Positions 1-36,938 of a stretch of DNA of 36,938 bases are shown here, in pieces. Positions within the stretch are counted from its first letter, which is position 1. Each line of letters begins with the position of its first letter. The notes under the pieces were generated by a model, which was not told the origin of the DNA, ran no database searches, and was given only the letters and a program-made list of their open reading frames with translations. Origin of the DNA: Clostridiales bacterium. Lineage in GTDB: Bacteria; Bacillota; Clostridia; Christensenellales; Aristaeellaceae. The position numbers and the translations under genes are program-made. The DNA lies in the NCBI GenBank assembly GCA_012523405.1, contig JAAYIN010000052.1, positions 1 through 36,938 of the forward strand, read 5' to 3'.

Positions 1-72
1 CTTACGCCGGCGCAAGTTGCGGGTCTCAATCTTACCAAAAATCAAAAAAGGGAGTTTCCGCTCGTTGCTTGA
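1..72 (+). CDS. Probable transposase, C-terminal fragment cut by the window edge
   Basis: The first 72 bases read open from the window edge to a TGA and give 23 residues beginning LTPAQVAGL and ending REFPLVA. A Thr-Pro-Ala-x-x-Ala-Gly segment near the very C-terminus is common in DDE/integrase-core transposases, which is the only basis for the call. No catalytic residue is inside the window and the IS family cannot be set. Other mobile-element debris at the opposite edge makes it plausible, but it could be the tail of an unrelated protein. Confidence 0.35.
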   Translation, partial: LTPAQVAGLNLTKNQKREFPLVA

Positions 73-179
73 AGCATTGCTATGTTTTCTTCAGCTTTTC
101 CTTTCATCTTTACTTTACAGTGCCTTTTTACTATATTTCGTTTGCTCAAAATATGCAAGCAGATATGATGATTCCATGC

Positions 180-221
180 AAAAAGTCTCCAGTGCGTACT
201 GATACTCACTGGAGACTTTTT
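180..221. terminator. Rho-independent terminator, bidirectional
   Basis: A perfect 15-bp inverted repeat (AAAAAGTCTCCAGTG at 180-194, complement at 207-221) encloses a 12-nt loop. The stem ends in A/T runs, so it gives a U tract in both directions. It would end transcripts leaving the sirtuin region on the minus strand and the edge fragment on the plus strand. Confidence 0.8.
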
Positions 222-225
222 GCTG

Positions 226-390
226 TCATTGAAATACTTCGACATTGCTATAGAGTGCAGCCAGTTCAATCACGATTAGTTCATCGGACATCTCTAGCAC
301 AAAGGTCTCATCCGCAAGAGCATCTTTTGTTTCATAGACATGAAGCTTCAAATTTCCAAAGTTATATACCAAAAGAATACCATAGCGTAT
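226..390 (-). pseudogene. Unidentified C-terminal gene remnant downstream of the sirtuin gene
   Basis: On the minus strand an open stretch reads RYGILLVYNFGNLKLHVYET, continues with EMSDELIVIELAALY, and ends at a TGA (226-228) just before the terminator hairpin. The composition looks like genuine protein. There is no start codon, and a stop lies immediately upstream in frame. The 113-bp tandem duplication copies most of this stretch and destroys its frame. I do not recognise the family. It may be the tail of a gene that once followed, or was fused by deletion to, the sirtuin gene. Confidence 0.35.
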
Positions 391-503
391 AGTTCATCGG
401 ACATTTCTAGCACAAAGGTCTCATCCGCAAGAGCATCTTTTGTTTCATAGACATGAAGCTTCAAATTTCCAAAGTTATATACCAAAAGAATACCATAGCG
501 TAT
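278..503. repeat. Tandem direct duplication, 2 x 113 bp
   Basis: Bases 278-390 and 391-503 are identical except for one position (C at 292, T at 405). The unit covers the last codons of the sirtuin gene and the remnant behind it. Its length is not a multiple of three, so it shifts frame. Near-identity points to a recent duplication, or to an assembly artefact. Confidence 0.9.
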
Positions 504-1395
504 CTACAACGAATTCCCACCATGTTTTTTTTAGATCTCCAATGGCTATCCCAATATCCATATCCAAACATATCGATCGATTCTGTATTTCCTTTGGAGC
601 AAATGCTTCATTTAAATTGACGCAAGCATAGAGCGCATCGGGGTTTTGATACGTCATCTGCCAAAACGGATATTTGATAATGCTTGGTGTGTTCCCGCCA
701 ACGCCCAACTCAAGAAACAGCAGATGCTGCATACCATGTCTGCGCATAAAGTCAGCATATCGATCCGCAGCAATGTGCCAGCCTTCATCTTGAACAAAGC
801 TGTCATCACAGCGAAGATTATTCGTCATCGGCTTCCCGCATTTGGGGCAACGAGGTACCAAATGCGAAGGTATTTGCAACTCCTTTTGCTGCGAAATCAT
901 TTGCAATATTTCAGTCTCATTGTCGTATGTTTGTACGTGACATGGTTTTGAGCATTGCCATAGCCCATAATCGCCTTGTGTATAAAATAGCCTGTGCTTG
1001 TCAAAGCCTGATTTTTGAAAACAATGGTCCACGTTCGTGGTCAAAACAAAATAATTTTTATCCTTCAGCAACGCCAGAAGGTCGTGATAGACCTCCCCCG
1101 CTTCTTGCACATAGCGGTTAACGTATATATGGCGGCTCCAATACGCCCAGTATTCTTCAGCGGACGGATAGGGATAAAAACCCGCTGAATACATATCAGA
1201 GTAGTGGTACTTTGCAATAAAATCTGCAAAGTTCTTTTCGAAACGCTCTCCCGAATAAGCAATGCCAGCCGCTGTTGATAGGCCTGCACCTGCGCCAACC
1301 ACAATAGCGTCAGCTTGGGCAAGCTCCTTGCTAAGCTTTTCAATTGCCTGAGCGTATGCAGGCGTAGATGCCATGGCCTCTTTCTTTGAAAACAT
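475..1395 (-). CDS. SirTM-like sirtuin (Sir2 family), probable protein ADP-ribosyltransferase
   Basis: A 306-residue Sir2-fold protein. The NAD-binding loop GAGAGLS is at residues 34-40, TTNVD at 119-123, a zinc site is formed by C148/C152 and C183/C186, and GVGGNTP lies at 231-237. Where deacylating sirtuins have a catalytic His (HG after the NVD segment), this protein has Gln140 (TQGDYG). Asn121 plus this Gln, together with the KYHYSDMY, EEYWAYWSRHI and NRY segments, matches the macrodomain-linked SirTM class, which modifies a lipoylated GcvH-like carrier. No macrodomain or GcvH-like gene is visible here, so it is an orphan within the window. The ATG at 1395 follows a GGGGG ribosome site by 6 nt. 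The last residues (WYSFGI) lie inside the 113-bp duplication, so the natural C-terminus may have been altered. Confidence 0.85.
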   Translation of the reverse strand: MFSKKEAMASTPAYAQAIEKLSKELAQADAIVVGAGAGLSTAAGIAYSGERFEKNFADFIAKYHYSDMYSAGFYPYPSAEEYWAYWSRHIYVNRYVQEAGEVYHDLLALLKDKNYFVLTTNVDHCFQKSGFDKHRLFYTQGDYGLWQCSKPCHVQTYDNETEILQMISQQKELQIPSHLVPRCPKCGKPMTNNLRCDDSFVQDEGWHIAADRYADFMRRHGMQHLLFLELGVGGNTPSIIKYPFWQMTYQNPDALYACVNLNEAFAPKEIQNRSICLDMDIGIAIGDLKKTWWEFVVDTLWYSFGI

Positions 1396-1515
1396 TCAAT
1401 ACCCCCTTTATTTGCGATGAGTGAGCTCGCAAAGTATCCTTTACTATGCCGATCATGATTTGTGTAGCTTGATTTTGTAGCCAACGAAATTCACCTATAG
1501 CTATGCAGCAACATC

Positions 1516-1732
1516 TTACCCAAGCCCATCTTTTCCTCGCGCCACTGCACGCGCAGGACATATTTCACTGCATTTGCCGCAATGAAATAGCGCGTTTGTC
1601 CGCTGCTGCGCGGGCAGCACATGTTCCTGCATGACCTGCTCCCACAACAACGATATTTGCACGCTCATAGTGAACGATCTCGTCTTTGGGAATGACCTTG
1701 GGAATCTCTGCCCAGCTGTATACCTGCTTCAT
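1516..1732 (-). pseudogene. Flavoprotein/4Fe-4S remnant reduced to its two ends
   Basis: From an ATG at 1730-1732 the minus strand encodes 55 residues containing NIVVVGAGHAGTCAARAA, a typical FAD-binding GxGxxG N-terminus, before a stop at 1565. In the next frame, ending at a TAA at 1516-1518, lies HCGKCSEICPARAVARGKDG, a CxxCxxxCP iron-sulphur motif. A whole protein of this kind would be several hundred residues, so the bulk appears deleted with a frameshift at the join, unless the two pieces come from adjacent genes. It sits 26 bp after ribU and so under the FMN riboswitch, which fits a flavin-dependent enzyme. Confidence 0.6.
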
Positions 1733-1758
1733 GATATTTACTCTTATTTACATGCTGC

Positions 1759-2061
1759 TTAGTTTTTTTCATTCGGACTCTGCGTCAAAGAACGCAAGTG
1801 ATTTCCGATGCGCTTGTAAATCCACCAAGTGATGACCGATGTCACTGAAAGCTTGTTTATGTTTTTAAGCAAAATAACAATAACGCCTACACTTGGTCCG
1901 ATAAAGAAACCAGCAAACGGTCCGGGAAACTCCGCTATGTCAAACTTCAAGAATGTCGGAGCAAACGGCAGGGGTATATAGATTACCATCAAAACCGCAG
2001 ATAAAGCGGATAATATGGCGATCAAGGTCATGGTGCGCAGATTCATGGGTTTGCGTTTCAC
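1759..2061 (-). CDS. ribU: Riboflavin ECF transporter S component RibU, internally deleted
   Basis: This encodes 100 residues, about half the usual RibU length. The N-terminal membrane segment (LIAILSALSAVLMVI), the PTFLKFDIAEFP loop and the segment FAGFFIGPSVGVIVILLKN match the first half of RibU. The text then jumps to SVTSVITWWIYKRIGNHLRS, which resembles the last helix. The middle is missing in frame, so riboflavin binding is unlikely to survive. I chose GTG at 2061 because AGGAAG lies 8 nt upstream; a TTG at 2067 is the alternative. The gene lies directly behind an FMN riboswitch and its terminator, the family's normal control. The flavoprotein remnant follows. Confidence 0.7.
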   Translation of the reverse strand: MKRKPMNLRTMTLIAILSALSAVLMVIYIPLPFAPTFLKFDIAEFPGPFAGFFIGPSVGVIVILLKNINKLSVTSVITWWIYKRIGNHLRSLTQSPNEKN

Positions 2062-2087
2062 GATCAATTCTTCCTATGATGAGGGCA

Positions 2088-2123
2088 AGAAAAAGCGGCT
2101 TTGGAGACATGCCCCAACGCCGC
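2088..2123 (-). terminator. Riboswitch expression-platform terminator
   Basis: Immediately after the FMN aptamer the RNA can fold GCGGC-TTGG against CCAA-GCCGC (hairpin 2095-2123), followed by five U residues. This is the OFF-state terminator expected when FMN is bound. It ends about 27 nt before the ribU start. Confidence 0.8.
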
Positions 2124-2232
2124 ATATCTTCTTTCATCCAGACTGTAACTGTCGGTGCCGGAATCTCGCCGGCTCAACCTTTCGGTTCGCGGACTATACC
2201 GCCGGTAGGGATTTTCACCCCGTCCTGAAGAT
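2124..2232 (-). promoter_or_regulatory. FMN riboswitch (RFN element)
   Basis: Minus-strand RNA shows the canonical RFN landmarks in order: a closing-stem strand with AUCUUCAGGAC, GGGGUGAAAAUCCC, UACCGGCGGUAUAGUCCGCGA, then GCCGGC...GCCGGCACCGACAG, ACAGUCUGGAUGAAAG and the closing AGAAGAU. It controls ribU and the flavoprotein remnant by termination. Only 18 bp separate it from the stop of the upstream PPOX-fold gene, so its promoter must lie inside that gene or transcription arrives from it. Confidence 0.95.
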
Positions 2233-2250
2233 TATTTACTTGAATGATTC

Positions 2251-2652
2251 TTATAAGGAGTAGGTCTGGGGGCCTTGCGCGAAGCTAAACGTTTGAACTT
2301 CTTCTGCGTCAATGTAGAAGATTTCAAAAGTCGGGTTTTGGGGCGTGTTGTACAACCCTTTGATACCGGGGTTTTCATCAAGCGCACGCGTCTTAAGCGC
2401 CATGTCATCTACAAAAACGGCTTTGCCGTTGACGGAGACAACAGGACCAAAATCTGCAGGATAGGTGCAAAAAGATACATAGGGGTTGTTCTTGATTTGG
2501 GCGAAAACAGGCTTTTCATTGCTGGTGGAAAAATATGCCTTTTTGCCGTCAGAGAACAGATATTGGAACACTCGTGTTTTGATTTTCCCTTCATCCTGTG
2601 TTGCCATCACACCATTGGGATTCTCTTTTAATACTGCTACATAGTCAAACAC
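2251..2652 (-). CDS. Pyridoxamine 5'-phosphate oxidase-like (FMN split-barrel) protein
   Basis: The protein has 133 residues in the PPOX-like flavin-binding split-barrel fold. The N-terminal segment VAVLKENPNGVMAT, the central KAYFSTSNEKPVFAQIKNNP strand-helix and the AVFVDD segment are typical of small stand-alone members found beside HxlR regulators. These usually bind FMN or F420 and reduce small electrophiles; the substrate is unknown. The start is GTG at 2652, with GGAGG 8 nt upstream. It is divergent from the HxlR gene and shares its control region. The FMN riboswitch begins 18 bp after its stop. Confidence 0.85.
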   Translation of the reverse strand: MFDYVAVLKENPNGVMATQDEGKIKTRVFQYLFSDGKKAYFSTSNEKPVFAQIKNNPYVSFCTYPADFGPVVSVNGKAVFVDDMALKTRALDENPGIKGLYNTPQNPTFEIFYIDAEEVQTFSFAQGPQTYSL

Positions 2653-2682
2653 TGTAAATACCTCCGTTTTGTTTTTAAGGAC

Positions 2683-2711
2683 TTGTTTATTATGTCCGTT
2701 AACGATATAAT
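2683..2711 (+). promoter_or_regulatory. Promoter of the HxlR gene
   Basis: TTGTTT (2683-2688) and TATAAT (2706-2711) are separated by 17 bp. The -10 box overlaps that of the divergent promoter. Confidence 0.55.
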
Positions 2712-2735
2712 AGATGTGAAAGTATCAAATGTAAA
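2707..2735 (-). promoter_or_regulatory. Promoter of the PPOX-fold gene
   Basis: On the minus strand TTTACA (2730-2735) and TATTAT (2707-2712) are separated by 17 bp. The -10 box covers almost the same bases as the plus-strand TATAAT, so the two promoters should compete for polymerase. Confidence 0.55.
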
Positions 2736-2757
2736 GTAGGCACTTTGAAGTGGTGTA

Positions 2758-2773
2758 GTTACTCAAAAGTAAC
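2758..2773. promoter_or_regulatory. Candidate HxlR operator
   Basis: A perfect inverted repeat, GTTACT-CAAA-AGTAAC, lies between the two promoters and the HxlR start codon, just upstream of its ribosome site. GTTACT/AGTAAC arms resemble sites reported for YodB/QorR-type HxlR regulators. Binding here would at least block the hxlR transcript (autoregulation). Confidence 0.5.
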
Positions 2774-2788
2774 CAATGGAGGTTGAGC

Positions 2789-3112
2789 ATGAAAAAAGAC
2801 TTGCCGGCATGTCCGGTTGAAACAGCGCTATCGTTGATGGGAGACAGATGGAAGATGCTGATTGTCAGAGATTTATTGACGGGCACAAAGCGTTTTGGCG
2901 AGCTCAAGAAATCTTTGACGGGTATCTCCCAGAAGGTACTGACGCAGCATCTGCGAGCGATGGAGGAAAGCGGGCTTGTTAACCGTAAAGTCTATGCTGA
3001 GGTTCCGCCGCGTGTAGAATATTCTCTGACAGAGATGGGATGCAGCCTCCGAATCATTCATGATGCGATGTGGCAGTGGGGGGAAGAATACAAGAAGGCA
3101 CTGGAAACATAA
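2789..3112 (+). CDS. HxlR-family winged-helix transcriptional regulator
   Basis: The protein has 107 residues. The family's N-terminal cysteine is present (PACPVETALSLMGDRWKMLI, C8), followed by the winged-helix core RFGELKKSLTGISQKVLTQHL and RKVYAEVPPRVEYSLTEMG. Members often sense thiol-reactive electrophiles through that cysteine and repress a divergent oxidoreductase, here the PPOX-fold gene. I chose ATG 2789 because GGAGG (2778-2782) sits 6 nt upstream; the in-frame TTG at 2783 would touch the ribosome site. A terminator follows the stop. Confidence 0.9.
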   Translation: MKKDLPACPVETALSLMGDRWKMLIVRDLLTGTKRFGELKKSLTGISQKVLTQHLRAMEESGLVNRKVYAEVPPRVEYSLTEMGCSLRIIHDAMWQWGEEYKKALET

Positions 3113-3154
3113 TAGATTGTTTTCTTGCTTCAGAAAGCATGCTTTTTTACAAAG

Positions 3155-3185
3155 AAACGACGCTCCAACTTACGGAGCGTCGTTT
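3155..3185. terminator. Intrinsic terminator after the HxlR gene
   Basis: A perfect 12-bp stem, AAACGACGCTCC (3155-3166) against 3174-3185, has a 7-nt loop and ends in TTT on the plus strand. Confidence 0.65.
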
Positions 3186-3317
3186 ACATTATCATCTTCT
3201 AAAATCCATCATCACAAAGACTCTGTAATCTGGTTTGATCCGAGCATGATCAGCGATTCACGTACCACGCCTTTACCGCTGTGCCATAAGACAAAGGATT
3301 GTTTGCGTTTTTTAGGC

Positions 3318-4511
3318 TCAGATTATTTCTACAGATTTTGCCGTTTTTTTGTCTTTCAGCATCCAGAGAGTCAGGAGAGAAATGAAAAAATTAACGGAAG
3401 CAAAGAGCAGAATATCCAAACCCATAGAATGAACATCAATGATTTTGCTCATTGCAATATTCCCGAGGATATCTCCAAGGCTAGCGGACATAGCAATCAG
3501 TGCAAGCTCAAACCCCTTTGCGTCATCGCGCAGATAATGCGACTGCGCCACAGGAATCGCAACATAGGTTAGCGTAATAAATATCCCTGATAATAAGAAG
3601 CCAAAAAGGAAAAGATACGAATGATTCGCTGCATACATGATAATCGAGGTAATCGCTACCAATAAATATCCCCAAAACGTCGTTTTTCTAATGGGATATT
3701 TATCAACAATGTGTCCGGCTGGTATGTATACCAGCGAACCCACAATCTCATCAAGCGACATGAAAATTCCTACAACAACAGCAGAGAACCCAAACTTCAC
3801 ATAAAAATGCAATGGGATCAGCGTATTCCAAAGAGGACTGGTAACAAACGTCTGGCAAAACATGATCAAGCAAAACAACAGGATTTTTCGATCCATCTGT
3901 AAAAACAATTCTTTGCTAAATAGTTTTTTCTGCTCCTTCTGAATATCAGGCAGTGTAGATACACATAAAATCAAACCGACTAAAAGCAGTACTGATATGA
4001 CGACAAAGGCCCAAGCGCCCTGATTGTTTCCATATAAAACGCCTGTCAGTATTCCTCCGATAGATGATAAGAACGTCGAAATGGATAGTATATTTCCAAT
4101 CCCCTTCCCTCGGCTTTCTTCATCTGTTATGTCAATCATATAGGATGTATGAACGGATGTGAACATTCCGCGAAAAACACCGAACAACGCTAGCAATATC
4201 ATATACGATGTAACCGAACGTGCAAATATCATTAGGATGCTAATGCCAATACTACCCGCTAATGAAATGGTTAGATAGCGTTTTTGTCCAACTATATCCG
4301 ACCGTCTGCCGAATATTATTTTGATAAATAACACACCAAAGGACAACGACGCAAGCGCACCCCCAATGCTGCTGTATGACAGTGTTTGATCTGCCATCCT
4401 CAATGGTACGACTATACTAAACGCATTCGCTCCCATCAAAAAGAGTCCTGAAACAATCGAGTACACCCATACTTCCGATTTTCTACGCAAATTGATTGCC
4501 TTCTTTCGCAT
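3318..4511 (-). CDS. MFS transporter
   Basis: A 397-residue polytopic membrane protein of the major facilitator superfamily. The loop after the second helix reads FGRRSDIVGQKRYLT, a variant of MFS motif A, and the second half repeats the pattern with AGHIVDKYPIRKTTFWG. About twelve hydrophobic segments are visible, with a central polar linker (LPDIQKEQKKLFSKE). The substrate cannot be told; a drug or metabolite exporter is likely. The ATG at 4511 has no convincing ribosome site, and DNA just upstream is a decayed reading frame. It may have inherited its 5' region by rearrangement. Confidence 0.85.
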   Translation of the reverse strand: MRKKAINLRRKSEVWVYSIVSGLFLMGANAFSIVVPLRMADQTLSYSSIGGALASLSFGVLFIKIIFGRRSDIVGQKRYLTISLAGSIGISILMIFARSVTSYMILLALFGVFRGMFTSVHTSYMIDITDEESRGKGIGNILSISTFLSSIGGILTGVLYGNNQGAWAFVVISVLLLVGLILCVSTLPDIQKEQKKLFSKELFLQMDRKILLFCLIMFCQTFVTSPLWNTLIPLHFYVKFGFSAVVVGIFMSLDEIVGSLVYIPAGHIVDKYPIRKTTFWGYLLVAITSIIMYAANHSYLFLFGFLLSGIFITLTYVAIPVAQSHYLRDDAKGFELALIAMSASLGDILGNIAMSKIIDVHSMGLDILLFASVNFFISLLTLWMLKDKKTAKSVEII

Positions 4512-4753
4512 GCAATGCTGATATCATCAGATGTTTTTTCGAGCACGAACATAGGATTCACCATCAACTTCACCAATGAGGTGTCGTAGCCAGCATTATC
4601 GTTATCCATCAGGTAAGATTCGACATTAAATGTAAATATCCCTTCAGCCGCCTGTACTTGTTATGTATGTATCTCTTGCCGCGTTTCTGAAAAACCATAT
4701 TCAACTGCATTATATGGAACAGTAAAATATTCTGTCAATGTAAACGCCTTCAT
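4512..4753 (-). pseudogene. Unknown gene interrupted by one in-frame stop
   Basis: From an ATG at 4751-4753 a minus-strand frame reads MKAFTLTEYFTVPYNAVEYG to a TAA at 4661-4663. It then continues in the same frame with QVQAAEGIFTFNVESYLMDN, DTSLVKLMVNPMFVLEKTSD and ISIACER before entering the MFS gene. Residue use on both sides of the stop looks protein-like, which suggests one broken gene. I do not recognise the family. It is divergent from the DNA polymerase gene. Confidence 0.35.
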
Positions 4754-4819
4754 TCGTTTATGGTAACCCTTGAGATGTTCGAATTCCCATTTTTCTTTTC
4801 TCCTCTCACGCCGCAAATA

Positions 4820-4828
4820 TGATATAAT
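4820..4828 (+). promoter_or_regulatory. Extended -10 promoter of the Y-family polymerase gene
   Basis: TGATATAAT, an extended -10 element, lies about 30 bp before the start codon. No good -35 is present at 17 bp, as is usual for extended -10 promoters. I could not find a clear LexA box of the CGAAC-N4-GTTCG type. Confidence 0.5.
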
Positions 4829-4858
4829 CACATTATCAAAAACAAGGAGGAAGCATAG

Positions 4859-6385
4859 ATGAATCAGCAACGAACCTATCTGTGTATTGATCTGAAAAGT
4901 TTCTATGCTTCTGTGGAGTGCATGGAGCTCGGCCTTGACCCAATGAGCACCAACTTGGTCGTAGCAGACCCAAGCCGCACAGAGAAAACCATCTGTTTAG
5001 CTGTATCTCCCTCGCTCAAATCCTACGGCATTCCTGGGCGTGCACGATTATTCGAGGTGGTGCAAAAGGTCAGGGAAGCGAATTACAAGCGCAAACAAAT
5101 GGCTCCCAATCGCACGTTTTCAGGCGAATCCAGCGATGCTCTGAAACTGAAAAGCAATCCAGCCTTGGCGATTGGTTACATCACTGCCCCGCCGCAAATG
5201 GCGCGTTATATGGAGATTAGCACACAAATCTATCATGTTTACTTGAAATATATATCAGCAGATGACATCCATGTTTATTCCATTGATGAGGTATTCATGG
5301 ATGTCACCCATTACCTTGATACCTACAAGCTTTCGGCCCGCGAGCTGGCAATGCGGATGATCCACGATGTCTTGCGCACCACAGGCATCACGGCAACCGC
5401 CGGTATCGGCACGAACATGTATCTTGGCAAGGTCGCCATGGATATCGTCGCAAAACATGTTCCAGCGGACAAGGATGGTGTACGCATTGCGGAGCTGGAT
5501 GAGTTATCCTATCGGCGGCTGTTGTGGAATCATCGCCCGCTGACAGATTTCTGGCGGGTTGGTCATGGATACGCCAAAAAGCTAGAGGAAAACGGCCTGT
5601 TCACCATGGGCGATATTGCCAGGTGTTCTCTAGGCGGTCAATGGGATCGTCACAATGAGGACTTGCTCTATAAGCTGTTTGGGGTGAACGCCGAGCTGCT
5701 AATCGATCACGCATGGGGCTGGGAGCCCTGCGCCATTGGCGAGGTAAAGGCCTACAAACCGCAAAACACCAGCCTTGGTTCAGGTCAAGTTTTGCACTGT
5801 CCCTACGATTTTACCAAGGGCAAACTCATCGTCCGCGAGATGACGGAAGTGCTGGTTTTGGGGTTGGTGGACAAAGGGCTTGTGACCAATCAAATGGTTC
5901 TCACCGTGGGCTACGACATTGAAAACCTAAACGACCCTGTTCGAAAACGAGCTTACAAGGGACCCATCACAACCGATTTCTATGGGCGATCCGTTCCAAA
6001 GTCAGCACATGGCACAGCCAATCTAGACAGGCAAACATCCTCCACAAGGCTGATCTTAGATGCAGTCTTAGCGCTATATGATCGCATCGTGTCGGATCAT
6101 TTGCTCATTCGCAGGGTCAACCTTGTTGCCAATCGTTTGGTCGATGAAAACAGCATTCCTAAGCAGCCGCCCTGTGAGCAGCTTGATCTATTTACGGATT
6201 ATGCTGCAAAAGACGCGGCGCAAGAAGCTGAAAACGCAGCGCTGGCAGACGAAAGAAAACTCCAACTCGTCATGCTGAAAATGAAAAAGAAGTACGGCAA
6301 AAACGCCATCCTCAAAGGCTCAAACCTTGAAGAAGGCGCAACAACCATGGATCGCAACAAACAAATCGGCGGTCATAAAGCATAG
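4859..6385 (+). CDS. Y-family DNA polymerase (DinB/UmuC-like)
   Basis: A 508-residue translesion polymerase. The palm contains CIDLKSFYASVE (D11, residues 9-20) and SIDEVFMD (141-148, D143/E144), which supply the metal-binding acidic residues. A helix-hairpin-helix region (about 225-260) and the little-finger domain (about 310-430) follow. The C-terminal tail carries EQLDLF (440-445), a clear beta-clamp-binding motif. The length and tail fit the UvrX/UmuC-like branch in Bacillota that travels with YolD, rather than the roughly 350-residue DinB. AAGGAGG is 8 nt before the ATG. The YolD-like gene starts 13 bp after the stop, so the two form an operon. Confidence 0.92.
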   Translation: MNQQRTYLCIDLKSFYASVECMELGLDPMSTNLVVADPSRTEKTICLAVSPSLKSYGIPGRARLFEVVQKVREANYKRKQMAPNRTFSGESSDALKLKSNPALAIGYITAPPQMARYMEISTQIYHVYLKYISADDIHVYSIDEVFMDVTHYLDTYKLSARELAMRMIHDVLRTTGITATAGIGTNMYLGKVAMDIVAKHVPADKDGVRIAELDELSYRRLLWNHRPLTDFWRVGHGYAKKLEENGLFTMGDIARCSLGGQWDRHNEDLLYKLFGVNAELLIDHAWGWEPCAIGEVKAYKPQNTSLGSGQVLHCPYDFTKGKLIVREMTEVLVLGLVDKGLVTNQMVLTVGYDIENLNDPVRKRAYKGPITTDFYGRSVPKSAHGTANLDRQTSSTRLILDAVLALYDRIVSDHLLIRRVNLVANRLVDENSIPKQPPCEQLDLFTDYAAKDAAQEAENAALADERKLQLVMLKMKKKYGKNAILKGSNLEEGATTMDRNKQIGGHKA

Positions 6386-6398
6386 GGAGGAACGAGAT

Positions 6399-6851
6399 AT
6401 GAGCAGCCATTCAAACGATTCCCATCGCTACGATGACATCATCGACCTTCCGCATTTTGTATCCAAAAACCATCGTCCAATGTCACTGCAAAATCGTGCA
6501 GCGCAGTTTGCGCCCTTCGCTGCGCTGGTAGGATACGACGCTGCCATCAAGGAAACGGCGAGGTTAACCAGCAAACGAATCGAGCTGGATGATGACGAGA
6601 AAATCATCATCAACGGGTTGCTTCAGTTGATTCAGGACAATATCAAATCGCGTCCAGAGGTGACGGTTACCTATTTTCAGCCCGACGGACGAAAAAGCGG
6701 CGGCGCCTATGTCCAGACAACCGACACTGTCAAAAAGGTCGATGGGTACGAACGCGCTATCCTCATGACAAACGGAATGAGCATCCCAATCGATGAAGTC
6801 ATTGCCATAGACGGAGCGTTATTCAAGGGCTTAGGCGAGCCTTTAGGGTAA
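6399..6851 (+). CDS. YolD-like protein
   Basis: The protein has 150 residues. It contains the family's N-terminal RYDDIIDLPHFVSKNHRPMS and SLQNRAAQFAPFAALVGYDA, followed by a beta-rich C-terminal half. YolD-like proteins are encoded directly behind Y-family polymerases and are suggested to act like UmuD as partners; the activity is not established. ATG 6399 follows GGGAGG by 8 nt. A shared terminator lies downstream. Confidence 0.88.
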   Translation: MSSHSNDSHRYDDIIDLPHFVSKNHRPMSLQNRAAQFAPFAALVGYDAAIKETARLTSKRIELDDDEKIIINGLLQLIQDNIKSRPEVTVTYFQPDGRKSGGAYVQTTDTVKKVDGYERAILMTNGMSIPIDEVIAIDGALFKGLGEPLG

Positions 6852-6922
6852 ACCATGCTCGGCATACATCCTATCCACCACATGGTTTTCGGACGTTTCC
6901 CACGCATCAATTTAAAACAAAT

Positions 6923-6965
6923 AAAGAAATCGCAGTAAGGTTTCGTCCTTTCTGCGATTTCTTTT
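6923..6965. terminator. Bidirectional terminator between yolD and the MATE gene
   Basis: AAAGAAATCGCAG (6923-6935) pairs perfectly with 6952-6964 around a 16-nt loop. A/T-rich ends give U runs both ways. It separates the two convergent transcripts. Confidence 0.85.
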
Positions 6966-6995
6966 TGACTACTCTACTCTGAATACAATAAGTCT

Positions 6996-8366
6996 CTATT
7001 CCGTTGCGATTTTACTGTGTTTCCACTTACCCGAATAATAGAACAGGATTCCAATCCATATGGGTGTAAAGCTTGCGAATACATCACCCAGCCAGAAACC
7101 CATATATCGCATATTTAGCACCAAACCGAACAGCACCGACAAACCAATACGCAACACGAACCCATCCAGAATAGCCGTGATTAGATTGATTCTGTAATTA
7201 CCACTGCCATTGATCAATGCGTTCATGGTCGATCGTCCCGCACTGCTCATAAATGACATCACGGCAATCGGTAAAAATTCCAGCGCCAAGTCAAGCACCT
7301 CTGCCTCGTCTGTGAATATACCAAAAATATGTTTAGGGAAGGCGATAATGGCGATGGAGAGAATCACCGCAATACCCAGCGTAATGCAGAAGACCGTACG
7401 CATGATTTTTGAAACTCGTTCGTACTTCTCAGCGCCGATGTTTTGTCCGATCATCGATGACCCTGCTGTGCCCGTTGAGTTTGATACGATGTTGCAAATA
7501 TTGCTCACCTTGTTTGCAATGCCGGAGAACGCAGACACGACCACACCATAAGAGTTAATCCACGAGTTCACAAACAGCTTTGAAAACTGGATGGACGCGC
7601 TCTTGATCGCCATCGGTACACCTAGCTTAGACAATTTGATCAGCATTGCCTTATCCCAACGAAAGAAGTCCTTGGGCTTGATATGGAAATCAAACCGCTT
7701 ACGGTTTTGATATAGAAAAATAACACAGCTTATGAAACTGACCGCTTGACTGATCACAGTCGCCAGAGCTGCGCCCATCGCGCCCATTCCCAGCTGTATC
7801 ACAAATAGCAAGTCCAGCAGGATGTTTAGCACGGATGCCACGGCAATAAAAATGAAAGGATGCTTTGAATCACCCATTCCGCGCAGAACCGCGCTGACCG
7901 CATTGTATCCGCATATGAATATCAATCCCGTTATGCTAACGCCTGTATATGCAAGCGTTTCGCTCCATGCTTCGGCAGGCGTATTCATCAGCGATAGCAG
8001 CGGCTCTCGCAGCAGCAGGCAAACGATGCTCACCACCACAGCGCAGAGCGCGATGAAGGAGAACATGGTGCTAATACATACCCCCACACGATCGCGCTGG
8101 TTTTTGCCGATGTATTGCGAAATAATCACCTGACCTGCCCCTGTATAGCCCATAATGAAGAACGTAAGAAAACCGGTGATATCGCCGCCAACGGATACTG
8201 CCGATATACCGACTTTTCCCATTGCCTGTCCGACAATAATCATGTCGACCATATTATAGACGACTTGAAGTAAACTGGATAATAGCAGCGGAAACGCGAA
8301 ATTAACAAGTTGCTTTGGTACATTACCCTGCGTAAAATCTGTGACCATTGATTTCTTTTTTATCAT
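6996..8366 (-). CDS. MATE family efflux transporter
   Basis: The protein has 456 residues, the normal MATE length. It begins DFTQGNVPKQLVNFAFPLLL and has the family's VYNMVDMIIVGQ first helix, a second-repeat SVLNILLDLLFVI segment and NSTGTAGSSMIGQNIGAEK. These antiporters export cationic drugs or metabolites using Na+ or H+. Twelve hydrophobic segments are apparent. It lies 51 bp behind an MFS gene in the same direction and is the last gene of the minus-strand run. No strong ribosome site precedes the ATG. Confidence 0.9.
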   Translation of the reverse strand: MIKKKSMVTDFTQGNVPKQLVNFAFPLLLSSLLQVVYNMVDMIIVGQAMGKVGISAVSVGGDITGFLTFFIMGYTGAGQVIISQYIGKNQRDRVGVCISTMFSFIALCAVVVSIVCLLLREPLLSLMNTPAEAWSETLAYTGVSITGLIFICGYNAVSAVLRGMGDSKHPFIFIAVASVLNILLDLLFVIQLGMGAMGAALATVISQAVSFISCVIFLYQNRKRFDFHIKPKDFFRWDKAMLIKLSKLGVPMAIKSASIQFSKLFVNSWINSYGVVVSAFSGIANKVSNICNIVSNSTGTAGSSMIGQNIGAEKYERVSKIMRTVFCITLGIAVILSIAIIAFPKHIFGIFTDEAEVLDLALEFLPIAVMSFMSSAGRSTMNALINGSGNYRINLITAILDGFVLRIGLSVLFGLVLNMRYMGFWLGDVFASFTPIWIGILFYYSGKWKHSKIATE

Positions 8367-8417
8367 GTATTGTTACACTGTCTTTCTTTGCTAGCTCATC
8401 ACGCCTTTTTCAAGTGG

Positions 8418-9635
8418 TTATGCTTCTTCGCTTAACTGGTCCATGGCTGCAAAACGCTTTTCAATTCCGGCAATATGTTTGCGAAATACGATCAGGCAGA
8501 TCACGACAATTCCAAGCGGGATAATCATCAACCGCCACATCGCTGTATATCCGAACTGTGTCACAAACGTTCCAGCCATCACAGGTCCGATCAAGTTACC
8601 CAGATCATCACCAATATAGTTGGTGCTGCTTGCTGCCCCTCGTCGTTCACGAGGGACGCTCTTCATGCATAGCGTTTGCACTGAAGGCTGGCATGTACCA
8701 TAGCCAAATGCCGACACAACAGCTGACAGCAGGAACATCCACAATGAGTTTGAGATACTGATCAAAACAAACGCAAGTGCATAGCAGCACAATGCGGGAA
8801 TCAGCGTTTTTCCCAGACCATACCGATCTGACAATTTGCCGACCAACGGCCTAGCGATTAGCATGACCAGTGCATAGACCGTAAAGTACAAGCCGATGCT
8901 TGCAGAATCCACACCGCGATCCCCCGCATAGATGATCAAAAAAGCATGGACACAGGAGTAGGACGCACTCATGAGCATCATCATAGCCGCAGGAAGCAGC
9001 GCCTCTTTGGCAACCACATTATTGAGCGAAAACCGAAACTTTTTCCTTGCCGAAGACGTTGTCGTATGCACACGCGTTGCCATCACAGCAGCCATAACCA
9101 TCACGCCTGCGCCCACATAGAACGTCTGAGAATAGCCGATGCTCTCAGCAAGTGCCAAACCTACCGTAGGCCCTATCGTTTGGCAGACAACCGTCCCGAG
9201 CGAAAAATAGCTGATACCGGCAGCAAATTTCTTTGTCGGCAATGAATCAGACGCAAGTGCGAGACATACCGTTGCCGAGAATGCCTGTCCAGCGCCTTGC
9301 ACCAACCTGAAAATAATCAGATGATTGACTGAGCTGGAAATGCCATAGCCGAAATAAGAAATCGCCATCACAAGGGCAGACCCCATCAAAATATACTTTC
9401 GGTTGAAGGTATCATTAACAGGTCCCGCAATCAACTTGAAAATCAGAGCTGTTACTGCAAAAGCACTAGACACCACACCAACCATCACAGCAGACGCACC
9501 TAGCAAATCGGCATATTTGGTGATAAGTGTAGACATCATCTGTTTACTCAGGTTCAAAAACATATTGGCGACAAAAATGCTAATGAATGTTTTATTCCAT
9601 ATCGTTGTTGGCTGCGCAGTCTGAATACTTTGCAT
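8418..9635 (-). CDS. MFS transporter
   Basis: A 405-residue, twelve-helix MFS protein. Motif A reads GPVNDTFNRKYILMG in the first half and GKLSDRYGLGKTLIP in the second, and RLVQGAGQAFSA is the usual segment following helix 4. It belongs to the broad drug/metabolite exporter group; the substrate is unknown. The ATG at 9635 is supported by AAGGAGT 8 nt upstream. It starts 50 bp after the mutarotase-fold gene, so it may be cotranscribed with the carbohydrate genes, or at least with MATE. Confidence 0.9.
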   Translation of the reverse strand: MQSIQTAQPTTIWNKTFISIFVANMFLNLSKQMMSTLITKYADLLGASAVMVGVVSSAFAVTALIFKLIAGPVNDTFNRKYILMGSALVMAISYFGYGISSSVNHLIIFRLVQGAGQAFSATVCLALASDSLPTKKFAAGISYFSLGTVVCQTIGPTVGLALAESIGYSQTFYVGAGVMVMAAVMATRVHTTTSSARKKFRFSLNNVVAKEALLPAAMMMLMSASYSCVHAFLIIYAGDRGVDSASIGLYFTVYALVMLIARPLVGKLSDRYGLGKTLIPALCCYALAFVLISISNSLWMFLLSAVVSAFGYGTCQPSVQTLCMKSVPRERRGAASSTNYIGDDLGNLIGPVMAGTFVTQFGYTAMWRLMIIPLGIVVICLIVFRKHIAGIEKRFAAMDQLSEEA

Positions 9636-9685
9636 TTTGTATCACTCCTTTATTCACTGATCGAATGATTCGAAACCATCGATTG

Positions 9686-10577
9686 TTAAGGCGCAAACGT
9701 CCATTTGCGCTGATAAGAATGCCGTTGATTGGGAAGGAGTGAAAACCGCGTAACGATTTCTGGTGACACGATATGATTCATCGCCCATACAACCACATGA
9801 TGAACATCCGCATTGGTCTCCTCCGTAATCTGGCAGCTTTTGCCGTCCGTGTACAATGTCCATTGAAAAGGCGCTGCCATATCGGATTTATCAGGCATCC
9901 TTGCCTCGATCAGCGCTGGTGTCACGCAAGTATCTTTGAAGGAAAATCCATCCTTTGTTCCAATCAGTGAACCGCCTGGAATTTTGGATTCCAAGCCTTC
10001 TTGAGAAGGCAGCATGGGCATTTTCAGGTGATGGTGCCTGTCGATTGGTGCACCGTTTAAAGAAACAAAATTATGACAGTATTCCTCAAGCACAAGTGCT
10101 TTGCTTCCGACATTTTCATAGCAATAATCCACCGTAATAGCGCAGTCATCCACTGTCACCTTTTTCTCCTGGCGCAGACCAATCCCCTTATATAGAAGCG
10201 GCTCGACCCTAAAGATCGCGCAATGGTCCGTATGCTCTGCCGTAATGGGAAAGTCATCACACGGATACTGCTTTGCAAAATCATAGTTTTGATGAGACAG
10301 CTGCAAAAGACCAACACCAAACTTTGGATATAGGTCCTCTCTCTGGCTGCCAAGCAGGCTCCGCAATGGATATTTCGCTGCATAGTCCAACTGCCACACT
10401 CCCCTCGCCCTCTGGCTCGCAAAAGTGGCATCTATCATTAAATTTCACTTGGCTAATAGACCCGCTTCTGTCAAACCTTGTACCATGATGGGCATTGGGT
10501 TCACAAATTGTCACAGCCAAATGTTTGCTCGTCAGTATCAATCTACTTTTCCACCCTTTCAAGCGTTTGGAATCCAT
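9686..10577 (-). pseudogene. Galactose-mutarotase-fold (aldose 1-epimerase-like) protein, frameshifted
   Basis: Two overlapping minus-strand frames together make one protein of about 297 residues. The N-terminal part starts at 10577 (MDSKRLKGWKSRLI, HHGTRFDRSGSISQVKF, HFCEPEGEG, AVGLCSEISI, AWQPE). The rest continues in another frame (YPKFGVGLLQL, DVHHVVVWAMNHIVSPEIVT). The GTRF and KFGVGLL segments are typical of aldose-epimerase-like proteins acting on sugars. The switch falls in a short GA repeat (10338-10344); adding one GA unit joins PERED with LYPKFGVG. This is either slippage or a sequencing error. The gene lies in a carbohydrate-transport context. No strong ribosome site is seen. Confidence 0.65.
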
Positions 10578-10835
10578 TATCTGTCATTTCTCTAAAAGTT
10601 CAAAATCACTCCGTCGAGCAAAGCCAAAAGATGCTTTACCCCGCCGCCTATTCCCTATCAAATTATATCGACTCCAGCACCCTTTATACAGGCGTAAAAA
10701 TCTAGAGTCTTGAGACATATTCTGTTTATCCCTCAAAAACATGTACTATATAAAATCCAAATTTGTCTCATTGAGCTTGTCACTCACGAGCCTGCAAGAC
10801 ATGGCAAAGCTCACTGCCTACCACTGGATAAGCAA

Positions 10836-11486
10836 TCAATCGTCGCGAGAATCCATTATTCCTTTGCCAAAACAGCTATTTTCCACTTCTTTTTGAATGA
10901 GCTCCGTCTCGTCCCGCTTTTGCACGACTTCCTTGGAAGCTTTGCTAACGTCCATCTTGATACGATCCCAGCGTCTGTTGATCAAAATCGAAATGACGAT
11001 ACACAGCAAGTATCCAGCTCCGACAACCAGCTCCAGCCTATCAAATGTCCCTTGATGTGTAAGCTGATACCAAATATCCACAATCAGCGCAATGCACAGC
11101 AAAGCGATGGTCACGTAAGTACCACAAGTAATGGTGATATGAATCGTACGAAATTCCCAGTTTGGAATATCATGCTTTGCAAAGATATAATTCAAAACCC
11201 CGTAAGCCGTACATCCGATTCCGATAATGCCTAGACCAGCAGGCAGCATCACCATACGCGCCGAATTGCTGGGTACGGGTATGGCAAGAACGCTCATATA
11301 AACAATGCATTGGCATAGTGCCAGGAGAAATAGGAGCCATTTGATTTTCAAGGATGCTTGTTTGGACATCTTGGGATGATAGAGCTCACCCTTGTAGACA
11401 TACGTCGTGCGAGCTTTCTTTCCATCCTGTGACGGCTGCACTACGCGCTCATACTCCTGGACACCCATTTGAAAACGCTTTCCCAT
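10836..11486 (-). CDS. Four-helix membrane protein of unknown function
   Basis: The protein has 216 residues. A soluble N-terminus (GKRFQMGVQEYERVVQPSQD, then TYVYKGELYHP) is followed by four hydrophobic segments at about 50-70, 80-105, 125-145 and 155-175, and a charged C-terminal tail (about 180-216) that could form a coiled coil. I recognise no catalytic motif. ATG 11486 follows AAGGGAG by about 6 nt and is preferred over an upstream in-frame codon. It begins 60 bp after the AraC-type regulator gene, so it is probably cotranscribed with the peptide-type transporter operon. A role in sensing or transport is only a guess from position. Confidence 0.7.
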   Translation of the reverse strand: MGKRFQMGVQEYERVVQPSQDGKKARTTYVYKGELYHPKMSKQASLKIKWLLFLLALCQCIVYMSVLAIPVPSNSARMVMLPAGLGIIGIGCTAYGVLNYIFAKHDIPNWEFRTIHITITCGTYVTIALLCIALIVDIWYQLTHQGTFDRLELVVGAGYLLCIVISILINRRWDRIKMDVSKASKEVVQKRDETELIQKEVENSCFGKGIMDSRDD

Positions 11487-11546
11487 TGTTACTCCCTTGT
11501 GCATGTGACGTTAATTGGCTGCGCCATCATGCAGATTTTCTTTATC

Positions 11547-13130
11547 TCATTGATAGCTGCTCTTATATGCCTTGGGCGGCATGCCAACCAGCTGCTTAAA
11601 CTTCTTGCTGAAATAACGCTGATCGACATAACCCACGCTATTTGCTACTTCGCTTATGTTTTTATCGCCTTTTTTCAGCATTTCCATCGCAACATGAATA
11701 CGCTTTTGAGTTACGAATTCTGAAAAATTACACCCAATTTCCCTTTTAAAGAGATATGAAAAGTAAACTGGGCTAAGCTTCACGATATTGGCAACCCGTT
11801 CCAGATCCAAAGACTGAGCATAGTTCTCTTCAATATATTCCACAGCCATGCGCACAGTCAGTGATTTCTTGAGTTGGTTGGCATTGTTGATTTGATCGAT
11901 CAGTTTCAGCAAGCTCTCCAAATAATCACTCTTAAACTCAGCGGTGGTCCTGGAACTCTTGAGCTTGCCCGTTAGAGTGCTTTTTAGTTCGGTTGCATCC
12001 GTGATAGAGTTTAGAAGCTCTCCATTTACCTCAAAGAACAGATTGAATATATCATCGCTCCAAATCTTTGCTTTTTCATTTTTCAGTGTACTATCCGGCA
12101 ATCCAAAAAACTCCGTCACATTCTTTTCGAATTGTTCAGCGTCCAGCGCCTTAACCGCTTTGCGCGTTTCGTAGGTCAACGTGCTGATTTTGCTCATGAT
12201 TTCATCTGGAAAATCATCGCTTTGCTTGTCGTAATACAGTGTTTTCCCAAGGCTGCTATCCGTACGAGACCAGCTTGCTATATCAGCCTCGTCATTGGAA
12301 AGCTTACAGCCTGTGAGTGCATCCACTGCGCTTCCGATGCAGAGCGTAACGCTGAATTTTCCCTCAATGGATGGCAAATGTGCCAGCCCTTCACGCAGCT
12401 CTTCCATTGTTTTTCGGAGCTGCTTGTCGTTTTGCTTGCTATAGTTAACAAGAAACTTGAAGCCCGTGATCTGTCTTGCACAGATTACATCAAAGCAATG
12501 AGGAAGCAATACGCCATGGGTCACGCCGATCATTTGCTGGCATTGTATATCCGTAATACCATAAATGCCGTCCTTTGAATAATTATCAAAGCGCAGAAAT
12601 GCTACACGAAACAAGCCTTCATGAAAATGCGTACTGAATATCTCATTGATCTTGGGTAGATTGTGACTTATTGTCCCAGACCAAATATCATACTTGATGA
12701 ATTTCTGCCTGATTGCTCTGATATGCCGCTGGATCGCTGCATAGGTCGTATCGTTCTGCGTCTTTTCCTTGATGCGAGAAATGCATTGATGAAGCATCTG
12801 CGCCCCATAAGGCTGCAGCAACAAACCATCCACATGCAGCTCAAGGCAGTCATTGACCTCTGCGATATTCTCCTGTGTGCCCAGCGCGAGGCAGGCAGTC
12901 CACATATTCTGTCTGCGCATATATTCAATGCACTCAGCCAAAGGCATATCCCCAAGATGCGACGAAGCAATGATAAGGAATGGATCATGCTTGCGCACTG
13001 CTGCAATCAGCGACACCGAGTCAGCCGCTTCCGCCGCGCAAACAATCTCCAACTCTTTCCAGTCAATCGATTGCCGTATGCAGGCGCGCTGCGCTTCATC
13101 TGGAATAGCGATGACTACATTGCCTATCAT
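11547..13130 (-). CDS. AraC-family regulator with a degenerate response-regulator receiver domain
   Basis: The 527-residue protein is organised like YesN-type response regulators: a receiver-like domain (1-120), a long linker, and two AraC helix-turn-helix units at the C-terminus (VRMAVEYIEENYAQSLDLER onward, then KNISEVANSVGYVDQRYFSK). In the receiver, the usual phospho-acceptor Asp is replaced (LIIASSHLGDMP in place of LIITDxxMP) and the late Lys before Pro is Gln (LLLQPYG). Phosphorylation is therefore unlikely, and no histidine kinase is adjacent. ATG 13130 is preferred because AGGAG lies 8 nt upstream. It lies between oppF and the membrane protein and is likely to regulate this operon. 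Confidence 0.85.
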   Translation of the reverse strand: MIGNVVIAIPDEAQRACIRQSIDWKELEIVCAAEAADSVSLIAAVRKHDPFLIIASSHLGDMPLAECIEYMRRQNMWTACLALGTQENIAEVNDCLELHVDGLLLQPYGAQMLHQCISRIKEKTQNDTTYAAIQRHIRAIRQKFIKYDIWSGTISHNLPKINEIFSTHFHEGLFRVAFLRFDNYSKDGIYGITDIQCQQMIGVTHGVLLPHCFDVICARQITGFKFLVNYSKQNDKQLRKTMEELREGLAHLPSIEGKFSVTLCIGSAVDALTGCKLSNDEADIASWSRTDSSLGKTLYYDKQSDDFPDEIMSKISTLTYETRKAVKALDAEQFEKNVTEFFGLPDSTLKNEKAKIWSDDIFNLFFEVNGELLNSITDATELKSTLTGKLKSSRTTAEFKSDYLESLLKLIDQINNANQLKKSLTVRMAVEYIEENYAQSLDLERVANIVKLSPVYFSYLFKREIGCNFSEFVTQKRIHVAMEMLKKGDKNISEVANSVGYVDQRYFSKKFKQLVGMPPKAYKSSYQ

Positions 13131-13205
13131 GTTTGTCACTCCTAGTTTCATTTGATACGATTATATCCTTTATCGCTCACAATCACAATGTTCAGCAGTT
13201 TTTAT

Positions 13206-14165
13206 TCACGAAAACCCGTTGAGCTCCTTGACTCTGCAGCATGAAACAAAATGATTAGCCGAAATCTCTTCAAGCTTCATCGGCTGCTTGCACGCGGGGG
13301 TGGCATACAGGCAGCGAGCAGCAAATCTGCATCCGGGCTCCGGATCAATGGGTGATACGATTTCGCCCTTGAGCTCAATGCGCTTATGCGGCGTGTGAAT
13401 ATCCACAGAAGGGATGGCCGAAAGCAAAGCTTTGGTATATGGATGCATCGGAGAGATAAAGAGTTCTTTGGAAGGACAGGTTTCGACCAGCTGTCCAAGA
13501 TACATCACGCAAATATGCGTGGAAATATGACGGACAACCGAAAGATCATGGGTAACGAACATATAGGTCAGCTTGCGTTCCTGCTGCAAATCCATCAGAA
13601 GATTCAGGATTTGCGCTTGGATCGACACGTCCAATGCAGACACAGGTTCATCGCACATCACAAATTTTGGGCTGAGTGCCAGCGCTCGGCCAATACCCAC
13701 GCGCTGCCGTCTGCCGCCATCCAGTTCATGAGGATAGGCATACCACAAGCGCTGCTCGATCCCAACCATATCCATCAGCCGTTCCGTCTCCACATCCAGT
13801 TCCTGCTTGCTAAAGCGCTCGGACAGCAAAAGCGGTTCTCTAATGGTATCGCGCACCGTCATGCGGGGATTGAGCGAGGAGTAGGGGTCCTGAAAAATAA
13901 TCTGCATGTCTTCCCGAAGCGCTGCAAGCTTATGGCTGTTTACATGGGTGACATCTTCGCCCTGGTAAAGGATTTCGCCGCCAGTGCTTTCTAGCAAATG
14001 AATAACCGTGCGGCCAAGCGTTGACTTACCGCAGCCTGATTCGCCTACAACGCCCATCGTGGTTCCTTCTTCAATTTTGAAGCTGACATCATCTACAGCA
14101 TGCACCATACCACGCGAGGTCTGGAAATATTTTTTTAGATTCTTTACCTCAATAAATGATGCCAT
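13206..14165 (-). CDS. Oligopeptide-type ABC transporter ATPase, OppF/DppF-like
   Basis: A 319-residue nucleotide-binding subunit. Walker A is GESGCGKST (41-49), the Q-loop region is [12 protein letters not shown], Walker B is [13 protein letters not shown], and a C-terminal Cys-rich OppF/DppF tail ([16 protein letters not shown]) binds iron-sulphur or zinc in relatives. The signature reads LDGGRRQR (148-155) instead of LSGGQ. It overlaps oppD by 17 bp, so translation is coupled. It should pair with OppD to power import through OppB/OppC. Confidence 0.92.
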
Positions 14166-15156
14166 CTTGCACCTCCTGCTTTTCTAGGCAACAGCAACGA
14201 CACAGGTGCCCAGGGGTGATTTCTTCAATTGCAATTTCCGTCTCCCTGCACTGATCTGTTGCGTGCGGGCAGCGTGGATTGAACTTGCAGCCAACGGGTA
14301 GATTGGTCGGGTCTGGCGGCATGCCCAGAATCGGAGATAAGCGCGCGGCATCATCAGTCATTTTTGGCAGCGAAGCAAATAGCCCCCTCGTATACGGGTG
14401 CAGCGGATGATCGAAGACATCAATCAATGAGCCGTACTCGACGATTTGTCCGGCATACATAACCGCTACATGATCACAGTTTTCCGCCACCACACCAAGG
14501 TCATGCGTAATCAAGACCATCGCTGTATTGGAATCTTTTTGGAGCTTGCGAATCATTTCCAGCACCTGCGCCTGAATCGTTACATCCAGTGCGGTGGTGG
14601 GTTCATCTGCAAGCAGAAGGTCCGGATTGCACGCCAGTGCCATCGCAATGACCACGCGCTGCTGCATGCCGCCCGAAAACTGATGTGGATATTCTCTAGC
14701 TCGATCCGCAGCAATGCCCACCTTTTCCAGCATTGCAATCGCACGCTCCCCCGCTTCTTTTCGTCCGCATTTGTCATGCAATCCGATTACCTCGGCAATC
14801 TGATTTTTGACACGCTTTACAGGGTTTAGCGCCGTCATAGGATCTTGGAAAATCATAGAGATTTTTGTACCTCGGTATTTTCTCATTTCCTTTTGAGGTA
14901 GTGTCAGCAGGTTCTTTCCTTCCAAGAGAACTTCACCGCTGACAATTTTAGCAGGCGGCTCCTGCAAAATACGCATGATTGATTTAGCCGTTGTTGTTTT
15001 TCCAGCGCCGGTTTCTCCGACAAGTCCCAGTGTCTTTCCTTTTTCAAGCGTCAATGAGACACCGTTGACAGCCTGTACAATCTTTCCATCCGACGTATAT
15101 TGAACCACTAGATCGCGAACAGAAAGGAATGTTGAACTTTGATGATTCTTTTCCAT
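14149..15156 (-). CDS. Oligopeptide-type ABC transporter ATPase, OppD/DppD-like
   Basis: A 335-residue ATPase with Walker [10 protein letters not shown], the signature FSGGMQQRV, Walker [13 protein letters not shown], and the Cys-containing C-terminal extension ([14 protein letters not shown]) of the Opp/Dpp group. It starts 16 bp after oppC and overlaps oppF. Unlike OppF here, it keeps a near-canonical signature motif. Confidence 0.93.
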
Positions 15157-15172
15157 ATCGTTTTCATTCCTC

Positions 15173-16057
15173 CTATTTCTTTAGTTTCGGATCCAGCGCA
15201 TCACGCAAAGCATCGCTGAAAAGATTAAAAGCAAGTACGAAGATCATAATGAACAGACCGGGAAACAATGTCAGATGAGGATAGTTCATAATATAATCTT
15301 TACCATTTGTCAGCATTGCGCCCCATTCCGGATAAGGCGGCTGCACGCCAAGCCCAATATAGCTTAAGCTTGCAGCGGCGAGCACTGCTGAGGAGATTGA
15401 ATTGGAGATAGATACGAGCACAGGTGCCATCGCATTGGGCACAACATAGTTCATAATAATGCGAGAACTCTTGCAGTTGATGGATGTAGCCGCCTCGACG
15501 TAGTCCATGCCCCTAACGGTCAGGATGCTAGCACGCATCGTTCGCACCGTACCCGGGATACTGGATACACCCAGTGCGAGCACAGTTGGTATATAGCCAG
15601 AGCCGAGTACTGCCGCTACTACAATTGCCAGCAAAATAGAGGGTAGTGCTTGGAAGATATCCACAACTCGCATGATAACAAGATCGGTCTTTCCGCCAAA
15701 GAACCCTGCGATTGAACCGATGAGCACACCGCCCACCGTGCCCAGCAATGTGGAGAGAATACCGATACCGATTGAATAGCGGCCACCATATAGCAGGCGT
15801 GTCAGAATGTCACGTCCCATTGAGTCACATCCACACGGATGCTCCAGTGAAGGAGTCGCAAAAGCATCTAAGATGCTAATTTTAGTATACGAATAAGGAG
15901 AAATCAGCGGAGCAAAGATCGATAGCAATACCAGCATAGTAATGATGACAATACCAAAAATACAACTTTTTGTCTTCAGCAGCGACTTCATGACAAGCAT
16001 ATTGCTGCTGCTGTGTTTTTCTTTTTTGATTTTTACCTTTACTGTTTCATTCTTCAT
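15173..16057 (-). CDS. Oligopeptide-type ABC transporter permease, OppC/DppC-like
   Basis: A 294-residue permease. The N-terminal helix (CIFGIVIITMLVLLSIFAPL) is followed by ISPYSYTKISILDAFATPSL, the substrate-side loop with HPCGCDSMGRDILTRLLYGG, and the EAA loop DYVEAATSINCKSSRIIMNY. The start MKNETVK at 16057 is chosen because it is where OppC-like sequence begins and it overlaps the oppB stop by 11 bp; a longer frame upstream is an out-of-family extension over oppB. It forms the channel with OppB. Confidence 0.92.
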   Translation of the reverse strand: MKNETVKVKIKKEKHSSSNMLVMKSLLKTKSCIFGIVIITMLVLLSIFAPLISPYSYTKISILDAFATPSLEHPCGCDSMGRDILTRLLYGGRYSIGIGILSTLLGTVGGVLIGSIAGFFGGKTDLVIMRVVDIFQALPSILLAIVVAAVLGSGYIPTVLALGVSSIPGTVRTMRASILTVRGMDYVEAATSINCKSSRIIMNYVVPNAMAPVLVSISNSISSAVLAAASLSYIGLGVQPPYPEWGAMLTNGKDYIMNYPHLTLFPGLFIMIFVLAFNLFSDALRDALDPKLKK

Positions 16058-17006
16058 GTTTTTTACTCGCCTTCTTCCCCTCGTATTGCGCTTTGATGCG
16101 AGGATCAATGAATGCATACAAAAGATCCACGAGCAGCATGACAATGCCGAATACAAAAGCAACAAAGATGACAGAGCCTTGGCAGGCTGTATAATCGCGA
16201 GCATTAATTGCCTTGACCATATATGCCCCAATTCCCGGTATTCCGAATACATTTTCAATGATCAGCGTACCGCCAAGCATTGCACCAAAGCAATTACCAA
16301 CGCCGGTAACAATGGGAATCAATGCATTTGGGAATGCATGACGAATGAGCACATTGAATTCAGATACGCCCTTGGATCGTGCTGTTGTTACATAATCCGC
16401 ACGAATAACCTCTAGCATACTCGAACGTGTCAGACGAACATTGCCCGCTATGCCGGCGGCTGCATTGGCTATGCACGGAAGGATTTGGTACTCGATTCCG
16501 CCCATGCCTTGGGACGGTAACCAGCGTAATTGTACTGCAAATAACATGATCAATATTTCAGCCAGCCAGAACTGGGGCATCGAAACGCCCACAAGCGACA
16601 CCGTCAGCGCAAACTTATCCACCAGCGAATCTTGGTATACAGCAGCAACCATTCCAAGCGGTATGCCGATACCAAATCCAACGATGACCGTGCCAATGGC
16701 AATAATCAGTGTTCTGGGGAAACGTTCCAGCAACGCAGTCGTAACACTGATCCCTTGAATGTAGGAGGTACCGAAGTCAAGCTTTGTTACGATGTTCTTG
16801 ATGTATTGGAACAGCTGAATGATATAAGGTTCATTCAGACCCATGGATTCGCGATAAGCTTCCCGCTGTACGTCTGTGGAAGATGATCCTAAAACAATGG
16901 CCGCAACATCACCGGGCACAAAATACATCAAGGTGAAAATCAAGATTGTAACGCCCAGCAGAACAGGTATCATTAGTAATATTCTCTTGGATATATATCT
17001 GCCCAT
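16047..17006 (-). CDS. Oligopeptide-type ABC transporter permease, OppB/DppB-like
   Basis: A 319-residue permease with six helices. The N-terminus MGRYISKRILLMIPVLLGVT, the PGDVAAI loop, the segment LGLNEPY-like (SMGLNEPYIIQLFQY) and the EAA loop DYVTTARSKGVSEFNVLIRH are all typical. It follows the binding-protein gene with 88 bp between, where a hairpin is located. OppC overlaps its 3' end. Confidence 0.93.
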   Translation of the reverse strand: MGRYISKRILLMIPVLLGVTILIFTLMYFVPGDVAAIVLGSSSTDVQREAYRESMGLNEPYIIQLFQYIKNIVTKLDFGTSYIQGISVTTALLERFPRTLIIAIGTVIVGFGIGIPLGMVAAVYQDSLVDKFALTVSLVGVSMPQFWLAEILIMLFAVQLRWLPSQGMGGIEYQILPCIANAAAGIAGNVRLTRSSMLEVIRADYVTTARSKGVSEFNVLIRHAFPNALIPIVTGVGNCFGAMLGGTLIIENVFGIPGIGAYMVKAINARDYTACQGSVIFVAFVFGIVMLLVDLLYAFIDPRIKAQYEGKKASKKHEE

Positions 17007-17023
17007 ATAGTTACCCCTTTTTT

Positions 17024-17061
17024 AGCTAAAGCCCAGAACGAGAAGGCTCTAGGCTTTAGCT
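17024..17061 (-). other. Intercistronic hairpin between the binding-protein gene and oppB
   Basis: AGCTAAAGCC (17024-17033) pairs perfectly with 17052-17061. In the minus-strand RNA it is followed by A and G residues, not a U tract. It is more likely an mRNA-stability element favouring the binding-protein message than a terminator. Confidence 0.55.
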
Positions 17062-17094
17062 TTATCACAGTATCATTCGGTGTCTGTCTTGTAC

Positions 17095-18675
17095 TTAGTC
17101 ATTCCAAACGTAGGTGCAGCCACCGATCTTGATTTCGCCGCCTTCACGCATATCCAATGCTGTGCAAACTGCACTGTTGGCTACGCAGTAACGCATTCCG
17201 GTATACAGGCCATAACCATATGCCTGATCTTCCAAATATTGTTCGAAAGCCGCAACGGTCTCTTCACTATGTGTGTCAGGTGAAGAACAAGCCATGTATA
17301 GTTCTTGTAGTGTGGGATCATTGATGAGGTTGATGTTTAGACCGGAGCTAAAGCCATTCGCGTTGAATAGGAGCATCCAAGGGAATGTGCAGTAGTCATC
17401 GCAGCCGCGAGCAGCAAATCCGAAATCCCATGCAGTCGAAATACTATATTCAGTATCTTGAAGCGCACCATCAACCACATTCAGGTCAACGATAATGCCA
17501 ATTTCAAGCAGCTGTGCTTGGATAACCTGAGCTACGCGCTCATACTCATCGGAATGCACAACTAGCATCTTCAAATGCTGTGAGGTATCAAAGCCAGACT
17601 CTGCGAGCAATGCTTTTGCCTTGTCCAGATCCTGACCGAAGTAATCGCGCTCGTTCCATGCGTCAATGTAGTCACTGGCGCAATCATTTGCGAAAGCATT
17701 GAGCACTTTACCATAGCCGCTGGTTGCGAACTGCATGATCGTTTCATTATCGATTGCATAGCCGATCGCTTGGCGAAGTGCCAGATTGTTGCATTCGCTG
17801 TCAGCAGAGCAGTTGAACACAACGCTGTGTACCATGGTCGCAGGCTGTGCATCTACGATCCAGCCCTCGGTAGCCTGACCATCAACGTAGAAATCTCCCA
17901 GAACTGCCGGTGTGATCAGCTCAGCCATGTCGATTTCATTTGTTTTCAGAGCTACGGACATCTGAGTGGCATCCATGATAATTTTCATTTCAATGCGGTC
18001 AACATTTTGCTTTGACCACACATAGCGAACGCTCTCATCCGTCTGCCAGTAGTTTTCCGCCTTAACAAGAACCACTTCAGAACCATTCACGAAAGTTTCA
18101 ACCTGATAAGCGGCTGTTGTGATAGGATTGTTTACCATCTTATCAGCACTTGCTTCGTAAGCGGACTGAGAGATGATCGGAACCATGCTAAGCAGCCATT
18201 CCAAGTTGCCAAGACCGTTATCGGTAATCTTCAGGCGCACTGAGTAATCGCCAGTTGCTTCAATGGTGTCCAAAACGAACATCTTAGGATAGTTGCCGGA
18301 TTCCTTCATAGCATATGCAGCCCATACATAGTCTGCTGCAGTGATGTGGTTTCCAGCGGAGTCAGAAATGTAATCGTACATTTCGATGTCATAGGTTACA
18401 TCGTCAACCTGTGTAATGCTCTTGGCGCATACTAGATCCATTGCGTCCCAAGAAGCCCCAAAGGCTACGCGCTGTGCCATGTACTCATAAATAGCCTGAT
18501 ATACATAGGCACGGCCACCGTCCATGGGCCCAAAAGGAGAAATCGACGATACGTCAGCATCAATACCAACGCGCACAACCGTGGTAGCATCCTCTGCTGC
18601 CGCTACGTTGCACAGTGTCATCGAGAATACCATCATGAGTGCCATTACCAGAGAGAGAATCCTTGTGTTTTTCAT
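17095..18675 (-). CDS. Family 5 extracellular solute-binding protein (OppA/DppA-like)
   Basis: The protein has 526 residues. The signal peptide MKNTRILSLVMALMMVFSMT ends in a NVAAA-ED cleavage site; there is no lipobox cysteine. The mature part has the family start (VRVGIDADVSSISPFGPMDG), the DVTYDIEMYD region and the ALRQAIGYAIDNETI motif of family 5 proteins, which bind peptides, nickel or oligosaccharides. ATG 18675 follows AGAGGA at about 9 nt; an upstream in-frame start would not give a signal peptide. It sits behind the esterase/ceramidase-fold pair and ahead of oppBCDF and supplies the substrate for that importer. Confidence 0.92.
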   Translation of the reverse strand: MKNTRILSLVMALMMVFSMTLCNVAAAEDATTVVRVGIDADVSSISPFGPMDGGRAYVYQAIYEYMAQRVAFGASWDAMDLVCAKSITQVDDVTYDIEMYDYISDSAGNHITAADYVWAAYAMKESGNYPKMFVLDTIEATGDYSVRLKITDNGLGNLEWLLSMVPIISQSAYEASADKMVNNPITTAAYQVETFVNGSEVVLVKAENYWQTDESVRYVWSKQNVDRIEMKIIMDATQMSVALKTNEIDMAELITPAVLGDFYVDGQATEGWIVDAQPATMVHSVVFNCSADSECNNLALRQAIGYAIDNETIMQFATSGYGKVLNAFANDCASDYIDAWNERDYFGQDLDKAKALLAESGFDTSQHLKMLVVHSDEYERVAQVIQAQLLEIGIIVDLNVVDGALQDTEYSISTAWDFGFAARGCDDYCTFPWMLLFNANGFSSGLNINLINDPTLQELYMACSSPDTHSEETVAAFEQYLEDQAYGYGLYTGMRYCVANSAVCTALDMREGGEIKIGGCTYVWND

Positions 18676-18887
18676 TTTTTCATGTCCTCTTTTCTGTTTT
18701 TTGAAGATTTTCCTTGTCTTATTTGCTCGGATAATCTCAATTGCTTTATCTGATACTACCATACTTGTGAGGGCTCGTCCATTTAGTAGAATCTAGATTA
18801 TGTGTAATTATTCATGTTCTGCATGGCAACTGTTCAAAATACGCCTTTGGTAATATTTAACATAAACACCTTTTGTTCTTTGGAATA

Positions 18888-20147
18888 CTACTTGTAGAGT
18901 TGCTGCAGCATATTTTGCAATGCGCACAAAATATATTCCTCACCAAGTCCATCCTTAATACGCGTGTTTGTGCCCTCAAAGGTCTTTCTCTCAAAGCCTT
19001 GCTTGTCTGGAATGTAGTCAATCCGTTCTGCAATATGCTCGATAATGATGGTGTTTTTATAGGGAACCAATGCTTTGATTCGCTCCCCAATTTCCATCAC
19101 AATTTCCCCGCCGACCCCTACAATGGCAACGTCATTTAGCATCACCAGTTTTAAGACCAGCTTGACAAATTCCTCATCTGTCGATTCCTCGTTTACCAGC
19201 CGCGGCACTTCAAGCGTCTGATCCACCACGGAAAAACGCAGTGTATCTGCCAGATGATCAACGCTGCCAAGCGTGCGCATAATATCCATGCTATGTAGCT
19301 CGGCAAGATGTTCACATACCGTCCAGCAAGCATACCCCAAGTCATAGGAAAGATCATGAGAGCCATCGTGATAGATTCGCTCCATCTGCGGCATGTACAA
19401 AGGTGCTTGGTTGCCCGCTGCTCCGCTTGTCCAAAGAAATACCGTTTGCTTATCGGCATAACGCTCTTCAAGATAAGCAGTGGTCATTCCCGGCAGATCG
19501 CCTGAAATCATGAATTCCTTTTGAGCTTCGTCCTTGCCAAAAAAGCAGACCGTGCCATGCACAGCGTAATTGGTCACTACGGCAACTTCCTTGCCCTGCA
19601 TATCCACAAAGCTGATGACATCAAGCTCTTTATCCGATGGACCTGCGTAGTTCATGCCGATGTCCCATGTTCCATCCTCATAGAGCAGATCACGGTTTGT
19701 ATTGATATGGCTGCTTCCCTTGGCGAATCCCCAGCGGACAGGCTGTAATAAGGTAACGGCTTGCCGAACACATTCCGTCATTTTCTCAATGACAAAATTT
19801 CCATACTTCGTTACCCATGCCAGCTTCTCAGGGTTATCCCGAATGCTGACATGATCATTTGCAAAGGATGGCGCTTCATGCGTATGCGTCACCGTGAATA
19901 AAACGTTCTGGGGCTGAATATCAAACTGCGCCAGAAGAATCTCTCGCATTTCATCCCCGCGGCTCATATCACCCGAGTCAAACACGATGAGCGCAAAGCG
20001 TCCATCATCATGATCAAGCACCAACGCACGAACAAACAAATCCCGATAAACCTTCGTCAGCTTGATCGGCAAAAAGCTTTCCGCAGGCATCATCTCCGGC
20101 GGGGGCGTAATGCAGGTCTTTGCCGCACCAGCATACAGTTGTTTCAA
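18888..20147 (-). CDS. Neutral/alkaline ceramidase-fold protein, copy 1
   Basis: A 419-residue protein matching the N-terminal domain of neutral ceramidases. Candidate zinc ligands lie in THTHEAP (87-93; H88/H90) and NYAVHGT (193-199; H197), and SGDLPG is at 215-220. The nucleophile hexapeptide of characterised ceramidases (GDVSPN-like) reads GNQAPL (245-250), with Ala instead of Ser. No signal peptide is present, so it should be cytoplasmic, unlike secreted ceramidases. It begins 28 bp after the esterase-fold gene and is followed after 212 bp by the binding protein. True substrates are probably not ceramides; a metal-dependent hydrolase on an imported compound is my best inference. Confidence 0.8.
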   Translation of the reverse strand: MKQLYAGAAKTCITPPPEMMPAESFLPIKLTKVYRDLFVRALVLDHDDGRFALIVFDSGDMSRGDEMREILLAQFDIQPQNVLFTVTHTHEAPSFANDHVSIRDNPEKLAWVTKYGNFVIEKMTECVRQAVTLLQPVRWGFAKGSSHINTNRDLLYEDGTWDIGMNYAGPSDKELDVISFVDMQGKEVAVVTNYAVHGTVCFFGKDEAQKEFMISGDLPGMTTAYLEERYADKQTVFLWTSGAAGNQAPLYMPQMERIYHDGSHDLSYDLGYACWTVCEHLAELHSMDIMRTLGSVDHLADTLRFSVVDQTLEVPRLVNEESTDEEFVKLVLKLVMLNDVAIVGVGGEIVMEIGERIKALVPYKNTIIIEHIAERIDYIPDKQGFERKTFEGTNTRIKDGLGEEYILCALQNMLQQLYK

Positions 20148-20175
20148 CGTATCCCACCCCTTTCTTAGCAGTCAA

Positions 20176-21384
20176 TCACTTCACATCGGTTGGATTCAGC
20201 GGCTCGCGAAACAGCATGGTAGCAAACTCACGCAGACCCATCCGCCAGCTATCCCAGCGAATAAAGCGACCATCATGCAGCACGCGGCGATAACCCGGCA
20301 TAACCCCTTCGATACCCGCCTCACGCATGATTTCAGTGTCCTTGGTGAACAGATCAATATGATCTTCTTGAGGCGTTGCAGAGCAGAAGAAGATTTTATA
20401 GTCCTTCATAAACTGCTGTGGATTCGCCATAACTTTGGGCCAAGGACGCTCATAGGTCGCCTTGAAAGTCGGATGATACATAGTGCTGGTAAAGGAAGCC
20501 ATGTTGCCAAATACATCTGGATGATTGAAACCTATGTCGTTTGTTTGCATGGAGCCCATGGATAAACCGGCAATCGCGCGATTCCATTTGTCCGTTTTCA
20601 CGCGGTAATGACTCTGGATATAGGGAATGCAGCATTTCAGCAGTGAGTTTTCAAAGCAATCATCCACATACTCGGTACCCTTCCATTCATCATAACGAAT
20701 CATGCCGTTGTTCATGACAATGATGAATGGCTCGCATTCTTTTGCTGCGATTAGATTGTCCATGATATAGTTGGCGCGGCCTGTGGATGTCCAGCAAGTT
20801 TCATTTTCCGTTCCGCCATGCTGCAAATAGAGCACAGGATAAGATTCGTTGGTATTCATATACCCCGGCGGTGTATAAACAAGGCAGCGCTCCCACTCGT
20901 TTGTTTCCGTTGACCAATATACCTCGTGACTGATTGCGCCATGCGGTACATCTTTGATATAGGCAAATTCCAAGTCTTGATCCGGTATTTCCAGATAGTT
21001 ATACGGATGTCCGCCCGACCAGAACATCGGCAAATACGGCCAGATGACAAAGGTATCATCAATATAAATTTCAACATTACGCGGGCCTGTTTTGCGCAGG
21101 TCATATGGCAATATGGCTTCAAACACGCCTTCTTCATTCTTTAGGCAATGGATGGTCTCATCACGCCATGGAGCGTAGCCCTCCGGTGTCGGATCGCCAA
21201 ACCATGGGATGATGTGAACCGTATTTGCATTGGGCGCACCGATGCGAATCAAGTAATCGCCATTGGGCTGAAGGATAGCAGCCTCCACCACAGCTTTTTC
21301 GTCACTCCTGGGGGTAACCTTGTCAAAGCTCAGCTCTGTCGCCTGAAAAATCTTATTGTCCCTGATTTTCTTACTGATTTCCAT
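20176..21384 (-). CDS. Esterase-fold (enterochelin/feruloyl-esterase-like) protein, copy 1
   Basis: A 402-residue alpha/beta-hydrolase with an N-terminal immunoglobulin-like (CBM48/E-set) domain (about 30-125). The hydrolase domain starts at DVPHGAISHEVYWS; CLVYTPPGYM, VLYLQHGGTENET and the nucleophile GLSMG (Ser275) follow. The normal catalytic His lies two residues before the Trp that precedes W-R (HxW..WR); here this position is Ile (RFIRWDSWRMG). There is no signal peptide. It is the first gene of its transcript, with the ceramidase-fold gene 28 bp behind. An acyl-sugar esterase or a non-catalytic relative are both possible. Confidence 0.85.
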   Translation of the reverse strand: MEISKKIRDNKIFQATELSFDKVTPRSDEKAVVEAAILQPNGDYLIRIGAPNANTVHIIPWFGDPTPEGYAPWRDETIHCLKNEEGVFEAILPYDLRKTGPRNVEIYIDDTFVIWPYLPMFWSGGHPYNYLEIPDQDLEFAYIKDVPHGAISHEVYWSTETNEWERCLVYTPPGYMNTNESYPVLYLQHGGTENETCWTSTGRANYIMDNLIAAKECEPFIIVMNNGMIRYDEWKGTEYVDDCFENSLLKCCIPYIQSHYRVKTDKWNRAIAGLSMGSMQTNDIGFNHPDVFGNMASFTSTMYHPTFKATYERPWPKVMANPQQFMKDYKIFFCSATPQEDHIDLFTKDTEIMREAGIEGVMPGYRRVLHDGRFIRWDSWRMGLREFATMLFREPLNPTDVK

Positions 21385-21675
21385 CTATTTGTCCTCCTTG
21401 ATCTTTATACCATTTCGTTGTTACTTGAGATTTTTATCGTTTTTTCTTGCCTGCAATGTACATACTGCTGCCATTTCACCCTTTCCGCTCGTATGGACAT
21501 AAACAGAAATACAAACGCGGCACAGCCTCAGCAGTTTATCCATTCATCTCTGATTTGCCAATCCACCATGTGCCAAAAACTATCGAGTTCCTCATGATTG
21601 GAGGTCGATATCAGCATGCATTGGTTTTGCAAATCCGTTCCCCAAATCGCCAAGTTTTTAAATGAATGTGTGATT

Positions 21676-21691
21676 TTTGTAGTTCTACAAA
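21676..21691. promoter_or_regulatory. Palindrome in the esterase-1 leader
   Basis: TTTGTAG-TT-CTACAAA, a 16-bp palindrome, lies about 40 bp downstream of the predicted start of the minus-strand transcript. Its position suits an operator for a repressor such as a LacI or GntR protein. The rest of the 535-bp gap (21385-21919) shows promoters for both flanking genes and no convincing reading frame. Confidence 0.35.
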
Positions 21692-21737
21692 GTATCTGCT
21701 ATTGCTTCTGCGTTCCGTCGAAGTCTTTTCATGTCTG

Positions 21738-21766
21738 ATTATATCATGTCCAATGAAGGCTCTCAA
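21738..21766 (-). promoter_or_regulatory. Promoter of the esterase-1/ceramidase-1 transcript
   Basis: On the minus strand TTGAGA (21761-21766) and TATAAT (21738-21743) are separated by 17 bp, with an extended -10 TG. The implied leader is about 345 nt long. Confidence 0.6.
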
Positions 21767-21874
21767 CGGAGGAAAATCCATTTATTTGTGTGTTTTTTCA
21801 AGGTCGAGTAAATGATGATTGTGTGGATTATTTCTGGGATTTGCCCAATCCCCTTCCATCCGCAAAAGATATCA

Positions 21875-21883
21875 TGTTATAGT
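21875..21883 (+). promoter_or_regulatory. Extended -10 promoter of the Gfo/Idh/MocA gene
   Basis: TGTTATAGT lies 37 bp before the ATG at 21920; no good -35 box is visible. AGGAGG (21907-21912) serves the start codon at 7 nt. Confidence 0.4.
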
Positions 21884-21919
21884 ATTGAGTAATATATACA
21901 AGTTGCAGGAGGACTATTT

Positions 21920-22960
21920 ATGAAGAAACTCAACATCGCATTATGTGGTTGCCGCGGGCATGCTGTTAAGTTTGGTAATCTGGTGAACAGCTATGATGAA
22001 AGCAGAATTGTTGCCGTTTGGGATAACGAACAAACGCTGGGCGAAGCTGCCGCCAATGCACTGAACTGTCTGTTTGAGAATGATTATGACAGGTTACTAG
22101 CGATGCCTGATTTGAATGGTGTCATCATCACTGCAGAAAATGCATTACACCGTGAGCTTGCTGTAAAGGCCGCCGAGGCACACAAACATATTTTCATCGA
22201 AAAACCGCTTTGCACACACAAAGAAGATGCCTTCGCTATACAAAAAGCAGTCCACGAAAACGATGTGCGGTTTTATATGTCCGATCCCTTTGTACGTGCG
22301 CCTGTGATCTATATGAAACGCATGATGGACAGCGGTAGAATCGGTAAAATTACAGCTGTACACATTCACGTATCCAATGATAACGGCGTACCCGGCCGCC
22401 CCGCAGAGCTTCATCCCGATTATAGCTATGAACGAATGGGCGGGGGCGTCATGGCTGACATTGGAGGTCATGCGCTTCACGCACTGCATTACCTGCTGGG
22501 CAAGCCAAATGCTGTCACGTCTGTTTTTTCATCTTTTCACGAGGAAGCCATCAATGCAGGCATCGAAGAAAGCGCCATGATGATCATGCAATATCCTCAT
22601 GGCGTGCTTGCTTCTGTTGAATCCAGCTTTGTCAGCCAATATGAATCCCTAAACATCAATGTATACGGCATGGAAGGTACTATTTGTCTGACTAATTTCG
22701 GCGGCTGTAACGAGCGTTGGGATGTCAAATATAAATTGGGCAATGACCCCTGGACTATTGTACCAGAGGATTACCTGCCTGCCGCCCCTTTGAAGCATAC
22801 GCGCTACTGGGTTAACATGATGGTGCAGGATATCCCAAATGAAAACGTCGGCATTGACGATGCTAGCAACAATGGCATGAGCATCGACAACGCCGTCGAA
22901 TGCGCCGAAATCACCGACGCTATTTATCGTAGTGTAAACCAAGGAACTGTACTACTTTAA
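21920..22960 (+). CDS. Gfo/Idh/MocA family oxidoreductase
   Basis: A 346-residue NAD(P)-dependent dehydrogenase. The Rossmann N-terminus (KKLNIALCGCRGHAVKFGNL) has a modified glycine motif. HKHIFIEKPLC supplies the EKP motif with the catalytic Lys, and GGGVMADIGGHALHALHYLL contains the D...H pair used in sugar oxidation. Family members oxidise or isomerise sugars and cyclitols. It is transcribed towards the second ceramidase-fold gene and overlaps it tail to tail by 9 bp. No terminator separates them. A role in oxidising the sugar released by the neighbouring hydrolase-like proteins is inferred from position. Confidence 0.9.
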   Translation: MKKLNIALCGCRGHAVKFGNLVNSYDESRIVAVWDNEQTLGEAAANALNCLFENDYDRLLAMPDLNGVIITAENALHRELAVKAAEAHKHIFIEKPLCTHKEDAFAIQKAVHENDVRFYMSDPFVRAPVIYMKRMMDSGRIGKITAVHIHVSNDNGVPGRPAELHPDYSYERMGGGVMADIGGHALHALHYLLGKPNAVTSVFSSFHEEAINAGIEESAMMIMQYPHGVLASVESSFVSQYESLNINVYGMEGTICLTNFGGCNERWDVKYKLGNDPWTIVPEDYLPAAPLKHTRYWVNMMVQDIPNENVGIDDASNNGMSIDNAVECAEITDAIYRSVNQGTVLL

Positions 22961-24271
22961 CATTCTATAGAATAATTCCTTTTCGCCCGCCAGAATTGGT
23001 CCTTCACCCTTTCCGGGAACAACTTCGTTAAACGCTTGAAAGGTTTTGTGTTCCACAGAAGCCTGATCCAGCACATAACCCACATGGTTAGCCGTATGGG
23101 TTACAACGATTGTTTTTTGAAAGGGTGATTTTCTTTTGAGTTCACTGCCGATAGCACAGTAAAGCTCTGCGCCCACGCAGACAATGGCAATATCTCCAAG
23201 TTCAATAGCTTCCATCTCCACTGGGACAGGGTTTGCTTCATCGCATATCAGCTCAGGCACAATCGGCGGCAAAGGCATATCCTCAGGCTTTCGCGCACCA
23301 TGTCCGCCCATTCGGTACGGACCAGCCGAATCGGTCGCGCGGCAAACACTCTGCCGTGGAAGCTGAACTGTTGTCTGCGCATGTCTCAGCCTAATAGCTG
23401 TTTGGTATTCTGTGATAGCGTCAAGCCCTCGCACCGCATCCACCGCATGACGTCTCCCGACATATTCCATCTGCAAGTAACCCGCTCCATCGGGATAGGG
23501 CACCTGCGTAGTATATCCATCCGGGTAATCCAGCTGAACACCATGGCTCATGATCGGCGCTTGATCCCCCGCTGCACCAGACGTCCACAAAACAATGCCG
23601 CCATAGCGTTCTTCCAAAAACGCACAGGTGATACCGGGGAAATTGCCCGAGAGTTTCGTTTTTCCATCAACATCACGTTGCAGATAGATACAGGTAGCAT
23701 GCGTGCAGTGATTGAGCACAGCCGCAATCAACTTGTCCTCTTCATCCACCACCTTAATGATGGACAATGTTTGATCGCTGTAACCTGCCTCATTAGGTGC
23801 CTCCACCCAATAACCACCGATTGTTTGATAATCTCGATTCACATTGATCGGACTTTGAACGCTGCCAAATCCAATCTTGGCCGGACGAAGCTCGGCAATA
23901 GCCTGCTTGCAAGCTTCAATGGCGGCTTGCAGTTCAATTTCCTTATAAGCCTCACATCGCGCAAGGATTTCAGGGGGCTGCTCGTGAATGTTTTCATCAC
24001 AGGGTGATGAGTGGTTATGTGTGACCGAAATCACGATTTGCTCGGCTTTATATCCCACTTCATTTGCAATTTTGTCTTTATAATTCGTAATTTTAGGCCA
24101 ATCGCTTAACTCGCAACTGAGAAAAAGCAAACGCTCCTGCTCTGTTTCGATCGCCAATGCTCTGCAAAAACACGATGTATACTGCGCATCGCAAACGCCG
24201 AAATGCGTGGGCATGGGGTACATATCCGCATGCGGATCCAGACTCGATTTGCCAGCTCCTGCCTTGATCAT
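22952..24271 (-). CDS. Neutral/alkaline ceramidase-fold protein, copy 2
   Basis: A 439-residue paralogue of the 18.9-kb protein, clearly diverged. Putative zinc sites are VTHNHSSP (83-90) and NHCTHAT (187-193). SGNFPG (208-213) corresponds to the SGDLPG of copy 1, and GDQAPI (235-240) stands where ceramidases have GDVSPN; the Ser is again Ala. It starts AGAGKSSLDP with no signal peptide, so it is cytoplasmic. It begins 21 bp after esterase-fold copy 2, the same order as the first pair, and overlaps the Gfo/Idh gene by 9 bp at the 3' end. The substrate is unknown. Confidence 0.8.
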   Translation of the reverse strand: MIKAGAGKSSLDPHADMYPMPTHFGVCDAQYTSCFCRALAIETEQERLLFLSCELSDWPKITNYKDKIANEVGYKAEQIVISVTHNHSSPCDENIHEQPPEILARCEAYKEIELQAAIEACKQAIAELRPAKIGFGSVQSPINVNRDYQTIGGYWVEAPNEAGYSDQTLSIIKVVDEEDKLIAAVLNHCTHATCIYLQRDVDGKTKLSGNFPGITCAFLEERYGGIVLWTSGAAGDQAPIMSHGVQLDYPDGYTTQVPYPDGAGYLQMEYVGRRHAVDAVRGLDAITEYQTAIRLRHAQTTVQLPRQSVCRATDSAGPYRMGGHGARKPEDMPLPPIVPELICDEANPVPVEMEAIELGDIAIVCVGAELYCAIGSELKRKSPFQKTIVVTHTANHVGYVLDQASVEHKTFQAFNEVVPGKGEGPILAGEKELFYRMLK

Positions 24272-24292
24272 TTACTCATCTCCTTTGGTTTT

Positions 24293-25468
24293 TCACTTTT
24301 TGAACAGGAGCTTAGCATAGTCGCGCAAGCCCATTCTCCAGCTGTTCCACTTGCTCGTATTTTCCGAATAGACCGTACGATGGCAGCACGGAAGCTGATC
24401 ATAGCCCGCCTGCGCCATCAAGCGATCATCCGCTTCAAAGAATTCAAAGTGATCCTCCTGCTCTGTTGTCGAGCGGAAGTAGACCTTAAAGAGCTTTGAG
24501 AATGCATCGGGTGACACCTGCTTTAAAAATTCACGATATGGGCGCACTACGCCGGGTGCAAGTTGTATATGCTCTTCGTTATGGGTCATGCATGCTGTAA
24601 AAGTACCCACATATCCAAAGCTATCCGAATGTCCCAGTGCGATATCGCAGGTCATATAAGCACCCATCGATAGCCCTGCAATAGCCCGATCCCACTTTTG
24701 CGTTTTTACGCGGTAGTTGGCTTCAATAAAGGGAATGCAGTCCTCAAGCAGCATGGTATCAAATGCTCCGTCGCGCACCATGGATACCTTGCCTTCAGCT
24801 CGCAACATAGAATTAGGCATCACAACAATCATGGGCTCAGCTTCACCAGCTGCAATCAAATTATCCATGATAGCAGAAAGCCTGCCGGCGTATTCCCAGC
24901 TGGTTTCGTTATCTGTTCCGCCGTTGAGAAGGTACAGCACAGGATATTCCGCTGAATTCTTCATGTATTGCGGCGGCGTATAGACCAAGCAGCGCTCCCA
25001 ATTGCCCATAGGCTTCGCCCAGAATAGCTGATGGGTTACTGCACCATGCGGTACATCACGAATGAGAAATGCATCATTTCCTTCATCCGGAATTTCCAGA
25101 TAGTTATGCGGACGATTGTTCGTCCAGAAAATCGGGAGATATGGGTCAAGTACCAATTGGTCATCGTAAAAAGCAAGCACATTCGCAGGGCCGGTAAAGA
25201 AGCGGTCATATGTCAAAACACCGCGGAACTGCCCCTGTCCATCCCCTTGCAGCGCAATGTCACGAACGCGCTTTCCGCTCGTAGCACAGGTGATTTTCAC
25301 AGTTTTCGCATTCTGTGCAAAAATGCAAATCGCAATATCCCCGTTGGCTAAAACCGTCGCGCCAATATCCTCAGGCGCACCGTTTGGCAGTTCTTGTGTA
25401 TACCTATCCACAGTTAGCGGTGTGCTATAAAGCGCTTTGTTGTGTAATCTATCACCATCAAGTAACAT
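24293..25468 (-). CDS. Esterase-fold (enterochelin/feruloyl-esterase-like) protein, copy 2
   Basis: A 391-residue paralogue of the 20.2-kb protein. The N-terminal E-set domain ends near LEIPDEG, then come DVPHGAVTHQLFW, CLVYTPPQYMK, VLYLLNGGTDNETSWEY and the nucleophile GLSMG (Ser257). The C-terminus TSKWNSWRMGLRDY has Ser where the catalytic His of the HxW..WR motif should be, and the HGG segment reads NGG. I chose ATG 25468 because GGAGG is 8 nt upstream; the ATG at 25483 has no such site. It has its own promoter and leads the ceramidase-fold copy 2 gene. Confidence 0.85.
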   Translation of the reverse strand: MLLDGDRLHNKALYSTPLTVDRYTQELPNGAPEDIGATVLANGDIAICIFAQNAKTVKITCATSGKRVRDIALQGDGQGQFRGVLTYDRFFTGPANVLAFYDDQLVLDPYLPIFWTNNRPHNYLEIPDEGNDAFLIRDVPHGAVTHQLFWAKPMGNWERCLVYTPPQYMKNSAEYPVLYLLNGGTDNETSWEYAGRLSAIMDNLIAAGEAEPMIVVMPNSMLRAEGKVSMVRDGAFDTMLLEDCIPFIEANYRVKTQKWDRAIAGLSMGAYMTCDIALGHSDSFGYVGTFTACMTHNEEHIQLAPGVVRPYREFLKQVSPDAFSKLFKVYFRSTTEQEDHFEFFEADDRLMAQAGYDQLPCCHRTVYSENTSKWNSWRMGLRDYAKLLFKK

Positions 25469-25504
25469 ATATTTTCCTCCCATATGATATATTTATATAC
25501 ATTC

Positions 25505-25534
25505 ATTATATCATTCTGCTCAATCCCATTTCAA
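25505..25534 (-). promoter_or_regulatory. Promoter of the esterase-2/ceramidase-2 transcript
   Basis: TTGAAA (25529-25534) and TATAAT (25505-25510) on the minus strand are 18 bp apart, with an extended -10 TG. The 10-mer ATGATATAAT is shared with the promoter of the first pair and with that of the polymerase gene. Confidence 0.6.
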
Positions 25535-25729
25535 TGAAACAAAAGCAATAATCTGTGGATGGATTCTGGTTTTTCATTATATATACTCACTTTTGGGTGA
25601 AGCGTTACTTTCGATCCTTGTTCCTTTTCAAAGAATGCCGCCGCCTTTGGGGGAAGTTGTCCTCAGTTTTCAACCAGTATGCCATCATCTTTTCGTGATA
25701 TGGAAGTGAGCAAACCTGCATAGGTACTA

Positions 25730-25766
25730 AAAAGAGCTAACTGACGCAAAATCAGTTAGCTCTTTT
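25730..25766. terminator. Orphan bidirectional terminator
   Basis: AAAAGAGCTAACTGA (25730-25744) pairs perfectly with 25752-25766 around a 7-nt loop, with A/T ends in both directions. No intact gene ends here; a decayed minus-strand frame stops 17 bp away. Between this and the esterase-2 promoter (25535-25729) I see nothing else. Confidence 0.8.
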
Positions 25767-25782
25767 AAAAACGATTGGATGA

Positions 25783-25962
25783 TTACATCAAATCCTCATG
25801 TGGCGTTGACTCAACACCATCGCAGTGCAGTCGCAATCCAAAGATACTCGTCAGCGAATTCACATCCCGTGTCCGATTTCAAACGTTCACCTGATATAAA
25901 ATGCCGATCTTTGAGTAATTCGCATCGGAAATATTGAGCAAATACTAATATCCATCTTTCAT
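25783..25962 (-). pseudogene. Decayed reading frame beside the orphan terminator
   Basis: A minus-strand frame ending in TAA at 25783-25785 reads SLTSIFGLRLHCDGVESTPH after one stop. Before that stop comes YLLNISDANYSKIGILYQV, and MKDGY lies before a further one. The three pieces share one frame and end just ahead of a good terminator, which suggests the 3' end of a dead gene. No family is recognised. The remaining stretch to 26390 is A/T-rich and holds only promoter-like sequence and a palindrome. Confidence 0.3.
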
Positions 25963-26124
25963 AAACCGATCATAAAATGACAAAATATGAGAGGTTCGTA
26001 TTTTTGATACTTATCACAAAACGAAAAAACATACGACGTAATTCTATATGATGTTTTATGGGTCAACAACAGTAAAATCGATTTCCTGCAAACCACTTGA
26101 TCTATCAAACCATTATTTGGTAAC

Positions 26125-26141
26125 GCTATAAATATTATAGC
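26125..26141. promoter_or_regulatory. Palindrome upstream of the RraA-like gene
   Basis: GCTATAA-ATA-TTATAGC is a perfect 17-bp palindrome about 250 bp before the RraA-like start. It could be an operator, but A/T-rich palindromes also arise by chance. Several TATAAT boxes follow (26214, 26247, 26279), none with a good -35. Confidence 0.3.
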
Positions 26142-26390
26142 AGTATTCTGGCAATATCCGATTTGGACGCATGGGAGTATTCTCGTTTAAATTCGGATAG
26201 GCATATAATAATGATAAACAAGCTGGAATATGAAAAAGAATAAACATATAATGAGTAGACCAAAAGGCACGAAGAAGATATAATTTGAGTAAATCCGGAT
26301 GACAAACAAAAATGAAATAGCGAAGGTACCTCCTATTCCATTTTTGTTGGTAAAAACTGTTGATGCAGCAGAAATGAGGAGACCGTTATC

Positions 26391-27107
26391 ATGAACTATC
26401 ATGACGAGAATTTAAAACTAATTGCGTTGTTTAAACCCTGTCGCGTAACAGATGTACGAGATGGTATGGATTGGATGGGATACCATTCCTTTGGATCACT
26501 GTCACCTGAATATAGGCCGCTAATTCCCGCACATTGTGTTGGCATTGCTCGCACTGCACGCTACATTCCATATGAAGGACCCTCCCCGCTACTTCGTGGT
26601 GATGAGTATACGCAATGGGCATCCGATTATTATCGTGATGTTTGCTCAGTTCGCCACTGGGTTCAGGACGTTAAGCCAGGTGACTTTATTTGCATTGATG
26701 TGAGTGATGTAAATGCAGGACTTCTAGGTTCGAACAACTCCATCCCGCCAATGAAAAAGGGAGCGGTTGGGTACCTGCTTAACGGAGGCGGCATTCGGGA
26801 TACAGATGAAGTTATTTTGCAGAAAATCCCGATTTGGAGCAAATTTATTTCTCAGGGGATGGATCAAGCTCGCCTGCGTTATCTGGAAAAGGATGTGCCC
26901 ATTGCGATTGGCGGTGTTGCAATCTATCCTGGCGATGTTGTTATTGCAGACAATGACGGTGTGATTGTTGTACCCAGAAAGATTGCCTTTGATGTAGCAA
27001 AATACGCATGGCAGGAAATGAATAATGATAAACTCGGGCGACAAGAGCTGTACAAAATGATGGGTTGGGAACTGGACGATACCGTCATTCCCGTAGAACC
27101 AATATAA
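26391..27107 (+). CDS. RraA-family protein (2-keto acid aldolase/decarboxylase-like)
   Basis: A 238-residue protein of the RraA/HMG-aldolase fold, longer than the roughly 160-residue RNase E regulator. The conserved core is present: GLLGSNNSIPPMKKGAVGYL, the active-site pair R136-D137 in NGGGIRDTDE, and PGDVVIADNDGVIVVP near the end. Class II relatives cleave 4-hydroxy-4-methyl-2-oxoglutarate and other 2-keto-4-hydroxy acids with a divalent metal. AGGAGA lies 8 nt before the ATG. It is the first gene of the sugar transporter operon, 45 bp ahead of the binding protein. With the IlvD/Edd enzyme downstream, a retro-aldol step on a 2-keto-3-deoxy sugar acid is likely. Confidence 0.85.
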   Translation: MNYHDENLKLIALFKPCRVTDVRDGMDWMGYHSFGSLSPEYRPLIPAHCVGIARTARYIPYEGPSPLLRGDEYTQWASDYYRDVCSVRHWVQDVKPGDFICIDVSDVNAGLLGSNNSIPPMKKGAVGYLLNGGGIRDTDEVILQKIPIWSKFISQGMDQARLRYLEKDVPIAIGGVAIYPGDVVIADNDGVIVVPRKIAFDVAKYAWQEMNNDKLGRQELYKMMGWELDDTVIPVEPI

Positions 27108-27152
27108 GCACACAGGATAGCGAGTGATCGCAGAAATGAAGGAGGCACTAAA

Positions 27153-28454
27153 ATGAAGAGGATTTTTGCCCTAGCAATGACACTATGTATTTTACTATCA
27201 CTGAACTTGCCAGCAATGGCTAATGCGGAACAAGCAGAGGAAATCACCCTTCGATTTGCATGGTGGGGAGATGCCTCTCGCCACGATGTCTACAACAAAA
27301 TCTGCGATACATTTGAAAGCATGAACCTAGGCGTTACAATCGAACGTGAGCCCAATACGTTCAATGCCTATTTCGAGAAGTTAGCAACACAAGTCGCAAG
27401 TGGTAATGCACCGGATGTGTTCGGCATGCACGCGCGCTTTGCAACTGAGTTTGCCAGCCGTAACGTAATGGAAGACCTGCAACCCTATGTTGATCAAGGG
27501 ATCATTAACTTAACAGATCTAGACCAGCCTGTTATTGACAGCGGTAAGATCAGCAATACGCTGTACATGATTTGCCAAGGTGTCACGCTCAATGAATTCC
27601 TACTAAATGAAGATATGTGCAAGCGGCTAGACGTTGAAGTACCGGATGTACTAGAGGATTGGACGTGGGAAGAATTCGTCGCGACTTGCTATGATTTCCG
27701 CGAAAAAGCACTCGCAGCAGGAGAAGATGTCTACTTTATCGATGAACCTTATCAGTATAATTTCTTCCGTATCTACCTGCTATCATATGGCGAAGAATTA
27801 TTCAATAATGACGGTACGATCGGCTGCACAAAAGAACGCATTACCCAATGGTTTAGCATGTGGCAAAACATGCGCAATGATGATGTGATCCCCGATGCTG
27901 CCAGCGTTACCGAAAATGTTAACGCTACCCTTGAAACCCAAATGTTCACATTAGGGAAATGCGCTGTCACCAATATCCCCGTTAACAAGCTCAACCAGTA
28001 TCAAGCACAGATGACGGATAATCTTCGTCCTTTGCGTTCTCCGCTGGGCAATGACGGAACCCGTGGGGTATATATTGAAGGTGCTCATAACTGCATTTCC
28101 TCAACAATTGATGATGAACATAAGCTTGTTGCCGCTAAGTTCTTGGACTTCTTTACAAACTCAGAGGAATGCCTCAAGGACCTGCTTATTCAGCAGGGTA
28201 CGCCTGCCAATACACAGATGAGCGAGTATGTTCTGCAGTTTATGGATGAAACTCAGATTGAGGCAATGGAATATGTAAAGTATACTCAGCCCCTTGCATC
28301 CATCGGTAATATGTTGCCGGTTGGATATAGCGAAATGAACACCCTTTACTTGGGCATCCGCGAAGCATCTGACTTTGCTGCGATGACACCCGAGGAAGCA
28401 GCGCAGGCTTATTTAGATGGCATTCAGGAGATTCTTGATAAGAATTCGAAATAA
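27153..28454 (+). CDS. Family 1 extracellular sugar-binding protein
   Basis: The 433-residue protein has a signal peptide (MKRIFALAMTLCILLSLNLP, cleavage after MANA) and no lipobox. The mature N-terminus ITLRFAWWGDASRHDVYNKI, the GNAPDVFGMHARFATEFASR segment and the C-terminal helix EEAAQAYLDGIQEILDK are typical of family 1 carbohydrate-binding proteins. AGGAGG precedes the ATG. The two permeases follow after a 96-bp gap containing a hairpin. The sugar is unknown; the context suggests a sugar acid or a sugar that is oxidised to one. Confidence 0.93.
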   Translation: MKRIFALAMTLCILLSLNLPAMANAEQAEEITLRFAWWGDASRHDVYNKICDTFESMNLGVTIEREPNTFNAYFEKLATQVASGNAPDVFGMHARFATEFASRNVMEDLQPYVDQGIINLTDLDQPVIDSGKISNTLYMICQGVTLNEFLLNEDMCKRLDVEVPDVLEDWTWEEFVATCYDFREKALAAGEDVYFIDEPYQYNFFRIYLLSYGEELFNNDGTIGCTKERITQWFSMWQNMRNDDVIPDAASVTENVNATLETQMFTLGKCAVTNIPVNKLNQYQAQMTDNLRPLRSPLGNDGTRGVYIEGAHNCISSTIDDEHKLVAAKFLDFFTNSEECLKDLLIQQGTPANTQMSEYVLQFMDETQIEAMEYVKYTQPLASIGNMLPVGYSEMNTLYLGIREASDFAAMTPEEAAQAYLDGIQEILDKNSK

Positions 28455-28488
28455 GCGTTCTACTTCTTAAATGCTCAGTATTATTCCT

Positions 28489-28526
28489 GGCTTGAAACCA
28501 GCACTCGGCTACGCTGGTTTCAAGCC
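28489..28526 (+). other. Intercistronic hairpin after the sugar-binding-protein gene
   Basis: GGCTTGAAACCAGC (28489-28502) pairs perfectly with 28513-28526 around a 10-nt loop, with no U tract behind. Its placement between binding protein and permease is the classical one for an mRNA-stabilising element that raises binding protein over permease. The other importer has an equivalent hairpin at 17024-17061. Confidence 0.65.
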
Positions 28527-28550
28527 GACGAAGGAAGGAAGTGCATAAAT

Positions 28551-29450
28551 ATGGCAAATACAATACGCAACACGACAAGGCAGCGGAAAGAAACCATGGC
28601 AGGTTATTTGTTTTTAGCCCCTTGGTTGGCAGGCTTTTTGCTGCTTACCATCATACCCATGTTCGCTTCTTTATACTTTTCGTTTACGCGGTATGATATG
28701 TTAACATCAGCCACTTGGATTGGTTTGGATAATTATGTTCAGATGTTCAAAGATCAGAAATTCCTTAAAAGTTTAGAAGTCACATTTACCTATGTATTTC
28801 TTTCTGTGCCATTGCAACTGACTTTTGCACTTTTCATTGCCAATACGCTAAAGAAGAATAGACGCGGGGTACGCGTCTACCGTGCCGTATACTATTTGCC
28901 ATCTTTGTTTGGCGGCAGTGTCGCTATCTCTATATTATGGCGTCAGATTTTCAATAAAACCGGTCTGTTCAATCAATTCCTTGCTGTTTTTGGCATCAAA
29001 GGCATCAACTGGATTTCCACCCCCGATACCGCCCTTTACACGCTGATTGTACTAGCGGTATGGCAGTTCGGTTCATCCATGGTGATCTTTCTGTCTGCTC
29101 TAAAGCAAATTCCTGCCGATTACTATGAGGCGGCTTCGATTGACGGTGCCAGTAAACCCAGACAATTCTTTCAAATCACAATACCGCTTCTTACCCCTAT
29201 GGTGTTTTTCAACATCGTCATGCAAGTCATCAATGCGTTCCAAGCATTCACACCCGCATACATCATCTCAAATGGGACAGGCTCTCCTCTGAATTCCACA
29301 CTCTTTTACTCGCTCTATCTATATAACAAAGCATTTAGTCAATTCGAGATGGGGTACGCTTCCGCGCTGGCATGGGTACTGTTGGTGATTATTACTTGCA
29401 TTACCGGATTGCTTTTTGGAAGTGCGAAAAAATGGGTTTATTATGATTAA
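28551..29450 (+). CDS. Sugar ABC transporter permease (MalF/UgpA-like)
   Basis: The protein has 299 residues and six membrane helices, starting GYLFLAPWLAGFLLLTIIPM. The EAA loop is YYEAASIDGASKPRQFFQIT followed by IPLLTP. A purine-rich AAGGAAGG ribosome site lies about 12 nt before the ATG at 28551. The partner permease starts 14 bp after its stop. No ATPase gene is in this operon, so a shared MsmX/MsmK-type ATPase elsewhere must energise it. Confidence 0.93.
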   Translation: MANTIRNTTRQRKETMAGYLFLAPWLAGFLLLTIIPMFASLYFSFTRYDMLTSATWIGLDNYVQMFKDQKFLKSLEVTFTYVFLSVPLQLTFALFIANTLKKNRRGVRVYRAVYYLPSLFGGSVAISILWRQIFNKTGLFNQFLAVFGIKGINWISTPDTALYTLIVLAVWQFGSSMVIFLSALKQIPADYYEAASIDGASKPRQFFQITIPLLTPMVFFNIVMQVINAFQAFTPAYIISNGTGSPLNSTLFYSLYLYNKAFSQFEMGYASALAWVLLVIITCITGLLFGSAKKWVYYD

Positions 29451-29464
29451 AGGAGGATGGAGGC

Positions 29465-30310
29465 ATGGTTGTTTCTAATGCAAAATCAAAGTCTTTTCTA
29501 TTTCATGCATTGATCATCCTTTTTGCAATTGCGATGATTTATCCACTGATTTGGATGATATGCGCATCTTCGAAAATAGGCCCGGAAATCTTTCAAAGCA
29601 AGTCGCTGCTGCCGAAACAATTAACACTGGAAAACTATCGGACAGGCTGGAAAGGGATCTCTGGTTATTCGTTTGGTTCCTTCTTTAACAATTCATTCCA
29701 ACTGGTCATTTTTTCTATCCTTGGCAATTTGCTATCTTGCGCAATGGCTGCATATGCTTTTGCCAAATTGAATTTCAAAGGACGGAATTTGCTTTTTACA
29801 CTGATGATGGGAACGCTCATGCTGCCAAAGCATGTACGCTTAATTCCTCAATACATCATCTTTAATAAGCTAGGGTGGGTTAATACCTATCTTCCAATGA
29901 TCATACCAAAATTCTTAGCAATGGATGGCTTCTTTGTTTTCCTCATGACACAGTATATGCGTGGTTTACCAAAGGAGCTTGATGAGGCGGCAACCATTGA
30001 TGGGTGCGGTTATCTCAATCACTATCTACGAATCATTATTCCTATGTCAGTACCTGCGCTGATCTCAACAATGATATTCACTTTCCTATGGACATGGAAT
30101 GATTTTTTCATGCAGATGATCTATATCAGTCGCTTGGAACAGTACACCGTTGCATTGGCTTTGCGTATGTTTATTGATTCCACAGGAAGCAACGCATGGG
30201 GAGCTTTATTTGCAATGTCCACACTATCGCTGATCCCGTTATTTTTGATGTTCATCATCTTTCAAAGATATCTTGTGGACGGCATTACCGCTGGCGGCAT
30301 CAAGGGATAG
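29465..30310 (+). CDS. Sugar ABC transporter permease (MalG/UgpE-like)
   Basis: A 281-residue permease. The N-terminal helix leads into YPLIWMICASSKIGPEIFQS, and the EAA loop reads ELDEAATIDGCGYLNHYLRI followed by IIPMSVPAL. It ends in the typical FQRYLVDGITAGGIKG tail. GGAGG precedes the ATG. It forms the membrane channel with the preceding permease, and the PPC-domain gene starts 26 bp downstream. Confidence 0.93.
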   Translation: MVVSNAKSKSFLFHALIILFAIAMIYPLIWMICASSKIGPEIFQSKSLLPKQLTLENYRTGWKGISGYSFGSFFNNSFQLVIFSILGNLLSCAMAAYAFAKLNFKGRNLLFTLMMGTLMLPKHVRLIPQYIIFNKLGWVNTYLPMIIPKFLAMDGFFVFLMTQYMRGLPKELDEAATIDGCGYLNHYLRIIIPMSVPALISTMIFTFLWTWNDFFMQMIYISRLEQYTVALALRMFIDSTGSNAWGALFAMSTLSLIPLFLMFIIFQRYLVDGITAGGIKG

Positions 30311-30336
30311 AAATCAATGATATGGAGGTATTCACA

Positions 30337-30765
30337 TTGAATACATTTGTTTCACAAGGATATGGCAGGCATATCATTATCAACTTAACAAAAGGCGAAA
30401 AAATCCTGGAAGCAATTGAAAGCGAAGTGGCACGCCTGCAAATACAAAATGCTATTGTTACATCAGGCATTGGTGCGTTGCGCAAGGCAACATTCCACCG
30501 CATAGCCGACACGCAGGATCAACCAACCAATGAAATGCTGACTGTTGAAGCACCCATTGAACTAGGCTCCGTTCAGGGCTTGATTATTGGATCCACGCCG
30601 CATCTGCACATGACATTCAGCGATAAGCAGCGCGCATATGCGGGTCACATGGAACACGGCTGTGAAGTACAGTACTTGGCCGAAATTTCTATATTGGAGC
30701 TCACAAACTGTGATTATGTCCGCAGACCAGACCCGTTTGGCATTGACTTCATCCAGCAAAGGTAA
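30337..30765 (+). CDS. PPC/DUF296 domain protein
   Basis: The protein has 142 residues and is essentially a single PPC (DUF296) domain. Features are KGEKILEAIESEVARLQIQ, VTSGIGALRKATFH, and three histidines in PHLHMTFSD (H89, H91) and AGHMEHG (H104) that bind metal in bacterial relatives, before EISILEL. The start is TTG at 30337: the GGAGG at 30324-30328 lies 8 nt upstream, whereas an in-frame ATG at 30322 overlaps that ribosome site. Plant relatives bind A/T-rich DNA through an added AT-hook, which is absent here. The bacterial function is not established. It is encoded in the sugar-transport operon, so a metabolite-binding or enzymatic role is possible. Confidence 0.85.
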   Translation: MNTFVSQGYGRHIIINLTKGEKILEAIESEVARLQIQNAIVTSGIGALRKATFHRIADTQDQPTNEMLTVEAPIELGSVQGLIIGSTPHLHMTFSDKQRAYAGHMEHGCEVQYLAEISILELTNCDYVRRPDPFGIDFIQQR

Positions 30766-30883
30766 TGTTTGGCCACCTGCTTATCACAGGAAAAACAAGA
30801 AAAACGACGAATACTTAACATTATGAAGTGATGCGTTATTCATCGCACAAGTTCATAGCAATTGGCAGTCGGGAGGTGAAAAC

Positions 30884-31813
30884 ATGCCTACAAAACCCTT
30901 GGATTTATACTTTCTGTTTATGGGGCGGCCGCAAGGGATGTTTATAGAGGAAATGTATATACCTGACCGACATTTACACAAAGAAATTGAATGCATATTC
31001 ATTCAAGAGGGTTCCTTGCAAATTCAAGTGGATGAGCATATCTTTACCATCCGCGCTGGGGAGATGCTCGTCATTGGCAGCAATGTACTGCATGAATTCA
31101 AGCCCAAGGGCACCAAGGATCGAATTGTCAAGCTAAAGTTCTTGAAGGAATGGCTTTTGCCGCCCTATGCTAACGATGAAGAACGAGTTAAGTACAATGA
31201 CTTGTTTTCTCACTCGTTCAAAACGCAACCCGATTCATATCTCAGTCATCTGATTGACCAAATGATGGAGAATCCATTGGGCGATCAATACGATTTCTAT
31301 TTGTACAGTAAAATGCTAGAATTCGCCGCTTTCTTAATGGCAAGACCGGATGTTGTCACTGAAAAGTTGGAAAGCAATCTTGAATATCCGCATTATCTAG
31401 ATGAAATCACTTGCTATATCCATGAGCATTTTAATGAAAAACTATCGCTGAAAATGTTAGCCAATCATTTAGGACTAACTGAAAGCTATTGTTCGCGCTA
31501 TATAAAGAAGCATACGGGGCTTTCATTTGTAGAGTATTTAAATGCAATCCGTGTGAATTGTGCGCAAAGGCTGCTCAGCTATACCGACAGCAATATAACA
31601 GAGATCATTGATGCAACAGGGTTTTTCAGCGTTCAAACATTTAACAGAGTTTTCAAGAACCAGACAGGGAAAACACCAACTGAATACCGAAAAGTACGGC
31701 GCAACAATGAAAAGCCAGCCCCAAAAGTGCCTGCTACGGTTTTAGTTCATCAAACAGCAGCTATCGCATCTAGGACACTCCGTCGCCGCAATAATGAGCT
31801 GATTCTGGATTAA
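30884..31813 (+). CDS. AraC-family regulator with N-terminal cupin domain
   Basis: A 309-residue regulator. The N-terminal cupin (HKEIECIFIQEGSLQIQVDE, FTIRAGEMLVIGSNVLHEF) probably senses a sugar. Two C-terminal helix-turn-helix motifs follow (SLKMLANHLGLTESYCSRYI and ITEIIDATGFFSVQTFNRVF, with the GKTPTEYRK end). GGGAGGTG precedes the ATG. It lies between the transporter genes and the dehydratase gene on the same strand and is the obvious local activator of both. Confidence 0.92.
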   Translation: MPTKPLDLYFLFMGRPQGMFIEEMYIPDRHLHKEIECIFIQEGSLQIQVDEHIFTIRAGEMLVIGSNVLHEFKPKGTKDRIVKLKFLKEWLLPPYANDEERVKYNDLFSHSFKTQPDSYLSHLIDQMMENPLGDQYDFYLYSKMLEFAAFLMARPDVVTEKLESNLEYPHYLDEITCYIHEHFNEKLSLKMLANHLGLTESYCSRYIKKHTGLSFVEYLNAIRVNCAQRLLSYTDSNITEIIDATGFFSVQTFNRVFKNQTGKTPTEYRKVRRNNEKPAPKVPATVLVHQTAAIASRTLRRRNNELILD

Positions 31814-31905
31814 CGGGAAAATTGACGAAATATGCCACCATTACAATTGATTGCTTTGTATAAAATAATCACTGGCAACCAAACGAAGTAGAAAGCAGTG
31901 AAACA

Positions 31906-33627
31906 ATGCTGGAAAGTCAACGCATTAGGCAAATAGCTCCAGAAATGGATCCGCTCCGCCTCGGTATGGGATGGACAGAAGAAGAACTGGAGCAAGCGCA
32001 GATTCTGGTTGAAAGTACATTTGGAGACAGTCACCCCGGCAGTGCACATCTTGACACACTTGTTGCACAGGCGGTCAGCGGCATTCGAGCCGCAGGTGCG
32101 CATCCAGCACGTTATTTCACAACCGATATCTGCGATGGGATGGCTCAAGGGCATGATGGCATTAATTATTCGTTGGCACACCGCGACATGATAGCCAATA
32201 TGATTGAAATTCATCACCATGCCACAACATTTGATGCTGGCGTATTCATCGCGAGCTGTGATAAAGCGTTACCTGCTCAGCTGATGGGGATTGGTCGAAT
32301 TAACATCCCATCTATAGTGATAACAGGCGGTGTGATGGATGCCGGTGATCATATGCTGACACTTGAACAGATTGGCACTTACAGTGCAATGTACAGACGC
32401 GGTGAAATATCAGAGGAGACTTTTCGCAAATACAAACACAGCGCTTGCCCAAGCTGTGGTGCTTGCAGCTTTATGGGCACTGCGAGCACAATGCAGGTGA
32501 TGGCTGAAGCACTTGGTCTCATGTTGCCTGGAACAGCGTTGCTGCCTGCCACTTCGCCCCAATTGCAACAAGCCGCCTATGATGCAGGCTTGCTTGCAGC
32601 TGAGCTCGCGATAAAAGGTGTGAAAGCACGAGATATTGTCACATTAGATAATTTTGAGAACGCTATTATGATTCATGCAGCAATATCGGGTTCAACAAAT
32701 GTAGTGATGCACCTACCTGCAATTGCCCATGAATTCGGCATCCGGTTGGATGCGCAGCGTTTTGATGAAATTCATCGAAATATACCCTACATACTCGACA
32801 TACGACCAACCGGTCGCTGGCCTGCGCAGTTTTTTCATGGTACAGGGGGGGTGCCAGCTATTGAACGTGCATTAAAACCGTTACTTCATTTAAATGCAAA
32901 AACCGTAACCGGACGTACAATGGGCGAGGAGCTTGAGCGGCTAGAGAAGTCGGATTATTTCCAGCGATGTGCTGAATCCTTACAGCCTTATGGCATCAAA
33001 CCAGGAGACATCATTCGCGATGTCAAGGCTCCCATAAAGGCAAATGGTTCGATCGCTATATTATATGGAAATCTCGCTCCCGAAGGTGCGGTAGTTAAGC
33101 ATAGCACTGTTCCTAAAGATATGTTTTGCGCAACCCTAAGAGCTCGTCCGTTTGATTGCGAAGAGGATGCCATAGCCGCCATTATCCGACATGACATTCT
33201 GCCTGGAGATGCGGTTTTTATTCGTTATGAAGGACCTCGCGGAAGCGGCATGCCCGAAATGTTTTATACCACCGAGGCAATCAGCTCCGATGCCGAGCTC
33301 AGCAGGAGCATTGCCCTGATCACAGACGGACGATTCTCTGGTGCATCTAAGGGTCCCGTAATAGGTCACGTCAGTCCCGAAGCCGCCACAGGCGGGGCGA
33401 TCGCACTGGTTGAAGAAGGCGATATCATACAAATCGATATTGAGAACCGTTCGCTTGATATCGTTGGAATCGATGGTGTAATCGAATCGGCAGATACGAT
33501 CTCCTTAATCTTGGAGAAACGCAAAGAAAAATGGAAGCCGCGTCCTTTGCGCTATACACAAGGTGTGTTGAAGCAATATTGCGCTCATGCGGTATCGCCT
33601 ATGCTAGGTGCTTATATGGATGACTAA
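31906..33627 (+). CDS. IlvD/Edd-family dehydratase, probably a sugar-acid dehydratase
   Basis: A 573-residue iron-sulphur dehydratase. Motifs are GDSHPGSAHLDTL (40-52), TDICDGMAQGHDGINYSL (73-90, C76), SCDKALPAQLMG (117-128, C118), CPSCGACSFMGTASTM (181-196) and HGTGGVPA. The CN.H segment that carries the first cluster Cys of dihydroxyacid dehydratases is GSAH here, and TDICDGMAQGHDG resembles the YjhG/YagF xylonate dehydratases, so I favour an aldonate substrate over branched-chain amino-acid synthesis. No ilv genes are nearby. The product, a 2-keto-3-deoxy acid, would suit the RraA-like protein upstream. The ribosome site is weak. Confidence 0.88.
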   Translation: MLESQRIRQIAPEMDPLRLGMGWTEEELEQAQILVESTFGDSHPGSAHLDTLVAQAVSGIRAAGAHPARYFTTDICDGMAQGHDGINYSLAHRDMIANMIEIHHHATTFDAGVFIASCDKALPAQLMGIGRINIPSIVITGGVMDAGDHMLTLEQIGTYSAMYRRGEISEETFRKYKHSACPSCGACSFMGTASTMQVMAEALGLMLPGTALLPATSPQLQQAAYDAGLLAAELAIKGVKARDIVTLDNFENAIMIHAAISGSTNVVMHLPAIAHEFGIRLDAQRFDEIHRNIPYILDIRPTGRWPAQFFHGTGGVPAIERALKPLLHLNAKTVTGRTMGEELERLEKSDYFQRCAESLQPYGIKPGDIIRDVKAPIKANGSIAILYGNLAPEGAVVKHSTVPKDMFCATLRARPFDCEEDAIAAIIRHDILPGDAVFIRYEGPRGSGMPEMFYTTEAISSDAELSRSIALITDGRFSGASKGPVIGHVSPEAATGGAIALVEEGDIIQIDIENRSLDIVGIDGVIESADTISLILEKRKEKWKPRPLRYTQGVLKQYCAHAVSPMLGAYMDD

Positions 33628-33737
33628 AGGGTGTGCCTTCAGATTTTAGCATCAGGAGCGGGAACATACCAATCCAACGACCTACGAAAAATGGGGTTGC
33701 CAAAAAGAGTAAACGGACACAAAAATCGAATTGATAT

Positions 33738-33777
33738 AAAGATAGTGATCACGCTTTGCGCGTCCACTATCTTTTTT
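33738..33777 (+). terminator. Intrinsic terminator after the dehydratase gene
   Basis: AAAGATAGTG (33738-33747) pairs with CACTATCTTT (33765-33774), with further ACGC/GCGT pairing inside, followed by a run of six T. The rest of 33628-34100 holds a decayed zinc-ribbon frame (33798-33941) and nothing else I can name. Confidence 0.8.
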
Positions 33778-33797
33778 GCCATACTAGAGAAATGGGA

Positions 33798-33941
33798 ATG
33801 AACAAATGCGAAGATTGCACTGGCAAAGCTTTATCTGTCAGGAGCTCCTCTCTATACCCAATCTAAGAAACTTAACCTTTCGATGCGGGTCAGAAGCTTT
33901 GCCGTTCCTGTCGGCATTGCGGTATGCCTTTGAATCGTTAG
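33798..33941 (+). pseudogene. Decayed zinc-ribbon peptide gene
   Basis: A single plus-strand frame starts MNKCEDCTGKALS, crosses two TAA stops and continues DAGQKLCRSCRHCGMPLNR to a TAG. The paired CxxC motifs and the CRHCGMPLN ending are typical of small zinc-ribbon domains. Both halves being in one frame argues that this is a dead gene. It is short, so chance cannot be excluded. Confidence 0.35.
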
Positions 33942-34100
33942 GCTGATATGCAACATTACAAGGCTCGGCAGTCTGTTTTCATACGCTCAAATCATCCTCG
34001 GGCTATCCAACCATGACATTGCTTTCATTTCTTGTGCATGCTATAATTTCCTTGAATTACCGAGAATCCTATAATCTATGATTAAGGGAGGATATTGCCT

Positions 34101-35894
34101 GTGCCAACAAAAGACAACTTAGCAAAAATGAGAATTAACATGGCAGCACTTATTCTATCCATTATGGCTGTATGGCGTCTGCCCATCGCACTGGGACCAT
34201 TGCAAGAAGATTTGTCTATTGCCAGCAGCGGACTCTCCATTGTATTGGCCGCCGGCCTCTTCATGTTGCTGCGCTATGTTTTCACATACAATGACATTCG
34301 CCTAAAGCGAATAGCTTATGTGATTGGGCTGATTTTTTCAGGGTTCACAGTGATTGGAAAGTCACTGAGTATCAATAGCAGTTTGGGGCAACTGTCATGG
34401 GACTTAGTGCTGGACGGTATTTTCCTGATCGCATTATATACGATCATTTACGGTGCAGGGTTGTTTTTGATCTACCAAGGTGCAGAATTCATCATCAACC
34501 GCGAGCCCTCAGGCAACGCAGAATCTCTCTTTAGCAAAATCACAGGCAACGGCTTTTTCGTTTTTGCATTTTTGATTGTCTGCTGGCTGCCCGTTTGGCT
34601 TGCCTTTTATCCGGGTGCTTTTGCGTTCGATGCAAACACTCAATTTTATCAATATATGGACTGGGTGCTTGATACCCAACATCCGTTGTTGCATACGCTT
34701 CTATTGGGTGCATGCATGATGTATGGCATTGATCACAACATTGATGGTTATGCAACCGAAGGCCTTGCTATATATAGCGTGGTGCAAATAGTGCTGCTTG
34801 CTGCCATGCTCGCATATGCCTGCCATTGGCTCAGGCGCAGGTCTGCACCGCTTTGGTCACGCATATGTGTGACGCTGCTATTTGCGCTGTTTCCTTTTTA
34901 CTCCATTTGGTCATTTAGTGCCACAAAAGACGTGCTCTTTAGCGGACTGGTACTCCTCGTTGTTTTGCAGCTGATCGACATTTGGCATGATGGTTTTGCT
35001 GCGTTTCGATCACCGCTGCGCATCATTACATTTGTGGTCACAACTGTGCTAATGATGCTGATGCGTAACAACGGTCTGTATGCGCTTATTGTGCTCATTC
35101 CCTTTGCGCTCCTATGGGGCAAGGGCATGCGGATACGCCTGACAACGATTCTCGCAGCTTCTATCGCTTTGTATTTCGTCGCAAATAGCGCACTGGTATG
35201 GGCTACAGAGGCAACAAGCCCTTGTAAAATTGAATTTCTGTCCATCCCACTCCAGCAAATTGGGCGCACACTGCGCGATCATCCTGAGGCAATCGAGCTG
35301 GATGATGATCATATATTAGACGTACTTTATGACCAGAACCTCGGCGAAGTATATACACCCGCGATTGCCGATCCTGTCAAATGGGCTGCGCACTACGATA
35401 TGGTAGATGAGAGCATCCCTGCATTGCTATCTTTATGGGCTAAAATGGGCATACAGCATCTGGACTCCTATCTCGAAGCATTTCTGGTACAGAACCTGCC
35501 CTATTATCTGCCCGGAGCCGAGATGCTCTATCGTTTTGATCTAAGGATACTTCAGATCGATATGTACCCCATTGAGGAGTCTTCCTACTTCCCCAAAGCA
35601 AAAGCGCTCTATCAGCAATACGACGAAACGCTCACCTTCCTTGGATTGCCGTTTGTCAGGCTCTTATCGGATACTGCATTTCAAGTATGGCTTTGCATTG
35701 GGGCATTTGGGCTGGCGATCTATCGCAAACAAAAACAATGGATGGTCGGGCTGAGCTTCTTGCTGGGCATATGGATCACCTGCTTGATCGGTCCTGTTGC
35801 GATCATCCGCTACATGCTAGGGTTCTTCTATGCAATGCCTGTCATCATTGCTGCCATGCTTGCGCCTAGGGATAGCACCAAAGCTTTGAGTTGA
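34101..35894 (+). CDS. Large polytopic membrane protein, DUF6020-like
   Basis: The protein has 597 residues and more than ten hydrophobic segments. Landmarks are YPGAFAFDANTQFYQYMDWV and TQHPLLHTLLLGACM at about 175-210, FSATKDVLFSGLVLL, and LMRNNGLYALIVLIPFALLW; a large extracytoplasmic loop lies between about 375 and 520 (LQQIGRTLRDHPEAIELDDD). The acidic residue after a membrane segment and the following HP resemble GT-C glycosyltransferases and polyprenol-sugar-using enzymes, and DUF6020 proteins have this layout. A cell-surface glycan role is inferred. I chose GTG 34101 because GGGAGG lies 9 nt upstream; TTG 34095 is too close to it. Confidence 0.75.
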   Translation: MPTKDNLAKMRINMAALILSIMAVWRLPIALGPLQEDLSIASSGLSIVLAAGLFMLLRYVFTYNDIRLKRIAYVIGLIFSGFTVIGKSLSINSSLGQLSWDLVLDGIFLIALYTIIYGAGLFLIYQGAEFIINREPSGNAESLFSKITGNGFFVFAFLIVCWLPVWLAFYPGAFAFDANTQFYQYMDWVLDTQHPLLHTLLLGACMMYGIDHNIDGYATEGLAIYSVVQIVLLAAMLAYACHWLRRRSAPLWSRICVTLLFALFPFYSIWSFSATKDVLFSGLVLLVVLQLIDIWHDGFAAFRSPLRIITFVVTTVLMMLMRNNGLYALIVLIPFALLWGKGMRIRLTTILAASIALYFVANSALVWATEATSPCKIEFLSIPLQQIGRTLRDHPEAIELDDDHILDVLYDQNLGEVYTPAIADPVKWAAHYDMVDESIPALLSLWAKMGIQHLDSYLEAFLVQNLPYYLPGAEMLYRFDLRILQIDMYPIEESSYFPKAKALYQQYDETLTFLGLPFVRLLSDTAFQVWLCIGAFGLAIYRKQKQWMVGLSFLLGIWITCLIGPVAIIRYMLGFFYAMPVIIAAMLAPRDSTKALS

Positions 35895-35996
35895 TGGCTC
35901 GTTTCTAAGGGGCGTTATTAGTACAAACCCATTCTTGTTTAAAGCATTGCTAAGGAATGGATCATCTCAGAACGGCAGATAAAGCGAAGGTTCAGT

Positions 35997-36566
35997 ATGG
36001 ATGAAAATGAATTCTATGGCATCTATGATTTAGCTAAAGACAATAGCCAAATCAGCACAACGCAATCCCTGAAAAGTGAAGCGGGCATCGGCGAAATGAC
36101 ATGTTACGAGGTGGCTCCATGCATCCAGATTTCATACAATGACCTCAACATGGATTCCTGTTTTGCGCCGCTGAAGCTCCAGCATGATATTCTGCAAATC
36201 GACCATTGCCTGAAATGATGCTATGAATTTGAACTAGCAAGCGGCTCGGTCAGCTTTCTTGGCGAAGGGGATTTGTGCGTCAGCCATTTGTTCCGAGATA
36301 AGCAAACTTTTACAAGTTCGGGCATCCCGCCGAAAAAATACCGCGGAATCACGGTGCTCCTTGAAATGGAAACCGCACAAAAAACCTTGCATAAGGATTT
36401 TGGACAGGCGGACATAAGCGTTGCAAAAATCAAGGATACATTATGCAAAAACGAACGCTCCTTGCTGATTAAATCCAAGCGCGAGATTGATCACATATTC
36501 AGCGAGCTGTACAATGTGGATGAACGGATTAGAATGAAAAAAACGTTGTTGCCGCGGCTTGCTTGA
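35997..36566 (+). pseudogene. AraC-family regulator N-terminal half, broken by a stop
   Basis: The frame opens MDENEFYGIYDLAKDNSQIS with GAAGG upstream, runs to LQIDHCLK, hits a TGA at 36216-36218, then continues in the same frame: CYEFELASGSVSFLGEGDLC, GIPPKKYRGITVLLEME, REIDHIFSELYNVDERIRMK, to a stop at 36566. The family usually has IxHCLxGRxE-type sequence at the break, so a Gly codon GGA probably mutated to TGA. The DNA-binding C-terminus is missing and replaced by integrase sequence, so a deletion also removed its 3' half. Confidence 0.75.
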
Positions 36567-36814
36567 AGAAAAATATGTCGCATTGCTTCGAGTTGAAATC
36601 CAATAACAGGCTCTTTCCCTATACCAAGTATTTCTTGTATCATCAGATGACGCATGGATGCGAAGCTTCCGGAGTGAAGCGTATCAGAGTGCATGATATT
36701 CGGCACAACCACGCAGGCTTACTGGTCGAGATGGGTTTCTCCCCGCTTCTGATTGCAGAGCGCCTCGGTCACGAGAAGGTACAGACTACGATGGATACCT
36801 ATTCACACCTTTAG
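36563..36814 (+). pseudogene. Tyrosine recombinase (integrase) C-terminal fragment
   Basis: The translation carries LFPYTKYFLYHQMTHGC and then RIRVHDIRHNHAGLLVEMGF, SPLLIAERLGHEKVQTTMDT and YSHL. The HxxR box (HDIR), the LGH motif and the nucleophile Tyr (TYSHL) are the ends of a phage/transposon-type integrase. The N-terminal two thirds are absent; the fragment abuts the broken AraC frame. The stop TAG arises exactly where relatives continue with TYSHLYP, consistent with an insertion after the TA of the next Tyr codon. Confidence 0.8.
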
Positions 36815-36938
36815 GTAGTGTCAAGAATTATGCGCAAAAAGGTTTGCGGACCTAGTAGTTAGAAGAAATTATCCAGCAATAAAGGGTTCCTCGAGGGCAG
36901 CCTCTAGATGCTTCATGTTCATGTATTTCTTGCTACCC
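36814..36938. mobile_element. Insertion-sequence end, running off the window
   Basis: The integrase homology stops abruptly at 36813 and is followed by GGTAGTGTCAAGAATTATGC, similar in style to terminal repeats of IS256-type elements. The 3' end of a probable transposase gene, facing inward, lies 55 bp inside. The far end and the target duplication are outside the window, so the boundaries and family are not proven. Confidence 0.5.
36869..36937 (-). CDS. Probable transposase, C-terminal fragment cut by the window edge
   Basis: The minus strand reads open from the window edge for 22 residues, GSKKYMNMKHLEAALEEPFI then AG, and ends with TAA at 36869-36871. Being just inside a candidate IS end and pointing at it, this is probably the transposase tail. 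The family is not recognised from so short a piece. Confidence 0.4.
   Translation of the reverse strand, partial: GSKKYMNMKHLEAALEEPFIAG

Follow-up and report, generated by a model that had tools for sequence, protein, structure and literature searches.

Organization of the locus

The window analyzed here, a stretch of 36,938 nucleotides from a Clostridiales bacterium (contig JAAYIN010000052.1), carries on its minus strand two copies of the same gene order, in which a gene encoding a cytosolic CBM48-CE1 protein (E) is followed, after a short gap, by a gene encoding a zinc hydrolase of the neutral ceramidase fold (C). The first pair comprises E1 (20176-21384; PF00756) and C1 (18888-20147; assigned from the ORF list, PF04734, and fold match), and the second comprises the feruloyl-esterase-like E2 (24293-25468) and C2 (22952-24271), the latter consisting of the N-terminal domain only. 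According to ORF coordinates, the gaps are 28 and 21 bp, respectively, in agreement with a preliminary description of this DNA. The E2 ORF opens at 25483, and the ATG at 25468, preceded by a GGAGG site, was taken as the start; C1 starts with TTG, preceded by AGAAAGGGGTGG, and C2 with ATG, preceded by AAAGGAG. A Gfo/Idh/MocA oxidoreductase gene (21920-22960, plus strand; Pfam) is located between both pairs. It had been described as divergently transcribed, which holds with respect to E1 but not to C2, with which it is convergent, overlapping by 9 bp.

The same description assigned to each pair its own strong promoter, which is plausible. The best two putative promoters of the scanned region, both on the minus strand with an 11/12 match and TG before the second hexamer, lie near E2 (25534-25505) and approximately 350 bp upstream of E1 (21766-21738), respectively; however, promoter-like sites were not enriched across the scanned region as a whole (21 versus 19.8 in shuffled sequences, sd 4.3). 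E1 and E2 share 43-45% identity, and C1 and C2 share 29-31%. The ancient divergence implied by the proposed old duplication stands, but the trees identify two old paralogous lineages, and on this basis a local duplication of the two genes together was rejected.

Further genes lie on the minus strand beyond C1. Pfam identified an SBP_bac_5 (SBP5) solute-binding protein (17095-18762; true start probably internal at MKNTRIL), OppB-type (16047-17006) and OppC-type (15173-16258; the listed ORF overlaps OppB, and the true start is probably internal) permeases, and OppD-type (14149-15156) and OppF-type (13206-14165) ATPases. The nearest solved homologs of the solute-binding protein include peptide/nickel, AgaA, and chitin-oligosaccharide binders. 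The importer genes are followed by a gene for a response-regulator/AraC-type regulator (11547-13151; homologs in 7 of 38 selected loci, window included), two proteins of 222 (10836-11504) and 250 (9686-10438) amino acids encoded in the same-strand run without a Pfam match, an MFS transporter (8418-9635), and a MATE transporter (6996-8366; homologs in 12 of the 38 loci, window included, a raw count for a common family). The window run itself contains neither GH3 nor tannase, lactonase, or MBL genes. On the plus strand, the region 26391-33627 encodes an RraA-like aldolase, an SBP_bac_1 importer with two permeases, a PCC protein, an AraC regulator, and an IlvD/EDD dehydratase; judging by neighborhood, this could be a downstream sugar-acid block linked to the pairs.

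Ceramidase-fold proteins

Many genomes from gut, rumen, and soil encode proteins of the ceramidase fold, a family whose name suggests lipids. C1 matched PF04734 with 40.9 bits (cut-off 32.1), and C2 with 25.5 bits, which is under the cut-off (E = 6e-6). For the C1 structure model (pLDDT 94), four neutral-ceramidase chains were the sole matches at E ≤ 0.001. Like the neutral ceramidases of Pseudomonas aeruginosa (2zws) and human (4wgk), C proteins possess the N-terminal domain fold, the zinc ligands (two histidines, glutamate, and tyrosine), and a conserved arginine. In C1, these are H88, H197, E348, and Y378, together with R152; we take the corresponding 2zws residues, which were matched in part to those of C1, to be the zinc-binding ones. 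All four ligands are kept in both C1 and C2. Among 94 C homologs, H88 and Y378 are conserved in 94/94, E348 in 90/94, and H197 in 83/94. The C gene of locus L146 encodes lysine at the glutamate position, and the third C protein of the same genome as the window lacks one zinc ligand (HFRQEY). In L103 and L129, C seemed to be extended at the N-terminus, but the added stretches yielded no Pfam match and probably reflect long ORFs in GC-rich sequence.

The fold and zinc site could point to a lipid or N-acyl amide system, in which C1 and C2 would be genuine amidases of the ceramidase type, their substrates would be imported N-acylated sphingoid-like or acyl-amino compounds, and E would serve as an accessory lipase. 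We regard this as very unlikely, given that both proteins (419 and 439 residues, compared to 646) are missing the C-terminal domain of neutral ceramidase, that they have no signal-like N-terminus, that some C relatives are encoded near tannases and glycosidases, and that the serine of the amidase motif, presumably a functional residue of neutral ceramidase, is replaced by alanine (AAGNQAP in C1 and AAGDQAP in C2). The C genes analyzed here also differ from neutral ceramidase in adjoining Opp importer and esterase-like genes. No described enzyme of the C1/C2 clade was found in the literature searched.

Esterase-fold proteins

E1 and E2 matched PF00756 with 64.1 and 64.8 bits, respectively, and the first matches of the E1 model, whose confidence is moderate (pLDDT 71), were CBM48-CE1 feruloyl and acetylxylan esterases. 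Both proteins share with these enzymes (6ne9, 6mot, 6rzo, and 7b5v) the two-domain CE1 and CBM48 architecture and the GLSMG nucleophile (Ser275 in E1), but differ in being cytosolic, in having lost the catalytic histidine (replaced in FIRW of E1 and TSKW of E2), and in carrying new clade-specific residues. In an alignment of 43 sequences, the column of this histidine contains H in 38, isoleucine in E1, and serine in E2; the nearest relatives possess serine (L184 and L185) or threonine (L150), and the five histidine-less proteins form one clade (support 0.978). In the absence of this histidine, the esterase label of E1 and E2 is uncertain. GLSMG is nevertheless kept in all five, and D283, R313, T337, and D341 are invariant in this clade and absent from the other 37 rows, which suggests that the active site has been remodeled rather than decayed. 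In a second clade (the first copies in L064, L147, and L186; 3/43), it is the serine that has been lost instead.

Loss of the histidine in one well-supported clade and of the serine in another would fit a role of E1 and E2 outside catalysis, as partners that bind carbohydrate or regulate and that deliver the substrate to C, which would then be the sole hydrolase of each pair. The retained nucleophile elbow and the new invariant residues make such a role unlikely. It is also rather improbable that E1, E2, and their relatives represent a new CE1-derived enzyme or enzyme half, forming with C a two-component cytosolic deacylase in which E would bind the sugar and take or present the acyl group, and the zinc-bound water of C would complete cleavage. 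The histidine-less proteins offer a test case of a serine hydrolase changing its chemistry or turning into a partner protein.

A general rule of one intact and one dead partner was rejected, as both look intact in L067, L095, L098, L101, L102, L113, and L121. The rule would fit the third C locus of the genome, where C lacks a ligand and its EstA-type neighbor appears intact by eye, and the window, where C is intact and E lacks the histidine. Scanning of genome contigs with the E1/E2 alignment, limited to two very specific peptide patterns, gave no match, nor did a scan of viral contigs with A1.

Compartment and recurrence in other genomes

A crude hydropathy test detected no signal-like hydrophobic N-terminus in C1, C2, E1, or E2, consistent with the reported lack of signal peptides. 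By the same test, an export-like N-terminus was present in 0/64 C homologs from Bacillota versus 27/30 other C homologs. Outside Bacillota, C and most E proteins are exported, some being encoded near tannases, whereas in Bacillota both are cytosolic. Export in other phyla as opposed to a cytosolic location with an importer in Bacillota constitutes a clear, testable rule.

The preliminary description further proposed a conserved cytoplasmic pair tied to ABC importers. The cytoplasmic location and the importer tie were borne out, but the strict pair is not conserved in Bacillota: E lies directly beside C in 0/30 other Bacillota C loci, and in 6/29 other loci, three of which are near-identical. 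Three of 29 E loci (L146, L147, and L189) carry both genes within a single run on the same strand. Among 15 C-bearing genomes, E matches (E ≤ 1e-10) were found in 6, strong ones in 4, and E was absent from 9; in 12 further genomes, only G563 gave a strong match.

What recurs instead is a less strict gene set, with different serine hydrolases as partners of C. It comprises C and/or E with SBP5-OppBCDF, other serine esterases, MBL-fold proteins, Gfo/Idh, GH3, lactonase, MATE, and MFS, as annotated by Pfam for a selection of neighboring ORFs. Examples on a single strand are L147 (SBP5-OppBCDF-(202-aa unknown)-C-BDFAE-MBL-E-Gfo/Idh-GH3-MATE) and L047 (SBP5-OppBCDF-(201-aa unknown)-C-BDFAE-Gfo/Idh-GH3-lactonase, the lactonase being assigned by clustering with L092 and L120), and the third C locus of the window's own genome reads C-SBP5-OppBCDF-EstA-MBL. 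EstA-type esterases (PF18435) are recurrent neighbors of C homologs; they are alpha/beta-hydrolases like E and possess an N-terminal Ig-like domain, but they are not the partner in the window and, unlike E1/E2, have catalytic residues that look intact by eye. At least two Opp genes occur in 9/30 other Bacillota C loci, and none in 19/30 at the threshold used, some of these lying on short contigs. OppBCDF also accompanies E in L064, L146, L147, L149, L184, L185, and L189 (the last six corresponding to 6/29 E loci), and two of the five OppB-like genes of the window's genome adjoin C genes. Within the same loci, coverage by esterase-family probes was 11.7% up to 2 kb from C versus 3.6% at distances above 4 kb, an enrichment favored by the choice of probes, partly picked from earlier C loci.

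The transporters and AraC-type regulator downstream of the pairs recur in relatives, a point that the preliminary description had overlooked, as it had the lost histidine of E1 and E2. In L071 and L184, C or E adjoins an MFS gene whose product is 52-54% identical to that of the window; in L185, such a gene is located two genes away from E. Relatives of the Gfo/Idh protein (24-47% identical) are encoded next to C or E, or in their vicinity, in L047, L051, L071, L126, L147, and L185. Neighbor counts for MATE, MFS, and Gfo/Idh, all common families, are raw counts.

Proposed function

GH3 genes near C or E in relatives, together with xylan feruloyl and acetylxylan esterases of the CBM48-CE1 type as the closest enzymes to E, could indicate cytosolic trimming of imported acylated hemicellulose oligosaccharides, in which E1/E2 and C1/C2 would strip xylo-oligosaccharides of their feruloyl, coumaroyl, or acetyl groups. 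The GH3 family includes beta-xylosidases. A precedent is the Xua system of Ruminiclostridium cellulolyticum, in which, as described, an ABC importer and cytosolic esterases, including a feruloyl esterase, deacylate imported compounds under two-component control (PMC11127375). The window resembles it in the importer, the cytosolic esterase(-like) proteins, and the two-component-type control. However, Xua uses another importer and another esterase branch (XuaH, with the triad Ser127, His247, and Asp218, belongs to the A85-esteraseD-FGH branch of CE1), includes several glycosyl hydrolases (GH43, GH51, GH8, and GH39) and XuaI, to which the authors assigned no function, and has no noted counterpart of C (PMC11127375). 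Of the Xua-type combination of importer, cytosolic esterases, and xylan glycosidases in one operon, the window contains only the importer and esterase-like genes. No glycosidase was detected among the window proteins scanned by Pfam, and selected neighbors elsewhere gave GH3, GH106, and GH13-type only, with no GH43, GH51, GH8, or GH39. Hemicellulose trimming is therefore doubtful.

We propose, with confidence about evenly balanced, that the locus encodes an import-and-dismantle system for small plant-derived acylated glycosides, most likely phenolic esters of the galloyl or hydroxycinnamoyl type. In the scheme that we infer, from substrate class and order of steps to E1/E2 chemistry and product export, SBP5-OppBCDF would import the acylated compound intact, and in the cytosol the zinc-bound water of C1 and C2 would cleave an acyl bond, either an ester or an amide. 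E1 and E2 would bind the acylated sugar and either act on a second acyl group via the remodeled site or hold the substrate. The freed sugar may then be oxidized by Gfo/Idh, and an unwanted product exported by the MATE and MFS pumps; the two C-E lineages might each be dedicated to a separate acyl position or to one of two related substrates. Points against this proposal are the GH3, tannase, lactonase, and MBL genes missing from the window run, the Bacillota C loci lacking Opp genes, the C-bearing genomes lacking E, the lysine at the glutamate position in L146, and the many ligands handled by Opp-type importers. The system had been called unfamiliar, and we likewise found no description of such a pathway in open-licence PMC papers.

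The company of C, namely feruloyl-type and other esterases, some tannases and glycosidases, and importers in Bacillota, points to plant acyl-glycoside breakdown instead of lipids. Two tannase genes are part of the L098 run GDSL-tannase-carboxylesterase-C-E-tannase; in Agrobacterium, a subtype B tannase gene lies approximately 5 kb from C, and in Caulobacter, a DUF6351 gene (tannase-like according to Pfam) lies approximately 4 kb from it. L104 combines C with a GH106 rhamnosidase and GH3, and in A. vitis and Pantoea, C is located on stretches also bearing genes annotated in aromatic metabolism.

Gene organization of the two pairs

The window, part of a 3.56-Mb draft genome, encodes on its minus strand two pairs of an esterase-fold and a ceramidase-fold gene: E1-C1 (E1, 20176-21384; C1, 18888-20147; gap of 28 bp) and E2-C2 (E2, 24293-25468; C2, 22952-24271; gap of 21 bp). 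The pairs are separated by a plus-strand Gfo/Idh gene. E1 and E2 match PF00756, and C1 matches PF04734, the C2 match to this family lying under the cut-off. On the minus strand, C1 is followed 3' by genes encoding SBP_bac_5, OppB, OppC, OppD, and OppF (Pfam), and then a response-regulator/AraC protein, two proteins with no Pfam match, MFS, and MATE; 12 genes, from E1 through the MATE gene, share one orientation. C1 is separated from the SBP reading frame by 125 bp, in which a scan for terminator-like sites detected none. The best two promoter-like sites are located near E2 and approximately 350 bp 5' of E1, and for the scanned region overall such sites did not exceed shuffles. The window also encodes a SIR2 domain protein (475-1395), a Y-family polymerase (IMS; 4859-6385), and a DUF6020 protein (34095-35894), apparently unrelated to this system.

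Ceramidase-fold proteins

In a structure search at E <= 0.001, the predicted C1 model (pLDDT 94.3, built from 32 sequences) matched neutral ceramidase alone (four chains). Across 94 aligned sequences (C1, C2, and 92 homologs of 380-560 aa), H88, R152, and Y378 are invariant, and position E348 is occupied by Glu in 90, Asp in three, and Lys in one. The last is a homolog (L146:5199-6563) with its zinc-ligand Glu replaced by Lys, encoded in a run that includes an esterase-fold gene and OppBCDF. At the zinc ligand H197, 83 sequences have His, six Gln, and five Lys. All 11 homologs lacking this histidine are also changed at H90 and form one group in the tree (L052:9981-11258, L065, L066, L070, L094:795-2135, L109, L071:3532-4824, L115, L116, L122, and L124), several with an EstA-type serine hydrolase gene nearby. 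Both C1 and C2 carry Ala where the ceramidase amidase motif has a serine.

Apparent loss of catalytic residues in esterase-fold proteins

The predicted E1 model (pLDDT 70.9, built from nine sequences) ranked CBM48-CE1 esterases first, followed by XynZ-type and other feruloyl esterases, with Fes-type enterobactin esterases lower. When E1, E2, and 41 homologs were aligned, the catalytic-histidine column contained His in 38 of 43 sequences, the others being E1 (Ile), E2, L184, and L185 (Ser), and L150 (Thr). These five form a single clade (support 0.978), and all retain GLSMG and have Arg or Lys adjoining the site of the missing histidine. They share D283, R313, T337, and D341, found in none of the 37 other rows (6ne9 reference included) of a reduced set from which the distant rows L127 and L148 were removed. 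Three further proteins, each the first copy in its locus (L064:6325-7563, L147:9163-10386, and L186:8844-9980), retain the histidine and read GIGLG or GVGLG at the nucleophile serine site. The alignments point to loss of the histidine in one group and of the serine in the other. A reading frame at L200:8896-11226 contains two E-type matches, as do matching frames in G1072, G1177, and G1304; these possible double-E fusions span 690-788 aa.

Age of the two pairs

The closest relative of C1 in the tree, its sister (support 0.97) within a six-member clade (support 1.0), comes from Hungatella hathewayi, and C2 belongs to a seven-member clade with Solobacterium and Hungatella proteins (support 1.0). 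The sister of E2 is the L150 protein of a Solobacterium genome (support 0.998), in which the E2 and C2 relatives (L150 and L075) lie on separate contigs; the branching order of E1, L184, and L185 is weakly supported (0.47-0.49). The trees thus indicate that E1-C1 and E2-C2 are old lineages rather than a local copy. In Solobacterium L074, a C1-clade gene, OppB, OppC, OppD, OppF, a metallo-beta-lactamase-fold (MBL) gene, and a C2-clade gene lie on one strand. Separately, Solobacterium MAGs (L077, L084, and L085) carry arrays of five ceramidase-fold and five or six MBL-fold genes per stretch, an unusual expansion.

Genomic neighborhoods and distribution

A contig scan with C1, C2, and two relatives as queries yielded 59 ceramidase-fold loci, several sharing one MAG and some on short contigs: judged by record title, 30 from Bacillota and 29 others, including L127 (phylum unstated). 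The Bacillota loci contained at least two Opp genes in 9/30 and at least one in 11/30, an MBL gene in 12/30, Gfo/Idh in 2/30, and at least two ceramidase-fold genes in 21/30; an esterase-probe gene lay within 200 bp in 6/30, and an E homolog directly adjoined in 0/30. Among the non-Bacillota loci, the corresponding esterase-probe count was 9/29, with a directly adjoining E homolog in six (L095, L098, L101, L102, L113, and L121, of which L098, L101, and L102 are near-identical); MBL genes occurred in 1/29, at least two ceramidase-fold genes in 2/29, and Opp genes in none of the 29. Coverage within 2 kb of C versus beyond 4 kb was 10.1% versus 1.2% for MBL and 11.7% versus 3.6% for esterase probes, a set partly drawn from earlier ceramidase-fold loci and excluding tannase and GDSL families.

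A set of 29 E loci combined nine regions (10 of 15 places from a search of C-bearing genomes) with 20 of 42 places from a search of the G563 family; L146, L147, and L189 carry C, and these three plus L149, L184, and L185 carry OppBCDF. E was detected in 31/299 genomes of the G563 family (E <= 1e-30), 6/15 C-bearing genomes (E <= 1e-10), and 4/12 further C-bearing genomes (E <= 0.001; strong in G563 only). At E <= 1e-10, C is rare near the window's lineage, occurring in 2/297 genomes of its order, 26/391 of its class, and, with the C2 query, 4/398 of its phylum, own genome included each time.

Pfam annotation of selected neighbors identified GH3 (L046, L047, L104, and L147), seven-bladed lactonase (L092, L120, and L184), aldose epimerase (L092 and L184), and MATE (L052, L071, L120, and L147). 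The gene order in L098 is GDSL lipase, tannase, carboxylesterase, C, E, tannase. At L095, a TonB/SusD pair and an alpha/beta-hydrolase accompany two E genes, one GH13-type gene, C, and more esterases, and L104 comprises GH106, SusD, GH3, C, and two matches to the carboxylesterase probe. On plasmids of Pantoea (L066) and Agrobacterium tumefaciens (L067), C and an EstA-type hydrolase gene are immediate neighbors; the Agrobacterium C lies approximately 5 kb from a subtype B tannase. Unlike in Pantoea, a Tn3-type transposase and a recombinase intervene between C and a nearby EstA-type gene on the Klebsiella grimontii plasmid (L065). The annotation places no EstA-type hydrolase directly beside the Enterococcus C genes (L070).

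Predicted compartment and proposed function

By a crude export test (hydropathy averaging 1.8 or more over 12 residues upstream of the conserved start), with loci from the window's class or the G563 family taken as Bacillota, export-like N-termini occurred in 0/64 Bacillota C homologs versus 27/30 others, the three misses (L065, L066, and L100) resembling Sec or Tat signals slightly below the threshold, and in 1/35 Bacillota E proteins (the distant row L148) versus 6/8 others.

The gene pattern is consistent with acylated plant compounds as substrates. In other lineages these would be processed outside the cytosol; in Bacillota, Opp would import them for subsequent processing in the cytosol, and MATE/MFS exporters, both common families, may remove unused product. 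The oxidized sugar might be used by the block at 26391-33627 (RraA-like, IlvD/EDD, and SBP_bac_1 importer), a putative link based on its position. A literature search, mostly of papers available without subscription, returned none on this combination. The closest described system found was Xua of Ruminiclostridium cellulolyticum, an ABC importer with cytosolic esterases, which differs in importer, esterase branch, and glycosidase content (PMC11127375).
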